64,000 nt of DNA from NCBI GenBank assembly GCA_027214385.1, contig JAPVXR010000002.1:372001-436000 (forward strand). The letters are read 5' to 3'. A model generated the notes under the pieces. It was not told where the DNA came from. It made no database searches and saw only the letters and a list, made by a program, of their open reading frames with translations. Source of the stretch: Cryomorphaceae bacterium 1068. GTDB lineage: Bacteria > Bacteroidota > Bacteroidia > Flavobacteriales_D > Cryomorphaceae. Positions 1 through 64,000 of this stretch are shown piece by piece (position 1 is the stretch's first letter; every line of letters starts with the position of its first letter). Made by a program: the position numbers and the translations under genes.

Positions 1-584
1 TTCCTTACTTCAGAAATCATCTTGGGACTCACAGCCTTGTCGGCTCCGCTGCCACCATCGAGATACATGAGTTTCAGTCCGAGCATTTCTCCAGCCATGG
101 CTGTCGCTGCGGCTATGCCAGGTTTGTGATAGGGTATCGGTTGGGTGCCGCTGACATATTCAGCGGTGGTTGGTCTTCCGCAACCTATTAATAGGTATCC
201 AGTGGGAAGAATTTCCAATGACGCGTTTTTCAACAAAGGTGCTGCCGCCACGTGATGCCCAATCAAGTATTCGGAATTTCTTCCGCTCAATAGACTTAAA
301 AAAAGAATGGCATCTGCCTCTGTGCGAATTTGAGCAGGACTCGATGGGAACAAGATCACAGGAATGGTTGTAATCTCTTTGATCATCTTTAAGGAATCAA
401 ATTCCTCATTTTTCGTAATGAGGCTTCCGCCAAAGAGGATAAAGTCAATGGAAGCATTTTCGGCTTTTCTCACCACATCCATCACCTGATCTGAGTTTTG
501 AATTGAGTCAGGGTCAATTAAAAGAGCTAGCAATTTCTTGCCTTCTGCTTTTGCATGAATTATAGAGTCGAGGATTTTCATCAT
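1..584 (-). CDS. Geranylgeranylglyceryl phosphate synthase family protein (3' end outside window)
   Basis: The minus strand from the tandem ATG codons reads open to the window edge (about 194 residues; the family is usually near 240-250, so the C-terminus is missing). The protein shows the TIM-barrel signatures of the GGGPS/PcrB family: LIDPD at residues 21-25, FGGSLIT at about 50-56, FPSS, a GYLLIGCGRPT loop and YLDGGSGA near the cut end, which form the phosphate and prenyl-diphosphate site. The family joins sn-glycerol-1-phosphate to a polyprenyl diphosphate through an ether bond. It is archaeal in its main setting, but a bacterial group is known in Bacteroidota. The physiological product in this organism cannot be read from sequence. 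Two adjacent ATGs (581 or 584) make the start uncertain by one codon. Confidence 0.85.
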   Translation of the reverse strand, partial: MMKILDSIIHAKAEGKKLLALLIDPDSIQNSDQVMDVVRKAENASIDFILFGGSLITKNEEFDSLKMIKEITTIPVILFPSSPAQIRTEADAILFLSLLSGRNSEYLIGHHVAAAPLLKNASLEILPTGYLLIGCGRPTTAEYVSGTQPIPYHKPGIAAATAMAGEMLGLKLMYLDGGSGADKAVSPKMISEVR

Positions 585-599
585 TTAGCCCAAAAGTAT

Positions 600-1208
600 C
601 TATTCGAGCACATACGCCAAACTCAGGTCATCGAGAAAATCGCCAAAAAGAGTATGAACGGCCGTTCTGTCTTGGCGTGGCAAGCTGACATTTACCGTGT
701 TGGTAACGGGGTCGTGGTTTTCAATAATCACCGCTTTGAAAGGAACTCCTGTACCATAATATTTAAAAACGGCTTCTTTTATGGACCAAGTGAGAGAAAG
801 TGCAGCCAATTCTGAAGGGGCTTTTATCTGCTTCAACTCCTCAGAATTCGTGAATTTGTCTTGAATTTTTTTCAACTTATCATTGAAAACCTGTACATCA
901 AGCCCCGCATTTTTTTGCGAAAGCATAAGACCCACCACATTATCTGAATGTGAAAATGAAATTTGTGGTCCGTTATAAAGATGGGGTTTACGCTCCTTGT
1001 AAAAGTCGATCGCTGCGGGGTGAGAAGTGATAAGCAGAAATCTCGAAGCATACCACTGCAGTGCCTTCTCGGGTCTTTTTATCCTATCTCCCACTTCTGT
1101 CGGGAACCCTTCGTCAATTAGTTTGTTTCTAAAATAAGATGCCTCTTCCGTGATTTTCCAAAGGGTGACTTCGCAATCTGAATGAGACCTGTGATAGTGG
1201 AGTGGCAT
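600..1208 (-). CDS. 4'-phosphopantetheinyl transferase superfamily protein
   Basis: The 202-residue product belongs to the Sfp/AcpS superfamily, which moves the phosphopantetheine arm of CoA onto carrier proteins. Visible motifs are ISFSHSDN (83-90), GLDVQ (102-106) with the metal-binding Asp104, and [12 protein letters not shown] (141-152) with the WxxKEA signature. The second metal-site residue, usually Glu in a GIDIE motif, is Gln106 here. The MPL start matches the usual Bacteroidota N-terminus of this family. The start codon lies six bases beyond ahcY-side promoter-like sequence, so the message may have almost no leader. The natural partner, ACP or another carrier protein, is not encoded in the window. 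Confidence 0.85.
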
Positions 1209-1212
1209 CGTG

Positions 1213-1220
1213 CAAATATC
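1213..1220 (-). promoter_or_regulatory. Candidate -7 element of the phosphopantetheinyl transferase gene
   Basis: On the minus strand the octamer GATATTTG matches the Bacteroidota -7 consensus TANNTTTG at 7 of 8 positions (first base differs). It ends five bases before the ATG, so transcription from it would start at or next to the start codon. No clear -33 TTTG was found. Confidence 0.35.
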
Positions 1221-1238
1221 TAATTATTAAGGTGTCGA

Positions 1239-1268
1239 TTGAAGACTTCAAGGTTCTTCGTATCTTTG
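1239..1268 (+). promoter_or_regulatory. Promoter of ahcY (TTG - 19 nt - TATCTTTG)
   Basis: An exact TANNTTTG -7 element (TATCTTTG, 1261-1268) is preceded at 19 nt by TTG (1239-1241), the usual Bacteroidota arrangement. The predicted transcript starts near 1274, about 24 nt before the chosen ahcY ATG. This argues against the longer in-frame start at 1202. Confidence 0.75.
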
Positions 1269-1297
1269 CGCCTCGAAATCAAAAAGATTACAAAAGA

Positions 1298-2608
1298 ATG
1301 AGCAATTCTGCCGAAACACAAAAGTTACCTTATAAAGTTAAGGACATCACCCTAGCCGACTGGGGAAGAAAAGAAATTCAGCTTGCAGAAGCTGAAATGC
1401 CCGGATTGATGGCATTGAGAGAAGAGTACGGAAAGGAGAAGCCATTGAAAGGCGCTCGCATCGCGGGTTGTCTTCACATGACTGTGCAAACTGCAGTACT
1501 AATTGAGACCTTGGTGGAATTGGGAGCAGATGTGACTTGGTCCAGCTGTAACATTTTCTCTACTCAAGACCACGCTGCCGCGGCTATCGCTGAAACGGGC
1601 GTTCCTGTATATGCTTGGAAAGGTATGACCGACGAAGAATTTGACTGGTGTATCGAGCAGACGATCATCTTCCCTGACGGGCAGCCGTTGAACATGATTC
1701 TGGACGATGGCGGTGACCTTACTAATATGGTATTGGACAACTACCCTGAGCTGGTAGATGCTATCAAAGGTCTTTCAGAAGAAACGACTACAGGTGTTCA
1801 CCGTCTGTATGAGCGCATGCGTAACGGAACACTTACGATGCCTGCAATCAATGTGAACGACTCTGTAACCAAGTCTAAGTTTGACAACAAGTACGGATGT
1901 AAAGAATCATTGGTAGATGCGATCCGTCGTGCTACTGATGTGATGATGGCCGGAAAAGTTGCCGTGGTTGCCGGATACGGAGATGTGGGTAAAGGTTCTG
2001 CTGCTTCATTGAGAGGTGCTGGTGCTCGCGTTATTGTTACCGAGATTGATCCGATCTGTGCGCTTCAAGCTGCTATGGATGGTTTTGAGGTAAAGAAAAT
2101 GATAGATGCTGTAGCTGAATCTGACATCGTTGTTACTGCCACAGGTAATAAGGACATCATCAGCGAGAAGCACTTCAAAGCAATGAAGGACAAAGCGATT
2201 GTCTGCAACATTGGTCATTTTGACAATGAAATTGACGTAGCTTACCTGAAGAAAAATTGGGAGCATACCAATATTAAGCCTCAAGTAGATATGTTCACAT
2301 TGGGCGGAAAAGACTTGATCCTGTTGGCTGAGGGTCGATTGGTAAACTTGGGTTGCGCCACAGGACACCCTTCATTTGTGATGTCAAATTCCTTCACGAA
2401 CCAAACTTTGGCTCAAATGGAATTGTGGAACAACACCGATCAGTACGAGAACAAAGTATACACTTTGCCAAAGCATTTGGATGAGAAGGTGGCCATGCTT
2501 CACTTGAGTAAAATCGGAGTTGAACTTGAAACGCTTAGCAAAGAGCAAGCTGACTATATCGGTGTAACAGTCGAAGGTCCATTCAAAACAGACGAGTACC
2601 GATACTAA
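1298..2608 (+). CDS. ahcY: Adenosylhomocysteinase
   Basis: This 436-residue enzyme reversibly splits S-adenosylhomocysteine into adenosine and homocysteine with bound NAD, which relieves product inhibition of methyltransferases. Family signatures are plain: the N-terminal [11 protein letters not shown] block, the substrate-site segment [17 protein letters not shown], the Rossmann loop GYGDVGKG, the [11 protein letters not shown] segment and the C-terminal KTDEYRY ending, where Lys and Tyr contact NAD in the family. Length is as expected. The start at 1298 is preferred because a good promoter lies between it and the upstream in-frame codon. A strong terminator follows directly, so the gene looks monocistronic. 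Confidence 0.97.
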
Positions 2609-2631
2609 AAGATAGTATTCCGTATAAAAGT

Positions 2632-2663
2632 AAAAGGCCGCTTCAATCGAAGCGGCCTTTTTT
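2632..2663 (+). terminator. Rho-independent terminator of ahcY
   Basis: A 12-bp perfect stem (AAAAGGCCGCTT pairing with AAGCGGCCTTTT) with a six-base loop is followed by a T run. It sits 24 bases after the ahcY stop. The A-rich left arm could let it work for the opposite strand as well. Confidence 0.85.
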
Positions 2664-2742
2664 CTTGTACTTTCTTTTTATTAAAAGTCAGCATGTTCAG
2701 TATTCGGCTTATCGAATCAAAAAGTATTCTCATCTCTAAGCT

Positions 2743-3210
2743 TTAATTGAATATCCTAAGTTGATCTGAGTTCTGGTTAAACTGAGTCTGAAATGGTTGC
2801 AATTGAAATTGGGCAGGACCTTCTACCACGTTCCCCGTAATGATTTCAAAAACAGAGCCACAACATACCGTATCTTTTGCAGTAAGGCCTGAGTTTTCGT
2901 CTACATAAACCCTACATGCTTCGGGCACATTAAATGTGCAATGTCGGTCAAAGGCTGAAAATTCATCATTACTTACCCTATACACAATAATCCCCCTGGA
3001 TCCTCCCGTTAAGTAAAGCCAACCTCCCGGGTTGAGGAGAATGTTATATTCGGGCAGATTTAAGTTTAGGGTAATATCAGTTTGAATAATAGGGACTCTT
3101 TCATTTTCATCGTCGTCATCGCGACAGCCTGTCGTTATGATAAATATGAATATCAGCGGAAGACTTCCAATAGTTAGGAGACGTTTCAATCTTGTATATC
3201 TTCGAGTCAT
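2743..3210 (-). CDS. Predicted lipoprotein with a degenerate Rieske-like fold
   Basis: From the chosen ATG the product has 155 residues: a basic N-region, a hydrophobic stretch (about 14-26) and a lipobox ending TTGC with Cys29, followed by an acidic run that suits outer-membrane sorting. The rest resembles small Rieske-type domain lipoproteins of Bacteroidota: a FDRHC segment (88-91), CCGS (116-119) and the closing motif GPAQFQL-QPF (131-140). The classical cluster ligands (CxH then CxxH) are not intact, with only Cys91, Cys99, Cys116 and Cys117, so iron-sulfur binding is doubtful. Longer in-frame starts exist, but they would read through the neighbouring divergent gene. Function unknown. 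Confidence 0.65.
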   Translation of the reverse strand: MTRRYTRLKRLLTIGSLPLIFIFIITTGCRDDDDENERVPIIQTDITLNLNLPEYNILLNPGGWLYLTGGSRGIIVYRVSNDEFSAFDRHCTFNVPEACRVYVDENSGLTAKDTVCCGSVFEIITGNVVEGPAQFQLQPFQTQFNQNSDQLRIFN

Positions 3211-3211
3211 C

Positions 3212-3529
3212 ATGAGTAAACGCAAAAATAGCCTTCGCATTTTAATTATTGTCATTTCAGGGTTGTTGATCTCAATAAGTGCCTCAGCACAAAAAAAAGA
3301 AAAGAGAGTCAAAACGAAGAAGCAATACAAGGAGTTTAAAAAGCTTCAAGACGATAGAGAGGAGCAAGATGCTGAAGCTATAGAAAAAGGACGTGAGAAG
3401 CACGAAAAGCTTCAGACCAAGCAGACTAAGAAGCGAATGAAAAAGAATGAGCGCCGAATGAGACGCGTGAAAAGGGATAGAAACGAGGACGGATTTTTCA
3501 CTCGGCTATTCACCAAAAAGCCTCGCTAA
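3212..3529 (+). CDS. Small, highly basic exported protein of unknown function
   Basis: The 105-residue product has a clear Sec signal peptide (basic start, hydrophobic stretch 9-22, ASA-Q cleavage near 26). The mature part of about 79 residues is nearly all charged, very rich in Lys, Arg, Glu and Gln, and probably helical. Similar short K/R-rich exported proteins occur in Bacteroidota, but I know no function. Possible roles are binding an anionic envelope polymer or nucleic acid; this is inference only. Its ATG lies one base from the ATG of the divergent lipoprotein gene, and a longer in-frame start would run deep into that gene. Confidence 0.65.
   Translation: MSKRKNSLRILIIVISGLLISISASAQKKEKRVKTKKQYKEFKKLQDDREEQDAEAIEKGREKHEKLQTKQTKKRMKKNERRMRRVKRDRNEDGFFTRLFTKKPR
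3223..3230 (-). promoter_or_regulatory. -7 element of the Rieske-like lipoprotein gene
   Basis: TATTTTTG on the minus strand is an exact TANNTTTG match. It lies inside the first codons of the divergent basic-protein gene and ends 10 to 13 bases before the lipoprotein start. The opposite gene has a 7-of-8 match (TATCTTCG, 3197-3204) in the mirror position. Confidence 0.5.
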
Positions 3530-3589
3530 TTCTATTTAGGATTCCCCTGAGATGTAAAGATTTGTGAATTCGTTTAGGGGTTTTTCTTG

Positions 3590-3618
3590 TTGAGAACGAA
3601 TTTCTCACCTTATCTTTG
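3590..3618 (+). promoter_or_regulatory. Promoter upstream of the TonB receptor operon (TTG - 18 nt - TATCTTTG)
   Basis: TTG (3590-3592), an 18-nt gap and an exact TATCTTTG (3611-3618) give the best promoter in the 279-base gap before the receptor gene. It would leave a leader of about 185 nt. A second, weaker match, TTTG (3734-3737), 21 nt, TATATTTA (3759-3766), would give a leader of about 38 nt. I see no riboswitch-like fold in the long leader. Confidence 0.6.
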
Positions 3619-3808
3619 GAGTCTCGAAAGAGAAAAATTACACTCTGCTTGGGGTTCATTTCGACCCTTAATCGTTAGCCGTCAGAAGCTTGGTTTGTTA
3701 AATGTTTTATGATTTTTGAGCCGCAGTTGGCGCTTTGCTGAAGTGAATCAAAATTCTATATATTTACGGCCTTGTTGCGAAAAAGTTAAAAATTGTAAAC
3801 CGAGATTT

Positions 3809-6800
3809 ATGGTGCGTAACCTCTACCTACTGGGATTTGTATTCTTTGTATTCTCTACTTCACTGTTTGCCCAGGTTGGATCGGGTACCTTGAAGGGGAC
3901 ACTAACAGATTCAGAGACGGGAGAACCCCTCCCTTTCGTAAATATTGTACTTCAAAAAGGAGACCGACAGGTTACCGGAAGTGCCACGGATTTTGACGGA
4001 AACTATACCATTAAACCAATTCCTCCAGGGACTTATGATGTCCTCGTTTCCTACGTTGGATACAATGCCAAGAAAATCGAAGGGGTAAAAATTAATAACG
4101 ATAAAATCACTTTCGTGAATATACCTCTTGAACAAGGTATTAAGCTGAAAGAGTTTGAAGTTGTTGAATATAGTGTTCCACTTATTGATAAGGATGGTGG
4201 TTCTTCAGGAGGTACCGTTAGTCGTGAGGATATCCAGAAGATGCCCGGTCGAAGTGCAAACTCTATCGCCGCTACGGTTGGAGGAGTTCAGCAGAATGGT
4301 AACGGAACATCCATACGTGGTGCGCGTGAAGGAAACACCTTTTACTACATCGACGGAATCAAGATTCGAGGTAACACCAACTTACCGAAAGCCGCTATTG
4401 AAGAAGTGCAAGTAATGACGGGTGGTATTCCAGCCAGCTACGGAGATGCAACTGGAGGTATTATCGCAATTACTACTCGTGGTGCAAGCAGTCAGTGGTT
4501 TGGAGGTATTGATATTTTAACCTCAGGTTTTGCCAATCAAGATGGTGGCGGTGTAGGTCTTGACCGCTACTCTCAAACACAAATCGAAGGAGTTCTCTCC
4601 GGGCCACTTCTTTGGAAAAAGAATGCTGCGGGAGAAAAGGAACGTCCAATGCTGGGTTTCTTCCTCTCTGCCAACTACCGAAACTTTATGGACACACGTC
4701 CACTAGCCACAGGGTCATTCCGTATTAAAGAGGATGTTCGAAATCGTTTGGTCGCTGACCCTTTGAACTTCACTTTGCAAGACGGTGGAACAGCCGTAGG
4801 ACAGGGTGGTGTATTTATAGACGAAGATGGAAACCCTGCGGACGCCAGCCAATTCTTAGACCAAGTACAAGCAAACAATAACGCTGAGTTCTTGCGATCT
4901 AGTGATTGGGAGGAGATTCCTGCTCGTCAAAACGGTAGACTTCAAGCTGTATCTCTGACAACGAAACTAGATGTTGCAACGACTCCGAATATTGATTTAT
5001 CATTTGGGGGTACTTATGATTATTCTACGAATAAAAACTGGAGCTACAACAATAGTTTGTTCAATTCAGCGAATAACGGTGAATCCATCAATCAGACCTT
5101 TAGAATTTTTGGAAGATTCACTCAGCGATTTGCTAATAGCCAAGAAGAAGAGGGTGGATTGATAAAGAATGCTTTCTACTCGCTCATGGTAGATTATAGC
5201 CAGATTAACGGGCGTACTCAAGATCCGAGACATGAGGATAATCTTTTTAACTATGGATACGTAGGGAAGTTTGAGACAATTGAGGAGCCTTTCTTTCAGT
5301 ACATCCAAGCAAACGATTCCCTAACTACTTCAGGGTTTTATCAAAATGGGTTCGTTCCCAGAGAGATTATTTTCACTCCAAGCGACGTGAATTCTGATTT
5401 GGCTTCTTACACTTCCGATTTGTTTCAATTTTTTGACGCAAACGGTATCCCTGTGGTTACGGAAAATCAAATTGATGCTTCCGGTGGTTTAAGAAACGGA
5501 AGAACTCCTGGTTCTATATTCAACTTGTATAACCCAATAGGTTCACCTTTTGGGACTTATCAAACGTTTGACATCAATCAATTTAGGATTACCGGTTCCG
5601 GTTCGGCCGATATCGGAAACCACGCCATTACGCTTGGATTTGAATTCGAGCAATACACAGAAAGGAACTTCAGTGTTGCGCCTATCGGACTATGGAATTT
5701 AGCGCGTCAATACACCAATGCCCATTTGGAGCAGTTTGATACGAGCGTACCTTCTGATACACTTACAGGTTTGGGTGTCGATCCTTTCTTTACTTATGAC
5801 AGAATTATCAGTTTAGATAATCAACAGACTTTTGATAGAAATCTGAGAACATCTCTTGGACTCAATCCGAACGGAGATGATATCATCTACGTTGATGCTC
5901 TTGACCCTGAGCTTTTCGAACTCGACATGTTCAGTGCCGACGAATTATTGAATCAAGGAAATAATTTGGTTTCGTACTACGGTTATGACTACAAAGGTGA
6001 CCGGCTAACGGGTGGAAGACCTACCATTGATGACTTCTTCACTGAAAGAGATGAGAACGGTGATTTCACTCGACCAATAGGTGCTTTTGAGCCGATATAT
6101 ATCGCGGGTTATATCATGGATAAGTTCACCTTCGATGACATCATCTTCAATGTTGGGCTTCGTGTGGACCGTTATGATGCCAACCAGTCTGTGTTGAAAG
6201 ATCAGTTTGTGATCGGAGAAGCTTTGACGGTGCAAGACACAAGAAATAGTGGTGAGGGTGGAAGATTGCTTCCTGATGAGATCCGTCAGCATCCATCAGT
6301 TGTTGGAGACGATTGGGTTGTTTATGTGAACGATCTTCAAAATCCAACGGCCATTAACGGATACCGCGATGGTAACACTTGGTACAATGCTCAAGGTGTT
6401 GAGATTCCTGATCCACGTGCTATTAGAACGAACTCTGGTATCGCTCCTCTTTTAGCTGATCCTGACGCAGTTGGAGAAAACCTGAATTCAGGTGCTTTTG
6501 AAGATTACGACCCGCAGTGGAATATAATGCCACGTATCTCTTTCTCATTCCCTATTTCGGATGAGGCGGTTTTCTTTGCTCACTATGACGTGTTGACGCA
6601 GAGACCTACAGGGCAGAATATAAATAACCCGATCAATTACCTTTTTATTCAGAATATTGGTCAAACAGCTATCGCGAATCCAAACTTGCGCCCTACTAGA
6701 ACCATTGACTACGAGTTGGGTTTCCAACAAGTATTGTCTAGAACTTCATCGCTAAAGATTGCAGCTTTCTATCGTGAAACGCGTGATGAGATTCAAGTGC

Positions 6801-7582
6801 GTAACTTATTAGAGGCATATCCTGTGACTTATAACTCTTTCGACAATTTTGACTTCGGAACAGTAAAAGGACTTACGTTAACATATGATTTGAGAAGAAC
6901 AGGTAATGTAACACTGCGTGTTGCTTATACCTTGCAGTTCGCTTCTGCTACGGGTTCCAATGCAGGTTCAGCTATCAACTTAGTTAATTCAGGTGAACCT
7001 AACTTACGTGTGATCTTCCCAACAAGTAGAGACCAAAGACACTTATTGATTACCACTTTTGACTATCGATATGGTTCAGGAGCAGATTACAATGGACCTA
7101 CCATTGGAGGTAAACAAATACTTGCAAATGCAGGCTTAAACATTGTGGGGACTCTAGGCTCAGGAACGCCATACTCTCAGCAGAGATTAGTTACGGGTAC
7201 TCAACTTCAAAGCGGGGGAGGTACTCCACAGCTAGAAGGATTGGTAAACGGTTCTAGGCTACCGTGGCAGTTTAATGTGAACGCTCAAATAGATAAATCA
7301 TGGGAGTTGAAATTTGGAAAAGGTGAAGAGAAGAAAACAGCTTTCCTTAATGCTTATCTACTTGTAAATAATGTTTTGAATACAATGAACATTATCAATG
7401 TTTACCGATTCACAGGAAACCCTGACAATGACGGGTATTTAGAATCACCTAGGTTCCAGCCTAACATCGAGGCGCAAATTGATCCGGAAGCTTTCCGTCA
7501 GATGTATGCTTTGAAGGTGAATAATCCATTTAATTTTTCTGTTCCCAGAACTATCCAGTTGGGAGTGAGACTTGACTTTTAA
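3809..7582 (+). CDS. TonB-dependent outer-membrane receptor with CarboxypepD-reg-like domain
   Basis: The 1,257-residue protein has a signal peptide (MVRNLYLLGF..., cleaved near FAQ at 22), then a carboxypeptidase-regulatory-like beta domain (about 24-110, SGTLKGTLTDSETGEPLPFVNI), a plug domain with the EEVQVMTGGIPASYGDATGG box, and a beta-barrel ending PRTIQLGVRLDF with terminal Phe. It should sit in the outer membrane and import or sense a ligand using energy from the TonB-ExbB-ExbD system. No substrate is evident, and no SusD partner follows. Instead the next two genes encode a giant secreted protein and a PorV-like protein, and this arrangement suggests a shared surface role. The start is the last ATG before the signal peptide. 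Confidence 0.88.
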   Translation: MVRNLYLLGFVFFVFSTSLFAQVGSGTLKGTLTDSETGEPLPFVNIVLQKGDRQVTGSATDFDGNYTIKPIPPGTYDVLVSYVGYNAKKIEGVKINNDKITFVNIPLEQGIKLKEFEVVEYSVPLIDKDGGSSGGTVSREDIQKMPGRSANSIAATVGGVQQNGNGTSIRGAREGNTFYYIDGIKIRGNTNLPKAAIEEVQVMTGGIPASYGDATGGIIAITTRGASSQWFGGIDILTSGFANQDGGGVGLDRYSQTQIEGVLSGPLLWKKNAAGEKERPMLGFFLSANYRNFMDTRPLATGSFRIKEDVRNRLVADPLNFTLQDGGTAVGQGGVFIDEDGNPADASQFLDQVQANNNAEFLRSSDWEEIPARQNGRLQAVSLTTKLDVATTPNIDLSFGGTYDYSTNKNWSYNNSLFNSANNGESINQTFRIFGRFTQRFANSQEEEGGLIKNAFYSLMVDYSQINGRTQDPRHEDNLFNYGYVGKFETIEEPFFQYIQANDSLTTSGFYQNGFVPREIIFTPSDVNSDLASYTSDLFQFFDANGIPVVTENQIDASGGLRNGRTPGSIFNLYNPIGSPFGTYQTFDINQFRITGSGSADIGNHAITLGFEFEQYTERNFSVAPIGLWNLARQYTNAHLEQFDTSVPSDTLTGLGVDPFFTYDRIISLDNQQTFDRNLRTSLGLNPNGDDIIYVDALDPELFELDMFSADELLNQGNNLVSYYGYDYKGDRLTGGRPTIDDFFTERDENGDFTRPIGAFEPIYIAGYIMDKFTFDDIIFNVGLRVDRYDANQSVLKDQFVIGEALTVQDTRNSGEGGRLLPDEIRQHPSVVGDDWVVYVNDLQNPTAINGYRDGNTWYNAQGVEIPDPRAIRTNSGIAPLLADPDAVGENLNSGAFEDYDPQWNIMPRISFSFPISDEAVFFAHYDVLTQRPTGQNINNPINYLFIQNIGQTAIANPNLRPTRTIDYELGFQQVLSRTSSLKIAAFYRETRDEIQVRNLLEAYPVTYNSFDNFDFGTVKGLTLTYDLRRTGNVTLRVAYTLQFASATGSNAGSAINLVNSGEPNLRVIFPTSRDQRHLLITTFDYRYGSGADYNGPTIGGKQILANAGLNIVGTLGSGTPYSQQRLVTGTQLQSGGGTPQLEGLVNGSRLPWQFNVNAQIDKSWELKFGKGEEKKTAFLNAYLLVNNVLNTMNIINVYRFTGNPDNDGYLESPRFQPNIEAQIDPEAFRQMYALKVNNPFNFSVPRTIQLGVRLDF

Positions 7583-7588
7583 TTAAGA

Positions 7589-10500
7589 ATGAACATTAAA
7601 TCTAATACTATGAGAGTGTCCAAAATCGTCTTGATTTTTACAGCTCTGCTCTTGGGCTTAACTACCAGCGTATCAGCGCGAGAATATTTAGGTCCTAAAT
7701 CGAATTCATCCCAAGCCAATGTGAAGGCCAAGGCAGCTACTTGTTCACCTGCGCAAACGCAGAATGAGTTTTTCGTCAATAATGTGCGAACTGCAGCTGA
7801 GACCGGAGGAAATACTTGGTATGACCGAGGGAATGGCTTGCCATTTTACGAAGTTCCTGCGGGTGGTGGAAATCACGCGATTTTTGCGGGTGCATTATGG
7901 ATGGGAGGAACTGATCCTGCGGGTAACTTGAAGTTAGCAGCAGTTCGATTCCGTCAAAACGGAAATGACTTCTGGCCTGGTCCCCTAACGGATGATGGTG
8001 CTGCAACTATTGACGATGCGACTTGTGAAGCTTACGACACGTTTTTCAATATGTCTCGTCAGGCAGTGGAAACACACCGTTACTTCTACACGCTGGTTAA
8101 CCAAGGAATAGACCCGAGCACAGATCCTTTGTTTGAGGATGGGTACTCAATTCCTACTGAAATTCTTGAATGGCCTGCTCATGGTAATACGGGATTAGGT
8201 CAAAGCTTCAATTTGGCACCCTTTGCTGATTTGAGAGATCCTGTAACGGGTGATATCCTAACCACACCAGGTCTATATGAACCTCAACAGGGAGATTATC
8301 CATTATACGATTTGGACTCTGAAATTGATTGTAGGACGAGGTTGGTTACTGATCCTGTTCCACTTTTTGGTGACTTCTCGATGTATTGGATATTTAATGA
8401 CAAAGGAAATATTCACACTGAATCTCAAGGTGACCCTATTGGTATGGAAATCCAAGCACAGATGTTTGCCTTCAACACCAATGACGAGATCAATAACATG
8501 ACTTTTTGCAACTATGTCCTTATCAATAGGGGCTCATTGACGTTGGAAGAAACTTTCTTTGCTCAATGGGTAGATACTGATTTGGGAAATGCTGAAGACG
8601 ATTATGTAGGATGCGATGTTGGAAGAGGTTTAGGTTATTCATACAACGGGTCCAACTTTGACGGAAGCTCAGGGAGTGGTCCTGGTTATGGAACTCAACC
8701 ACCTGCAATTGGAATTGATTTCTTTGAAGGACCTTACCAAGATCCTGACGGTATCAATAACCTCTACGGAATCGGAGAAGGCGAGGCTCTGAATGGATTA
8801 GGTTACAGAAATGAAGCCGATGCATTTCCAGACTCTATTATTGATAATGAGCGTTTTGGAATGAGGCGATTTTTGTATCACCAAAATTCTGAACCACCCG
8901 TTGCTACTCAAGGTCCTCAAGTAGCAGTAGAGTATTATCAAATGATGCAAGGAATTTGGAGAGATAACACTCCCATGTCATTTGGTGGTCAGGGTTATGC
9001 CCCAACCAACCCCAACGCTCTTAGGTCCGACTTCATGTTCCCGGGAGACTCAGACCCGCTTCATTGGGGTACAGGAGGCGTAGATCCGAACTACTCCACC
9101 GCAGGAGGATGGACAGAAGAGAATGAGGGAAACCCTGCTTCTGATAGAAGATTCCTTCAGTCTGCGGGTCCTTTTACACTCGATCCGGGAGAGTTTAATA
9201 ACATTACAGTCGGAGCGGTTTATGCAAGAGCAACTTCAGGGGGGCCCTTCGCATCTGTAAACAGTGTGTTTGTTGCAGATGATAAGGCGCAGGCTTTGTT
9301 TGAAAACTGCTTCAGGCTATTGAGTGGTCCTGATGCTCCTGATTTGACTGTTCAAGAACTTGACAGAACGTTGATCTTCTATTTGAGGAACACCAACGCA
9401 TTAAGTAACAACTTGGGCGAAGCTTATTTCGAGATCGATCCTACGATTCCCGAGTTTGACACTGAAGGAAACCCTTACGATCGCACTTATAATTTCCAAG
9501 GGTATCAAGTTTATCAATTGCGTGACTCTGAAGTGTCGGCAGGTGATTTGGAAGAAACTTCATTGGCAAGACTATTATTCCAAGTTGATATTGAAGATTT
9601 TAATGAGAATGGAGAGCCTATCGCTCAAATCATAAATTATGAGTTTGATGAGCAAATAGGTCTTTCTGTTCCAAGGGAGAAGGTGAACGGTCAGAATGTT
9701 GGTATCTCTCACTCGTTTGAGGTAACTGATGATCTTTTTGCGCAAGGAGACAATAGACTCATTAATTTCAAAAAATACTATTACATGGCTGTTGCCTATG
9801 GGTACAACATGTATGAGCCTTACAATCCGGATCCTGATAATCCAACGGGACAGGCTTCTCCATACTTGGTCGGACGCTCTTCCGCTACCGGTGCTATCAA
9901 TCCGGTCGTGGCCATTCCATCTAAGCCAGCGCCTAGAACTTTTGGTACGGTTGCTAATTCCAGCTATGGAGACGGTTTACCAATTACCAGAATTGAAGGA
10001 ACGGGTAATGGAGGAAATGAGTTGAGGTTGACACAGGGTACAATTAATAATATAATGGCTGGTGCACCTTATAAGGCTGATACTCTTGTATACGAGACTG
10101 GTTTCGGACCGTTGAATGCCAAAGTTGTTGATCCTCTTAATGTAAGAGCTGCCGATTTTGTTTTGAAATTCTATAACGATGTGGATGAGGAAGGCAACTA
10201 TACTGGCGATTTTGATGATGCTCGGTGGTTTTTGATCGACAAAGCAAACCCAAATGATACAATTTTCAGTGAGAACACCATACGTGTAGCGAATGAACAA
10301 ATCGTTCCTGAATATGGAATAAGCGTAGAGATAGGCCAATATGATTTTGAAATCTCGAATCCACAGGCTGAAAACACCAAGTTTATGCCAGCACTTCTAA
10401 ACTCTTCTGTTTCATATAGCACTGAAGGTGGAGAATGGTTGTCAGGTGTTGCAGACCAAGAAGGATTCACTTACCTCAACTGGGTTAGAGCGGGAACTGT

Positions 10501-12025
10501 CGTAACAGAAGACCCTGAAGGGGATGAACCTTGTTATTTGCCGGAACCGACACCCGAGGATCCGAATCCGCTTCCACTGGATGCCTTCTGGGATGATAAG
10601 TTGGGTATTGATGACAGACAAGTTTATGAAGATGTAGTAGGAGGAACTTTTGCACCTGCTCACTTGGTAAATCAGAACAACTGTGGATTAGGTGCATTCA
10701 ATACCATCGCTGAGTCTCAATCTCGAACAAATACTTCAAATCGGGATATGACTGATTTGAGTTCAATGCAGGTAGTCATTACTCCGGACAAGTCCCTTTG
10801 GACTCGTGTTCCTGTATTTGAGATGCAACATGATCCCGCTTTCTCTCAATTAGGAGTTGAAAAAATGCTATTGAGAGGAGCGCTCTCCGTCGATAAGAAT
10901 GGTCTGAACCAATCTCAGGATGGAGTAAATGAGGAAGAAGCAACCTACTTTGGCGAACAAGTCTACACAACAGAATATGTAGATGAGTTAATCGATGACT
11001 TAGATGAAGATGAGCTCAATGCCTACTTGATTGCTGTTGATAGTGAATACCCTTCATTGAATATCGTAGAGGGCGTTGGATCAGATACTGAATTCTTCCC
11101 ATACCGATTGGTCGGTCTCTCATTCGGAATGGGTTACTTTCCAGGTTATGCGATCAATGTTGAAACTGGCGAAAGATTGAACATGGGCTTCGCAGAGAAT
11201 TCATTCTTTGGAGCTGATAATGGTAGAGATATGCTCTGGAATCCATCGGCACGTATATCTTCTCCTCTCGGACAGCAATTGTTCTTAGGAGGCGAGCATT
11301 ACTTCTACGTATTCGACAATAATGCTCTATACAAAGACGATGATGGCGAATTCCCGATGTATGATGGCGGAAAGTATGCGTTTGATGCCTTTACAGATGG
11401 AAGTGCCAGTGATCGACGTAGAACTTTTGCAGGATTGGAATGGGTAGGTTTCCCGCTCTTAGCTCAAGGGTTTGAGTATCGAAGTCCTCAAGATGGATTG
11501 GTACCTGGTGAAGTGATTATTTCAGCCAGTGTTGCCAGACCTTATGAGCCTTATGCTACGGCAGCGGATGAATTAGGAGACGGATCACTTCCTTACATCC
11601 CAACGGGTGAATCACTCGAATTAAGTGATAACCAGTGGTATCCCATGTATGAATTCAGCACCAAAGGTTCAGAAGTATTCGTGAATCAAGAAGTAGTAGC
11701 CGAGGAATCATTAAATTTGATAGACATTGTACCAAATCCTTACTATGCTTACAGCTCATATGAGCAAAGTAGAGTGGACAACAGGGTGAAGTTTATCAAC
11801 TTACCTCCTGAGTGTAAAATTCAAGTATTTACAGTTAACGGTACTTTGATTCGAATTCTCGAAAAAGACAATCCAAATACTTTCTTGGAATGGGATCTTA
11901 GAAACGAAGCGTTCATTCCGGTAGCAGGAGGTATTTACTTAATCCACGTGTCAGTTCCCGGCGTTGGAGAGCGAGTACTGAAGTTTTTCATGGCGACTCG
12001 ACCTGCTGACTTAAGAAACCTCTAA
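7589..12025 (+). CDS. Very large secreted protein with T9SS-type C-terminal region
   Basis: The product has about 1,478 residues (1,471 from the ATG at 7610, which gives the more usual signal peptide MRVSKIVLIFTALLL...). The mature N-terminus carries a conserved block seen in large Bacteroidota exported proteins (NNVRTAAETGG..., GALWMGGTDPAG, FWPGP). The body is acidic, Gly/Asn/Asp-rich and without a catalytic motif that I can name. The C-terminus resembles a type IX sorting domain: IVPNPYYAYSSYE, then IQVFTVNGTLIR, then GGIYLIHV. It continues with an unusual tail, KFFMATRPADLRNL. It is 6 bases downstream of the receptor gene and 27 upstream of the PorV-like gene, so all three are probably co-transcribed. 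A surface-exposed or receptor-associated role is inferred, not shown. Confidence 0.78.
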   Translation: MNIKSNTMRVSKIVLIFTALLLGLTTSVSAREYLGPKSNSSQANVKAKAATCSPAQTQNEFFVNNVRTAAETGGNTWYDRGNGLPFYEVPAGGGNHAIFAGALWMGGTDPAGNLKLAAVRFRQNGNDFWPGPLTDDGAATIDDATCEAYDTFFNMSRQAVETHRYFYTLVNQGIDPSTDPLFEDGYSIPTEILEWPAHGNTGLGQSFNLAPFADLRDPVTGDILTTPGLYEPQQGDYPLYDLDSEIDCRTRLVTDPVPLFGDFSMYWIFNDKGNIHTESQGDPIGMEIQAQMFAFNTNDEINNMTFCNYVLINRGSLTLEETFFAQWVDTDLGNAEDDYVGCDVGRGLGYSYNGSNFDGSSGSGPGYGTQPPAIGIDFFEGPYQDPDGINNLYGIGEGEALNGLGYRNEADAFPDSIIDNERFGMRRFLYHQNSEPPVATQGPQVAVEYYQMMQGIWRDNTPMSFGGQGYAPTNPNALRSDFMFPGDSDPLHWGTGGVDPNYSTAGGWTEENEGNPASDRRFLQSAGPFTLDPGEFNNITVGAVYARATSGGPFASVNSVFVADDKAQALFENCFRLLSGPDAPDLTVQELDRTLIFYLRNTNALSNNLGEAYFEIDPTIPEFDTEGNPYDRTYNFQGYQVYQLRDSEVSAGDLEETSLARLLFQVDIEDFNENGEPIAQIINYEFDEQIGLSVPREKVNGQNVGISHSFEVTDDLFAQGDNRLINFKKYYYMAVAYGYNMYEPYNPDPDNPTGQASPYLVGRSSATGAINPVVAIPSKPAPRTFGTVANSSYGDGLPITRIEGTGNGGNELRLTQGTINNIMAGAPYKADTLVYETGFGPLNAKVVDPLNVRAADFVLKFYNDVDEEGNYTGDFDDARWFLIDKANPNDTIFSENTIRVANEQIVPEYGISVEIGQYDFEISNPQAENTKFMPALLNSSVSYSTEGGEWLSGVADQEGFTYLNWVRAGTVVTEDPEGDEPCYLPEPTPEDPNPLPLDAFWDDKLGIDDRQVYEDVVGGTFAPAHLVNQNNCGLGAFNTIAESQSRTNTSNRDMTDLSSMQVVITPDKSLWTRVPVFEMQHDPAFSQLGVEKMLLRGALSVDKNGLNQSQDGVNEEEATYFGEQVYTTEYVDELIDDLDEDELNAYLIAVDSEYPSLNIVEGVGSDTEFFPYRLVGLSFGMGYFPGYAINVETGERLNMGFAENSFFGADNGRDMLWNPSARISSPLGQQLFLGGEHYFYVFDNNALYKDDDGEFPMYDGGKYAFDAFTDGSASDRRRTFAGLEWVGFPLLAQGFEYRSPQDGLVPGEVIISASVARPYEPYATAADELGDGSLPYIPTGESLELSDNQWYPMYEFSTKGSEVFVNQEVVAEESLNLIDIVPNPYYAYSSYEQSRVDNRVKFINLPPECKIQVFTVNGTLIRILEKDNPNTFLEWDLRNEAFIPVAGGIYLIHVSVPGVGERVLKFFMATRPADLRNL

Positions 12026-12052
12026 GAATCTATTTCCTACAATCAAACGATT

Positions 12053-13120
12053 ATGATGAATCGATATAAAAATGCAATCCTGACCTTAGCGGTTCTTTCA
12101 GGAGTTTTATTTACATCATCTGTATTTGCAGGGAACCCTGATCGCGCTGGCTCTGCGGGAGGACTGCAGTTATTGATCAATCCTTGGGCGCGCAGTGGAG
12201 CCTTCTCTGGTGCCAATATGGCTGACGCAACGCCGGTTGAGTCAATGTTTTTAAACGTGGCAGGCCTAGCTTTTGTCGAACAAACAGAAGTTTCATTTAC
12301 ACATACCAACTACCTTTCAGGGGCAGATGTTGCGATAAACTCCGTAGGAATTGCCCAAAGAGTAGGTGAGACAAGTGTATTGGGGATTTCGATTAGCGCA
12401 ATGGATTTTGGTGATATCAGACGTACAACGACAGAGACTCCGGACGGAGACGGAACCTTCTTCAATGTGAACATGGTGAATTTAGGACTGTCTTTTGCCA
12501 AAGCCTTCTCAAATAGCATTTATGGAGGAATTACACTTAAGATTCTTTCAGAAAGTGTAGCTGACCTTAGTGCTTCCGGTGTTGCTATAGACGCAGGGAT
12601 TAAGTACGTAACAGGGGAGAGAGACCAAGTTAAATTTGGTATAACGTTGAAGAATGTTGGTCCTGCGCTTTCTTTTGAAGGAGACGGGTTGAGTTTTGAA
12701 ACAGAAGCTCCCGACGATTTATATGCTTTCACAGCTGAGTTGAGAAGTGCTGAATATGAACTTCCATCTCTTGTATCGATAGGTTTCAGCTATGACTTCT
12801 TATTGCCCGAAAATCACTATTTGACAGCTCATGGAACGTTCATCGCGAATTCCTTTAACAATGACAACTACTTGTTCGGTCTTGAATATAGCTTCTTGAG
12901 AAAGTTCTATTTGCGCGGTGGTTACCACTACGAAGAGAATATTTTCAATGATGCCGATCGTCGAGTTGTTTATACTGGTCTTTCAGCCGGTGCCGGACTT
13001 GAGTTTGAATTCGGTGAAAAGAGATCACGTATTAGCGTAGATTATGCCTACCGTGCTACCATGCCATTCGATGGTTCTCATTCAATAGGTGCTAGAATCC
13101 ACTTGGGTCGGCCTGAGTAG
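12053..13120 (+). CDS. PorV/PorQ-family outer-membrane protein
   Basis: The 355-residue product has a signal peptide ending VFA-G (about 24) and the fold signature of the PorV/PorQ (UPF0164-like) beta-barrel family: an early GLQLLINPWARSGAFSGANMAD block, NVAGLAF, alternating strands, and a C-terminal barrel closing with RIHLGRPE. PorV itself is encoded elsewhere in this window, so this is a paralogue. PorV carries T9SS clients from the translocon to the PorU sortase. By analogy this one may handle the giant protein encoded just upstream, but that is an inference from gene order. A hairpin with a T run follows the gene. Confidence 0.8.
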   Translation: MMNRYKNAILTLAVLSGVLFTSSVFAGNPDRAGSAGGLQLLINPWARSGAFSGANMADATPVESMFLNVAGLAFVEQTEVSFTHTNYLSGADVAINSVGIAQRVGETSVLGISISAMDFGDIRRTTTETPDGDGTFFNVNMVNLGLSFAKAFSNSIYGGITLKILSESVADLSASGVAIDAGIKYVTGERDQVKFGITLKNVGPALSFEGDGLSFETEAPDDLYAFTAELRSAEYELPSLVSIGFSYDFLLPENHYLTAHGTFIANSFNNDNYLFGLEYSFLRKFYLRGGYHYEENIFNDADRRVVYTGLSAGAGLEFEFGEKRSRISVDYAYRATMPFDGSHSIGARIHLGRPE

Positions 13121-13137
13121 ATTACAGAATAACTTTT

Positions 13138-13145
13138 TATCTTTG
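13138..13145 (+). promoter_or_regulatory. -7 element (TATCTTTG) directly before the greA leader hairpin
   Basis: An exact TANNTTTG octamer lies 58 bases before the greA ATG. A transcript from it would begin near 13150 and immediately enter the hairpin at 13153-13178. No well-spaced -33 TTG is visible. Confidence 0.5.
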
Positions 13146-13152
13146 CATTAAT

Positions 13153-13184
13153 GAGAAAGCCCTGTAATGGGTTTTCTCTTTTTT
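13153..13184 (+). terminator. Hairpin with T run between the PorV-like gene and greA
   Basis: GAGAAAGCCC (13153-13162) pairs with GGGTTTTCTC (13169-13178) with one G-T wobble and a six-base loop, followed by six T. It can end the upstream three-gene operon. It also lies within the first bases of any transcript made from the -7 element just before it, so it may act as a promoter-proximal attenuator for greA. Confidence 0.75.
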
Positions 13185-13202
13185 GATATATACCACACTG
13201 AC

Positions 13203-13676
13203 ATGTCACAATTAAGCTATTATACTAAGGAAGGTCTCCAAAAACTCAAGGATGAGCTTGATCATCTGAAAAGAGTCGAGAGGCCCGACATCTCCAGGCA
13301 AATCGGAGAAGCAAGAGATAAAGGAGATCTTTCTGAAAATGCAGAGTATGACGCTGCAAAAGAGGCACAAGGTCATCTCGAGGCCAAAATTGCTAAACTC
13401 GAAGATGTTGTTGCCAACGCTAGGATCATTGACGAATCTCAAATAGATAATTCGAAAGCATTCATTTTGAGTACAGTTAAGATCAGAAACATCGCCAACA
13501 ATGCGGAAATGTCATATACGCTGGTAGCCGAAAATGAGGCTGATTTGAAGCTGAGAAAAATTTCCATTGAATCGCCAATCGGAAAGGGTTTACTTGGAAA
13601 GGCAGTAGGAGATATTGCAGAAATTCAAATCCCTTCTGGACTCGCCAAGTTTGAAGTATTGGAAATATCTCGATAA
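13203..13676 (+). CDS. greA: Transcription elongation factor GreA
   Basis: The 157-residue protein has the standard GreA plan. An N-terminal antiparallel coiled coil (about 1-75) carries the conserved acidic tip region GDLSENAEYDAAKEAQ, and a C-terminal FKBP-like domain has SPIGKGLLGKAVGD and a closing EVLEISR. GreA enters the RNA polymerase secondary channel and stimulates cleavage of backtracked RNA. The longer in-frame start at 13167 would place coding sequence inside the leader hairpin and lacks family similarity, so the ATG at 13203 is chosen. The stop overlaps the next ATG by one base, which indicates translational coupling to the HIT gene. Confidence 0.95.
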   Translation: MSQLSYYTKEGLQKLKDELDHLKRVERPDISRQIGEARDKGDLSENAEYDAAKEAQGHLEAKIAKLEDVVANARIIDESQIDNSKAFILSTVKIRNIANNAEMSYTLVAENEADLKLRKISIESPIGKGLLGKAVGDIAEIQIPSGLAKFEVLEISR

Positions 13677-14065
13677 TGGCTTCAATTTTTACCAAAATTA
13701 TAAGTGGTGAGATTCCATCTCATAAGGTTCATGAGAGCGATAAGTTTATTGCTTTTCTTGACATTAATCCGCTTAAAGCGGGTCACACTTTGATCGTGCC
13801 TAAAGAAGAGATCGATTACATTTTCGACATGCCTGATGGGCTGTTGAGTGAGATTCTTGTTTTCTCAAAGGAAGTTGCGCGGAAAATAGAATCAGTCGTG
13901 GAATGCGAGAGAATCGGTGTTTCGGTAATTGGTCTGGAAGTACCTCATGCTCACGTTCATCTTATTCCGATGAATTCAGTTTCTGATATGAACTTTGCTA
14001 AGCCAAAACTCGAATTGGATTCGGATTTCATGTCCGATTTAGCAGAAAAAATTCGTCAAGCTTAA
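13676..14065 (+). CDS. HIT family nucleotide-binding hydrolase
   Basis: This 129-residue histidine-triad protein has the catalytic HAHVHLIP motif (His91, His93, His95) and the N-terminal IFTKIISGEIPSHKVHE signature of the Hint/HinT branch. Family members hydrolyse nucleoside phosphoramidates or dinucleotides. The loop before the triad reads VIGLEVP where AGQEVP is usual, so substrate preference may differ. It overlaps greA by one base and ends one base before the convergent ruvC stop. Confidence 0.9.
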   Translation: MASIFTKIISGEIPSHKVHESDKFIAFLDINPLKAGHTLIVPKEEIDYIFDMPDGLLSEILVFSKEVARKIESVVECERIGVSVIGLEVPHAHVHLIPMNSVSDMNFAKPKLELDSDFMSDLAEKIRQA

Positions 14066-14066
14066 T

Positions 14067-14618
14067 TTACCCTCTTTTTCTTCCAGGATTAGCTGATAAA
14101 TAGGCCTTCCATGATGAGAAGGACTCTTTTTCTTTGCTGCCTCCTTGAAATCCATGACAGACTGCCGCAGCCAGTGCATCTGATGCATCAAGACTATCGG
14201 GTAACTCTTTTAGCCGGAGGACCGTTTGAAGCATTTTCGCAACTTGTTCTTTTGACGCGTTACCATTACCGGTAACGGATTGCTTTATTTTTCGCGGAGC
14301 ATATTCACAGTATGGCATGTCCCGACTCAATGCAGCAGCGATAGCCACTCCTTGAGCTCTGCCAAGCTTCAGCATAGACTGCACGTTTTTTCCGAAAAAA
14401 GGGGCTTCGATAGAAAGTTCATCGGGATGAAACTCGTCAATCAACGATACAACACGATCAAAGATTTTCTTCATTCGGACGGCATGGTCAGGATATTTCC
14501 CGAGTTTGATCACTCCATAACCTAACATTTCAAAGCGCTTCCCTTCCACCTTAATGATGCCGTACCCCATGATCGTTGTCCCCGGATCCATGCCCAAGAT
14601 GATGCGCTCCTTCTTCAA
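14067..14618 (-). CDS. ruvC: Crossover junction endodeoxyribonuclease RuvC
   Basis: RuvC resolves Holliday junctions made during recombination, working with RuvAB. The 183-residue product has all four acidic catalytic residues of the RNase H-like fold: Asp11 (GMDPGT), Glu71 (SIEAPFF), and Asp144 and Asp147 (DASDALA). Length is typical, with a short basic C-terminal tail. Its start is only 22 bases from the start of the divergent membrane-protein gene. A quasi-palindrome TACCTTTAAAGGCTA between the two could provide -7 elements for both. Confidence 0.95.
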
Positions 14619-14639
14619 AACATTACCTTTAAAGGCTAA

Positions 14640-15545
14640 ATGTATAAAAGAGTTTCCATAGCCCTTCGGAACCCCAAGGTTTCCATTACTCTTCGTTTGG
14701 CCACGTTGACACTTCTGGGTTCTTTGGCATGGTTCAAATTCAAAGGACTGGAGTTCGCAAGTGGTTGGATTCAGGTTAGTTTGCTTTATCCTCTTTTGGT
14801 TGCTGCGCTTCTCTCAGCCTTTAATTTATCCACCGAATCCGCAAAATATCAGAGCCTGTTTGGGAAAGATCGAATTGATTTCATGAATTCCTTTCGCTCC
14901 GTGCTCGCAGGGATGAGTGTGGGAATCTGGACACCAAATCGGGTAGGGGAATTTGTGGGGCGACTCAGGTATGCTCCCTATGGTGAAAAGAAAAGATCGA
15001 TGGGAGCAACGGTAACCGGCTCCTTTCTTCAAGGTGGGGTGACCGTTCTCTTTGGTTGTGTTGGCCTCATGTTGTTTGAATTCAATATGGAGATGCCGGT
15101 TAATTTGAACATGGTCTTGGCAGGTGCAATGCTTTTCGCTTTGGCTGTGGCGCTGATTTTTCGAAAAGGGCCAATTGCTCGTTTGCGTAAGAAGCATTAT
15201 GAAGTCAAAGGAACTGAATTGTTGGTGGCATTCAATTGGGCGACTCTCCGATATGCTATTTTTTCAACTCAGTTTGTCATCTTGCTATTCGCCTTTGGTT
15301 TTAGCGGTACATTACTTGAAGCATTTTCAGGGGTGTTTCTACTCTACGCCATACAGTCTTACATTCCCGGGTCATTCCTGTCCGAACTTGGCGTGCGTGA
15401 AGTCCTGTCCGTCCTGTTTTTTGCATCGTTTTTCGAAAACCCAATCGGAGCACCTTTGGCCGCATTTTGCCTGTGGGTGCTGAATATTGGCCTTCCGATT
15501 CTAAGCTGGTCAGTGTATTCGGGATTTAAAAAGCTCGAAGCGTAG
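14640..15545 (+). CDS. Flippase-like / lysylphosphatidylglycerol synthase transmembrane family protein
   Basis: The 301-residue product is an integral membrane protein with about seven to eight hydrophobic helices and the family core [15 protein letters not shown] (about 98-112), [13 protein letters not shown] and a later [14 protein letters not shown] segment. These are hallmarks of the UPF0104/LPG-synthase TM family, which includes lipid flippases. The aminoacyl transferase domain of true MprF is absent. The next gene, starting two bases after the stop, is an integral-membrane GT2, so a role in moving or making a glycolipid is plausible. The substrate is unknown. Confidence 0.75.
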
Positions 15546-15547
15546 CC

Positions 15548-16636
15548 ATGTACATGCTGGTATTTCTACTCAGTCTTTATTTTATTTTTCTGCTTTATAG
15601 CCTGGCGCCCGCCCCGGATATGGAGACTAGTCAAGTGCCAAAAGAGATTGAGGGCCTTTCAATTTTGATTCCATTCCGCGACGAGGCCAATAACTTGCCT
15701 CAATTATTAGAATCGCTTAAAGCTGTCAATTTTTCCTTCCCTGTCCAATTTCTATTCATCAATGACCACTCACAAGATGAGTCGGTTTCGATTGTTGAAA
15801 AATTTGAGGGAGCTCGAATTATTTCATCGGATCGGGAAGGAAAGAAATTTGCCATTCAGAAGGGCGTTGAAAGCGCCAGTTATCCTTGGGTCCTAACGCT
15901 TGATGCGGATGTGAAAATCACTCCTGAACTTTCTAGGGCTCTTGACGTCTTGGATGTGCGTCAAGGCAAGATGTTCTTGTTTTCCTTATCACCTACTCGT
16001 CGTGGAAGAATGGTCGCCGCCTTTTTTGACTTGGAGTTTATCGCCCTTCAGGCCATTGGTATTGGGATGGCTCAGAAAGGGAATCCGATTCTTTCCAACG
16101 GAGCATGCCTGCTTTTTTTGAAAGATGCGTTCTCGAAAGCAAACACGAAAAGGCAAGATTACCACATTCCTTCGGGAGACGATATTTTTGGAATGTTCGC
16201 CATCGCCGAGGTGTTTGGAAAAGAAGCAGTGAAAGTCGCTTCAGTCGAGCCATTGGTGACGGTCTCCTTTCCTGAAAAGTTAATTGAACTTCTCAGCCAA
16301 AGATCCAGATGGATTTCTAAAACATTAGATGTTCCCGATGTGAAGTATAAATTTCTTGCTTTTCTCATGGGCATTATTCATTTAACCCCTTTGTTTGTGT
16401 TGATCGCGCTGCTACTTGGATTGAGATGGCCTGATGCCCTAGCCATACTTTTTATAAAATGGTTGGGAGAGTGGATATTCTTCTGGATCGTATCAAAAAA
16501 CTATCAACGCAGAGACTTACTTTTATATCTGCCTTTGTCTCAATTACTATATCCTATCTATACATTTGCCCTAATCGCTTTGGGAGTCTATCGAAAGCTC
16601 CAATTCAAGAAATCACAGCTCAATGCAGCAGGATAA
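15548..16636 (+). CDS. Membrane-anchored family 2 glycosyltransferase
   Basis: The 362-residue protein starts with one TM helix (about 2-20) and ends with two to three more (about 268-350). Between them is a GT-A domain with ILIPFRDEANN (40-49), the metal-binding DAD (119-121), GDD (210-212) and the QRSRW motif (251-255) typical of processive or lipid-linked GT2 enzymes. Active on the cytoplasmic face of the inner membrane; donor and acceptor cannot be read. It follows the flippase-like gene by two bases and its last 14 bases overlap the next gene, so the three are probably one transcript. Confidence 0.82.
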   Translation: MYMLVFLLSLYFIFLLYSLAPAPDMETSQVPKEIEGLSILIPFRDEANNLPQLLESLKAVNFSFPVQFLFINDHSQDESVSIVEKFEGARIISSDREGKKFAIQKGVESASYPWVLTLDADVKITPELSRALDVLDVRQGKMFLFSLSPTRRGRMVAAFFDLEFIALQAIGIGMAQKGNPILSNGACLLFLKDAFSKANTKRQDYHIPSGDDIFGMFAIAEVFGKEAVKVASVEPLVTVSFPEKLIELLSQRSRWISKTLDVPDVKYKFLAFLMGIIHLTPLFVLIALLLGLRWPDALAILFIKWLGEWIFFWIVSKNYQRRDLLLYLPLSQLLYPIYTFALIALGVYRKLQFKKSQLNAAG

Positions 16637-17822
16637 GTCGGAATCACCTTTTAGGAGAAACTGGAAGCAATTCAAGCGGAATAAGACGGCTGTTTTCGGG
16701 CTTCTGGTCATTCTTATTGCAGCTTTCATTTCGATATTCGGAGCTACCATTCGCCCCGATTCCTCACCCGATGCCAATAGTCAAAATGTGAGCCTGGCAA
16801 AGAAAGGTATTGGTTTCACCGTAGATGTTTTGGAAGTGCGCAAGAACAAGTCTATCGAGCAGTCCTCTTGGTTATCCTCCCTGTTCTTTGGAGGAAAAGA
16901 ATCTTCAGAACAAACCATTCCTATTTATTCTGCAGAAATACGACGTGACTCCATAGTCGGGTTCACATATGGTGGTGCTGCAGATGTAGTAGGTCAGCCA
17001 TTCAAATACCACCTGGCCGATGTGGTTTACCCCTTAAAAGGCGAAGTTACGGACGTGGGATTCTATGAGTTTGAAACGATTCAGGGAGAGTCCATCCAAA
17101 TTGAGAGGTCTCAACTTCTAAAAAAGGTCAACGAGAATATTGGAACGAAGACGTTTATTTTGGGGACTGATAAATTCGGAAGAGATTTGCTCAGTAGATT
17201 GATGGCGGGCACTATTATTTCGCTTTCAGTCGGTCTCATTTCTGTTTTGATTTCTTTACTTCTCGGCGTCACTCTCGGCGCAATTGCGGGTTATTTTGGT
17301 GGCAGAACGGATGATTTAATCATGTGGTTGATCAATGTCGTCTGGTCGATTCCAACACTTCTGCTCGTAATAGCCATCACGTTTGCCTTAGGAAAAGGTT
17401 TTGTACAGGTCTTCATCGCTGTGGGCCTCACAATGTGGGTAGAAGTAGCCAGGGTAGTGCGTGGACAGGTTCTTTCAGTGAAGAATCTCGAATTTGTTGA
17501 AGCTGCAAAAGTCTTGGGCTACTCCAATCCTCGAATAATTTTCAACCACATTGTTCCCAACGTCATGGGACCCGTCATTGTGATTTCAGCTGCTAATTTT
17601 GCATCAGCCATTTTGCTTGAGGCAGGCTTGAGCTTTTTGGGAATCGGGGCACAAATCCCCATGGCCTCCTGGGGACGAATGATAAAAGATCACTACCCAT
17701 ACATCACCACCGATTTGGCCTATCTCGCGATTCTTCCTGGACTCTGCATTGTCGTTTTGGTTTTGGCTTTTATGCTCGTTGGCAATGGGCTCCGCGAAAG
17801 CTTCGACAAGCGATCCGTTTAA
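16623..17822 (+). CDS. ABC transporter permease, OppC/DppC family, with a large periplasmic insert
   Basis: The 399-residue protein has the OppC N-terminal box (WKQFKRNKTAVFGL, 14-27), TM1 (about 24-42), then the conserved GTDKFGRDLLSRL (181-193) and five further helices. An EAA loop (EAAKVLGYSNPRIIFNH) contacts the ATPase. Relatives are near 300 residues; the excess is about 120 residues between TM1 and GTDxxGRD (about 55-175), predicted periplasmic. It should be the second permease of a peptide-type importer, but no OppB, ATPase or binding protein is nearby. It overlaps the GT2 gene by 14 bases and its stop overlaps the convergent AtoE-type gene by four. Confidence 0.85.
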   Translation: MQQDKSESPFRRNWKQFKRNKTAVFGLLVILIAAFISIFGATIRPDSSPDANSQNVSLAKKGIGFTVDVLEVRKNKSIEQSSWLSSLFFGGKESSEQTIPIYSAEIRRDSIVGFTYGGAADVVGQPFKYHLADVVYPLKGEVTDVGFYEFETIQGESIQIERSQLLKKVNENIGTKTFILGTDKFGRDLLSRLMAGTIISLSVGLISVLISLLLGVTLGAIAGYFGGRTDDLIMWLINVVWSIPTLLLVIAITFALGKGFVQVFIAVGLTMWVEVARVVRGQVLSVKNLEFVEAAKVLGYSNPRIIFNHIVPNVMGPVIVISAANFASAILLEAGLSFLGIGAQIPMASWGRMIKDHYPYITTDLAYLAILPGLCIVVLVLAFMLVGNGLRESFDKRSV

Positions 17823-19207
17823 AAAACCAGCAATCCGGCGATATAGATCACCGCTGCTATCAGCATAAAGTAAACAGTGAAAGGCAAAATGTCTCTCGCT
17901 TTGAGGCCTGTGATAGAGAGTAGAGGAAGTGCCCAAAATGGTTGAAGCATATTGGTTAGCTGATCTCCGTAAGCCATCGACATGATGCTTTTGCCAATGT
18001 CCAGTCCCATTTTTTGCGAAGCTTCGATTAAAATGGGCCCTTGTACCATCCATTGTCCGCCGCCGCTAGGCACGAGGATATTCACAAATCCGGCAGAGAT
18101 GAAAGAAAAGATGGGGTAGGTGTTTTGATTTGAAATCGAAACGAAAAAAGCTGAGATATCACCCACAATTCCTGCACCCTTCATGATCCCGAGAATTCCG
18201 AAGTATAGCGGGAATTGGATTAGAATTCCCGATGCCCCGCCAATGGCGTCTTCGACAGCTTCGGCAAAGCTGCTCAAATTCCCATGAGCAATTAACCCAA
18301 GTCCTAGGAAGGTGGTATTGATGAAATTCGGATTTACGAAATTCCCATTGCCTGATTGGATAGAATGGGTTGCTATGGCGGCCGCTGTTATAAGAGTAGA
18401 AAGTCCCAATACCATCGACAGAGCGGGATGGAAATCGAGTTTTTCAGCGAAGCCTCTTGCCTCTGATTTCTGCTCCTTTTTCCTGAAATGATGAAGTATG
18501 TAGTGGGTTGAAATACTGTTTTTCCCGATGGCATAGGCGCAAAACGGCAAAATCAAAATCAGCGCAAGCGAAACGGATAGATTCATCGGTGAAAAAACCG
18601 TTTCACTAAATCCGACGACTGTGGGAAGTGTGCTGACATCTATTGAACTGCTCCCCTCCAGTAGGGAGGCCAAATGACCTTCCTCAGCAGCTTTAATCGT
18701 TGAACTACCTGATATTCCCCCGTGCCAAACCAGTAAGCCTGTGTAGCCACAAGCTCCGATCAGAGGGTAGTTGATTTTGTTTCCCTTCTGAACTGCATAT
18801 TCACCGACTTTTCTGGCGAATATGGCCCCAAAAATCAGGGCTAGTCCCCAATTAATTAGACCAAGAATGACACAAGCTGCAGTAATAATAGCAGCAGCCT
18901 TTGGAGTGGTATCGCAATACTTTGTTGCGCGCTTGATGAAATCATCTATCGGTGGAGCCAGTGCCAGGACATGCCCCAAAACCAAAATGAGCATCATTTG
19001 GTAGGCAAACACCAAAAGCGGAGCGTTCCAAATGCCGTCATACCAGTACCCGACTACTTCTATACCATGATTTAAGAAGTTTTCGCCTGATGGCTTAAAG
19101 AAAAACACAGCCGTGCCAAATACAGCAAATGTCAATATTACTGCCAGCGTAAATGGCGATGGCAGCAGATTGTGAAATGCGCGTTCGAAACGACCGGCGA
19201 CAGACAT
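17819..19207 (-). CDS. Short-chain fatty acid transporter, AtoE family
   Basis: The 462-residue polytopic protein (about 11-12 hydrophobic helices) matches the AtoE family: an N-terminal FERAFHNLLPSPFTLAVILT block, NWGLALIFGAIFARKVGEYA, LVWHGGISGSST, and a conserved FVNILVPSGGGQWMVQGPI segment late in the protein. Family members are thought to move acetoacetate or short-chain fatty acids across the inner membrane. The gene is convergent with the OppC-type permease and lies four bases downstream of the DUF3127 gene on the same strand, so it may be co-transcribed with that gene and the flavin reductase. The specific substrate is unproven. Confidence 0.88.
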   Translation of the reverse strand: MSVAGRFERAFHNLLPSPFTLAVILTFAVFGTAVFFFKPSGENFLNHGIEVVGYWYDGIWNAPLLVFAYQMMLILVLGHVLALAPPIDDFIKRATKYCDTTPKAAAIITAACVILGLINWGLALIFGAIFARKVGEYAVQKGNKINYPLIGACGYTGLLVWHGGISGSSTIKAAEEGHLASLLEGSSSIDVSTLPTVVGFSETVFSPMNLSVSLALILILPFCAYAIGKNSISTHYILHHFRKKEQKSEARGFAEKLDFHPALSMVLGLSTLITAAAIATHSIQSGNGNFVNPNFINTTFLGLGLIAHGNLSSFAEAVEDAIGGASGILIQFPLYFGILGIMKGAGIVGDISAFFVSISNQNTYPIFSFISAGFVNILVPSGGGQWMVQGPILIEASQKMGLDIGKSIMSMAYGDQLTNMLQPFWALPLLSITGLKARDILPFTVYFMLIAAVIYIAGLLVF

Positions 19208-19210
19208 TAC

Positions 19211-19579
19211 CTAGAAAGGAAGGTCATCGGTGCCATCATCCAAATTAGCCGGCTCGCTTTGTGGAAGTGGTGGAAGGTCGGAACCGATTTTCTCCGTTTC
19301 TGCCTTTTCCAATCTCCAAGCATCGAGAGAATTGAAAAAACGCGTTTCTCCGGTTTTCGGATTTTGCCATCTTCTTCCACGGATATTGAAATTCACCTTC
19401 AACATATCCCCTTCATTGTAAGGGTCTAGTAAATCCACTCGATCCTGAGTAAGCTGAAAAATAATTTCTTGGGGGTACTGACTTCCTTCATCAGCAATGA
19501 CGAATTCGCGTTTTTTGAATTTATCGGTTACCTGTTCAGTACCGTTTTTTACTACTAATTTTCCGTTGATTGAAAACAT
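19211..19579 (-). CDS. DUF3127 protein with an SSB-like C-terminal tip
   Basis: The 122-residue product is a DUF3127 member, a Bacteroidota family with an OB-fold-like core (about 1-90: INGKLVV, KKREFVI, QEIIFQLTQDR, VNFNIRGRRW). A flexible, acidic, proline-rich tail ends in DDGTDDLPF. That ending closely matches the C-terminal peptide of single-stranded DNA-binding proteins (acidic run then PF), which recruits replication and repair partners. A role at single-stranded nucleic acid is therefore a reasonable inference, with no direct proof. It lies 13 bases after the flavin reductase gene and 3 bases before the AtoE gene on the same strand. Confidence 0.85.
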   Translation of the reverse strand: MFSINGKLVVKNGTEQVTDKFKKREFVIADEGSQYPQEIIFQLTQDRVDLLDPYNEGDMLKVNFNIRGRRWQNPKTGETRFFNSLDAWRLEKAETEKIGSDLPPLPQSEPANLDDGTDDLPF

Positions 19580-19592
19580 AACTTGTAATTTT

Positions 19593-20486
19593 TTAATTGT
19601 TAAAACTCATGAGGGTCATCCATGCTTCTTTGACTTTTCCCTCTCTTAATAAATCATGAGCCTTCTCGTGAAGCCGTCGCTCCAGCTCGTGTGGAGAATC
19701 TTCCAGCTCTACGAAAAGATCGCTTAGTTCGATTAATCTATAGTCATTGACATCTGTCTCGTTGGGTAGCTCTTCAACATTGCCTAGACGGCCGAGGTCA
19801 TTGCCTGTTAAGATAGCACTATTTCTGATTTCAGATGGTATTTGATCCACTCCAATTCCCATTGTTCTAAGTGGTTTTTCAACTTCAAATAAGGCTTCGC
19901 CATGTGCGCGGGTGTAGTAGTCTCCTCCCATACGGCCCACTGTATCGATTTTTGTTTGATCTATCTGAAGCTCCTCATTAATTAAGTCTTCACGCACGTG
20001 AATTTTCACCACCTCACAGATGATCAGGTTTCCAGCTCCTCCTTCTTTCCCAAGCTCCACGATTTCATTCACCTTGCACTCATACTGCACAGGGCTTTCT
20101 TTTACTCGCGGAGGTTTGACTATGTCAGAAGAAATCGTCGTAAGTCCTGCTTTCGCGAATTCGTTCACACCCTCCGGATATTCTGTGCTGGAAAGGGACA
20201 TTTGCTCCACGATGGAATAATCCACAATATTTATAACCACTTCCGGGTGAACTTTCGCGTTCTCGTAGCTATGTTTTGTGGTATTGTCTCGACCTCTACG
20301 AGCTGGCGAAAAAATAAGAATAGGAGGATTCGCACTAAAAATGTTGAAATAGCTAAATGGAGAAAGGTTAACAACCCCATCCTTATTTACCGTACTGGCA
20401 AACGCGATGGGCCGCGGACCGATTGATCCCAGAAGGATTCCGTGTAGCTTGGCAACACTTAATTCGGAAGGAATAAAACTGCGCAT
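19593..20486 (-). CDS. Flavin reductase-like / FMN-binding split-barrel protein
   Basis: The 297-residue product carries a flavin-reductase split barrel in its first about 190 residues: GSIGPRPIAFASTVNKDGVVNLSPFSYFN is the family core, followed by SPARRGRDNTTKHSYEN and VNIVDY. The C-terminal about 100 residues are charged and helical and are not part of the basic fold. Such proteins bind FMN and often reduce it for partner oxygenases, but many have unknown roles. It has its own -7 element and probably leads the minus-strand unit that continues into DUF3127 and AtoE. Confidence 0.85.
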   Translation of the reverse strand: MRSFIPSELSVAKLHGILLGSIGPRPIAFASTVNKDGVVNLSPFSYFNIFSANPPILIFSPARRGRDNTTKHSYENAKVHPEVVINIVDYSIVEQMSLSSTEYPEGVNEFAKAGLTTISSDIVKPPRVKESPVQYECKVNEIVELGKEGGAGNLIICEVVKIHVREDLINEELQIDQTKIDTVGRMGGDYYTRAHGEALFEVEKPLRTMGIGVDQIPSEIRNSAILTGNDLGRLGNVEELPNETDVNDYRLIELSDLFVELEDSPHELERRLHEKAHDLLREGKVKEAWMTLMSFNN

Positions 20487-20499
20487 AATCCGTTTTTTG

Positions 20500-20507
20500 C
20501 AAAAGTA
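20500..20507 (-). promoter_or_regulatory. -7 element of the flavin reductase gene
   Basis: TACTTTTG on the minus strand is an exact TANNTTTG match that ends 14 bases before the ATG. No convincing -33 TTG was found at the usual spacing. Confidence 0.5.
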
Positions 20508-20542
20508 AAAACTTTAATTCCTTAGAGAGTTTGTCGGAACGC

Positions 20543-20572
20543 TTTGTGAATAATTCTTTCTAACTATCTTTG
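20543..20572 (+). promoter_or_regulatory. Promoter of tRNA-Leu (TTTG - 18 nt - TATCTTTG)
   Basis: TTTG (20543-20546) and an exact TATCTTTG (20565-20572) at 18 nt form a full Bacteroidota consensus promoter, placed about 20 bases before the mature tRNA. One of the clearest promoters in the window. Confidence 0.85.
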
Positions 20573-20592
20573 CGGTCGCCAAAGCGCAAAAA

Positions 20593-20674
20593 GCGGATGT
20601 GGTGAAATTGGTAGACACGCTAGACTTAGGATCTAGTGCCGCGAGGCTTGGGGGTTCGAGTCCCTTCATCCGCA
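20593..20674 (+). tRNA. tRNA-Leu (anticodon TAG)
   Basis: The acceptor stem GCGGATG pairs with CATCCGC, and the T arm GGGGGTTCGAGTCCCTT is intact. The anticodon stem CTAGA/TCTAG encloses the loop CTTAGGA with anticodon TAG. A long variable arm (TGCCGCGAGGCTT) marks a class II tRNA. The 3' CCA is not encoded. A consensus promoter precedes it and a strong terminator follows, so it is its own transcription unit. Confidence 0.95.
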
Positions 20675-20683
20675 CAACACTTC

Positions 20684-20708
20684 GGGAGTCCATACGGACT
20701 CCCTTTTT
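20684..20708 (+). terminator. Terminator of tRNA-Leu
   Basis: GGGAGTCC pairs perfectly with GGACTCCC across a four-base ATAC loop and is followed by TTTTTA. It starts ten bases after the tRNA. Confidence 0.9.
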
Positions 20709-20757
20709 ATTTGAGTTGAAATGGCGGCCAATCGACCGTCATTTCTAAGATTTACAG

Positions 20758-20765
20758 TATATTTG
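20758..20765 (+). promoter_or_regulatory. -7 element of the tig-clpP-clpX unit
   Basis: TATATTTG is an exact TANNTTTG match that ends 45 bases before the trigger factor ATG. No clear -33 TTG lies at 17-20 nt. Confidence 0.6.
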
Positions 20766-20810
20766 CACCCCGATTTTCAAAGGGATGATCATATTTAATG
20801 CCTTGTTTTT

Positions 20811-22166
20811 ATGCAGATTACACAAGAGAAAATAGACGAAAAAAATGCTCTTCTAAAAATTAAAGTAGAGCCAACGGATTATAACGATAGATACAGTGAA
20901 GCACTGAAGCGCGCTCGCAAGCAAGTTCAAATGCCAGGTTTCCGTCCGGGGAAAATCCCAATGGGGGTTATTAAAAGCCGCTACGGTAAGTCATTGCTTG
21001 CTGAAGAGATGAACGAAATGCTCAACCAGAGCATTCAATCTTATATAGCTGAGCAAGACTTGAAAATTTTGGGCAGCCCAATGCCGAAAGAAGATCATGT
21101 TGACAATGGAAATTGGGATAATCCTGGAGATTTTGAATTTGTTTATGAATTAGGACTAGCTCCAAAATTGGATGTCGAAATTTCCAATAAGACCAAGCTA
21201 AACTACTATACCATCAAGATCGACAAGAAACTTGTTGATGACGAGGTGAACCGAATTGCTCGTCGCTACGGCAAAGTAGAAGACGTAGAAAAGGCAGGAG
21301 ATAACGATATGCTCGTAGGAGATTTCGTGGAACTTGATAATAACGGAGAAGTTGTGCCGGGTGGTGTAATGAATCAGAGTACCGTTTCTCTGGAATTCAT
21401 TGACAAGGATCAGGCTAAAAAGTTCTTTGGTTTGAAAATAGGTGACGAGTTAAACGTGCAGCCCTCGTTGCTAGCCAAGGATAACGATGACTTAGGGAGA
21501 ATGCTTGGTCTTACAGGAGATGCACTAGCTAGCTCAGGAGACAATTACAAATTTATCGTTCGTGAGGTGAAGCATATGGAAGCTGCGGAGCTAAACGAAG
21601 AATTTTTCAAAAAGACTTTTGGCGAAGACGGCGAAGTGAAGACGGAGAAAGATTTTCGCGAAAAAGTATCTTCTGATCTGGGAAAACACTTCGTTAGCGA
21701 TAGCGACCGACTCTTCAAAAGAGACATCAGCAAAGAGATGATTGCGAAGTACAATCCCGATCTACCGGATGAATTCTTGAAGAGATGGATTAGATTGACT
21801 AATGAGAATCCGATCTCGGCAGAAGAAGTGGAAAGAGACTACGCTGAATACCGCAAAAGTTTGCAGTGGCAATTGATTTTCAACGAGCTCGTAAGTCAAG
21901 ATGCGATTAAAGTGAGTCAAGATGATGTTGTTGAGAAGACCAAAGAGCTTTTGGTAGGAAACTACGCTCAGTATGGTATGCCTGCTCCTGAAGATAAGGA
22001 GCTCGAAGAGTCTGCTAAAAGAGTACTTGGAAATCAGGAAGAAGCACGTAAAATTTACGATATGCTTTATGATGAGAAGCTAATCACTTACGTGAAGGAA
22101 AACGCTAGTGTGAGTGATAAAGAAGTGTCGTTTGATAAGTTTGTCGAATTGGCGTCTGAAGCTTAA
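20811..22166 (+). CDS. tig: Trigger factor (ribosome-associated chaperone)
   Basis: The 451-residue product is trigger factor, which binds the ribosome exit tunnel and shields nascent chains. The ribosome-docking loop appears as QMPGFRPGKIP (about 39-49). A central domain has the place of the FKBP-type PPIase module but is divergent, as is common in Bacteroidota. The C-terminal about 230 residues are the helical chaperone cradle (VERDYAEYRKSLQWQLI region). It is followed by clpP and clpX, the classical tig-clpP-clpX order, which places a chaperone beside the protease for its failed clients. Confidence 0.95.
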   Translation: MQITQEKIDEKNALLKIKVEPTDYNDRYSEALKRARKQVQMPGFRPGKIPMGVIKSRYGKSLLAEEMNEMLNQSIQSYIAEQDLKILGSPMPKEDHVDNGNWDNPGDFEFVYELGLAPKLDVEISNKTKLNYYTIKIDKKLVDDEVNRIARRYGKVEDVEKAGDNDMLVGDFVELDNNGEVVPGGVMNQSTVSLEFIDKDQAKKFFGLKIGDELNVQPSLLAKDNDDLGRMLGLTGDALASSGDNYKFIVREVKHMEAAELNEEFFKKTFGEDGEVKTEKDFREKVSSDLGKHFVSDSDRLFKRDISKEMIAKYNPDLPDEFLKRWIRLTNENPISAEEVERDYAEYRKSLQWQLIFNELVSQDAIKVSQDDVVEKTKELLVGNYAQYGMPAPEDKELEESAKRVLGNQEEARKIYDMLYDEKLITYVKENASVSDKEVSFDKFVELASEA

Positions 22167-22212
22167 TCAACCTTTCGGTAACTTTCACGTTTCAATCACA
22201 TAGCAAGAGCAC

Positions 22213-22881
22213 ATGTCAGAACATAAAGAATTCGAAAAATACGCTAAGAACCACCACAACATCAACAGTATGTACTACCACGATTATGCGAAGGCACTTA
22301 CGCCTTACATTATCGAGGAGAGACAAATGAATGTGGCCCAAATGGACGTTTTTTCACGTCTGATGATGGACCGCATCATTTTCCTAGGTACAGGAATCGA
22401 TGATCAGGTGGCCAATATCATTCAGGCCCAACTCCTTTTTCTTGAGAGTGTGGATCCTAAGAAGGATATTCAAATCTACCTTAATTCTCCGGGAGGATCT
22501 GTTTACGCAGGTTTGGGGATTTATGACACAATGCAGTATATCTCACCGAATGTTGCTACTATCTGCACAGGTATGGCTGCATCCATGGGTGCCGTATTGC
22601 TTTGCGCAGGAGAGAATGGGAAAAGAACGGCATTGAAGCATTCACGGGTAATGATTCACCAACCACTTGGAGGCGCTCAAGGTCAGGCTTCTGATATCGA
22701 GATCACTGCTAAAGAAATTATCAAGCTTCGCAAAGAACTCTACGATATCATCGCAAATCACAGTGGCCAAACTTTCGAAAAGGTAAGTGAGGACAGCGAT
22801 CGAGATTTCTGGATGACTGCTGACGAGGCCAAGGAGTACGGTATGCTCGACGAAGTATTGGTGAAGAATCCAAAGCACTAA
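22213..22881 (+). CDS. clpP: ATP-dependent Clp protease proteolytic subunit
   Basis: The 222-residue serine protease subunit forms the two-ring barrel that degrades proteins fed by ClpX. The active-site regions are visible: the GMAASMGAVLL nucleophile Ser region, the MIHQPLGG segment with the catalytic His, and a downstream DRDFWMTADEAKEYG segment with the Asp region. It sits 46 bases after tig; a 7-of-8 -7 match (TAACTTTC, 22179-22186) could give a second promoter. clpX begins 12 bases after the stop. Confidence 0.97.
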   Translation: MSEHKEFEKYAKNHHNINSMYYHDYAKALTPYIIEERQMNVAQMDVFSRLMMDRIIFLGTGIDDQVANIIQAQLLFLESVDPKKDIQIYLNSPGGSVYAGLGIYDTMQYISPNVATICTGMAASMGAVLLCAGENGKRTALKHSRVMIHQPLGGAQGQASDIEITAKEIIKLRKELYDIIANHSGQTFEKVSEDSDRDFWMTADEAKEYGMLDEVLVKNPKH

Positions 22882-22893
22882 AAAATACACGCA

Positions 22894-24144
22894 ATGGCTG
22901 GTAGTGAAAAACGAGAAGTGAAGTGTTCTTTCTGCGGGAGAAATAAGAGTGATGTAAATGTTCTTATAGCCGGAGTTACGGGTCATATTTGTGACAATTG
23001 CATTACTCAAGCTCAGAGTATCATAAAAGAAGAGCTTTCGCAAAAAGCACATACTCAGCTTGAGTCTAGCTTGGTTTTACAAAAGCCGGCTGAGATAAAA
23101 GCCTACTTAGACAATTTTGTCATCGGTCAAGATGATGCCAAAAGAACGCTGTCAGTAGCGGTTTACAACCATTATAAGCGACTGCTTCAGAAAACCGAAG
23201 ATGAAGACGAAGATGAAGTTGAGATTGAAAAATCCAATATTGTTTTCGTAGGTGAAACGGGTACGGGTAAAACCTTGATGGCTAAGACCATTGCCCGCAT
23301 GTTGAATGTTCCTTTTTGTATTGCTGATGCTACGATTCTTACCGAAGCAGGCTATGTAGGAGAAGATGTAGAGAGCATACTTTCTCGACTTCTTCAAGCG
23401 GCAGATTACGATGTGCCCACAGCTGAGAGAGGAATTGTATTTATCGATGAAATTGATAAGATTGCTCGTAAGAGTGACAATGCCAGTATCACACGCGATG
23501 TAAGCGGAGAAGGAGTTCAACAAGCTCTTCTGAAGCTACTCGAAGGTTCAGAAGTAAATGTGCCACCCCAAGGTGGTAGAAAGCACCCTGAACAGAAGTT
23601 GATTCAAATCAATACGAAGAATGTTCTCTTTATTTGTGGAGGAGCCTTTGACGGAATTAAAAAGCTCATCGAGCGCAGAGTGAAGACTTCCACCATTGGA
23701 TACAGCTCTAGTACTGAGAATGCAGATTTTGATCCCGACCATATTCTTCAGTATGTATCACCTGTAGATTTAAAAAGCTTTGGACTAATTCCCGAACTTA
23801 TCGGAAGATTCCCGGTATTGACTTACCTCAATCCGTTGGACCGCGAGACACTCAGAAGAATACTAACTGAGCCTAGAAATGCTTTGGTTAAGCAGTATGT
23901 GAAGCTATTTGAAATGGATGACGTGAAGCTTTCTTTTGAAAAGGAAGCGCTGGATTTCATTGTTGATAAAGCAATGGAGTATAAACTAGGTGCCAGAGGT
24001 CTTCGCTCCATTTGTGAGGCAATCATGACCGACTTGATGTATGAAATTCCAGGTTCTAATGATATCAAGAGCTTCAAAATAACTGCTAAATACGCTAAAG
24101 AGAAGTTTAGCAAATCGAAAATATCACAGCTGAAAGCTGCCTAA
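22894..24144 (+). CDS. clpX: ATP-dependent Clp protease ATP-binding subunit ClpX
   Basis: The 416-residue AAA+ unfoldase selects and unfolds substrates for ClpP. It has the N-terminal zinc domain ([11 protein letters not shown]...CDNC, four Cys), Walker A GETGTGKT, the pore loop in the [11 protein letters not shown] region, Walker [10 protein letters not shown] and the sensor/arginine elements LIGRFPVL and GARGLRS. Length is normal. It is the last gene of the tig-clpP-clpX unit. Confidence 0.97.
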
Positions 24145-24172
24145 ATTCTTATAAATCAATCCCAATTAACCC

Positions 24173-25006
24173 ATGAAAAAAACAGTATTAGTATTGGCTT
24201 TTGCCATCGCTACATTATTTTCAAGTGCACAATACTTTCCTTCTCCCAGCCCTTTGGCTCGTGAGTATCAGATGGTAGGCCTTACTGAAATGGAAGTTGA
24301 ATACAGCCGCCCGGGGGTAAAAGACCGTGTGATCTTCGGTGAGCTTGTTCCTTTTGATAAGATCTGGAGAACAGGTGCAAACAAAGCAACAAAAATCACT
24401 TTCAGCAATGATGTGAGCTTTAACGGCACAGTAGTAGAGGCTGGTACATATGCCATCTTTACCATTCCTATGAAAGATAAGATTATGGTGATGCTTAACT
24501 CTAACGCTGATCAAGGCGGAACGGGTAACTATGACGAAAGCTTAAACGTGGCTACTACTGAAGTGCCTTTCAAGAAAGGTTCTCAGACGGTTGAGCGTAT
24601 GCGTTTCTCTTTCGAGAATGTAGAAGATAGTAAGGTGGACTTGATTTTTGAGTGGAGCAATATGATGTTCTCTATTCCCATTTCTGTTGACACCGACATG
24701 CTGACTCAAAAAAGCATGGAAAAAAAGATGAAAGAAATCGAAGGTGAATTTGGATTCTACGAGGACGCAGCCAGTTACTACTTAGCTAATGATAAAGATC
24801 CTCAGATGGCACTTGAGTGGGCTAAGAAATCTGTAGAGATGAAAGAGGTATTCTGGAATACACACACGCTAGCTAAGGCATACAAAGCCGTTGGAGACAA
24901 GAAAATGGCTTTGGCCACTGCTAAGAAATCTTTAGAGCTTTCCCAGGCTGCTGAGTATGAGCCATACATTAAAATGAACGAGAAGATGATTGCTGAAATG
25001 AAGTAA
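24173..25006 (+). CDS. DUF2911 domain exported protein
   Basis: The 277-residue protein has a Sec signal peptide (MKKTVLVLAFAIATLFSSAQ) and then a DUF2911 domain, recognised by SPLAREYQMVGLTEMEVEYSRPGVKDRVIFG, FDKIWRTGANKATKITF and VEAGTYAIFTIP. The last about 80 residues are helical and repeat-like (AASYYLANDKDPQMALEWAKKSVEMKE...), resembling a TPR pair. The family is common in Bacteroidota and has no assigned function; a periplasmic or secreted binding role is a guess. A bidirectional terminator follows. Confidence 0.85.
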   Translation: MKKTVLVLAFAIATLFSSAQYFPSPSPLAREYQMVGLTEMEVEYSRPGVKDRVIFGELVPFDKIWRTGANKATKITFSNDVSFNGTVVEAGTYAIFTIPMKDKIMVMLNSNADQGGTGNYDESLNVATTEVPFKKGSQTVERMRFSFENVEDSKVDLIFEWSNMMFSIPISVDTDMLTQKSMEKKMKEIEGEFGFYEDAASYYLANDKDPQMALEWAKKSVEMKEVFWNTHTLAKAYKAVGDKKMALATAKKSLELSQAAEYEPYIKMNEKMIAEMK

Positions 25007-25026
25007 GCAGTTTCTTCACTGATACT

Positions 25027-25060
25027 AAAAAGCCCCGACGGATTTCCGTCGGGGCTTTTT
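25027..25060. terminator. Bidirectional terminator between the DUF2911 gene and secA
   Basis: AAAAAGCCCCGACGG pairs with CCGTCGGGGCTTTTT over a four-base ATTT loop. The 15-bp stem has an A run on one side and a T run on the other, so it can end both converging transcripts. Confidence 0.92.
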
Positions 25061-25084
25061 AGATTCTATCTTTTTTTTGAGCGA

Positions 25085-28000
25085 CTAGACTTGGCTAACT
25101 GCCTTGCCGTGGCATTGCTTGTATTTTTTTCCACTACCACACGGACAAGGATCGTTTCGACCTATTTTCTTTTCAGCTCTTACAGGTTCAGTTTTAACCG
25201 GAGGAGGTGGTGCTTGTCTCGTTGGACCACCTTGTCTCCCATTTGATGGAGCTGCTTGCTCAACTCTGGGGCGGCTCGTTTGCAATCTGCTCGAGTCGTC
25301 CTTGGCTGTTGTTGTCCGATTTGTCGTTTGAACCTGATCTGTCCTTCCCGGTAATGCAGCCTTAGAAAGGAATGAAACAACTTCCTTGCTCACTCTTCCG
25401 ATCATCTTTTTGAATAATTCAAATGACTCGAATTTGTAAATTAGAAGTGGATCTTTTTGCTCGAATCGGGCATTTTGAACCGATTGACGCAAGTCATCCA
25501 TTTCACGTAGGTGCTCCTTCCATTCGTTGTCTATGATGGAAAGTGTAACGCTCTTCTCCAAAGAGTTTCGAAGGATTTTCCCCTCGCTCTCCAGACATTT
25601 TTCAATGTTGGCGACAATTTGTAGTGATCGTTTACCATCTGAAAATGGAATTGCAATGTTCTCGAAATTATTCTCCTTTTGATGTACCTGCTTGATCACA
25701 GGCATAGCCGAAGTAGTTACCGCTTCCATGCGGCGCTTGTATCCCTCACGAGCTTGCTTGTAAATCGTCTCGGTAAGTTCAGGTGCTTTTGCTCCAACGA
25801 AATCATCCTCAGAGATAGGTGAGTCCATTCCAAAATATTGCAGTAAATCCATTTTGAAGCCTTCATAATCCTTGGCCTCTTGGTTGTTTATTACAACCTG
25901 TTCAGCCAAGTCACGGAACATATTCTGGATGTCCAGCTCCAATCGATCTCCAAAGAGGGCATGCTTGCGTCTTTTGTAGATTACTTCGCGTTGTGAGTTC
26001 ATCACATCGTCGTATTCCAAAAGGCGCTTTCGAATTCCAAAGTTGTTTTCTTCAACCTTGCGTTGTGCTCGCTCTATTGATTTGGTGATCATAGAATGCT
26101 GGATCACCTCACCTTCCTCAAGTCCCAATCGGTCCATCATTTTGGCAATTCGGTCAGAACCGAAAAGACGCATCAAATCATCTTCCAGTGAAATGTAGAA
26201 CTGTGACGATCCGGGATCTCCTTGTCGACCAGCTCGACCTCGTAGCTGACGGTCTACACGACGAGAGTCATGCTTTTCCGTACCGACTATCGCTAGTCCT
26301 CCTGCTTCTTTTACTCCTTCGCGTAATTTAATGTCAGTACCACGACCAGCCATATTGGTGGCTATTGTTACCGCGCTGGGGCGACCCGCTTCAGCCACTA
26401 CATCTGCTTCTCGAGCATGGAGTTTCGCGTTAAGCACGTTGTGTTCAATTCCGCGCATCTTCAAAGATCGACTCAAAAATTCCGATACTTCTACCGATGT
26501 TGTTCCGACCAGTACCGGTCTTCCTGCTTTCGATAGCTCTACTATCTCGTCAATAGAAGCATTGTATTTTTCTCGCTTCGTTTTGTAAACCTTATCTTCT
26601 CTATCTTCTCTTGCGATAGGTCGATTGGTCGGGATGATCATCACATCCAGTTTGTAGATATCCCAAAGTTCGCCCGCTTCCGTTTCGGCTGTACCCGTCA
26701 TCCCTGACAATTTGTGGTACATCCTAAAGTAGTTTTGAAGAGTTACGGTCGCATAGGTCTGCGTGGCATCTTCAATTTTTACATTCTCTTTTGATTCGAT
26801 TGCCTGGTGAAGCCCATCGCTATATCGGCGACCCTCCATGATACGACCGGTCTGCTCATCAACGATTTTCACCTTATTGTCCATCACTACATAGTCTACA
26901 TCTTTCTCAAATAGACTGTAAGATTTGAGCAATTGGTTGATGGTGTGAATTCGCTCTGCCTTTACAGAGTAATTTCGCATCAGCTCATCCTTCTGCTTCA
27001 CTTTCTCCTCATCCGAAACTTCTGCATTGTCAATATTCATCATGAGAGTACCCATGTCAGGAAGAATAAAGAAGTCCGCGTCTTCCGTATTCGAAGAAAT
27101 CAGATCAGTACCTTTTTCGGTGAGCTCGATACCATTACTCTTCTCGTCAATGGTGAAGTATAGCTCAGCGTCTGCCTTGGGCATCTCCTTCTCGTTGTCC
27201 TGTAGGTAGTAGCCTTCAGTCTTGAGTAGCAACTGCTTGATACCCGGCTGACTCAAGTACTTGATGAGCGCCTTGTTTTTAGGCAAACCTCTGAAAGCTC
27301 TAAAAAGCGATAGACTCCCTTCGTTGAGCTCTTCTTTTGATGCGCTTTTCTCATCGGGGTTTCCGATTTTCTTTTTGGCTTCTGCCAAAAGGCCCGTGAC
27401 CAATTTCTTCTGAGCATTGTAGAGCTTTTCAACCTTTGGTTTGAGGTCATTAAAGAGGTGCTCATCTCCTTTTGGAGTAGGCCCTGAAATGATCAGTGGT
27501 GTTCGAGCATCGTCAATCAACACCGAATCGACCTCATCGACGATAGCATAGTGGTGTTTGCGCTGAACCAATCGGTCAGGACTACTGGCCATGTTATCAC
27601 GCAAGTAGTCAAATCCAAACTCGTTATTTGTTCCAAACGTAATATCAGATTTGTACGCCTTGCGTCTCTCATCGCTATTGGGCTGATGCTTATCGATACA
27701 GTCTACCGAAAGACCATGAAATTCGTAAATCGGACCCATCCACTCTGAGTCACGTCGGGCGAGGTAATCATTCACTGTTACAAGGTGAACTCCCTTCCCG
27801 GTCAAGGCATTTAAATAAACAGGTAGGGTGGCCACAAGGGTTTTACCTTCTCCTGTTTGCATCTCGGCTACTTTTCCTTCGTGTAGTGCTATACCACCGA
27901 TCAGTTGTACATCGTAGTGTACCATGTCCCACTTGATCTCGCTTCCTGCTGCTAGCCATGAGTTTTTCCAAATGGCTTTTTCGCCGTCAATAAGAATGCT

Positions 28001-28444
28001 TCCTTTTGAGGCGGCTAAGTCACGATCAAAATCTGTAGCTGTAACTTCTATTCGTTCGTTTTCCTTGAATCTCTTTGCTGTTTGTTTTACGACAGCAAAC
28101 GCCTCAGGGAGAATGTCTAAGAGTACTTCTTCAATTTTATCATCCGTTTTGGCTACGATATCATCGATTTGTTTGAAGAACTCTTCTTTCTTTTCAATCT
28201 CCATTTCCGGATCGTCGTCCACTTGTTTTTGGAGTGCGCCTTTTTCTTTTTCCAGATCGTTCGTAGCTGCTTTGATCTTGGCCTTGAGCTCATTTGTTTT
28301 TGCTCTCAACTGATCGTGCGTCAAAGAGTCGAATTGTTCGTAAAACTCTTTGGTTTTGTCAACCAAAGGTTTCGCCGCTTTGACGTCTTTTTCGGATTTA
28401 TCTCCGAATAATTTCTTGAGTGTTTTAGTAACAGAACCTAGCAT
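25085..28444 (-). CDS. secA: Preprotein translocase ATPase SecA
   Basis: SecA drives preproteins through SecYEG and is needed for every exported protein in this window. The 1,119-residue product has Walker A ([11 protein letters not shown]), the [16 protein letters not shown] segment, MAGRGTDI, the [10 protein letters not shown] motif of the second RecA fold, and a C-terminal zinc motif [14 protein letters not shown] after a proline-rich linker. It is longer than the about 900 residues of E. coli SecA. Much of the excess is a charged helical insert around residues 330-420, between the DDARTPLI segment and the ELTEKG segment. Bacteroidota SecA proteins are commonly long. A -7-like TACCTTTA lies at 28481-28488. 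Confidence 0.97.
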
Positions 28445-28576
28445 AGGTGTAATCTTAATTTCGATTTTTCATCGGGAGCCTAAAGGTACCCAATTCCTCT
28501 TTATGAAATCTTAGTTTCAACTGTTCAGCCATACTCACAAAGCATACCGAATAATATCAACGTGCCAAAATGGCGG

Positions 28577-28607
28577 AAAACAAAAACCCACGACTTGGCG
28601 TGGGTTT
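28577..28607 (-). terminator. Terminator of the DUF2795 gene
   Basis: AAACCCACG pairs with CGTGGGTTT around a six-base loop; read on the minus strand it is followed by TTTTTGTTTT. It lies 25 bases after the DUF2795 stop and upstream of secA, so it separates the two units. Confidence 0.85.
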
Positions 28608-28631
28608 AAATCAAGGATGATTTGAAATTCT

Positions 28632-28853
28632 TTAATATTCATCTTCATTAAAGAAGAAGTCCTCTTTAGTTGGATAATCGGGCCAAATGTCTTCGATAGT
28701 TTCGTAGCTCTCGCCGATTTCTTCGATTTCTTGAAGGTTCTCCACAACTTCCATAGGAGCACCGGTTCTCATGGCAAAATCAATTAATTCGTCTTTCGTG
28801 GCAGGCCACGGTGCGTCTTCGAGGTAAGATGCTAATTCTAATGTCCAGTACAT
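28632..28853 (-). CDS. DUF2795 small protein
   Basis: The 73-residue acidic protein matches the Bacteroidota DUF2795 family: MYWTLELASYLEDAPWPATKDELIDFAMRTGAP, followed by a helical segment and an acidic aromatic tail (PTKEDFFFNEDEY). It has no signal peptide or membrane segment, so it is cytoplasmic. Its function is unknown. It has its own consensus promoter and terminator and therefore looks like an independently expressed small protein. Confidence 0.9.
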   Translation of the reverse strand: MYWTLELASYLEDAPWPATKDELIDFAMRTGAPMEVVENLQEIEEIGESYETIEDIWPDYPTKEDFFFNEDEY

Positions 28854-28887
28854 AGTGAAGTCGTTTTGACGGTATTTTCGATTTTTG

Positions 28888-28917
28888 CAAAAGTAGTTTT
28901 TTTACTTTCACAATCAA
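28888..28917 (-). promoter_or_regulatory. Promoter of the DUF2795 gene (TTG - 19 nt - TACTTTTG)
   Basis: On the minus strand TTG (28917-28915) and an exact TACTTTTG (28895-28888) are 19 nt apart, with the ATG 34 bases beyond the -7 element. Confidence 0.7.
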
Positions 28918-28962
28918 GTGTTTTTACTGTTTTCTAAAAAGCTGTTAATCAATATTTAATAT

Positions 28963-29508
28963 TCAGCTACTCTTCCAAGGAATCTCTTCGGCTCCAAGGT
29001 CTTTTGCCAACTTCCTACTTAATACAAAGAAAAAGTCGGATAACCTATTTAAATAGACCGGAATCTCAGGGGGGACATCGCTTTCGTCCTTCAAGTGGAG
29101 AACGATTCTTTCTGCTCTTCGACAAATGCATCTAGCTACGTGTGCCTGAGCCACCGAAGGATGTCCACCAGGAAGAACAAAATTTCTCATGGGAGGTAGA
29201 TCATCTTCCATGTTGTCAATCTTTGTTTCGAGATAAACGGTGTCTTCTTCTGAAAGTTTCGGAATTTTGAATTTCGGTTCGCCTGGCTCAGAGGCCAACT
29301 GCGAGCCGACGATGAACAGCTTATTCTGAATTTCGATCAATACCTCAGCTATTCCTGTAGGTAATTCCATTGATCGCAGCATTCCCACGGCCGTATTTAG
29401 TTCATCAACGGTCCCGTACGACTCAATTCTGAGATGATATTTTGCAACTCTGGATCCACCGAGTAGAGAGGTTTTGCCCTCGTCACCGGTTTTGGTATAA
29501 ATCTTCAT
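28963..29508 (-). CDS. Cob(I)alamin adenosyltransferase, PduO type
   Basis: The 181-residue enzyme transfers the adenosyl group of ATP to reduced cobalamin. PduO-family signatures are the N-terminal KIYTKTGDEGKTSLLGGSRV ATP site (2-21), SYGTVDELN, and the helical block FVLPGGHPSVAQAHVARCICRRAER (about 120-144) with the Arg residues of the active site. The MKIYTKTGD start is the family's normal N-terminus; a longer in-frame form would run into the upstream ABC ATPase gene. No cobalamin riboswitch is visible. It lies 64 bases after the ABC gene on the same strand. Confidence 0.92.
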   Translation of the reverse strand: MKIYTKTGDEGKTSLLGGSRVAKYHLRIESYGTVDELNTAVGMLRSMELPTGIAEVLIEIQNKLFIVGSQLASEPGEPKFKIPKLSEEDTVYLETKIDNMEDDLPPMRNFVLPGGHPSVAQAHVARCICRRAERIVLHLKDESDVPPEIPVYLNRLSDFFFVLSRKLAKDLGAEEIPWKSS

Positions 29509-29572
29509 GTAAAAATGGTTTAAGGGCTTAACGGCAAAACCGCAAACTTGTTCTACGAAATGAGCAGAGGCA

Positions 29573-30268
29573 TTACGCAATGGCGACTTTAGTATCGGTT
29601 TCAATCACCCCATCACGAAGTCTGACGATTCGCTTAGCGTGTTCGGCGATGTCCTCTTCATGCGTTACCAAAATGATGGTGTTTCCTGCTTTATGGATAT
29701 CATCGAGGAGCCCCATGATTTCATAAGACGTTTTCGTATCTAGATTTCCGGTCGGCTCATCGGCTAAAATGATCGAAGGATTATTTACCAAAGCTCTGGC
29801 AACGGCTACTCTTTGGCGCTGTCCCCCTGAAAGCTCATTCGGTTTGTGGTCCATTCGGTCTTGTAGTCCAACCTGTTCCAATACTTCCTCTGCACGTTCC
29901 GTGCGCTGTGTTTTTCCAACACCTTTGTAAATCAGGGGCAAGGCTACATTTTCCAGAGCGGAATAACGTGGCAAGAGATTAAACGTTTGAAAGACAAAGC
30001 CAATTTCGCGGTTTCGAATGTCTGCCAATTCGTCATCATCCATGTGGCTTACATCGTTTTGATTGAGCAAATACTTTCCTCGGCTGGGTGTGTCAAGACA
30101 GCCCAAGATGTTCATTAGAGTGGATTTCCCGCTACCCGAAGGGCCCATCAAGGCCACAAATTCGCTCTTGTCGATTTCCAGATCTACTGTTCGAAGGGCG
30201 TGAACCTCCTGCGAACCTACTTGGTAAATCTTCGCAAGGTCTTCTACTTTTATAATGGGTGTGCTCAT
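29573..30268 (-). CDS. ABC transporter ATPase, LolD/MacB family
   Basis: The 231-residue ATPase has Walker [10 protein letters not shown] (42-50), the Q-loop region [10 protein letters not shown], signature LSGGQ (146-150), Walker B IILADEP (166-172) and the switch His in LVTHEED. The [18 protein letters not shown] start and FQTFNLLP block are typical of the LolD/MacB/FtsE-like group, which energises lipoprotein release or efflux through a separate permease. No FtsX-like permease gene is nearby, so the partner is unknown. Its ATG overlaps the stop of the upstream methyltransferase gene by four bases. Confidence 0.92.
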
Positions 30269-31038
30269 AATCGTATAATAAAGTGTTCTGCTTCTGTTCT
30301 GTCCTTTCGGAAAAACACTAAGCCAAGATCAAATAAATCAATAGTCAAAGTCACGGTTTTGTTCTGCTTAATTGTATTCCAAGCTCCTTCCATTTCCTGA
30401 GACCAATGGATATCGCCAAAGGCTAAAACAGAATTCTCTGTGGTTTTTTCCAATACTGTTTGAAAGTAGTTCAAGGTAGGTTGTTTCCTGTGATTTCCAT
30501 CAATGTAAGCGAAATCTACCGTTGGCATTTTGGCCAATGCCAAATCTAATGTATCCTCGAATCTTCCTTCAATTATTTCAGCCTCCAAGCCAATCTTTTG
30601 CAAATTTTTAACGGCGATAGAGGCCAATGATGGATCTCCTTCAAGACTTATTACTCTTGCGTTTGGGTTGGCGGCAGTCAAATATGCTGTGGTGATCCCG
30701 AGATTTGTCCCTAACTCCAATACATTATTCAAGTTCAAAAAAGAGATCAGACGCTGCATTAGTTGAGCCATGGCAGTGGGGGAGGAGCTTGTTTTCGCTA
30801 TCTCGGAAATCGATCGTTCGTAGCCTTTGTATATTCGTGAACCTGCCCCGTAGTCAACCAATTCAATCAAGGTCTGATCTCGAAGCAATTCTTTTCGAAC
30901 TGCCTCTATTTCCTCAGCTTTCTTTGTGGAGCTTTTATAAAAGACCTCTTCACTCAGATTGTACACAAAAGGCGAATGTACTCCGTGGCGTTTTTTCGCT
31001 TTGAGACGGTAGTTCAGATATGCCTTAGCCATACGCAT
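30265..31038 (-). CDS. Class I SAM-dependent methyltransferase
   Basis: The 257-residue protein has a Rossmann methyltransferase core: motif [16 protein letters not shown], an acidic end of strand 2 (ISLEGDPS), and [19 protein letters not shown], the DGNH segment of the O-methyltransferase/SAM_MT24-like group. The N-terminal about 80 residues ([16 protein letters not shown]) form a conserved lead found in Bacteroidota homologues. Substrate unknown. The downstream ABC ATPase overlaps by four bases. A -7-like TACTTTCG (31050-31043, minus) precedes the gene, and the start may be the third codon (ATG at 31032). Confidence 0.82.
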
Positions 31039-31050
31039 ATTGCGAAAGTA

Positions 31051-31286
31051 GGTTGTTTAGACGTTATCTAGAACTGAATTCCTCTATTCGGAAACGGAGT
31101 GGGATGATCGGGTGGGAAAAAGGTTTAGTGGATGATTGGTAGTAAACTGACCGAAGGATTAATCTCATTGATCCTATTCATCGGAGGCCCTGGTGCTCAT
31201 GGAAAACAAAACCTCTGCTTCGCTGAGGTTTACTTTTTTGCGTCCGAAAATTTTGCTCTGAGCGAGCTCAGCAAAAAGTTTGGGCA
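31051..31286. other. Non-coding gap with two strong hairpins
   Basis: No convincing gene is present between the methyltransferase start and the tRNA-Val terminator. It holds two hairpins. AAACCTC (31208-31214) pairs with GAGGTTT and is followed by ACTTTTTTG. TTTTG...CTGAGC (31251-31263) pairs with GCTCAG...CAAAA (31266-31276). A 60-residue open frame from 31132 has no family resemblance and runs through both hairpins, so I do not call it. The first hairpin could terminate a short plus-strand RNA, but no exact TANNTTTG element was found for one. Confidence 0.4.
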
Positions 31287-31314
31287 CAAAAAACCCCGAC
31301 TGTGGTCGGGGTAG
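31287..31314 (-). terminator. Terminator of tRNA-Val
   Basis: Read on the minus strand, TACCCCGAC pairs with GTCGGGGTT around a short loop and is followed by a T run (complement of the A run at 31288-31293). It starts ten bases after the tRNA. Confidence 0.88.
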
Positions 31315-31323
31315 TTTTTCTTG

Positions 31324-31398
31324 TGGGCGATGTAGGATTCGAACCTACGACCCCCTGCTTGTAAGGCAGGTGCTCTGAACCAACTGAGCTAATCGCCC
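31324..31398 (-). tRNA. tRNA-Val (anticodon TAC)
   Basis: On the minus strand the acceptor stem GGGCGAT pairs with ATCGCCC. The D arm is GCTCAGTTGGTTCAGAGC. The anticodon stem CCTGC/GCAGG holds loop CTTACAA with anticodon TAC, and the T arm GTAGGTTCGAATCCTAC is perfect. Discriminator A; CCA not encoded. Own promoter and terminator. Confidence 0.96.
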
Positions 31399-31416
31399 TT
31401 TTTGTTTTCGGGAGTG

Positions 31417-31446
31417 CAAATATAGATGATTTTTTATCGTAGCAAA
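31417..31446 (-). promoter_or_regulatory. Promoter of tRNA-Val (TTTG - 18 nt - TATATTTG)
   Basis: On the minus strand TTTG (31446-31443) and an exact TATATTTG (31424-31417) are 18 nt apart, ending 18 bases before the mature tRNA. The -33 box lies close to the folC stop. Confidence 0.82.
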
Positions 31447-31476
31447 CTGTAGAAGAAAAAAAAATTGGCTGAGGAC

Positions 31477-32694
31477 TCAAATTACTTCTGCAACAACAAA
31501 AACACTTCCTCCAACAAAAATGAGATCGTTGAGCTGCGCTTCTTTTTTAGCGGTTTCCAATGCTATGGAAACTGAAGGGTATACCTTTCCGACCAGAGCT
31601 TGTTTGCTTCCTTCATTAGCGAGTTCTTCAGCGTCTTTTCCGCGAGGCACATCAGCTTTGCACCAATAGTAGGTAGCCGATTTGGGCAGGAGGGATAAAA
31701 TGGTCTTAGAATCCTTGTCACCGACCATTCCCCAGACAACATGCAATCGAACGTAAGTCTGCTTGCGCAAATGATCAACCACCTGTTGAACGCCTGCTTC
31801 GTTGTGTCCCACATCTGTAATTACCGTAGGCATTTCACCAATCACTTCCCATCGGCCTCTCAATCCTGTTTGCAAAACAACTGAATTTGCGCCTCCCTCG
31901 ACTTTTTCTTGTGGAAGCTCCCAAGCTTTTTCGCGCATGGCTCGGACTGCCATCGCTACCGTGCGCATATTTTCCCGCTGATACGACCCTTGAAGATCAG
32001 TATCAAGCATAGGTGAATTGGCAAATACGTCATAATGAGGAGCGCCTTTTTTTGCGGCTATATTCTCCAACACTTCCCTAACGGAATATGTATTCTCGCC
32101 AATAACAACGGGTACTCCTTTTTTAATAATTCCGCCTTTCTCTGAGGCAATCAGTTCTATGGTATCGCCTAAAAACTGCTGATGGTCTTTGCTAATATGT
32201 GTGATCACAGATACTTCGGGCATCACCACATTGGTTGAGTCCAAGCGTCCACCCATCCCGACTTCCAGAATCGCGATATCGACTTCTTCATCGGCAAAGT
32301 AGGAGAAGCCCATCGCGCAGGTCAGTTCGAAAAAGGATGGCTTTAAATCATGGTTGCCGTTTTTGAATTTCTCCACAAAGTTGACGACGTAATCTTCAGA
32401 GATCATCTCTCCGTTGATCTTGACGCGTTCTCGGTAATCTTTGAGATGAGGTGAAGTGAATAATCCTGTTTTGTATCCACAAGCTTGAAAAATTGAAGCT
32501 AGAGCATGTGCCACCGATCCTTTGCCGTTGGTTCCCGCCACATGCACAGATTTGAACTTGTGTTGGGGGTTGTCGTAGATTTCGCAAATAGCAAGAGTAT
32601 TGGATAAATCGGCTTTGTAAGCCGCTGCTCCCACCCGCTGAAACATGGGGAGTTGACTAAACAAATAATCAACCGTTTCGGAGTACGTCATCAC
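31477..32694 (-). CDS. folC: Folylpolyglutamate synthase / dihydrofolate synthase
   Basis: The 405-residue Mur-ligase-type enzyme adds glutamate to dihydropteroate or folates using ATP. It shows the P-loop VAGTNGKGSVAHAL, the GLFTSPHLKDYRERVKING segment specific to FolC, LEVGMGGRLDSTN and VISHISKDHQ-type residues (VITHISKDHQQFLG), and a C-terminal domain with GLRGRWEVI and TDVGHNEAG. Length is typical. Its start overlaps the stop of the upstream TonB gene by four bases, placing it at the end of the exbB-exbD-tonB-folC unit. Confidence 0.94.
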   Translation of the reverse strand: MMTYSETVDYLFSQLPMFQRVGAAAYKADLSNTLAICEIYDNPQHKFKSVHVAGTNGKGSVAHALASIFQACGYKTGLFTSPHLKDYRERVKINGEMISEDYVVNFVEKFKNGNHDLKPSFFELTCAMGFSYFADEEVDIAILEVGMGGRLDSTNVVMPEVSVITHISKDHQQFLGDTIELIASEKGGIIKKGVPVVIGENTYSVREVLENIAAKKGAPHYDVFANSPMLDTDLQGSYQRENMRTVAMAVRAMREKAWELPQEKVEGGANSVVLQTGLRGRWEVIGEMPTVITDVGHNEAGVQQVVDHLRKQTYVRLHVVWGMVGDKDSKTILSLLPKSATYYWCKADVPRGKDAEELANEGSKQALVGKVYPSVSIALETAKKEAQLNDLIFVGGSVFVVAEVI

Positions 32695-33485
32695 TTGAGT
32701 TGAAAGACATATCGCACTTTTCCGCGCTGCGAAATGGCAGCATCAGGATCGCCATTGAACTTGAAGTTATTCAAGACATCATTTTTGGCCAGATTGATCA
32801 AGTATTGAGAAGTAGTATTCGATTCGCGCAGATTGGGTTGCACCTTAGTGACTTTCCCATTTTTATCTACCCAAATATTTATAACGACAATACCTTCTTC
32901 TTTGGTAGTAGATATTTTGGTTCCGTAACCGGGAAGCATGCTTCGGCCATCCAATTGCCAGCTTCCACTTCCGCTACCGATCATTCCATCGCCATCCGTG
33001 CCGTCGGGATTTCCCTGATCGCCATCACCTGTTGTTTCACCTTGGCCTGTACCTGGATTATTCGTTTCGTTTAAAGACTGAAGTGCATCATTAAGCTGAT
33101 CGCTGATGGTAGGTTTCGGCTTTGGTTTTTCAACCGGTTTCTCGGGCTTCTTTTCCTCTGCTGGTTTTGGTTTCTCTTCTTTCGGCTTTGGAACCGCGAT
33201 TTCGCTTTCCGCTTCTTCTGCTACTTCATCCACAGGGTCTTCTACTACCTCGGGTTGGCTTTCCTGCACCGTTTCTGGTTGTTGCACTTGCTGAGTAGGA
33301 CTGATAATGTCAGGACCACCTGCATCGGTATCCCAGCCGAACTCTACCGATGCGCCCGCATCTTCGGGAAGAGGATTGGGCTGTTTCAATCCAAAAAAGA
33401 TAAATAAGATCAAAGCCAAAGCATGAAATGCGATGGTTACGATGACCGCTTTGGTCTTTCTCTTCTTCTCTTCTTGAGTCTGCAT
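32691..33485 (-). CDS. TonB-like energy-transducing protein
   Basis: The 264-residue protein has one N-terminal membrane helix (about 13-33), a long Pro/Glu/Lys-rich periplasmic spacer (about 60-130, EKPKPAEEKKPEKPVEKPKPKP), a Gly/Asp-rich stretch and a C-terminal TonB-like domain (GIVVINIWVDKNGKVTKVQP). It should transmit proton-motive force from ExbB-ExbD to TonB-dependent receptors such as the one encoded earlier in this window, or act in a TolA-like manner. It starts immediately after the exbD stop and overlaps folC by four bases. Confidence 0.85.
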   Translation of the reverse strand: MQTQEEKKRKTKAVIVTIAFHALALILFIFFGLKQPNPLPEDAGASVEFGWDTDAGGPDIISPTQQVQQPETVQESQPEVVEDPVDEVAEEAESEIAVPKPKEEKPKPAEEKKPEKPVEKPKPKPTISDQLNDALQSLNETNNPGTGQGETTGDGDQGNPDGTDGDGMIGSGSGSWQLDGRSMLPGYGTKISTTKEEGIVVINIWVDKNGKVTKVQPNLRESNTTSQYLINLAKNDVLNNFKFNGDPDAAISQRGKVRYVFQLK

Positions 33486-33878
33486 TTATTCAGGCTTTGT
33501 AGCCAATACTATTTTCCACTGATTTCTTTTGGCAATATCCAAAACTTCTACGGTTCTACCTGTTGGTACTTGTTGATCAACGAAACAAATTATTCCGGGT
33601 TTTTCTACCCCTTGCAATTGCGCGGCCAAAGTGGTTTCGAGGGCCATCGGATCAATAATTTCATTGTCAACAGAGTAAATCAAGTCCTCATCTATTCTTA
33701 AGGCAATGGTCTGTTTGTCCTTCGCCCTGTTTTTGCTCACGGGCAAATCAACCGGAAGGGCATACGGACTAACCAGTGTTGATAGTATGATGAAGAAAAT
33801 CAATAGCAAGAATACCAAATCCGTCATGGACGACATGGAAAAACTTGGATCGACTTTATTTCGAGATCTCAGATCCAT
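33486..33878 (-). CDS. exbD: ExbD/TolR family biopolymer transport protein
   Basis: The 130-residue protein has a short cytoplasmic start, one TM helix (about 17-37) with the FSMSSMTDLVFLLLIFFIILSTLV pattern whose Asp is the conserved proton-coupling residue, and a periplasmic domain. It forms the channel complex with ExbB. It is five bases after exbB and directly abuts the tonB start. Confidence 0.9.
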   Translation of the reverse strand: MDLRSRNKVDPSFSMSSMTDLVFLLLIFFIILSTLVSPYALPVDLPVSKNRAKDKQTIALRIDEDLIYSVDNEIIDPMALETTLAAQLQGVEKPGIICFVDQQVPTGRTVEVLDIAKRNQWKIVLATKPE

Positions 33879-33883
33879 ATCGC

Positions 33884-34585
33884 TTATTTTCCTGGTTCTT
33901 CAAGTAAATCGATAAACTCGATTGATCTGGCTTCCATTCGGTGAACAACCTTGTCGACTTTAACTACTAAAGTATTGTAGGCGATGTATGCAATGATACC
34001 GATGATCAAACCCGCAACAGTAGTGATCATGGCTTGCATGATACCTCCTGATAATGCCGAAATTTCAACTCCTGCATCAGAAATCTTCATGGCATGAAAC
34101 GTAGAGATCATTCCTATTACAGTACCGAGGAATCCGATCATTGGAGCTGCACCGGCTACGGTCGCGAGAAGAGCCAATCCTTTTTCCAGTTTATACACCT
34201 CAAGTTTCCCGACATTTTCGATAGATGCGCTTACATCGTCCATTGGCTTGCCTACACGAGCTATACCTTTGTCCAGCATTCTGCCAATCGGAGTATTACT
34301 TGATTGGCAAAAGCTACGTGCCGCTTCTAGTTTTCCGTCACTTACGTAGTCTTTGATTCGATTCATGAAGTCTTTGTCCTCTTTCTGTGCTTTGGATATG
34401 GCCATCCACCTTTCGGCGAAGATATATATAGCCAATACCGAAAGAATGGCAAGCGGTATCATAATGTACCAGCCACCGCCTTGGAGCAATTCCAGGATAG
34501 AGAGCGTTTCTTCTGTTACTTCACCAGTAGCGAGGCTGTCAGCCGCCGCACTAGGATTGATTTGCAAAATGAAGGGTGTATTCAT
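33884..34585 (-). CDS. exbB: MotA/TolQ/ExbB proton channel family protein
   Basis: The 233-residue inner-membrane protein has three hydrophobic segments (about 34-52, 135-158 and 180-202) and the family core ALLATVAGAAPMIGFLGTVIGMISTF in the second, which lines the proton path. It opens the exbB-exbD-tonB-folC unit. A 7-of-8 -7 match (TATCCTTG, 34598-34591 on the minus strand) sits right before the start codon. Confidence 0.93.
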   Translation of the reverse strand: MNTPFILQINPSAAADSLATGEVTEETLSILELLQGGGWYIMIPLAILSVLAIYIFAERWMAISKAQKEDKDFMNRIKDYVSDGKLEAARSFCQSSNTPIGRMLDKGIARVGKPMDDVSASIENVGKLEVYKLEKGLALLATVAGAAPMIGFLGTVIGMISTFHAMKISDAGVEISALSGGIMQAMITTVAGLIIGIIAYIAYNTLVVKVDKVVHRMEARSIEFIDLLEEPGK

Positions 34586-34637
34586 GCAAACAAGGATAGT
34601 TTAGATATGGGGTATAAACGACGGGGTGGCAAACAAA

Positions 34638-35999
34638 TTATGCACTAAAGAGTATGAATACTCCGGCTCCTGCCAAATAGCCTAGTATTGCGAGCAGTGA
34701 AAGCTTCTTCATGTACCAAATGAAATCGATTCGTTCGAGACCCATAGCTGCTACTCCTGCAGCTGATCCGATGATCAAAGCACTTCCTCCGGTACCTGCA
34801 CAATAAGCTAAAAATAACCAAAAGTCTCCATTGGCAGCGAATACACCTTCCACAGCAATAGGATACATTCCCTGAGCTGCAGCTACGAGTGGCACATTAT
34901 CAACAATCGCTGAGAGTAGGCCGATTGCTAAATTGATCGCATAAATATTTCCAACAGTGGTATCTAGCCAACCTGCGGCTTGACGAAGGAGACCTGCTTC
35001 TTGCATGGCTGCAACACCCAAGAGAATTCCAAGGAAGAAGAGCACCGAGCCCGTGTCGATTTTGCGAAGTACCCACAGTACGGTTAGTTGCTTTTTGGCT
35101 GCCATATTCTTGCGCTTGTGCATAACTTCGGTAACGATCCATATCACCCCCAAACTAAGCATCATTCCCATAAAAGGTGGCAAGTGAGTAACCGTTTTGA
35201 AAACCGGAACAAAAAGAAGTCCTGATACTCCTAAAATGAAAATGATCATCCGCTCTTTAGCGGAGGCCGGATTTTCTTCGTCGTGAGCGCCTCGGCCTGC
35301 AGGACGGGTCACATTCCCTTTCATCCTAAAAGTTAAAAAGAGTAATGGCACCAAAACTGTAGTTAAACTTGGTAATATCAAGTGTTGAATGATGTAAGGG
35401 GTAGAAGGCAATTGTTTCTTAATCCATAACATCGTAGTAGTAACGTCTCCAATAGGAGACCATGCGCCACCTGCGTTTGCAGCGATTACCAAAAATCCAA
35501 CAAAGAACCAACGTGTTTTTTTATCTTCAATCAATTTCCGCAATAGGGAAACCATTACAATGGTGGTAGTCAAGTTGTCCAAAACGGCACTAAAAAAGAA
35601 GGTCAGGATACTTAAAATCCAGAGCAATTTGACCTTGTTGGTTGTCTTGATTTTATCTGTGATCACTCTAAATCCTTCATGGGCATCAACCGTTTCAACT
35701 ATGGCCATGGCTCCCATCAAGAAAAAGAGAATGCTAGCAATTTCACTGAGGTGATGCAGCAAGCGGTGCTCCAAGAACATCGGCTTGACTTCATTAGCTG
35801 CCAACATTGCATTTTCGTCTTGAAAGACAGAATAATCGTGTTCTAGAAAAGACGGGATCGCATCTACTCCGAGAACAAAAAGCGCCCAACATACCACTCC
35901 CAAAATCAAAGCCGAAGCGGCTTTATCAATGTGCAAAGGATGCTCCAATGCAATGGCTAAATAGCCGAGGACAAAAACTACTATAATTGCTATTTCCAT
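34638..35999 (-). CDS. nhaD: NhaD-type sodium/proton antiporter
   Basis: The 453-residue protein has about 12 TM helices and NhaD/ArsB-superfamily signatures: an N-terminal LEHPLHIDKAASALILG block, DNLTTTIVMVSLLRKL with the ion-site Asp, AGGAWSPIGDVTTTMLWI, and near the end LSAIVDNVPLVAA and a TGGSALIIGSAAGVAA loop. It exports sodium in exchange for protons, in keeping with a marine or saline habitat. Its start lies one base after the glutamate-type dehydrogenase stop, so the two are likely co-transcribed. Confidence 0.93.
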   Translation of the reverse strand: MEIAIIVVFVLGYLAIALEHPLHIDKAASALILGVVCWALFVLGVDAIPSFLEHDYSVFQDENAMLAANEVKPMFLEHRLLHHLSEIASILFFLMGAMAIVETVDAHEGFRVITDKIKTTNKVKLLWILSILTFFFSAVLDNLTTTIVMVSLLRKLIEDKKTRWFFVGFLVIAANAGGAWSPIGDVTTTMLWIKKQLPSTPYIIQHLILPSLTTVLVPLLFLTFRMKGNVTRPAGRGAHDEENPASAKERMIIFILGVSGLLFVPVFKTVTHLPPFMGMMLSLGVIWIVTEVMHKRKNMAAKKQLTVLWVLRKIDTGSVLFFLGILLGVAAMQEAGLLRQAAGWLDTTVGNIYAINLAIGLLSAIVDNVPLVAAAQGMYPIAVEGVFAANGDFWLFLAYCAGTGGSALIIGSAAGVAAMGLERIDFIWYMKKLSLLAILGYLAGAGVFILFSA

Positions 36000-36000
36000 C

Positions 36001-37227
36001 TTAAACGAGTTGCGAAAGAGCTATCTCAAAAGCTGTCTCCGCGATATTAGTTTTATTGTGGTGCTTATCTATAACAGCCTGTATTGCGTTTTTGATGATG
36101 TCTGAGGTATCAGAGAAAATAGCGTCATCACTCATTTCAACATCCTTACCCATGCAATAGGCAAATACTCTGGCCATTCCGCAGTTTGAAATAAAGTCGG
36201 GAATGATACTTACTTTTTTATCCGTGTACTCCATAATCGGCCCGAAGAAAATTTCTGAATCGGCAAATGGAACATTCGCTCCGCTTGCAATTACTTCGAG
36301 GCCTGCATCACTCATTCGGTCTACTTGGTCTTTGGTGATCAATCTCGATGCTGCGCAAGGGAGGAATATTTCTGCTTCTGTATCCCAGATTTTTGAATTG
36401 ACATCATCGAATGACAATAAATTCTCACCTGTTAGGGCATTGCCTTCTTTCTCTAAGAAAAGATTTTTTACCTCATCAAATGCCATTCCTTCTTGCTTGA
36501 TCAATCCTCCTTGTCTATCGATAATTCCTACCACGGAAATACCGGCTTGCGCCAAATAATACGCAGCTGAGGCCCCAACGTTTCCCCAGCCTTGAATGAT
36601 GGCCCTTTTTCCTTTATAGTCCTCGCCTCTTAGGGCGTAATGATGCATTACACTCACCGCTACGCCATAACCTGTGATCAAATCAGCAACAACAAATTTC
36701 CGAGAAGGGTCAGGAGAATAATGAGCGTCTTCAACTACTTTGGAAACTCCAAAGCGCAATTGACCGATTTGGTGAATTTTTTCATTTTCTCTCGGGTTGA
36801 AATGGCCGTTTACCACACCTTCTTGAGGGTGCCAAAGTCCATAGTCTTCAGTAATTGGAATGACCTCGTGGATCTCATCTACATTGAGGTCACCACCTGT
36901 ACCATAATAATTTTTGAGAAGTGGTGTCACTGCTTTGTACCATCTCTGCAAAACACCGTGCTTTCGAGGATCTTGTGGGTCGAAGTTGATTCCACTTTTG
37001 GCTCCACCTATCGGTGGCCCCGAAACGGTAAATTTTACCTCCATTGTCTTTGCTAAAGATTCAACTTCTCTGCGGTCTAGGCCGACTCTCATCCTTGTCC
37101 CACCTCCGGCGGCACCTCCTCTGAGGCTGTTGATTACTACCCAGCCGACTGCTTCTGTTTCGGGATCACTCCATTCAAAAACTATTTCCGGGGAGCGTTC
37201 TTCAAATTTTTTCAGCAGGTCTCTCAT
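36001..37227 (-). CDS. Glu/Leu/Phe/Val dehydrogenase family protein
   Basis: The 408-residue NAD(P)-dependent oxidoreductase interconverts an amino acid and its 2-oxo acid plus ammonia. Visible are the substrate site GGAAGGGTRM and GPPIGGAKSGI (catalytic Lys), GTGGDLNVDEI, and a Rossmann loop GWGNVGASAAYYLA. The sequence favours the glutamate-dehydrogenase branch, but which amino acid is used cannot be fixed by eye. The ATG at 37227 is chosen because the consensus promoter lies just upstream, inside a longer reading frame. Confidence 0.9.
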   Translation of the reverse strand: MRDLLKKFEERSPEIVFEWSDPETEAVGWVVINSLRGGAAGGGTRMRVGLDRREVESLAKTMEVKFTVSGPPIGGAKSGINFDPQDPRKHGVLQRWYKAVTPLLKNYYGTGGDLNVDEIHEVIPITEDYGLWHPQEGVVNGHFNPRENEKIHQIGQLRFGVSKVVEDAHYSPDPSRKFVVADLITGYGVAVSVMHHYALRGEDYKGKRAIIQGWGNVGASAAYYLAQAGISVVGIIDRQGGLIKQEGMAFDEVKNLFLEKEGNALTGENLLSFDDVNSKIWDTEAEIFLPCAASRLITKDQVDRMSDAGLEVIASGANVPFADSEIFFGPIMEYTDKKVSIIPDFISNCGMARVFAYCMGKDVEMSDDAIFSDTSDIIKNAIQAVIDKHHNKTNIAETAFEIALSQLV

Positions 37228-37248
37228 GAGGGTGTTTTTAATGACGCG

Positions 37249-37277
37249 CAAATATATCAAAAGCGATCTTGCCTCAA
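37249..37277 (-). promoter_or_regulatory. Promoter of the dehydrogenase-nhaD unit (TTG - 18 nt - TATATTTG)
   Basis: On the minus strand TTG (37277-37275), an 18-nt gap and an exact TATATTTG (37256-37249) precede the start codon by 21 bases. Confidence 0.78.
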
Positions 37278-37318
37278 GAATGTTCTCCCTTAATCTTGTC
37301 TTAAATTATGTCTATGGT

Positions 37319-38380
37319 TCAGGGGATATATACCGCACCTGAAGAAGAATTTCGAAAAGCACCTGTTGCAGACGCCAAAACATTTGTTTCGCCTTCTAAT
37401 CTCAATTTTGCTAAGTATGCAAATATCAACGCCTCTTTTCCTTCGAGGAGTTTTTTTTCAGGAATGGTAATTTGAAGTTCGGGGAGCCGCTCTCTGATCA
37501 AAGAAATCAGAAAATCGTTGTAAGCACCACCTCCTGTCAACAAGACTTTTCCTTCTCTAGGCAGACATGCAGCAATTTGTTGAGCAGCATGTTCGGTAAA
37601 AGTGCGCAAGGCCGTATTATTCTCAATTCCCGCAAGAAGAGGTAGGATTTGCTGTTCCATCCATTCTCTTCCCAAGGATTTTGGTGGCCTCTCCTTGTAA
37701 AAGGCTAAGGAGTTCAGTTGATTTAAAAGTTCTCTGTTTAATTTTCCCGAAGCGGCGATTTGGCCTCTGTCATCGTAATCTTTTCCTATTTTTTTTGCCA
37801 AGAGGTTAAGAACGATATTGACCGCGCAGATATCAAAAGCGACTCTCTCTCCATCTACCTTAGCACTCAAATTCGCAAATCCACCTAGGTTTAGGCAAGC
37901 GTTGTATTCGCCAAAGAGATCCCTGTCCCCAATGGGAACCAAGGGTGCACCTTGGCCGTCAAGTGCCATGTCCGCACGACGAAAATCGCAGACCGTTGTT
38001 AGCCCTGTTTCCGCAGCGATAAGTCCTCCGTTTAGCATCTGAACCGTGAGCTGAGAATTCGGTTCATGGAAAATTGTTTGTCCGTGTATCCCTATAAATC
38101 GGGCAAGACTTCCTGTCTTATTTTGAAAACTGTTAATGCATTCAGCGATGAATCTAGAATAGTCATTTTCGATTTGAAAAAACTCACGGCCATTTTTTGT
38201 GTAAGCATCATTCAGGTTTTTTCGCAATTGAGCAGGGAGTTCAAAGCAGTTGAAATCGAGAATTTCGTATCCTTTCTCATCGAATTTGCACAAAGCCAAG
38301 TCCAAACCGTCGAGGGATGTTCCGGTCATTGAGCCGATTCCGAATTGATAGTCAGTAGAGTAGGGTGAATTTGACTGCAT
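37319..38380 (-). CDS. anmK: Anhydro-N-acetylmuramic acid kinase
   Basis: The 353-residue kinase phosphorylates 1,6-anhydro-MurNAc, a peptidoglycan turnover product, while opening its anhydro ring. Signatures are GIGSMTGTSLDGLDLALC near the N-terminus, GIHGQTIFHEP, CDFRRADMALDGQGAPLVPIGD, LNLGGFANLS and a late LLTGGGAYNDFL. The ATG at 38380 is preferred to an upstream TTG. The gene is divergent from the acyl-CoA dehydrogenase. Confidence 0.94.
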   Translation of the reverse strand: MQSNSPYSTDYQFGIGSMTGTSLDGLDLALCKFDEKGYEILDFNCFELPAQLRKNLNDAYTKNGREFFQIENDYSRFIAECINSFQNKTGSLARFIGIHGQTIFHEPNSQLTVQMLNGGLIAAETGLTTVCDFRRADMALDGQGAPLVPIGDRDLFGEYNACLNLGGFANLSAKVDGERVAFDICAVNIVLNLLAKKIGKDYDDRGQIAASGKLNRELLNQLNSLAFYKERPPKSLGREWMEQQILPLLAGIENNTALRTFTEHAAQQIAACLPREGKVLLTGGGAYNDFLISLIRERLPELQITIPEKKLLEGKEALIFAYLAKLRLEGETNVLASATGAFRNSSSGAVYIP

Positions 38381-38403
38381 AAATTCTGTTTTCAATTAAA
38401 CTG

Positions 38404-38411
38404 TAAATTTG
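38404..38411 (+). promoter_or_regulatory. -7 element of the acyl-CoA dehydrogenase gene
   Basis: TAAATTTG is an exact TANNTTTG match 29 bases before the ATG. A -33 TTG at normal spacing is not evident. Confidence 0.5.
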
Positions 38412-38440
38412 CGACGCTGAAAATTAAACCACGATAAATT

Positions 38441-39583
38441 ATGAATTTTCAATTGACTGAAGAGCAAATTGCAGTAAGAGACGCGGCGCGGGATTTTGCT
38501 CAAAATGTTTTGAAGCCCGGCGTGATTGAGCGCGATAACGAACAAAGGTTTCCCAAAGATGAAGTAAAACAATTAGCTGAGCTAGGTTTTATGGGAATGA
38601 TGACAGATCCAAAATATGGTGGAAGTGGGATGGACACTGTTTCTTACGTCCTCGCGATGGAAGAACTTTCTAAAGTCGACGCTTCTACTTCTGTTTGTAT
38701 GTCGGTAAATAATAGCCTGGTTTGCTGGGGTTTGGAAAAGTATGGCACTGAAGAGCAAAAGGAGAAATACTTGGTGCCATTGGCTAAGGGGGAGAAAATC
38801 GGTGCTTTTTGCTTAAGTGAGCCCGAAGCAGGATCTGATGCTACTTCTCAGAGAACAACTGCCATTGACAAAGGAGACCACTACCTGGTAAACGGAACGA
38901 AGAACTGGATCACCAATGGTGGAACTGCTTCCATTTATTTAGTAATCGCACAGACAGATGCGGACAAGGGCCACAGAGGAATTAACTGTCTGATCGTAGA
39001 AAGAGAGATGGAAGGATTTCAACTCGGAGCCAAAGAAGACAAATTGGGAATTCGCGGAAGCGATACCCATACTTTGATGTTTCAAGACGTGAAGGTTCCC
39101 AAAGAAAATAGAGTGGGAGAGGATGGTTTTGGATTTAAGTTTGCCATGAAAACACTTTCTGGGGGACGAATTGGGATTGCCGCGCAGGCTCTCGGAATTG
39201 CTAGTGGCGCCTATGAATTGGCTTTGGCATACAGCAAGGAAAGACAGGCATTCGGTAAACCGATTCACCAGCATCAAGCTATCGCCTTCAAGTTAGCCGA
39301 TATGGCTACCGAAATTGAAGCTGCTCGATTGCTTTGTCTGAAGGCAGCACAGCAAAAGGACAATGGCGAGAACTTTGACTATGCTAGTTCAATGGCCAAG
39401 TTGTTTGCTTCGAAAGTTGCAATGGACGTAACTGTGGAAGCTGTTCAAGTGCATGGAGGATACGGGTTTGTGAAGGAATACCACGTTGAACGATTGATGC
39501 GTGATGCCAAGATCACCCAGATTTACGAAGGAACCTCTGAAATTCAGAAGGTTGTCATTTCCAGAACGATACTAAAAGACTAG
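38441..39583 (+). CDS. Acyl-CoA dehydrogenase
   Basis: The 380-residue FAD enzyme oxidises an acyl-CoA to the 2-enoyl-CoA. It shows CLSEPEAGSD (FAD contact), NGTKNWITNGG, RQAFGKPIHQHQAIAFKLADMA, QVHGGYGF and the C-terminal IYEGTSEIQ with the expected catalytic base Glu363. The pattern fits the short-chain or butyryl-CoA type, with chain length unproven. Its stop overlaps the convergent murF stop by four bases. Confidence 0.94.
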   Translation: MNFQLTEEQIAVRDAARDFAQNVLKPGVIERDNEQRFPKDEVKQLAELGFMGMMTDPKYGGSGMDTVSYVLAMEELSKVDASTSVCMSVNNSLVCWGLEKYGTEEQKEKYLVPLAKGEKIGAFCLSEPEAGSDATSQRTTAIDKGDHYLVNGTKNWITNGGTASIYLVIAQTDADKGHRGINCLIVEREMEGFQLGAKEDKLGIRGSDTHTLMFQDVKVPKENRVGEDGFGFKFAMKTLSGGRIGIAAQALGIASGAYELALAYSKERQAFGKPIHQHQAIAFKLADMATEIEAARLLCLKAAQQKDNGENFDYASSMAKLFASKVAMDVTVEAVQVHGGYGFVKEYHVERLMRDAKITQIYEGTSEIQKVVISRTILKD

Positions 39584-40866
39584 AGGAACTCTTTTGCATT
39601 TTCCATAGCCACCATTCTGCTTCCTTTTACAATAATCAGATGGTTTTCTATTGAATGGGCTTGAAGCCATTTTTTCAACTCTTTCGGGGTTTCACAGTAG
39701 TGAAACCCTTTTTTGTTCACTTCATTGAAGTTGCTTCCGACTAAAACAGCTCTTAGTTTGAGGTTAGACAAATGGTCAACGAGTTTTTGGTGCTCAACTT
39801 TGGACTCCTCACCTAATTCGAGCATGTGTCCAATCAGTGCCAACTTTGGTTCATGATCCATTTCGGCGAAATTGCTCATCGCCAACTCCATGCTGCTGGG
39901 GTTGGCGTTGTAGGCATCGAGTATTAGCTTGTTCTTGCCTGTGTCAACCATTTCAGATCGATTGTTATTCGGCCTGTATGCCTTTAGAGCCGCAGCAATC
40001 TCATTGACTGAAACGTCAAAATAGCATCCGATGCAAGCGGCCGCCATTAAGTTTGAAAAATTGTAAGTACCTACCAACTGTGTTTGAATTTCTCCTGATG
40101 CTTCTCCTTGGTGTTCAAAATCAAAAGAAATAAAGGGTTTCCGTTTTTGAATCGAACCATTGCAGGAGAATTTTTGGCTTGAACCAAATAGTGTTTTTTC
40201 TATCCCCTCTGACAGCTCCATCAATACTTCGTCGTCCCCATTCACGAAGAGCTTGGCACTCTTCGCTTTGATGTGTTTGTAGAGTTCTGATTTTCCTTTT
40301 TTAACCCCTTCTATTCCTCCAAACCCTTCGAGATGGGCTTTACCAATGTTAGTGATCATTCCATAATCCGGGTCGGAGATATTGCTGAGATCTCTGATCT
40401 CACCCTGAGCATTGGCTCCCATTTCGATGACTGCCATTTCAGCATCAAGAGGAATGGAGAGCAAGGTGAGAGGGACACCAATGTGGTTGTTTAAATTACC
40501 TTGAGTGAAATAGGTACGGTACTTCCGCGATAGGACAGCGGCAATAAGCTCCTTGTTCGTGGTTTTTCCATTGCTACCTGTCAAACCAATAACAGGAAAC
40601 TTGAACTGATCTCTGTGATGACGAGCGAGTTTTTGCAAAGTAGTCAGCACATCATATACAAGGGTAATGTTTGGATTGTCTTTAAGCTGAGGGTCATCGG
40701 CCACAACGTGTGCAGCACCTCTTTCAAGCGCAGTGAGCGCAAAAGTGTTAGCGTCGAAATTAGGCCCCTTTAGACAGAAGAAGATAGTGTTTTTTACCTC
40801 TTTGCGGGTGTCGGTAGTCACTCGAGGCTTACTCAGATAAATCTTGTAGAGATCTTGGATTTCCAT
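39580..40866 (-). CDS. murF: UDP-N-acetylmuramoyl-tripeptide--D-alanyl-D-alanine ligase
   Basis: MurF adds D-Ala-D-Ala to the UDP-MurNAc-tripeptide, the last cytoplasmic step of peptidoglycan precursor synthesis. The 428-residue product has DTRKEVKNTIFFCLKG (uracil-side domain), the P-loop GLTGSNGKTTNKE, EMGANAQGEI, NIGKAHLEGFGG and the C-terminal LDAYNANPSSM motif. Its partner ddl lies in the same window. A -7 element sits inside the T run of the gldJ terminator, six bases before the ATG, so the transcript may be leaderless. Confidence 0.95.
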   Translation of the reverse strand: MEIQDLYKIYLSKPRVTTDTRKEVKNTIFFCLKGPNFDANTFALTALERGAAHVVADDPQLKDNPNITLVYDVLTTLQKLARHHRDQFKFPVIGLTGSNGKTTNKELIAAVLSRKYRTYFTQGNLNNHIGVPLTLLSIPLDAEMAVIEMGANAQGEIRDLSNISDPDYGMITNIGKAHLEGFGGIEGVKKGKSELYKHIKAKSAKLFVNGDDEVLMELSEGIEKTLFGSSQKFSCNGSIQKRKPFISFDFEHQGEASGEIQTQLVGTYNFSNLMAAACIGCYFDVSVNEIAAALKAYRPNNNRSEMVDTGKNKLILDAYNANPSSMELAMSNFAEMDHEPKLALIGHMLELGEESKVEHQKLVDHLSNLKLRAVLVGSNFNEVNKKGFHYCETPKELKKWLQAHSIENHLIIVKGSRMVAMENAKEFL

Positions 40867-40871
40867 AGGCC

Positions 40872-40879
40872 CAAAAATA
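40872..40879 (-). promoter_or_regulatory. -7 element of murF inside the gldJ terminator
   Basis: TATTTTTG (minus strand) is an exact TANNTTTG match formed by the T-rich tail of the gldJ terminator, ending five bases before the murF ATG. No -33 TTG at standard spacing was seen. Confidence 0.45.
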
Positions 40880-40909
40880 AAAACACCCGACCAAGACGAT
40901 CGGGTGTTT
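40873..40909 (-). terminator. Terminator of gldJ
   Basis: On the minus strand AAACACCCGA pairs perfectly with TCGGGTGTTT around a nine-base loop and is followed by TTTATTTTT. It lies 23 bases after the gldJ stop. Confidence 0.85.
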
Positions 40910-40932
40910 AAAAATTTTATTTAACAGAGTTT

Positions 40933-42672
40933 TTATCTGGACTGGTTGAAACCAACCGGGCTTCCTACTCGATCCATGGCACATCTGAAACCAATAGTTG
41001 CAGTTGCTTTTCTTTCGTCCATAAAGCGTCTGGTACCAGGGCTTAAGTAATAAGCTCGATCTCTCCAGCTACCACCTTTATAAACTCGTGCTCTATTGCT
41101 TATCAAGGTAGTGTTTCCGTAATCATACATAGAGGCCTCATCCGCATTTGGAGAAGTGTAGTTGATGCTTGAATTGAAGTCTCCATCTTTGTAGTCAATG
41201 TTATCTGCCAAGCGATAATTGTCTCTGTCAATGTTTTCTTCCGGTCGAACTTTTCTCATTCTCACATTACCCGGAGTGTCCTCAACAAAATTTCCAACAC
41301 CACTAAGAAGTTCAGGAGCTATTCTCACGCCGCTGGTGCGGATAGCTTGAATAGCATCGCGAACCAATGTGTATGCTTCGTCTGCTTTACCTTCATTCAT
41401 TCTTTCCAAAGCTTGTTCGCTGAAAGAATTAAGGTTTTCCATGAGTTGAGCTTCTTCAGGATTTAATTTTCCTTGAGTTTCTTCGTCAAAGTCCTTGATG
41501 TATTGGTTTACACCTTCTACATCGTAGGTCACAACAGTAAGTTTGTCATCAATGGACCCTTCACTATCGAGAACTTTAGTTTTGTAGACATTACCTCTGA
41601 ATGGACGAAATTCATCCATGTCTTCAGGACTTAACGGGCGATAGACGTCCATTACCCACTCACTCACGTTTCCTGCCATATTGTAAAGACCATAGTCATT
41701 TGGCTGATACGCATATACAGGGGCTGTGACGTCTGCATTGTCATTAAGACTTCCGGCCACACCCATGTAGTCACCTTTTCCTCTTACGAAGTTTGCAACC
41801 AACTCACCGTAAAAACGACTGTTGTTGTCTCCTTCACGAACGTAGTGACCGTTCCATGGGTATACTTTTCTTTCTGTCACCAATTCTTGGAAAGAGTTTC
41901 CTACTAATCCATACGCTGCAAATTCCCATTCAGCTTCAGTTGGTAGGCGGTATCTCGGTAAGAGAATTCCATCTTCCATACGCACATTCCTGAACTCTTG
42001 ATCAGGATCTAAATCAGACAGACCGTCTACTCGCTTTCCGCTTTCGTATTGACCTGCCAAATAGGCATCTGTATCAAAATGGTCTTCGTTAATTTGTTGA
42101 GGAAAATGCTCAAATAAACCTTCACGGATTAAGATCGCCTCATTCACACGGTCAGATCTCCAAGCACAAAAGTCATTGGCTTGTAGCCAGTTTACGCCTA
42201 CCACAGGGTAGTCATTGTAAGCTGGATGGCGCAGGTAATATTCGACATAAGGTTCATTATAGGCCAAGCGAGAACGCCACACCAATGTATCAGGAAGGGC
42301 TTTCCTATAAATCTCGGGGTAATCTGCTCCATATACTCGACGCAACCAATAAAGATATTCCAACCAGTAAACGTTGGTCACCTCAGTTTCGTCCATGTAG
42401 AAGGAAGACACGGTAACTCTTCGCGGAATATTATTCCAATCCTTCATCACCATTTCTTCTGTAGCACCCATAGTGAATGTTCCTCCTTCGATCAGAATCA
42501 GACCTGGACCTGTTTCTTGTTCAGTGTAGAGAACTTTTTCAAATCCACCATTTGCAGGGTCGTTGTAATTCCAACCAGTGGCGCTTGAGCTTTCGTAGCT
42601 GCAAGAAGAGGTAGAGACAATTACTCCGCCCATCAAGGCTACTATTAAAAATTTTCCTGAAAAGACTTTCAT
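40933..42672 (-). CDS. gldJ: Gliding motility / type IX secretion lipoprotein GldJ
   Basis: The 579-residue lipoprotein has a signal peptide with lipobox Cys near residue 24 (VSTSSC), then a formylglycine-generating-enzyme-like (SUMF1) domain. Its parts are LILIEGGTFTMGAT, FYMDETEVTNVYWLEYLYW, PVVGVNWLQANDFCAWRS, RLPTEAEWEFAAYG, NVSEWVMDVYRP, and at the end GGSWRDRAYYLSPGTRRFMDERKATATIGFRCA. A GldJ-specific helical insert lies at about 390-470. GldJ is an outer-membrane-associated part needed for gliding and stabilises GldK and the T9SS. The ATG used gives a clean signal peptide. The PorP-like gene lies 48 bases upstream on the same strand. Confidence 0.93.
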   Translation of the reverse strand: MKVFSGKFLIVALMGGVIVSTSSCSYESSSATGWNYNDPANGGFEKVLYTEQETGPGLILIEGGTFTMGATEEMVMKDWNNIPRRVTVSSFYMDETEVTNVYWLEYLYWLRRVYGADYPEIYRKALPDTLVWRSRLAYNEPYVEYYLRHPAYNDYPVVGVNWLQANDFCAWRSDRVNEAILIREGLFEHFPQQINEDHFDTDAYLAGQYESGKRVDGLSDLDPDQEFRNVRMEDGILLPRYRLPTEAEWEFAAYGLVGNSFQELVTERKVYPWNGHYVREGDNNSRFYGELVANFVRGKGDYMGVAGSLNDNADVTAPVYAYQPNDYGLYNMAGNVSEWVMDVYRPLSPEDMDEFRPFRGNVYKTKVLDSEGSIDDKLTVVTYDVEGVNQYIKDFDEETQGKLNPEEAQLMENLNSFSEQALERMNEGKADEAYTLVRDAIQAIRTSGVRIAPELLSGVGNFVEDTPGNVRMRKVRPEENIDRDNYRLADNIDYKDGDFNSSINYTSPNADEASMYDYGNTTLISNRARVYKGGSWRDRAYYLSPGTRRFMDERKATATIGFRCAMDRVGSPVGFNQSR

Positions 42673-42720
42673 GGGAATTATGGTTTCTAGTATGCAGGTA
42701 TTCAAATTGAGACTGAAAAA

Positions 42721-43698
42721 CTAAAAAGCGGGGCATTTTATTGCCCTGAATTTCTTTTTCTTCGGCCTACAGTTAAAGTTGAAAGCAAAAGAAATCTCGT
42801 GTGAGCCAGCCGTCTCTGTAGTCAAGCGACTGGTGGTTAGGTCATAACTATATCCTGTTTTGAATCGATCTGTTTCGATTCCTAACAAGATGATAAATGA
42901 ATCTTCGAATCTATACCACACCCCACCAATTAGTGGCCCTTTTTGAATATAAAGACCTAAATTGATTTGCTGGAAATCATATTGCTGTTGGTAAAGAATG
43001 TTAGGGGAGATATAGGTATCAGTAGTCCCTTTAATGTCTTTGCCAAGAGGCAATTTAGCTCCTGCATGGACGGTATACTTTCTTTCTAGTGGTGCTTCTT
43101 GCACAATTAGTGATTCATTCGGTTCGAATAGGTGGTGTACGGCTACACCCCCAAAGAAGGTTTCACTAAATATGACAAAGCCTGTGCTAAAATCAACATT
43201 ATCGACTTTTCCACCCCGAGGAGTATCTTGTGTCTCGTATATAAATCCACGTCTGGGGTCAATCTGATCTCCAAAGGTCAGGCTACCCCAATCCAGATTT
43301 CTCTGAAAGTAGCTGGCTTGGAATCCTGCTACCATAGAAATCTTATCTGTCAAGGCTAATTGATAAGAATAGATACCATTTATTGAAAATTGGGTCAAGG
43401 TCCCTCTACCCGCATTGTCGCTCAGGACGTAAAGTCCTAGTCCTCCGCTCACAGCATCTACATATTGATCGTAAGAAACGCTGTTCGTCACAAAGTTTCC
43501 TGATAAAGCAGGCCATTGATTCCGATGGTTGAAAACCACCCTGGGACAGGTAGCAGTTCCAGCCAAAGCGGGGTTCAGATAGAGCGGATTCGCATAAAAT
43601 TGCGTGAAAGTAGGGTCTTGAGCCTTTGCCTCGGGCGTTGTCAAAACGCCGCAGAGTACAAAGATCGCAAGAGTTACAAAGGTCAGTCTACGCACCAT
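42721..43698 (-). CDS. PorP/SprF family type IX secretion outer-membrane protein
   Basis: The 325-residue protein has a signal peptide ending AKA-Q (near 27) and the PorP/SprF core: DPTFTQFYANPLYLNPALAGTA, then a beta-barrel with VSYDQYVDAVSGGLGLYVLSDNAG, ending FNFNCRPKKKKFRAIKCPAF with two Cys. Family members either belong to the T9SS outer-membrane ring (PorP) or anchor a specific adhesin (SprF). Its place next to gldJ and opposite porU favours the core machinery, but its exact type is not settled by sequence alone. A 7-of-8 -7 match (TATACTTG, 43741-43734 minus) lies upstream. Confidence 0.88.
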   Translation of the reverse strand: MVRRLTFVTLAIFVLCGVLTTPEAKAQDPTFTQFYANPLYLNPALAGTATCPRVVFNHRNQWPALSGNFVTNSVSYDQYVDAVSGGLGLYVLSDNAGRGTLTQFSINGIYSYQLALTDKISMVAGFQASYFQRNLDWGSLTFGDQIDPRRGFIYETQDTPRGGKVDNVDFSTGFVIFSETFFGGVAVHHLFEPNESLIVQEAPLERKYTVHAGAKLPLGKDIKGTTDTYISPNILYQQQYDFQQINLGLYIQKGPLIGGVWYRFEDSFIILLGIETDRFKTGYSYDLTTSRLTTETAGSHEISFAFNFNCRPKKKKFRAIKCPAF

Positions 43699-43917
43699 AA
43701 ATGGGGGTGAAAATGCAGTTTTTTTCAAAGCTCCAAGTATACGAATTTTTTTATTCGCGGTTTTCCCGTTAATCATAAGGATATGCAATAATTCGGAAGT
43801 AGCTGGCGTTTAGGCCATGTTTACGGATAAAATTACTGCATTCTCTTATTATTGTTACGTCTTGAGTGGTGTAAATTCACGCTAAGATTGTATTGTAAAA
43901 AAGAATCTCGCTACCTG

Positions 43918-46900
43918 ATGAGTAAGAATTATTTTTTATTGACGCTGTTTATAGTGTCTTCAATTTATCTATCAGCTCAACAAACTCAAGTTGTTGAGTT
44001 GAATTGGCAAACAGTCCCCGCCACCTTTGAAAGTGATGAAGGGCCTGTAGTCGTTCCCACGTTTGACGGTGCCTTGCACATTCTTAGTTACGGATACACT
44101 CCGAGAGCTCTGGTGAAAATTCCATTGAATAAAGGTCAACGTGTCACTTCGGTTTCTGTTAATCCTTTGGCAACGAAACAAAATTTCAAGTTTGACCGAA
44201 ATTTAGTTTCAAATACAGATAGGGAAGACAATCTGATTTGGGTTGTAAAAGATGAAAGGGGAATTCCTCAATTAATGGTTGAATATCTTCCATTTAGTCA
44301 AGCTGACGGTGCTCCGATTGAAAAATTTGAAATACGTTACGTCACCGCTCAGGATTTTGGGCGACCAAAAACCAATGACTACGCCGACAATAGTGTGATG
44401 GCCACCGGTGACTGGTACAAGATTGGCGTTGTCGAAGATGGAGTGTACAAACTGACACTGGGCGAACTTGAAGCATTGGGAATTGAAACGGATGTTTTGA
44501 ATCCGCAGGCTCTGAATATTTTTGGTAACGGATATGGTCAGCTGCCTTATGATAATAGCGTTGAAAGACCTGATGATCTTTTACAAAACGCCATTTACAT
44601 CGAAGGGGAAGCCGACGAGTTATTTGATGAGGAAGACTATATTCTCTTTTATGCGAAGGGACCTCATAAATGGAATTATGATTCCGAGTCTGGTCTTTTT
44701 GATCATGAGAAGCATGAGTACAGCGATACTTCGTACTACTTCATAGGAATCAATACAGGCCTCCCACCAAAGCGAATCCAGAACCTTTCATCTTCGGGAA
44801 GTTCACCCACCGTAGAAATCAACTCTTTTAATGACTACGCTTTTCAAGAAGTAGATCGAGAGAATGTTTTGAAAAGCGGCAGAACCTGGTATGGAGAGAA
44901 GTTTGACGTTCAAACGGTCTACACATACAGTGGTGAGCGATTTACTTTTCCCAATCACATTGCAGATTCTCCCGTCACACTCAGAGCTTCTGTGATTTCT
45001 CGTAATACGGCGGGCTCTTCAACTTTTCAAATTGGTGTTAACGGTGAAACGCAGACTACGAGCATAAGCTCTGTAGGTACTGGAGTGGTATCGGCTTTTG
45101 CCAGAACACGTGATTTAACCCTCATCACTAGTACTCCATCTTCAGCCTTAAACATCAGTTTTGCCTATGATAAACGTGGTATTCCTTCGGCCTCGGGTTG
45201 GTTGGATTGGTTTAATGTCAACATTAGACGAGAGCTGACTATGGCGCGATCTCAAATGATATTTAGAGATGTTGAATCCGTGGGGCAGGGGCAGATCGGG
45301 CGATTTAATGTAGCCAATGCCAACTCTATACAAGAAATTTGGGAAGTGACAAGTCCTGCGGATATAAAACGAATACAATACAACAATACTGGAGGTGTGG
45401 CTACCTTCACCTTGACAACTGAGACGATAAGAGAATTCGTCGCCTTTACAGGCTCATCTTTTAAAGAGCCCGCAATTTTTGGACCCGTAGGAAATCAAAA
45501 TCTACATGCCCTTGGAGCCCAGGGAGGTATTGATATGGTCATCGTAAGTCCTTCATTTTTGGTGAGTCAGGCAGAACAACTTGCTGAAATTCATAGAAAT
45601 CATCCAGAAGATCCATTAAGTGTGGAAGTTGTGGCTTTGAATAGAGTTTACAATGAATTCTCCTCAGGAATGCGCGACGTTACGGCCATCAAATGGCTGA
45701 TGAAAATGCTCTATGATCGGACGGGAGGCAATGATGATTTGGCCCCGAAATATCTACTTTTATTTGGGGATGGGTCTTACGACAATATCAATTTCTCGGC
45801 CAATAATTCAAATTTGATTCCGACCTATCAATCAGAAAATTCATTGAGTCCGACCAGTTCTTTCGTTAGTGATGATTACTATGGCCTACTATCAGACGAT
45901 GACGGCGATGGGAATGCAGACTTAATGGATATCAGCGTAGGCCGTTTAGTGATAAAGAATTCAGCGGAAGCATCATCGGTAGTCAATAAAATAAGCCGGT
46001 ATATTGAAACCTCTTCTTCAGATTGTCTCACCTGCAATGACGCTAATAGCTCATTTGGTTCTTGGAGAAACATCATTGCCTTGGTAGCAGATGACGAGGA
46101 TTTGAACAATCACATGCAAAATTCACGAACAATTAGTTCACAGATTGAAGGATACACCAAGGTATTTAATCTTGAGAGAATATTTACGGATGCCTTTCAG
46201 CAAGTGGCGACTCCAGGGGGGGATAGATATCCTGATGTAAACGAGGCAATCGATAGGCGCGTGAGAAACGGAGCCTTTATCATTAATTACATTGGTCACG
46301 GTGGGGAAACAGGTTGGGCGCAAGAAAGAATATTGGATATACCCACTATTCTCGATTGGGATAACACCTATCAGATGCCGATCTTTATGACCGCGACATG
46401 CGAATTTACGAGATTTGATGATCCGATAAGAACTTCTGCGGGTGAGTATGTTCTCTTAAATGCCGGAGGTGGTGGTGTTGCGCTATTGACCACAACCCGC
46501 TTGGTATATGCAGGTCCGAATTTTCAGTTGAATACAGCCTTTTATGACGCATTATTTACTCGTCCCGAGGATGAAGTTGTAACGCGGTTGGGGGATGTTT
46601 ATCGAGATACCAAGAATATCTCAGCTTCAAGTTCTCCTAATCATAGAAACTTCAGTTTGATCGGTGATCCTGCGCTGCCAATGGCGATACCTAAATATGA
46701 TATTTTCGCTGCCAGTATTACCGATACGCTTGGAAACCCGGTAGATACTTTAAAAGCGCTCGGTGTGGCGCGGGTGGCTGGCACTGTCACTACAGCATCG
46801 GGTCAGGTCAATTCAAATTTCAACGGTTTGATTGAGGCTACGGTTTACGATCGAGTAAAGCAGCGTAATACTTTGAGTAATGACGGAGGCTCAGTTTTCA

Positions 46901-47772
46901 CCTACCCAACTCAAGAAGATGTTGTCTATAAAGGATTGGCTGAAGTCAATAATGGTCAGTTTGAATTTGACTTTGTTTTACCCAAGGATATTTCTTTTGC
47001 GGTTGATACAACTGCTAGGATAAGTTTTTACGCATACTCCCAGACAGAAGATGCAACAGGATTTGAGGACGGATTGAGTATAGGAGATCGAGATGAAAAT
47101 GCAGTGAATGATGGGCAGGGGCCTGAGATTGACCTATTCATGAATGATGAGAATTTCGTTTTTGGCGGGTATACGGATAACGAACCGATCCTTCTTGCCA
47201 AGATTTTTGACCCCAACGGAGTCAATACGGTAGGCACAGGGATAGGGCATGATATCAGCGCTGTTTTGGATGGAGATGTAGCCAACACCTTTATATTAAA
47301 CGATTACTATAGCTCAGATTTGAGTACTTATCAAAGAGGTTCCGTGAAGTTCCCATTTGACGAATTATCTCCCGGAAACCACTCGGTGGAACTAACCGTT
47401 TGGGATGTACATAACAATTCGAGTAAATCCAATATTGAATTTATCGTTGCCGAATCTGAAGGCCTGGCGATTGAGAGGGTGTTGAATTACCCCAATCCAT
47501 TCACTACACACACTGAATTTTATTTCGAACACAACCAGAGCACGGAATTTCTAAATGTTCTAATCGAAATCTATACTGTTACGGGAAAATTGGTAAAAAC
47601 CATTAATACTGTATCCAATACCGAAGGATTTCGTAACGTACCTATTCCTTGGGATGGTCGAGATGATTTTGGCGATCGTCTAGCTACAGGAACATACGTA
47701 TATAAGGTGTCAGTTAAGAACCCTTCAGGGGATAAAGACATGAAATTCGAAAAACTCGTAATTCTCAATTAG
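43918..47772 (+). CDS. porU: Type IX secretion system sortase PorU
   Basis: PorU is the outer-membrane C25 peptidase that removes the C-terminal sorting domain of T9SS cargo and attaches cargo to the surface. The 1,284-residue product has a signal peptide (MSKNYFLLTLFIVSSIYLSAQ), a long beta-rich N-terminal half, and a gingipain-type domain with catalytic His794 in NYIGHGGETGW and Cys828 in MTATCEFTRFD. It ends in its own sorting-like domain (VLNYPNPFTTHTEFYFEH...GTYVYKVSV...KLVILN). Start chosen at the signal peptide. It faces away from the PorP-like gene and is followed by porV. Confidence 0.95.
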   Translation: MSKNYFLLTLFIVSSIYLSAQQTQVVELNWQTVPATFESDEGPVVVPTFDGALHILSYGYTPRALVKIPLNKGQRVTSVSVNPLATKQNFKFDRNLVSNTDREDNLIWVVKDERGIPQLMVEYLPFSQADGAPIEKFEIRYVTAQDFGRPKTNDYADNSVMATGDWYKIGVVEDGVYKLTLGELEALGIETDVLNPQALNIFGNGYGQLPYDNSVERPDDLLQNAIYIEGEADELFDEEDYILFYAKGPHKWNYDSESGLFDHEKHEYSDTSYYFIGINTGLPPKRIQNLSSSGSSPTVEINSFNDYAFQEVDRENVLKSGRTWYGEKFDVQTVYTYSGERFTFPNHIADSPVTLRASVISRNTAGSSTFQIGVNGETQTTSISSVGTGVVSAFARTRDLTLITSTPSSALNISFAYDKRGIPSASGWLDWFNVNIRRELTMARSQMIFRDVESVGQGQIGRFNVANANSIQEIWEVTSPADIKRIQYNNTGGVATFTLTTETIREFVAFTGSSFKEPAIFGPVGNQNLHALGAQGGIDMVIVSPSFLVSQAEQLAEIHRNHPEDPLSVEVVALNRVYNEFSSGMRDVTAIKWLMKMLYDRTGGNDDLAPKYLLLFGDGSYDNINFSANNSNLIPTYQSENSLSPTSSFVSDDYYGLLSDDDGDGNADLMDISVGRLVIKNSAEASSVVNKISRYIETSSSDCLTCNDANSSFGSWRNIIALVADDEDLNNHMQNSRTISSQIEGYTKVFNLERIFTDAFQQVATPGGDRYPDVNEAIDRRVRNGAFIINYIGHGGETGWAQERILDIPTILDWDNTYQMPIFMTATCEFTRFDDPIRTSAGEYVLLNAGGGGVALLTTTRLVYAGPNFQLNTAFYDALFTRPEDEVVTRLGDVYRDTKNISASSSPNHRNFSLIGDPALPMAIPKYDIFAASITDTLGNPVDTLKALGVARVAGTVTTASGQVNSNFNGLIEATVYDRVKQRNTLSNDGGSVFTYPTQEDVVYKGLAEVNNGQFEFDFVLPKDISFAVDTTARISFYAYSQTEDATGFEDGLSIGDRDENAVNDGQGPEIDLFMNDENFVFGGYTDNEPILLAKIFDPNGVNTVGTGIGHDISAVLDGDVANTFILNDYYSSDLSTYQRGSVKFPFDELSPGNHSVELTVWDVHNNSSKSNIEFIVAESEGLAIERVLNYPNPFTTHTEFYFEHNQSTEFLNVLIEIYTVTGKLVKTINTVSNTEGFRNVPIPWDGRDDFGDRLATGTYVYKVSVKNPSGDKDMKFEKLVILN

Positions 47773-47795
47773 TTCGATTGAGCTACTCATTTAAC

Positions 47796-47803
47796 TATAT
47801 TTG
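47796..47803 (+). promoter_or_regulatory. -7 element of porV
   Basis: TATATTTG is an exact TANNTTTG match 20 bases before the ATG. A TTG at 47778-47780 is only 15 nt upstream, shorter than usual. porV may thus have its own transcript besides read-through from porU. Confidence 0.55.
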
Positions 47804-47823
47804 CATCCGCAAGATTTTTGCAC

Positions 47824-49104
47824 ATGAAAAATAAGATTCTTCTTTTTGTAATAACAGGCCTAACGGTTCTATCAGTAAAGGCCCAAAATCCGGTAGATTG
47901 TGCCGGAGCTGTAAACGGAAGTAATTGCGATGAACTGCGCGCCATTACTACAGCCGTTCCTTTTCTGCTTATTGGTCCCGATTCAAGAAGTGGAGCAATG
48001 GGAGAAGTAGGAGTTGCAATATCTTCTGATGCAAACGCCCAGCACTGGAATGCTTCAAAATTGGCTTTCGCTGAAGAAGAAATGGAGTTTTCTCTTTCTT
48101 ATAGTCCTTGGCTTAGACAACTTGTAGATGACATGAACTTAGCTTATCTCTCTGGGTACAAGAAAATCAGCAAGACTTCAGCAATTGGCGGAAGTCTTCG
48201 ATACTTTACCTTAGGTGATATCATATTTACTGATCAAAATGGTACTGAAATCAGACCATTTCGACCAGCTGAATTTGCTTTGGATGTGAGCTATTCACTC
48301 CAGCTTTCGAGTAAATTCTCAGGTGGTATTACCGCCCGTTGGATTAACTCAAATTTGACAGGTGGTGTAAATGTCGGTGGTGCAGATTCAAAAGCTGCCA
48401 ATGCATTTGCTGTAGATCTTTCAGGATACTACAAAGACGATGATATTTCTCTTGGGGATAAAGATGCTGCCTTGGCCTTCGGTATCGCTATTTCGAATAT
48501 CGGTAATAAGATTTCATACACCAACACCGCTCAAAGAGATTTCCTTCCGATGAACTTGAGGTTGGGTGGTGCATTTACAATTGATCTCGATCAATTCAAT
48601 TCAATCACGTTTGCATATGATGCGAATAAATTGCTTGTACCATCACCAGCCCTATACGATCAAAATGATCCTACCAAGATAATCGCGGGAAGAGATCCTG
48701 ATGTGGGTGTTGCTGAAGCAATTTTTGGCTCGTTTAGCGATGCTCCCGGTCGTCCGATTCGAGACGAAGACGGAGCTGTAGTATTGAATGATGAAGGATT
48801 AGCAGAAATAGAAAGCGGAAGTGTTTTTCAAGAAGAATTGAGAGAAATCAACCACTCTATAGGTTTTGAGTATTGGTATGCGAATCAATTCGCCGTTCGT
48901 GGGGGGTACTTTTATGAGCATCCTACTAAAGGTAACCGCCAGTACTTCACCATCGGAGCAGGTTTCCGTTACAATGTATTCGGTCTTGACCTTTCTTACC
49001 TGATTCCGACAGAACAAAGGAATCCATTGGCAAACACCTTACGCTTTACGCTGCGCGTGGCCTTTGACAGCTCAGGGCCCGCTCCCGCAGATACTACCAA
49101 CTAA
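47824..49104 (+). CDS. porV: Type IX secretion outer-membrane protein PorV
   Basis: The 426-residue beta-barrel protein has a signal peptide (MKNKILLFVITGLTVLSVKAQ) and the PorV core block TTAVPFLLIGPDSRSGAMGEVGVAISSDANAQHWNASKLAF. It ends with the barrel segment QFAVRGGYFYEHPTKGNRQYFTIGAGFRYN and NPLANTLRFTLRV. PorV binds the sorting domain of cargo as it leaves the SprA translocon and hands it to PorU. It directly follows porU, the usual order in Bacteroidota. The ATG is preferred to a TTG two codons earlier. Confidence 0.94.
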   Translation: MKNKILLFVITGLTVLSVKAQNPVDCAGAVNGSNCDELRAITTAVPFLLIGPDSRSGAMGEVGVAISSDANAQHWNASKLAFAEEEMEFSLSYSPWLRQLVDDMNLAYLSGYKKISKTSAIGGSLRYFTLGDIIFTDQNGTEIRPFRPAEFALDVSYSLQLSSKFSGGITARWINSNLTGGVNVGGADSKAANAFAVDLSGYYKDDDISLGDKDAALAFGIAISNIGNKISYTNTAQRDFLPMNLRLGGAFTIDLDQFNSITFAYDANKLLVPSPALYDQNDPTKIIAGRDPDVGVAEAIFGSFSDAPGRPIRDEDGAVVLNDEGLAEIESGSVFQEELREINHSIGFEYWYANQFAVRGGYFYEHPTKGNRQYFTIGAGFRYNVFGLDLSYLIPTEQRNPLANTLRFTLRVAFDSSGPAPADTTN

Positions 49105-49107
49105 TTC

Positions 49108-49587
49108 ATGAAAATTAGAGTCGGTTTCGGATACGACGTCCATCAATTGGTGGAAGGACATCCTTTCGTTCTGGGTGGTATCAAGATTGACTATTCCAAG
49201 GGTGCTTACGGGCATTCAGACGCCGATGTACTACTCCATGTTATTTGCGATGCGCTTCTTGGAGCCGCAAATTTGAGAGATATCGGATTTAACTTTCCCG
49301 ATACAGATCCTAAATACAAAGGAATAGATAGCAAAATTCTTCTCCGCGAGAGCTACCGTTTGGTAAAGGAAAAAGGATACATGCTCTCCAATATCGATTG
49401 CACGATTTGCCTTCAACAGCCTAAGATTAATCCTTTTATTCCTGAAATGAAAGAGGGAATTGCAGAATTACTTGAGATCGATATCGATGACATTTCCATA
49501 AAAGCTACCACCACCGAAAAACTTGGTTTTGTAGGTAGAGAAGAAGGAATAAGTGCTTATTGCACTTGCCTGATTCAATCGGTTTAA
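49108..49587 (+). CDS. ispF: 2-C-methyl-D-erythritol 2,4-cyclodiphosphate synthase
   Basis: IspF performs the cyclising step of the non-mevalonate isoprenoid pathway. The 159-residue product has the zinc site Asp10 and His12 (GYDVHQL) and His44 (GHSDADVLLH), then GAANLRDIGFNFPDTDP and the C-terminal TTTEKLGFVGREEGI. It starts three bases after porV and probably shares its transcript. Isoprenoids made here also feed the GGGP synthase at the left edge. Confidence 0.97.
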   Translation: MKIRVGFGYDVHQLVEGHPFVLGGIKIDYSKGAYGHSDADVLLHVICDALLGAANLRDIGFNFPDTDPKYKGIDSKILLRESYRLVKEKGYMLSNIDCTICLQQPKINPFIPEMKEGIAELLEIDIDDISIKATTTEKLGFVGREEGISAYCTCLIQSV

Positions 49588-49612
49588 GCTTTCTTTCCTA
49601 CTTTCGGAATCC

Positions 49613-50110
49613 ATGGAGAACAAAGAAATTCACATTAGATACGAACGTTATGCATCTGCTGATGAACTCTCAGCCGATGATCGTTTACTTTTCAATCAAG
49701 CCATTGAAGCATCAAAAAGTGCTTATGCACCTTATAGTAAGTTCTCCGTTGGAGCAGCAGTTTTATTGGAAAACGGTGAGGTTGTCAAAGGAAGCAACCA
49801 AGAGAATATGGCCTACCCTAGTGGTCTATGCGCCGAACGGGTAGCCTTGTTTGCCGCGGCCTCAAACTTTCCCAATATTCCTTTTAAGGCCTTGGCTATT
49901 ATGGCTCAACCCATCTCTTCTGGCCAAGATACAGAAGTTACTCCCTGCGGATCGTGCAGACAGGTCATGCTCGAATACGAGCGTATCCTAAGTCAGGATA
50001 TTCGAATTATTACAGGAGCACCAAACGGACCCATTTCTATCATTGAAAATGCTCGTTCTCTTTTGCCTATGGCTTTTTTCGATGCAGGATTGGGAAAAGA
50101 TATTGGATAA
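49613..50110 (+). CDS. cdd: Cytidine deaminase
   Basis: This 165-residue zinc enzyme deaminates cytidine and deoxycytidine to uridine forms. The zinc ligands and catalytic Glu are Cys73 and Glu75 (CAE), Cys112 and Cys115 (PCGSC); AYAPYSKFSVGAAVLLENGEVVKGSNQENMAYPSG is cut here by short motifs KFSVGAA and NQENMAY, both substrate-binding. Length is that of the longer tetrameric type with an N-terminal lead. It follows ispF by 25 bases. Confidence 0.95.
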   Translation: MENKEIHIRYERYASADELSADDRLLFNQAIEASKSAYAPYSKFSVGAAVLLENGEVVKGSNQENMAYPSGLCAERVALFAAASNFPNIPFKALAIMAQPISSGQDTEVTPCGSCRQVMLEYERILSQDIRIITGAPNGPISIIENARSLLPMAFFDAGLGKDIG

Positions 50111-50145
50111 AACCAAGACCCCTAAAAAGTCTAACTACTGAGTTG

Positions 50146-50153
50146 TATATTTG
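50146..50153 (+). promoter_or_regulatory. -7 element of pdhA
   Basis: TATATTTG, an exact TANNTTTG match, ends 21 bases before the pdhA ATG. No clear -33 TTG at 17-20 nt. It supports the ATG at 50175 over an upstream in-frame codon. Confidence 0.55.
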
Positions 50154-50174
50154 TCGCCTTTAAGTCAAATTAGA

Positions 50175-51224
50175 ATGGCAACAAAAACAAACGGAACTAC
50201 CAAGAAAGCCCCTGCGAAGAAGACTGCGGCAAAAAAGACAGGATTTTCGAAAGATACCTATTTGAAGTGGTACGAGAGTATACTGATGATGCGTCGATTC
50301 GAAGAAAAGTGCGGTCATCTTTATGTGCAGCAAAAATTTGGAGGATTCTGTCACCTTTACATCGGACAAGAAGCCGTTCTTGCGGGAATGGTCTCAGCTA
50401 TGGATAAGGATGACAGAGTGATCACTGCCTACAGGGACCACGCTCACCCCATTGCATTGGGGACTGACCCTAAATACGTTATGGCCGAGCTTTATGGAAA
50501 AACCACAGGTCTTAGTAAAGGTAAAGGAGGTTCTATGCACATGTTCGACAAGGAGAGACACCTTTTCGGTGGACATGGTATCGTTGGTGCACAGATCGCT
50601 TTGGGAGCTGGGATAGCTTTCGCTGATCAATATTTAGGGAAAAAGCAGGTTACCTATTGTTTTATGGGGGACGGAGCTGTTCGCCAAGGAATTCTTCACG
50701 AGACATTCAACATGGCAATGACGTGGAAGATTCCTGTTGTATTCGTGATAGAGAACAACAATTACGCAATGGGTACTTCTGTAGAAAGAACGTCCAACGT
50801 AACCAACCTTAGCGAGCTCGGAGAATCTTACGACATGCCTGCACTATCTGTTGATGGTATGAGCTGTGAGGCTGTCCATGAGGCGTTTGCTGCGGCAGCT
50901 GAGCATTCGAGAAAAGGTGACGGTCCTTTCCTTCTGGAAATGAGAACGTATCGCTACAAAGGGCATTCAATGTCTGATCCTCAGAAGTACAGAACCAAGG
51001 AAGAAGTTGAAGAATATAAAGGTCGCGATCCATTAACCATTGTAAAAGAGGTTATTCGAAAGAAAAAGTGGATGACTGACGCGCAATTGGCTGACCTTGA
51101 TAAAAAGACAAAAGCAGAAGTTGAAGAATGTGTGAAGTTTGCTGAGGAATCTCCGGACCCAAAGCCGGAAGAGCTTTACGAGGATGTTTATATTCAGGAT
51201 GATTACCCTTACGTAAAAGAATAA
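50175..51224 (+). CDS. pdhA: Pyruvate dehydrogenase E1 component, alpha subunit
   Basis: The 349-residue subunit binds thiamine diphosphate and decarboxylates pyruvate. It shows the N-terminal helix YLKWYESILMMRRFEEKCGHLY, YIGQEAV, AYRDHAHPIALG, the TPP/Mg motif GDGAVRQG through ENNNYAMGTS, and the regulatory-loop-like TYRYKGHSMSDPQKYR. An unusual Lys/Ala-rich N-terminal arm (residues 3-21, KKAPAKKTAAKK) precedes the fold. The E1-beta gene is not adjacent; the E2 gene follows nine bases later. Confidence 0.94.
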   Translation: MATKTNGTTKKAPAKKTAAKKTGFSKDTYLKWYESILMMRRFEEKCGHLYVQQKFGGFCHLYIGQEAVLAGMVSAMDKDDRVITAYRDHAHPIALGTDPKYVMAELYGKTTGLSKGKGGSMHMFDKERHLFGGHGIVGAQIALGAGIAFADQYLGKKQVTYCFMGDGAVRQGILHETFNMAMTWKIPVVFVIENNNYAMGTSVERTSNVTNLSELGESYDMPALSVDGMSCEAVHEAFAAAAEHSRKGDGPFLLEMRTYRYKGHSMSDPQKYRTKEEVEEYKGRDPLTIVKEVIRKKKWMTDAQLADLDKKTKAEVEECVKFAEESPDPKPEELYEDVYIQDDYPYVKE

Positions 51225-51233
51225 CAAAATATT

Positions 51234-52511
51234 ATGGCTGAAATAGTACGCATGCCGAAGCTCAGCGACACCATGGAAGAAGGTGTTGTAGCAGAATGGC
51301 ACAAGAAGGTGGGTGATGAAGTAAAGACAGGTGATGTCTTGGCCGAGATTGAAACCGATAAGGCCACCATGGAATTTGAATCATTTCAGGACGGTGTGTT
51401 ATTGCATATTGGTGTGGAAACGGGCGATGCTGCTCCCGTAGATTCTATCCTGGCAGTGCTTGGAGAGAAAGGAGAAAACATCGATGACCTTTTGAAAGAA
51501 GCTTCAGAGAATGGTGCAGAAAAGTCTGACTCCGATTCCAAAGAAGAAGAATCAAAAGAAGAGGATAAGCCCGAACCCAAAGCAGAAGATAAGTCCGAAG
51601 CGAAGGAGGAAAAACCAGAGGAGAGAGCACCTGCTGCCACCTCAAATGCCGACGGAAGAATCAAAGCGTCTCCACTGGCGCGTAGCATGGCGGATGAGAA
51701 AGGAATAGATCTCAGTGCTGTGAGTGGCACAGGAGATGGGGGGAGAATTGTAAAGCGCGATATCGAAGATTACACACCTTCAGCTGCTAAGGCTTCTTCA
51801 AGCTCTGTCGCCGCTACAGGCCAAGAGAGCTACAGCGAGGAGAAAGTCTCTCAAATGCGCAAGGCCATCGCTCGAAGACTTTCCGAGAGCAAATTTGGCG
51901 CTCCGCATTTCTATCTTACCATGGAGATCGACATGGAAAATGCCATGGCTTCTCGTAAGGCAATCAATGCAGCTATCGAGCCTGCAAAGATTTCTTTCAA
52001 TGATATGGTGATCAAAGCATCTGCGGCAGCCTTGAAGAAAAACCCTAAGGTGAATGCATCTTGGTTGGGAGATAAGATTCGATATAACGATCATGTGCAC
52101 GTAGGTGTCGCAGTGGCTGTAGACGAAGGTCTCTTGGTTCCCGTAATCAAGTTTGCTGACTCGAAGCCAATGGCGGCGATCAACGAAGAAGTGAAAGAGA
52201 TGGCCGGTAAAGCCAGAAACAAAAAGCTTCAGCCAAGCGAGATGGAAGGCAACACTTTTACCATCTCAAACTTAGGGATGTTTGGTATCGAAGAGTTTAC
52301 AGCGATCATCAATCCACCTGATGCTTGCATTATGGCTGTAGGGACGATTGTAGAAAAGCCCGTTGTTAAGAACGGTCAGATTGTAGTGGGCCATACCATG
52401 AAAGTGACGCTCTCTTGCGATCACCGTGTGGTTGATGGAGCGGTAGGCTCAGCATTCTTGCAAACGTTCAAGAAATATATGGAAAACCCCGTTTTGATGT
52501 TGGCAGAATAA
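51234..52511 (+). CDS. Dihydrolipoamide acetyltransferase (pyruvate dehydrogenase E2)
   Basis: The 425-residue E2 passes the acetyl group to CoA and forms the core of the complex. Order of domains: a single lipoyl domain with Lys43 in ETDKATMEF, an acidic Glu/Lys/Pro linker (about 95-140), the peripheral-subunit-binding domain (KASPLARSMADEKGIDLSAV, about 142-175), another short linker, and the catalytic domain with DHRVVDG, in which His397 is catalytic, at the C-terminus. It follows pdhA by nine bases and is closed by a terminator. Confidence 0.94.
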   Translation: MAEIVRMPKLSDTMEEGVVAEWHKKVGDEVKTGDVLAEIETDKATMEFESFQDGVLLHIGVETGDAAPVDSILAVLGEKGENIDDLLKEASENGAEKSDSDSKEEESKEEDKPEPKAEDKSEAKEEKPEERAPAATSNADGRIKASPLARSMADEKGIDLSAVSGTGDGGRIVKRDIEDYTPSAAKASSSSVAATGQESYSEEKVSQMRKAIARRLSESKFGAPHFYLTMEIDMENAMASRKAINAAIEPAKISFNDMVIKASAAALKKNPKVNASWLGDKIRYNDHVHVGVAVAVDEGLLVPVIKFADSKPMAAINEEVKEMAGKARNKKLQPSEMEGNTFTISNLGMFGIEEFTAIINPPDACIMAVGTIVEKPVVKNGQIVVGHTMKVTLSCDHRVVDGAVGSAFLQTFKKYMENPVLMLAE

Positions 52512-52537
52512 GTCAAATCAAATCAGATATTTTTGAG

Positions 52538-52563
52538 AAAGCCCCGCCAATTTGGTGGGGCTT
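52538..52563 (+). terminator. Terminator of the pdh unit
   Basis: AAGCCCCGCC pairs with GGTGGGGCTT with one G-T wobble and a five-base AATTT loop. The downstream tract (CCTATTTTTA) is a weak T run, and it also contains a -7-like TATTTTTA (52566-52573) for recG. Confidence 0.7.
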
Positions 52564-52580
52564 CCTATTTTTACACTCGA

Positions 52581-54680
52581 TTGAACTCCTTCCTTCACAC
52601 ACCGCTCAATTACGTCAAGGGAATTGGCCCCGCCAAAGCCGAATTGTTGGCAACAGAGCTTAACATACGCACTGTTGAGGATTTGCTTCAGCATTACCCT
52701 TTTCGGTATGTAGATCGATCGAAGGTTTACCCGATCGGTCAACTGCGCGAAACGATCGACTTTGTCCAAATCAAAGGAGTTTTGGGAACGCTAACAGAAG
52801 AGGGAGTGGGCAAAGCCAAAAGACTCCGGTCATCGCTTAGAGATGAGACAGGGCTGGTCGAGTTCATCTGGTTTAAAGGATTGAAGTGGATTAAGGAAAA
52901 TCTAAAGCCTGGTAAACAGTACGTGGCTTTTGGAAAAGTCGCACTTTACAAGGGCAGGCCTTCCATGCCACACCCCGAATTGGAGTTATCTGATGAGGTA
53001 AAGATATCCGATGGCTACCTCCAGCCCATTTATAGCTCGACTGAGAAATTAACCAAGCGCGGCATGAGCTCCAAAGGCTTTGAGAAAGCCATCCGAAGTG
53101 TTTTAACCAGACCTGATTTCGGTTGGCCCGAAACACTCTCCGAAGGAATTCGTGAAGAATTAAAACTCGTCACCAAGAAGCAGGCAATTCAACTTATTCA
53201 TCTTCCGCGAAACTCGAATGACACGACTCACGCCCGTAGACGGTTAAAGTTTGAGGAACTGTTTTTTATTCAACTGGAGCTTCTGCTTAAAAAGGATGTT
53301 CACGCTAAGCAAATTCGCGGTTTCATTTTCGAATCGGTAGGCGACTACTTCAATACCTTTTACGAAAAGTACCTACCCTTCGAATTGACTGGAGCACAAA
53401 AGCGAGTGCTGAAAGAAATTAGAAGGGATTTTGGCTCAGGTCGTCAAATGAATCGGCTCCTCCAAGGTGATGTTGGAAGCGGCAAGACCATGGTATCAGC
53501 CCTCGCGGCCTTGATGGCCATTGACAATGGATTCCAAGCTTCGGTGATGGCGCCGACGGAGATTTTGGCCAACCAACATTTCGAGACTTTTTCGGAAATG
53601 CTCAATCCCTTGGGATTGCGGGTTGAAATTCTAACGGGTTCTACCAAAACAGCCAAGCGCCGAGAAATCCACGCCGGACTCATGTCGGGACAGGTTCACC
53701 TTTTGGTGGGTACACATGCCCTACTCGAAGACAAAGTGCAATTCAAGAATATTGGCCTAGCTGTCATTGATGAGCAACACCGATTCGGTGTAGCCCAACG
53801 GGCCAAGCTTTGGCGAAAAAATACCCAGCCACCTCACATCTTGGTAATGACGGCTACGCCAATTCCCAGAACTTTGGCAATGACGCTTTATGGTGATTTG
53901 GAGGTGAGCGTTATCGATGAGCTCCCGCCCGGACGAAAACCCGTTGATACAAGCCATGTTTTTGACAATGCTCGAATCAAGATTTTCGGCTTTATGGAAG
54001 ATCAGATACGCCGTGGAAGGCAGATTTATGTGGTCTATCCACTGATCGAAGAATCCTCCACACTTGACCTAAAAGATTTGATGGATGGGTACGAAAGTAT
54101 CGAGCGACGCTTCCCCAAACCCGATTACCAGATCAGTGTGGTGCATGGAAGGATGAAGCCTAAGGACAAGGATTTCGAAATGAACCGCTTTGCTGAAGGT
54201 AAAACCCAAATAATGGTCGCTACTACGGTGATTGAAGTGGGAGTCAACGTACCCAATGCCTCCGTTATGGTGATTGAAAGTGCCCAGCGATTTGGGCTTT
54301 CGCAGCTTCATCAGCTCAGAGGCCGTGTGGGAAGAGGAGCGGAGAAGTCTTATTGCATTCTCGTTACGGATAAGAAAGTTAGCAACGAAGCTCGCAAGCG
54401 AATGCGAACGATGGTGGAGACGAACGATGGCTTTCGGATTTCTGAAGTGGATCTCGAATTGCGCGGGCCCGGCGACTTGATGGGTACACGGCAGAGTGGT
54501 GATCTGGATCTAAACTTAGCCAATCTTGCGACCGATGGAAAGATTTTGGCTTTTGCCAGAAATGTAGCAATCGACTTGCTTGATGAAGATCCCGAGCTCA
54601 AACTCGAAAAGAACGTAAACATCCTTCGTCGAGCGAAAGAGGTCATCTTTAATAAGCCCAATTGGAGCAGGATTTCCTAG
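52581..54680 (+). CDS. recG: ATP-dependent DNA helicase RecG
   Basis: RecG regresses stalled replication forks and processes branched DNA. The 699-residue product has the wedge OB domain (TPLNYVKGIGPAKAELL, then FRYVDRSKVYPI), Walker A LLQGDVGSGKT, VIDEQHRFGV (DEQH box), VMTATPIPRTLAMT, and the C-terminal TRG segment ATTVIEVGVNVPNA through HQLRGRVGRG. The start is TTG at 52581: no ATG lies near the family N-terminus, and a farther TTG would sit in the terminator hairpin. This gives the normal length. Confidence 0.93.
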   Translation: MNSFLHTPLNYVKGIGPAKAELLATELNIRTVEDLLQHYPFRYVDRSKVYPIGQLRETIDFVQIKGVLGTLTEEGVGKAKRLRSSLRDETGLVEFIWFKGLKWIKENLKPGKQYVAFGKVALYKGRPSMPHPELELSDEVKISDGYLQPIYSSTEKLTKRGMSSKGFEKAIRSVLTRPDFGWPETLSEGIREELKLVTKKQAIQLIHLPRNSNDTTHARRRLKFEELFFIQLELLLKKDVHAKQIRGFIFESVGDYFNTFYEKYLPFELTGAQKRVLKEIRRDFGSGRQMNRLLQGDVGSGKTMVSALAALMAIDNGFQASVMAPTEILANQHFETFSEMLNPLGLRVEILTGSTKTAKRREIHAGLMSGQVHLLVGTHALLEDKVQFKNIGLAVIDEQHRFGVAQRAKLWRKNTQPPHILVMTATPIPRTLAMTLYGDLEVSVIDELPPGRKPVDTSHVFDNARIKIFGFMEDQIRRGRQIYVVYPLIEESSTLDLKDLMDGYESIERRFPKPDYQISVVHGRMKPKDKDFEMNRFAEGKTQIMVATTVIEVGVNVPNASVMVIESAQRFGLSQLHQLRGRVGRGAEKSYCILVTDKKVSNEARKRMRTMVETNDGFRISEVDLELRGPGDLMGTRQSGDLDLNLANLATDGKILAFARNVAIDLLDEDPELKLEKNVNILRRAKEVIFNKPNWSRIS

Positions 54681-54719
54681 GGTTAAATTTTTAGTTTTGT
54701 CGGTTAAACTTTTGCGTGA

Positions 54720-57137
54720 ATGAAAGTCTCATATAATTGGCTCAAGAACTACCTTTCCTTCGATTTATCTCCTGAAGAAGTCTCTGAAATTCTAACGGAT
54801 ACAGGTTTGGAAATTGAGAAACTCGAGCCCTTCGAATCGGTGCCTGGAGGACTGAAAGGTGTGGTCGTTGGTCATGTTACCGAAGCGGTTCAGCATCCCA
54901 ATGCCGATAAGCTAAAGGTGACCAAAGTGGATGTGGGAACAGGACAGTTGCTCAACATCGTTTGTGGGGCGCCAAATGTGGCTCAAGGCCAAAAAGTACT
55001 TGTAGCTACTGTTGGCACAACCTTGATGCCCGAACCAGACAAGCCTTTTAAGATAAAGAAGGCAAAGATTCGAGGGGAGGAAAGTTTTGGGATGATTTGC
55101 GCTGAAGATGAGCTGGGCATTGGCGAAAGCCACGATGGAATCATGGTGCTGCCTGAAGATACATCTGTTGGAGAAGCAGCAGCTGATATTCTTGAGGTAG
55201 AAAATGACTATGTTTTTGAAATTGGCTTAACGCCAAACAGAACTGATGCATTTGGTCACTACGGGGTAGCACGAGACTTGGCGGCGCGCCTGAGTTTGAA
55301 AAACAAAGTAAGAGCGACCCTTCCCGAAGTCAAAGTCGACATTGCTGATGGAAATCCCATAATCGTGAAAATCGAAGATGCCGATGGCTGCGGTCAATAT
55401 GCGGGTCTTTATATTGAAAGCGTGAAAGTGGAGCCATCTCCCGGGTGGTTGCAAAACCGGTTGAGAGCCATCGGACTTCAACCCATTAACACAGTGGTAG
55501 ATGTGACGAACTACGTGCTTCACGAATTGGGTCATCCGCTCCATGCTTTTGATGCCGATAAGATTGACGGAAATACTGTCTTCGTGAAAACGCTTCCTGA
55601 AGGAACTAAATTTAAAACTCTCGACGAGTTAGAGCGAAATCTCTCTTCTGAAGACCTGATGATTTGCGATGCCAAAGGCGGACTTTGTATCGCCGGGGTT
55701 TTTGGAGGCATAGGGTCAGGAGTCAGCGAAGAAACCACGAATGTCTTTTTAGAGAGTGCTTGGTTTAATCCGTCTCGAGTGAGAAAAACGGCCAAGCGTC
55801 ACGCTTTGAATACCGATGCCTCTTTTCGCTACGAGCGGGGAGTTGACCATGAGATGACTCTTTTCGCATTGAAACGAGCGGCTCAGCTTATTCAAGAATT
55901 AGCAGGTGGAACAGTTCGCGGACCCATCAACCATGAGTTGACCAAGCTACCTGAGCAAAGCGAAATCAGCATTACACTCAAAAGAATCAACGACCTCTGC
56001 GGTGCAAATATATCCGCCGAAGAGTTGGAGAATATTCTGTCTTCTCTTGATTTTGAATTTGAAAAGTCGGGAGAGTGGTATCAGCTTAAAGTACCATCCT
56101 ATCGTGTGGATGTGACACGCGAGGCAGACGTGGTAGAAGAGGTGCTGAGAATCTATGGCTACAATGCCATTGCTTTACCCGAAAGGATGTCGATTTCGGT
56201 GAGTATTCCACAAAAACCCGAGCCCAACCAGGTGATGCAGTCATTGGCAAATTCCCTTTCTGCAAGAGGGTTTTCTGAGATCATGTCAAACGGATTGACT
56301 GAATCGGCCAAGATTCAAAAAGTGGTAGGAGAAGAGCTGGCCAAAGATTTGGTAGCCATGCTAAATCCCTTGAGTATGGAATTGGATGTGCTAAGACCGA
56401 CCTTGGCCATCAGCTCATTGGAATCCATTTCTTATAACCTGAATCGGCAAGCCGAACGATTGATGTTTTACGAAATTGGTACGGCCTATCAAAAAGCAGA
56501 AAAAGCCTACAAGGAGACGTTGACCCTTTCCATTGCTTTGGTTGGTGATCGCTTTCGCGAAAGCTGGAACAACCAAGGTCAACCTTTTTCATACTCGGAC
56601 CTTTCGGGTGAGGTAAAAGGCGTTTTTGAAATCATGGGAATTACCGATTTAAAAGCAGAATCAGGAACGCATTCCTTTATGACGGATGTCACTGTGCTGA
56701 AAAAGGGAGAGAAACCTTTTGCTTCTTTTGGTGTGGTGAGCCCTAGGGCATTGAAAACCTACGGGATCAAAAAACCTGTTCTTTTTGCAGAGATTGACCT
56801 CACCGCTTCCTTGCGCAAGATGAAACACGCCACCAAAACGGTGGACGACTTACCGAAATTTCCCACCGTTCGGCGCGACTTATCGCTTCTGCTCAACAAG
56901 AATATTCCTTTTGCTGAAATTGAGAAATTGGCTTTTGCGAAAGCCGGAAATATGCTGAAAGAAGTTGGTCTGTTTGATGTTTACGAAGGAAAAAATTTGC
57001 CGGAAGGCAAGAAGAGTTATGCCATTTCATTCACCTTGAGGGATGAAAAGAAAACGCTGACCGACAAGAAAATAGAACAAACCATGGCTCAAATTCAGAG
57101 CGAACTGGAAACAGCATTGGGAGCGGAGTTAAGATGA
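54720..57137 (+). CDS. pheT: Phenylalanine--tRNA ligase beta subunit
   Basis: The 805-residue beta subunit works with PheS to charge tRNA-Phe. Domains in order are the N-terminal KVSYNWLKNYL start, an EMAP/tRNA-binding OB domain (about 40-150), the B3/B4 editing module with LRAIGLQPINTVVDVTNYV and RYERGVDHEM, B5, the catalytic-like core, and a C-terminal anticodon-binding FDX-ACB domain (LPKFPTVRRDLSLL). pheS is not in the window. The stop codon overlaps the next ATG (ATGA), a sign of translational coupling. Confidence 0.96.
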   Translation: MKVSYNWLKNYLSFDLSPEEVSEILTDTGLEIEKLEPFESVPGGLKGVVVGHVTEAVQHPNADKLKVTKVDVGTGQLLNIVCGAPNVAQGQKVLVATVGTTLMPEPDKPFKIKKAKIRGEESFGMICAEDELGIGESHDGIMVLPEDTSVGEAAADILEVENDYVFEIGLTPNRTDAFGHYGVARDLAARLSLKNKVRATLPEVKVDIADGNPIIVKIEDADGCGQYAGLYIESVKVEPSPGWLQNRLRAIGLQPINTVVDVTNYVLHELGHPLHAFDADKIDGNTVFVKTLPEGTKFKTLDELERNLSSEDLMICDAKGGLCIAGVFGGIGSGVSEETTNVFLESAWFNPSRVRKTAKRHALNTDASFRYERGVDHEMTLFALKRAAQLIQELAGGTVRGPINHELTKLPEQSEISITLKRINDLCGANISAEELENILSSLDFEFEKSGEWYQLKVPSYRVDVTREADVVEEVLRIYGYNAIALPERMSISVSIPQKPEPNQVMQSLANSLSARGFSEIMSNGLTESAKIQKVVGEELAKDLVAMLNPLSMELDVLRPTLAISSLESISYNLNRQAERLMFYEIGTAYQKAEKAYKETLTLSIALVGDRFRESWNNQGQPFSYSDLSGEVKGVFEIMGITDLKAESGTHSFMTDVTVLKKGEKPFASFGVVSPRALKTYGIKKPVLFAEIDLTASLRKMKHATKTVDDLPKFPTVRRDLSLLLNKNIPFAEIEKLAFAKAGNMLKEVGLFDVYEGKNLPEGKKSYAISFTLRDEKKTLTDKKIEQTMAQIQSELETALGAELR

Positions 57138-58477
57138 TCCACAAGATTTATTATCACAGTCTGCGTTTTGTAGTAAGACTTGCCATTAAGCTCTTCTATC
57201 GGCGGATAGAGATTCAAGGAATAGAGAATATTCCTGAAGAAGGCCCTGTTCTTTTGGCACCAAACCATCAGAATGCATTCATAGATGCACTGTTGCCGGC
57301 AACACTTTTTCCGCGCACCATTCATTTCTTAGTGAGAGCTGATGTCTTTAAATCTAACCTGGCAAGGAAGTTTTTTAACTCGATCCAAATGATGCCTGTT
57401 TACCGTCAGCGAGATGGTGTTCAAAATTTGGCCAAGAATGAGGAGACCTTCCGTCAGTGTCACGAAATTCTGCGTCGAGGGGAAGTGTTGTTGCTTTTTC
57501 CGGAAGCTACGCACGAAGGCGTTCGTAAACTGAGACCACTCAGTAAAGGCTTCACGAGAATACTATTTGGCGCTTTGCAAGATGGTCATGAGGATTTGGA
57601 TATCAAGGTGGTTCCCACGGGCTTGAATTACAGCAATTATAGTGATTCTCAGTCGAGAGTCTTGATAAGTTACGGCAAGCCTATTTCCGTGCAAGACTAC
57701 AAGGCTCAGATTGCAGAGAATGAGGCGCGCGCTATGAATGCGCTGAGAGAGAAAGTATTTGAGGAACTGGCAGAAGAAATTATCCACATTGAAGGTAAAA
57801 ATGCCATGAAGGCTTTCGATGTGGAGCTCGAGCGTATCCTTCCCTTTTATGCTGATTCCAGGACGGGCTACAGCAGCCGTAAGTCGGGCAATCCATTTTA
57901 CAAATCGCGAGAGGCAGCATTACAGCAAACAGCTGCTGACAGTAGCTATTTTCGCCGAATATTCATTTACGATTCAGAAATGGGTAAGCGAAAATTGCAG
58001 GCGCCATTCTTCTATATCAATAGAAGAGATGCGGGTTATTGGGTCATTCAAAATATCTTTTTGTTAATCGCTCTCCCTTTATTTTTACTCTCTTGGGTTT
58101 TACACGCTCCGTCTTATTTTACCGTGAAGGCGCTATTGGGAAAGTATGTAAAGGATCGTCAGTTTCACAGTTCGATTAAGCTTGTGGGCATGCTGATACT
58201 GTTCCCTCTTTTTGGTCTTATTTTTTCAATTGTCTTTGGCATTTGCTATGGAAAGCCGCTGTTAGTAATACCGTCGGTTTTGTTGTTCTTTCCGCTGAGC
58301 GTTTTTATCATCCGAGAGCTTCGGTTGCCCTACCGTTATTGCCTTACCTTTTGGCGAATGACTTTTATTCGTTGGAAAAACAAAGATTTGTACCGCTATC
58401 TGAACCGAATCGAGGAGGACATTCTCGAAAATATCGACTCTCATGAAAATCATTTTCGCAACAAACAATCCCAATAA
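57134..58477 (+). CDS. 1-acyl-glycerol-3-phosphate acyltransferase family protein
   Basis: The 447-residue protein begins with a PlsC-type domain: APNHQNAFIDAL (42-53), QMMPVYRQRDG, the FPEATHEG block and VVPTGLNY. The catalytic His45 and Asp51 are separated by five residues rather than the usual four (HX4D), as seen in a Bacteroidota subgroup. After a charged helical region, the last 150 residues hold about four hydrophobic segments, so it is anchored in the inner membrane. It likely acylates a glycerophosphate or related lipid; substrate unproven. It overlaps pheT by four bases and rdgB by 35. Confidence 0.85.
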   Translation: MIHKIYYHSLRFVVRLAIKLFYRRIEIQGIENIPEEGPVLLAPNHQNAFIDALLPATLFPRTIHFLVRADVFKSNLARKFFNSIQMMPVYRQRDGVQNLAKNEETFRQCHEILRRGEVLLLFPEATHEGVRKLRPLSKGFTRILFGALQDGHEDLDIKVVPTGLNYSNYSDSQSRVLISYGKPISVQDYKAQIAENEARAMNALREKVFEELAEEIIHIEGKNAMKAFDVELERILPFYADSRTGYSSRKSGNPFYKSREAALQQTAADSSYFRRIFIYDSEMGKRKLQAPFFYINRRDAGYWVIQNIFLLIALPLFLLSWVLHAPSYFTVKALLGKYVKDRQFHSSIKLVGMLILFPLFGLIFSIVFGICYGKPLLVIPSVLLFFPLSVFIIRELRLPYRYCLTFWRMTFIRWKNKDLYRYLNRIEEDILENIDSHENHFRNKQSQ

Positions 58478-59018
58478 GCTAGCTGAGATTCAAAACGCTC
58501 TAGGTGATGATTTTGAGTTGGTTTCTCTAAAAGATATTGGCTTCGAAGGTGAGATTCCTGAAACGGGAAGAACCCTCGAGGCAAATGCCCTACAGAAAGC
58601 CACCTATATCTACGATCGCTATAAAGTTCCCGTTTTTGCTGATGACACGGGTTTGGAAGTCGCCTGTCTGAATGGCTTGCCGGGAGTAGATACAGCGCAT
58701 TATTCGGGGAGCCGAGATGCTGATGCCAATATGCAGAAGCTATTGAGCGAGATGCGGTTTCATGATGATCGATCGGCTGCTTTTAAAACAATCATCGCAT
58801 TCATTACTGAGGAGGACAAAAAGTTGTTTTCAGGAGAAATTCAAGGCCAAATTGCAAAAGCGAAAAGCGGGGATAGCGGCTTTGGCTATGACCCTGTTTT
58901 TGTACCCGAAGGTGAATCACGAACTTTTGCCGAGATGACGATGGATGAGAAGAAGCAGAAAAATCACCGCGTCAGGGCGCTGAAAAAATTTACGGATTAT
59001 CTGAAAGGGACTTATTGA
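58443..59018 (+). CDS. Non-canonical purine NTP pyrophosphatase (RdgB/HAM1)
   Basis: The 191-residue enzyme hydrolyses ITP, dITP and XTP and so keeps deaminated purines out of nucleic acid. Family signatures are IIFATNNPNKLAEI (substrate/phosphate loop), ETGRTLEANALQKA, VFADDTGLEVACLNGLPGV with the metal-binding Asp pair, GFGYDPVFVPEG and the C-terminal NHRVRALKKF. Its first 35 bases overlap the acyltransferase gene, and its stop overlaps the convergent ddl stop by seven. Confidence 0.95.
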   Translation: MKIIFATNNPNKLAEIQNALGDDFELVSLKDIGFEGEIPETGRTLEANALQKATYIYDRYKVPVFADDTGLEVACLNGLPGVDTAHYSGSRDADANMQKLLSEMRFHDDRSAAFKTIIAFITEEDKKLFSGEIQGQIAKAKSGDSGFGYDPVFVPEGESRTFAEMTMDEKKQKNHRVRALKKFTDYLKGTY

Positions 59019-59989
59019 TTACTTGCTGACTCGATCATCAGGTCGATCAATTCAGCTTTGCCGATCCCTATGGCGGCCGCCTGCTGCGGTACCAAACTCG
59101 TTTCGGTCATTCCGGGAACGGTGTTTATTTCGATGACATGAAACACGCCCTCCACAAGTTTGTAGTCTATTCTGATCACCCCTTTGCATTCAAATGACCT
59201 TGCTATATCTTCAGAGGTAGATCGACAAGTTTCGTAGAGATCTTTTGGTAGTTGTGCGGGTGTGATTTCCTTGGTTTGATCCAGACTGTATTTTGCTTCG
59301 TAATCAAAGAACTCTCTTTCCGTGGTGATCTCTGTTACAGCCAAAGCCTGGTAGTTTTCTTTGCCACAAATTACTCCACAAGTAAACTCTCTTCCGTCCA
59401 GAAACTCTTCGATCAATATCGCCGAATTTTCGCGGTAAGCCTTTTCTACCGAAGCTTCTAGTTCTTCGGCTTTGGAGACTTTTGAGATTCCCAAGCTCGA
59501 TCCACCCTGATTTGGCTTAACGAAGACTGGTAATTTTAGCCGATTCAAAACTTCGTTTCTGTCGAACTTAGCGGGAGTTTGGATCAGCATTCCCTTGGCA
59601 GTATGAAAACCTCGCTCATTTAGCACATCATTGGTGTAGCGCTTATTAAATGTTAATGCCAAGTTGAGTACGCTTCCGGTTGTATATGGCATGTCGATCA
59701 TATCGAAGTATCCCTGCAGAAGACCATCTTCACCGGGAGTTCCATGGACGATTACCAGACAGATTTCCGGACGAATCCGTTTGCCATTGAGTTCAAACGA
59801 AAAGTCTTTGGTATCAATCGGTTTTCTGCTATCGTCGACAAGAGTATACCAATTTGACTTTTCAATCACCATTTGAAAAGGCGTGTACTTCTCACGATCA
59901 ATATTGTTGAGAAGCATTTGTGCTGATTTCATGGATACAACGGCCTCTCCCGAGTACCCACCGCAAACGATGCCAATAGTTTTTTTCAT
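59012..59989 (-). CDS. ddl: D-alanine--D-alanine ligase
   Basis: Ddl makes the D-Ala-D-Ala dipeptide that MurF, also encoded here, adds to the wall precursor. The 325-residue ATP-grasp enzyme shows GIVCGGYSGEAVVSMKSA at the N-terminus, HGTPGEDGLLQGYFD, PVFVKPNQGGSSLGISKV, EEFLDGREFTCGV and VIEINTVPGMTETSLVP. It is divergent from the PASTA-protein unit, separated by 164 bases. Confidence 0.96.
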   Translation of the reverse strand: MKKTIGIVCGGYSGEAVVSMKSAQMLLNNIDREKYTPFQMVIEKSNWYTLVDDSRKPIDTKDFSFELNGKRIRPEICLVIVHGTPGEDGLLQGYFDMIDMPYTTGSVLNLALTFNKRYTNDVLNERGFHTAKGMLIQTPAKFDRNEVLNRLKLPVFVKPNQGGSSLGISKVSKAEELEASVEKAYRENSAILIEEFLDGREFTCGVICGKENYQALAVTEITTEREFFDYEAKYSLDQTKEITPAQLPKDLYETCRSTSEDIARSFECKGVIRIDYKLVEGVFHVIEINTVPGMTETSLVPQQAAAIGIGKAELIDLMIESASNQ

Positions 59990-60105
59990 ATTCTTAGGGT
60001 GAAGTTATACTCGCGGATGGATTTACTCACAGGCTTTTCCTCAAAGTTTGAACATGTTTTTTCTCATAACCCGTTCTCGGAAGTAATAGGACTGTATCAG
60101 TAACG

Positions 60106-60135
60106 TTTATTCCCGGTAGGTTCTTGCTATCTTTG
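60106..60135 (+). promoter_or_regulatory. Promoter of the PASTA-T9SS-rluD unit
   Basis: An exact TATCTTTG (60128-60135) is preceded at 18 nt by TTTA (60106-60109), one base off the TTTG -33 box. It lies 18 bases before the chosen ATG and supports that start over an upstream TTG inside the promoter. Confidence 0.65.
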
Positions 60136-60153
60136 CCGGCAATTGTATCCTTA

Positions 60154-60978
60154 ATGAAAGGAATTATTCGATTTATCAGTAGTGGAAGGGTTTGGATGAA
60201 TATCCTTCTAATCACCATTTTTATTTCGTTGGTGGTCTTTTTGACCATGCAGTGGCTTGGTATGTATACCATGCATGGTGAGTCTATGAGTGTGCCCGAT
60301 ATAAAAGGGAGATCGATTGAAAATATTGAGACCCTCCTATCCAATATTGATATGACTTATGAGGTGACCGATAGTATTTACACCGACGAATATCCAAGAG
60401 GGACTGTAGTCTCACAAAATCCAAAGTCAGGCAAGCAAGTAAAAAAGGGTCGGACGGTATATCTTACCATCAATAGTATTCTGCCCGAGATGGCCGAAGC
60501 TCCTGATTTGATTGGGAAGTCAAAACGCATTGCAGTACCGATATTAGAAATATCAGGTTTGAAGTTGATCTCACTAAAATACCGACCTGACGAATCATGT
60601 ACGGACTGTGTGGTGGGCTTGGAGTACAAGGGTAAGAGAGTTGAGCCGGGCGATAAAATTCGAAAAGGTGAAGGTGTTGTTCTGATACTTGGGCAAACCT
60701 CAGATGTTCCCACTTCCGCACCTGATCTGCTTGGGCTCACGTATGCCGAAGCTTACGAGTTGATTATCTCTTCTTCTTTGAATGTCGGAAGCATATTGTC
60801 TTGTGCGGGTTGTGAAACGGCCAATGACACTTCAGCAGCTTTTGTTGTGAATCAAAGACCTCAGAGAAATGAAATGATTAACCTAGGTACTTTTGTTGAT
60901 CTTTATCTGACTACTGATACCTCAATGGTGATAGACTTTAAAACAGCCATAGACACGATTCCTGATGAATTCGAATAA
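60154..60978 (+). CDS. Membrane-anchored PASTA domain protein
   Basis: The 274-residue protein has a short cytoplasmic start, one TM helix (about 14-32) and three PASTA repeats in the periplasm (about 44-108, 114-181 and 186-255; SVPDIKGRSIENIETLL, APDLIGKSKRIAVPIL, APDLLGLTYAEAYELI). PASTA domains bind peptidoglycan fragments in kinases and PBPs; here there is no kinase or transpeptidase domain. Repeats 2 and 3 each hold a CxxC pair (Cys149/152 and Cys217/220), which may form disulfides. Divergent from ddl, and 14 bases overlap the next gene. A wall-sensing or scaffolding role is inferred. Confidence 0.88.
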   Translation: MKGIIRFISSGRVWMNILLITIFISLVVFLTMQWLGMYTMHGESMSVPDIKGRSIENIETLLSNIDMTYEVTDSIYTDEYPRGTVVSQNPKSGKQVKKGRTVYLTINSILPEMAEAPDLIGKSKRIAVPILEISGLKLISLKYRPDESCTDCVVGLEYKGKRVEPGDKIRKGEGVVLILGQTSDVPTSAPDLLGLTYAEAYELIISSSLNVGSILSCAGCETANDTSAAFVVNQRPQRNEMINLGTFVDLYLTTDTSMVIDFKTAIDTIPDEFE

Positions 60979-62827
60979 GTTATTTTTTCTCTTCCTCTTG
61001 TTTTTGCCTTTCCGGATGGTAGCGCAAGAAATGATCTATCCGGCCACCATTATTACAGAAAAGGCTGTTGCCAAAAAGCGCGTTGCCAAATATGAAGCAA
61101 AGGATGATGCCTTGGTTGAGCTTCCCTTTGTAGATGATTTCAGCACAGATTATTTTCCCGGCAATGAGGAGGAAAACCCCATACTTTGGGAAAATCGATA
61201 TGCGACTTTGAACAATGGCTTACCGCTTAATGCTCCGACTGTCGGTGTTGTAAGCTTTGATGGGACCGATGAGGTAGGTTATCCTTATTCTTTTGATTCG
61301 GGATCGGGTCCTGCAGATACACTCACGACTTGTCCTATTAATCTGGACTACGATATAGACGATGGGATCGGCCTTAGTTTTTACTACCAGCCCAAAGGGA
61401 TAACTTTTTTTCCTCCCAATGCCTCCAATGACTCTTTGATACTGGAGTTCTTCGCTCCTGAATTGGATGAATGGTTTTGGGTTTGGTCAACGATCGATGT
61501 TTCCAATACCGATGAATTTACCTTCGTCTATATTCCTATTACCAATACACGTTACCTCAAAGAGGGCTTCAAGTTTCGCTTTAGAAACATAGCCTTTCTC
61601 CAAGGTCTGTACAGCGTTTGGAATGTAGATTACGTTTGGCTTGACCAAAACAATATCAACGATGATCCCATTGTGAACGATGTCGCTTTTGTAAACGGTC
61701 CCATTTCTTTCCTTCAGGATTATTCGGCTATGCCTCTACCGCATTATGCTGAGAGTCCGGCCGATAGAATGCTCGAAGAGGTTGAGGTTCTGTTTAGAAA
61801 TTTGAATGATGGACCGAGGACATTGGAAGGAAATGAAATCGTTGTCTCGCATGAAGGTACGGTAACGGATGTATTGCAAAATTTCAATGAGCCGCCTATT
61901 GCAGCTCAGAGTACCGCTGATTACACCCATCAGCTTGACGATGATGGGAGCCAGTATGTTTACGATACTTCACTAGAAGATGAGGAGTTGATTTTAGATG
62001 TGAGCATAGACCTTGGTACGGCAGATTTTGGCCCAACGGCTAGCAATAACTCATTTAAGTTTAAGCAAACCTTCTTCACCCACTATTCATACGATGATGG
62101 TTCTGCTGAGGCGGGATATGCTGTAGCAGGCAGTGGGTCAAGATTGGCTTTGAAGTACACAAACTTTAAGTCAGATTCAGTTTGGGCGCTTCGAATTTAT
62201 ACCATGCCTATTGGTATTAACTACGAAAACACTCCGTTTACTATCAAAATTTGGGAAGACAACGCAGGTGTACCCGGAGCAGAGCTGGCCTCAACCCAGC
62301 ATGAGTTCACTTATGGCCAAAATGAGTACCAAGAGCAGATAATTTATCAATTTGAAGAGCCTGTTTTTATCCCTTCGGGAACCTTCTTTATCGGATATCA
62401 GCAGTCTTCACAATCATCCGGTCTTCGCACAGGGCTTGACTTAAACACGAGCGGGAATGAAGGCAATCTTTATTTCAATGACGGAAACGGTTGGGAATTA
62501 ACGCTTGCGGCGGCTGAAGCTTCTACAATGATGCACCCTATGTTTACTACTGAAGGTTACAAAGATATCGTTGCTTCTACAAGCCAACAAAACGCTATCC
62601 CTGGTCTACGCATTTATCCGAATCCGGCAAGTCAGTGGGTAGTGATAGAGTCTGAAACGCAGAATATTTTAAATGTCTCGATTTTTGATTTAAGCGGAAG
62701 ATTGATTGATCAAAACCAAGTGACCAATACGCTTGATGTTTCCGGACTATTACCGGGAATTTACCTGCTGCAAGTTGCCGACTCTCAAGGGCGCCAAAGC
62801 GTAAAGAAACTTTCCATTGAGCGATAA
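60965..62827 (+). CDS. Secreted protein with type A T9SS sorting domain
   Basis: The 620-residue protein has a signal peptide (MNSNKLFFLFLLFLPFRMVAQ), a beta-rich body without a catalytic motif I recognise (LPFVDDFSTDYFP and a region of jelly-roll-like strands), and a C-terminal sorting domain (about 540-620): IPGLRIYPNPASQWVVIES, VSIFDLSGRLI, LLPGIYLLQV, VKKLSIER. It should pass SecA-Sec, then the T9SS, and be processed by PorU. It overlaps the PASTA gene by 14 bases and rluD by 11. Function unknown. Confidence 0.85.
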   Translation: MNSNKLFFLFLLFLPFRMVAQEMIYPATIITEKAVAKKRVAKYEAKDDALVELPFVDDFSTDYFPGNEEENPILWENRYATLNNGLPLNAPTVGVVSFDGTDEVGYPYSFDSGSGPADTLTTCPINLDYDIDDGIGLSFYYQPKGITFFPPNASNDSLILEFFAPELDEWFWVWSTIDVSNTDEFTFVYIPITNTRYLKEGFKFRFRNIAFLQGLYSVWNVDYVWLDQNNINDDPIVNDVAFVNGPISFLQDYSAMPLPHYAESPADRMLEEVEVLFRNLNDGPRTLEGNEIVVSHEGTVTDVLQNFNEPPIAAQSTADYTHQLDDDGSQYVYDTSLEDEELILDVSIDLGTADFGPTASNNSFKFKQTFFTHYSYDDGSAEAGYAVAGSGSRLALKYTNFKSDSVWALRIYTMPIGINYENTPFTIKIWEDNAGVPGAELASTQHEFTYGQNEYQEQIIYQFEEPVFIPSGTFFIGYQQSSQSSGLRTGLDLNTSGNEGNLYFNDGNGWELTLAAAEASTMMHPMFTTEGYKDIVASTSQQNAIPGLRIYPNPASQWVVIESETQNILNVSIFDLSGRLIDQNQVTNTLDVSGLLPGIYLLQVADSQGRQSVKKLSIER

Positions 62828-63848
62828 CGAAATAGAATACACCGAAAGCGATGAAGAGCTTTTTGAGCACTACCGCATTCAGGCTGACCCGGGTCAGGAG
62901 CCTCTTCGAATAGATAAGTTCTTGATGGACAGGATTCCGAATACGTCGAGAACGAAGCTTCAGGATGCTGCCATAGAAGGTAATATTCGGGTGAATGATC
63001 AGAAGGTGAAGGCGAACTACAAGGTGAAGCCTGACGACGATATCTCCATAGTGCTTCCGTATCCGAAAAGAGAAATAGAGCTTATTCCGCAGGATATTCC
63101 TTTGGAGATTCTGTATGAAGATGATCATATGATCATTGTCAATAAGGCTGCAAATATGGTGGTACATCCCGGCTATGGAAACTACACGGGCACCATGGTA
63201 AATGCTTTAATCCATCATTTTGACAATTTGCCCGAGGCAAAGGGTGCGATTCCCGGGAGGCCCGGATTGGTGCATAGACTCGATAAGAATACGACCGGTG
63301 TCATGGTGATTGCGAAGACTGAAAGAGCGCTGACCAACTTGTCGCTTCAGTTTTTTGAGCGTACTATCGATCGCCGCTACGTGGCACTAGCTTGGGGTGA
63401 CATCGAAGAAGACGGGATGATAGAAGGTCATATTGGTCGCTCACTCAAAAACCGAAAGGTGATGACCGTATTTCCTGAAGGAGAATATGGGAAAGAAGCT
63501 AGGACGAGATACAAAGTACTGGAGCGATTGACTTACGTTACCCTGGTAGAGTGCAAACTAGAAACAGGGCGAACTCACCAAATTCGAGCGCATTTCCAGC
63601 ACATCAATCATCCTCTCTTCAATGACCCCGAATATGGCGGAAATAAGATTCTGAAAGGAACGCAGTTCAGTAAGTACAAGCAATTTGTAATGAACAACTT
63701 CGACCTGCTTCCAAGGCAGGCCTTGCACGCGCGAAAGCTAGAGCTCACGCATCCTCATACGGGTGAGCGAATGAACTTCGAATCAGATATTCCTGCAGAC
63801 TTATCAGCAGTGCTAGAACGATGGAGAAACTATATTAGTCACCGTTAG
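62817..63848 (+). CDS. Ribosomal large subunit pseudouridine synthase, RluD family
   Basis: The 343-residue RluA/RluD-family enzyme isomerises uridines in RNA, most likely 23S rRNA. It has an N-terminal S4 RNA-binding domain (LRIDKFLMDRIPNTSRTKLQDAA, about 30-52) and the catalytic core with HRLDKNTTG (catalytic Asp), GRTHQIRAHF and LHARKLELTHP. The start is TTG: no ATG lies before the conserved region, and the SDNEIEYTESDEELFEHYRI lead fits Bacteroidota homologues. It overlaps the preceding T9SS gene by 11 bases and the convergent partial gene by 14. Confidence 0.92.
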   Translation: MSDNEIEYTESDEELFEHYRIQADPGQEPLRIDKFLMDRIPNTSRTKLQDAAIEGNIRVNDQKVKANYKVKPDDDISIVLPYPKREIELIPQDIPLEILYEDDHMIIVNKAANMVVHPGYGNYTGTMVNALIHHFDNLPEAKGAIPGRPGLVHRLDKNTTGVMVIAKTERALTNLSLQFFERTIDRRYVALAWGDIEEDGMIEGHIGRSLKNRKVMTVFPEGEYGKEARTRYKVLERLTYVTLVECKLETGRTHQIRAHFQHINHPLFNDPEYGGNKILKGTQFSKYKQFVMNNFDLLPRQALHARKLELTHPHTGERMNFESDIPADLSAVLERWRNYISHR

Positions 63849-64000
63849 ATTCGAGCCAGCTTTTTACCGTTTCAGCTCTTCTCACCTTTCCCGATTCTGT
63901 ATAGAGAAATTTTTCTAAATGGATGATTTCCTTGGGCTTTTGGTAAACACTCGAAAAGGCAATATCATCCAGCTTGATTTCTTTTTTGCCTTCTATGAAT
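63835..64000 (-). CDS. C-terminal end of an AMP-forming acyl-CoA synthetase (5' part outside window)
   Basis: Only the last 54 residues are visible. They match the C-terminal lid of the ANL superfamily: a Lys/Glu-rich strand, PKEIIHLEKFLYTESGKVRR and a short tail. The Lys in ESGKVRR is in the position of the catalytic lysine that contacts AMP. In Bacteroidota a short lid of this form is typical of o-succinylbenzoate-CoA ligase (MenE), the most likely identity, but another acyl-CoA ligase is possible. It ends inside rluD, overlapping by 14 bases in opposite direction. Confidence 0.65.
   Translation of the reverse strand, partial: FIEGKKEIKLDDIAFSSVYQKPKEIIHLEKFLYTESGKVRRAETVKSWLESNGD

Follow-up and report, generated by a model that had tools for sequence, protein, structure and literature searches.

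The locus lies in a window of 64,000 nucleotides from Cryomorphaceae bacterium 1068, by which we mean the whole stretch of DNA that was analysed, and comprises three co-directional open reading frames on the + strand, here called T, G, and P, separated by gaps of 6 bases (T-G) and 27 bases (G-P) (Table 1). This layout had been described in an earlier reading made from the letters of the window (the sequence-only reading), and its assignments of the three products, that is, a CarboxypepD-reg TonB receptor, a secreted protein of about 1,475 residues (1,478 found, with a Sec signal peptide), and a PorV/PorQ paralogue distinct from the window's true PorV, are all borne out by the results below. 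The T frame opens at TTG 3716, has an ATG with signal peptide at 3809, and ends at 7582. The hairpin after P is one of 8 terminator-like sites observed in the region against 7.3 expected, that is, there is no excess. A perfect sigma-70 promoter match returned by the promoter scan is positioned inside G and was given no meaning.

Table 1. Coordinates of the genes and features at the T-G-P locus (window numbering).
Feature	Coordinates	Strand	Basis or remarks
T, TonB-dependent receptor, 1,257 aa	3809..7582	+	Signal peptide, CarboxypepD_reg, Plug
G, giant secreted protein, 1,478 aa	7589..12025	+	Sec signal peptide, no lipobox seen by eye; without Pfam family
N-terminal domain of G, ~residues 55-577	7751..9319	+	AlphaFold2 model, β-sandwich fold
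C-terminal domain of G, PorZ-like (weak match)	11621..12022	+	PDB sequence search with profile A4
Conserved C-terminal tail of G, type-A-like lysine to last residue	11981..12022	+	74 sequences compared
P, PorV/PorQ-family 14-stranded outer-membrane barrel, 355 aa	12053..13120	+	NCBIfam PorV_fam and fold
Terminator-like hairpin with T run, 10 pairs, after P	13153..13178	+	Consensus match only

T carries both a CarboxypepD_reg and a Plug domain by Pfam (Plug PF07715, 36.9 bits against a cut-off of 23.9), and both are matched in 17 of 17 T orthologues. Among its NCBIfam matches up to E 0.1 there is no SusC-family model, and the assignment of T as a SusC was dropped on this ground.

Both sequence and fold place P in the PorV/PorQ family, although it is none of the named members. 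It scores 151.1 bits with the family model PorV_fam (NF033709, cut-off 90) and falls below the cut-offs of PorV (NF033710, 59.2 bits vs 250), PorQ (NF033711, 77.8 bits vs 220), PorV2 (NF052325, 60.5 bits vs 325), and BamG (19.3 bits vs 250). Its identification as PorV, PorQ, or PorV2 is ruled out by these scores, and the genome has those proteins elsewhere: the window's true PorV (47818-49104, 480.6 bits, NF033710 cut-off 250) adjoins PorU (43852-47772), PorQ is a separate gene (L214, 313 bits), and a 156-residue PorV2-like fragment on G000:C4 reaches 241.7 bits, under the cut-off of 325 probably because it is truncated by the end of the contig. A structural comparison of P gives the 14-stranded PorV/FadL barrel fold, with PorV 8gl6_F as the closest match (Z = 33.9, rmsd 3.9, 296 aligned) and PorV structures (Z = 33.9 and 33.1) ranked above FadL (Z up to 30.0). 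By sequence, PorV is its only relative in PDB up to E 0.01.

G was matched in 58 of 60 related genomes, and the G of the window matches nothing in Pfam up to E 0.1. Its N-terminal domain, in the AlphaFold2 model, has the β-sandwich fold of glycoside hydrolases and phosphorylases, that is, of carbohydrate-active enzymes, and its best structural match is 9ju0 (Z = 19.1, rmsd 3.1, 251 aligned). Among the PDB matches listed by Foldseek and VIA-align for residues 28-1200 there is no lid-like or receptor-partner fold and no SusD-like lid, a comparison that barely covers the sequence past about residue 650, with residues 1201-1344 in neither model.

The C-terminal domain of G bears a weak resemblance to that of PorZ. 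Profile A4, built on this domain, finds PorZ (5m11, residues 688-757, E 0.0088) as the sole PDB chain below E 0.01, and the end of G matches the NCBIfam PorZ model with 16.9 bits over residues 1371-1455. A search with the PorZ model gives the G end 20.9 bits, and other proteins of the same genome score higher over the same region (26.7 bits for G000:C15:101654-101908, for example), so that PorZ-like ends are common in these genomes rather than special to G. The genome's own PorZ lies elsewhere, in two pieces at the ends of contigs C17 and C2 (327.5 and 260.4 bits against a cut-off of 260), which rules out G as that protein. For the window's C-terminal domain there is no match to the type A models TIGR04183 and PF18962 up to E 0.1, and no type B model of Pfam or NCBIfam matches the window's G. 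Among 15 G ends scanned, however, PF18962 is weakly matched in nine (best E 0.0008) and FlgD_ig in eight (best E 9.8e-7). The tail itself is strongly conserved, with a near-invariant type-A-like lysine in 72 of 74 sequences, an arginine and an aspartate in 74 of 74 each, and phenylalanine as last residue in 61 of 74; a lysine close to the C-terminus is described as important in type A cargo in the accessible text of PMC10994853.

The linkage of T, G, and P is far beyond chance. The three genes stand in this order in 17 of 19 G neighbourhoods of relatives and, in public genome contigs (the top 80 among 550 matching loci), at 53 of the 63 G genes flanked by enough sequence on either side, while seven of the 63 have neither T nor P nearby. 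The carriers include the cultured Crocinitomix catalasitica ATCC 23190 (L115). Among the matches listed, 150 places each for P and T, T lies upstream of P on the same strand in all 120 of 120 P-T pairs sharing a contig, 119 of them within 7 kb. Co-occurrence is near-perfect as well: across 198 genomes of the class, with thresholds of E 1e-30 for G and P and E 1e-100 for T, 163 have both G and P, eight G only, one P only, and 26 neither (189/198 in agreement), and each of the 162 genomes with a T orthologue has G (162/162), giving Fisher p values of 2e-24 for G/P and 6e-26 for G/T. Mostly one P and one T are found per genome in the class. Alignment A5 took in 70 of 73 available relatives, and A6 all 19 in-frame loci plus 33 of the P-only rows that were available. 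The neighbourhood check proposed with the sequence-only reading thus found the three families co-occurring and adjoining class-wide, and as sets of paralogues in four genomes from other classes of the phylum, and not occurring independently.

From those four genomes 50 loci were taken, a subset of all matches; 47 PorV-family genes in them passed the profile threshold, and 27 of these 47 loci hold triads related to T-G-P (G-P gap of at most 1.5 kb, T-G gap of at most 3 kb), including ten in one genome (G089) and nine in another (G189). The nine G proteins of other-class triads that were compared with Pfam have no match above cut-off. Members of a triad diverge together: within G089 and G189, the distances computed for P, for T, and for the C-terminal domain and the body of G are correlated (Mantel r 0.65-0.86, p ≤ 0.001). 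Weighing against the module proposed below, P shares its nearest relative in other genomes with T in 14 of the 27 triads and with the C-terminal domain in nine (chance ~0.05). Once T is allowed for, the correlation between P and the C-terminal domain shows no consistent excess (hand-calculated partial r: about −0.07 for G089, 0.45 for G189), and the co-divergence therefore speaks of inheritance as a unit and not of contact.

We propose that T, G, and P form a dedicated outer-membrane module. With its Sec signal peptide, G would first be exported and would then leave through the type IX translocon via its C-terminal domain; P would bind this domain and meet or retain G at the surface, as has been proposed for PorQ-PorZ and PorV-PorU. 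The anchored G would offer its glycan-enzyme-like N-terminal domain as the external binding partner of T, which would import the ligand captured by G, possibly a carbohydrate-like one. SprA is present in 191 of the 198 genomes of the class and in 169 of the 171 that bear G (p 0.0006 vs the rest), which lends modest support to type IX export of G, since SprA is near-ubiquitous in the class anyway.

For P, the best supported role is that of a dedicated anchor or carrier of G, because P has the PorV fold and the C-terminal domain of G resembles that of PorZ, PorZ being proposed as PorQ-anchored, and we regard this role as probable. The sequence-only reading had seen in P a private shuttle or outer-membrane anchor for the giant protein; the anchor or carrier part of that idea stands, and, as that reading also supposed, P may be private to G and G may act together with T in the capture of a large substrate. 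G may also stay bound. A read-through fusion of the C-terminal domain with P was predicted with a pTM of 0.80 against a rough value of about 0.68 for independent placement, a comparison of pTM values only, for this single fusion. Conservation of the extracellular loops of P was considered as a sign of docking and dropped, as the loops are no more conserved than the strands (0.615 vs 0.668). The complete chain, from export and anchoring by P to the partnership of G with T and uptake, we hold to be evenly poised between right and wrong. Both of these judgements were set slightly lower because PorZ-like ends are common in these genomes.

A different, rather unlikely explanation is that the genome's PorV carries G like any other type IX cargo and that P is an independent FadL-like transporter, the three genes standing together only for a co-regulated nutrient response. 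PorV is indeed present in the genome, P does share the FadL fold, and the type-A-like lysine (72/74) and the weak type A matches (9/15) at the G ends fit such a cargo. However, the window's C-terminal domain itself has no type A match up to E 0.1 and is nearest to PorZ in PDB, while the fold of P is nearer to that of PorV than to that of FadL, and PorV is its sole PDB relative by sequence up to E 0.01. The same genome also encodes a short paralogue of the G N-terminal domain whose end is properly type A (TIGR04183, 46.1 bits), and in its 19-kb neighbourhood no P-like or T-like ORF was found.

Little, apart from the Plug domain that T has in common with transporters, speaks against a signalling or adhesion device in which G would sense or bind a surface or polymer and T would relay a signal or only anchor the complex. 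We find such a device improbable, with the N-terminal CarboxypepD_reg domain of T, the large size and likely surface position of G, and a response-regulator-like ORF (recognized by eye) just before T in one relative (L047, 1550-2308) all counted in its favour. Least probable of the three is a surface assembly or biogenesis platform resembling BamG-BamH, in which P and G would aid the folding or stability of T and take no part in uptake: BamG too is a FadL-family barrel holding a surface protein (accessible text of PMC12578637) and the mostly single P and T per genome in the class would suit housekeeping, but P fails the BamG model, and the roughly ten triads per genome in two other-class genomes, with G and T diverging, suit ligand-specific systems better.

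The proposed uptake module shares features with several known systems. Among them are the PorQ:PorZ and PorV:PorU subcomplexes of the type IX attachment complex: the proposal in the accessible part of PMC5562754 is that in each a barrel of the PorV/PorQ family keeps at the surface a secreted protein whose C-terminal domain is retained, PorZ being the one proposed as PorQ-anchored, and PorZ is also the best PDB match of the G C-terminal-domain profile. Unlike either, the β-sandwich at the N-terminus of G has other relatives and P is neither PorQ nor PorV by model; the T-G-P set differs from PorQ:PorZ further in including a TonB receptor and in a genome that has PorQ and PorZ separately. The PorU2/PorV2 pair (NF052324, NF052325) likewise has its barrel adjoining the client gene, as at locus L220, but that client is a sortase relative, P scores far below the PorV2 cut-off, and at L220 the T profile matches nothing but one ORF, with 38 bits, some 3 kb upstream. 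In Flavobacterium johnsoniae, the accessible text of PMC12618676 places the gene of a cognate PorP/SprF carrier barrel beside that of the type B cargo and describes these barrels as used in its secretion and final location; in contrast, P is of the PorV/PorQ family, the window's G has no type B match, and T is present. The likeness to BamG/BamH, a FadL-family barrel holding a surface protein, is set against the failure of P with the BamG model and the absence by eye of a lipobox in G.

SusCD systems and polysaccharide utilization loci resemble the module in pairing a TonB receptor with a dedicated external protein, as T and G may do, and in being multi-copy in some lineages. They differ in that T, G, and P match neither SusC nor SusD, in keeping with the earlier statement that this is not a standard polysaccharide utilization locus, and in that the external protein of T-G-P would be type-IX-delivered and barrel-anchored, that of SusCD being a lipoprotein.

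T-G-P looks like an undescribed surface-capture module, and no description of the trio was found in the openly accessible literature searched. A tentative extension, which we think somewhat doubtful, is that Bacteroidota possess, in addition to SusCD, another and so far unnamed family of receptor-plus-lid uptake machines, whose external subunit would be a type-IX-exported protein on its own PorV-like barrel in place of a lipoprotein, mostly single-copy and near-universal in many lineages of the class and, in certain members of other classes, expanded to roughly ten paralogous sets in a genome. At present NCBI models give P only the name 'PorV/PorQ family' and the window's G is without a Pfam family; if every barrel of this kind has a single surface protein that it retains, and if a TonB receptor belongs with them, many unnamed outer-membrane genes would gain a testable function, and type IX export would be seen to serve nutrient receptors directly. 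By a hand count from the listing, about 70 of the 132 other-class genomes with a match have at least eight PorV-family candidates each, and the genomes listed from the own class have at most five PorV-family matches per genome.

The window was described in the sequence-only reading as holding three co-directional genes, separated by gaps of 6 and 27 bases, for a TonB receptor (T), a giant secreted protein (G) and a PorV/PorQ paralogue (P), and the open reading frames and domain models confirm this. A model search found CarboxypepD_reg and Plug domains in T, G (1,478 aa) has no match in Pfam, and P passes the PorV/PorQ family model (151.1 bits). P was rejected as PorV (59.2 bits, cut-off 250), PorQ (77.8 bits, cut-off 220) and PorV2 (60.5 bits, cut-off 325), its scores being far below each cut-off. 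The hairpin behind P is a weak candidate for a terminator of the trio. An S-adenosylhomocysteinase-like gene, recognized by eye, lies upstream (1202-2608) and likewise in L034-L037, L039 and L041, fetched loci of relatives, and is a stable chromosomal setting for the trio in the window and these several relatives. In one relative, a response-regulator-like open reading frame (L047:1550-2308, by eye) lies directly upstream of T.

Features of the trio region (window coordinates)
Feature	Position	Strand	Remark
T	3809-7582	+	ORF
G	7589-12025	+	ORF
P	12053-13120	+	ORF
Terminator-like hairpin	13153-13178		directly 3' of P; region holds 8 such sites vs 7.3 expected

Of 60 related genomes, 58 gave a match to G, among them all 51 of good quality. 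The neighbourhood search proposed in the earlier reading found the three families linked, with T, G and P sharing a strand and following that order in 17 of the 19 G neighbourhoods fetched from related genomes, a count including one (L038) where the contig end cuts T; a lone G paralogue occurs in 2 of the 19. The linkage extends to a scan of public genome contigs for G, limited to the 80 best of the 550 loci matched, whose record titles point to Flavobacteriales, Bacteroidales and further Bacteroidota, strains of Brumimicrobium and Crocinitomix among them. Among the 63 G genes there with complete ends and room on both sides, 53 have both T and P as neighbours, 2 have T only, 1 has P only and 7 have neither. 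We also noticed a second G copy after P (T-G-P-G) in three of the 17 ordered neighbourhoods (L040, L043, L051). Among the 150 P matches listed, 135 are from genomes with a listed T match; P and T share a contig in 120 of these and lie on different contigs in the other 15. T is upstream of P on the same strand in all 120 same-contig pairs, at 3.8 to 7.0 kb in 119 and 7,031 bases in one.

A class-wide set of 198 genomes (thresholds E 1e-30 for G and P, E 1e-100 for the T orthologue) gave matches to G in 171, P in 164 and T in 162, with all three present in 156. G and P occur together in 163, G only in 8, P only in 1 (a genome 69% complete) and neither in 26, while G is present in all 162 genomes with T (Fisher p = 2e-24 for the G/P pair and 6e-26 for the G/T pair, kinship among genomes ignored). 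SprA, of the type IX translocon, has a match in 191 of the 198, in 169/171 genomes with G versus 22/27 without (p = 0.0006). This fits type IX export of G only modestly, because nearly all genomes have SprA and two G-bearing ones gave no SprA match (G355, 95% complete, and G461, 56% complete).

Phylum-wide, the G profile matched 133 of 247 genomes, of which many belong to other classes, the listed matches lying chiefly over the middle part and C-terminal domain. PorV-family matches number at most five per genome of the source class among the genomes listed, and in the listed phylum sample at least 8 scored candidates are seen in about 70 of the 132 genomes from other classes that gave a match. 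Four one-contig genomes of other classes gave 15 to 19 such matches each at E 0.001, not all above the model cut-off. By profile, 27 of the 47 PorV-family genes examined there belong to T-G-P triads (10, 9, 4 and 4 in the individual genomes); another 4 have T nearby and no assigned G. A variant order, with T directly before P and a G-like gene farther upstream of T, is seen in two other-class loci (L172, L180). In the two genomes with 10 and 9 triads, distances among paralogous P, C-terminal domains, T and G bodies correlate strongly (Mantel r 0.65-0.86, p ≤ 0.001), and nearest cross-genome relatives agree between P and T in 14/27 triads and between P and the C-terminal domain in 9/27 (chance about 0.05). 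By these correlations and agreements, T, G and P tend to be passed on and to diverge together, as one unit; the data do not single out a contact between P and the C-terminal domain.

P was modelled with the end of G as one chain, the intergenic stop being read as serine (19 loci were paired alike), and forms a 14-stranded barrel. Its best structural match is Flavobacterium johnsoniae PorV (8gl6_F, Z = 33.9, rmsd 3.9, 296 aligned), then PorV 6h3i_F (Z = 33.1), FadL (Z = 30.0) and BAM-complex chains (25.4 for 9n2d_B, which we take to be BamG). PorV is also the sole relative up to E 0.01 in a PDB search with the P sequence profile. Since the source genome already encodes PorV, PorQ, PorZ and a PorV2-like fragment, P is a further PorV-family barrel besides PorV, PorQ and that fragment. 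PorZ itself is split across two contig ends (G000:C17:93307-94206 and G000:C2:9-1385). Genes for a barrel and its client are paired more than once in this family, as a PorV2 gene directly precedes a 1,725-aa PorU2 gene in L220:7880-14157, and PorU directly precedes PorV in the window's type IX cluster (40933-49104; GldJ, PorP/SprF, PorU and PorV adjoining). The fusion model (pTM 0.80, mean pLDDT 83.5) hints at some confidence in the placement of the G end relative to P, because the pTM of this one model exceeds the roughly estimated 0.68 expected for random placement of a domain of ~100 residues.

The conserved C-terminal domain lies within the last 134 residues of G. Its profile has a sole PDB match under E 0.01, PorZ residues 688-757 (E = 0.0088), which fall inside the PorZ C-terminal domain. 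According to excerpts of two papers, PorZ and PorU retain this domain after export (PMC11285876) and PorQ is proposed to anchor PorZ at the surface (PMC5562754). Little can be read into the likeness, because the G end scores only 20.9 bits in the PorZ model search and ends of other proteins, in this and other genomes, score equally or higher; PorZ-like ends are common and not special to G. Across the 74 sequences examined, the G tail has Arg and Asp throughout, Lys in 72 and Phe as the last residue in 61. Type A cargo characteristically carries a near-invariant lysine close to its C-terminal end; in solved structures this residue touches PorV, although the authors suspect it to act chiefly elsewhere (PMC10994853).

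P is probably a dedicated anchor or carrier of G. G would be exported by the type IX system, have its C-terminal domain held by P so that it stays at the surface, and act outside T as its partner in uptake of a putative ligand; for this whole chain the chances seem evenly balanced. Gene order, conservation, folds and the C-terminal likeness have been shown, and the route of export, the docking, the partnership with T, the uptake and the ligand are inferred. Counted against it are the lone G copies, the common PorZ-like ends, and the outer loops of P, which are no more conserved than its strands. Each component is of a familiar type, and it is their combination that is new to us; the titles, abstract openings and passages of the literature consulted hold no account of the trio.

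The N-terminal domain of G (about residues 55-577) has a predicted beta-sandwich fold as in glycoside phosphorylases and hydrolases, where it precedes the catalytic barrel. Its closest match is 9ju0 (Z = 19.1, rmsd 3.1, 251 aligned), and cellodextrin phosphorylase and GH116 entries match at Z = 17-18. Carbohydrate binding would be a guess from the modelled fold, as a common fold does not establish function. A 591-aa paralogue of this domain in the source genome (L053:7950-9725, equivalent to G000:C5:143297-144667) finishes in a standard type A sorting domain (46.1 bits), and its 19-kb neighbourhood gave no T or P match; there this domain goes with an ordinary sorting signal and no adjoining barrel.
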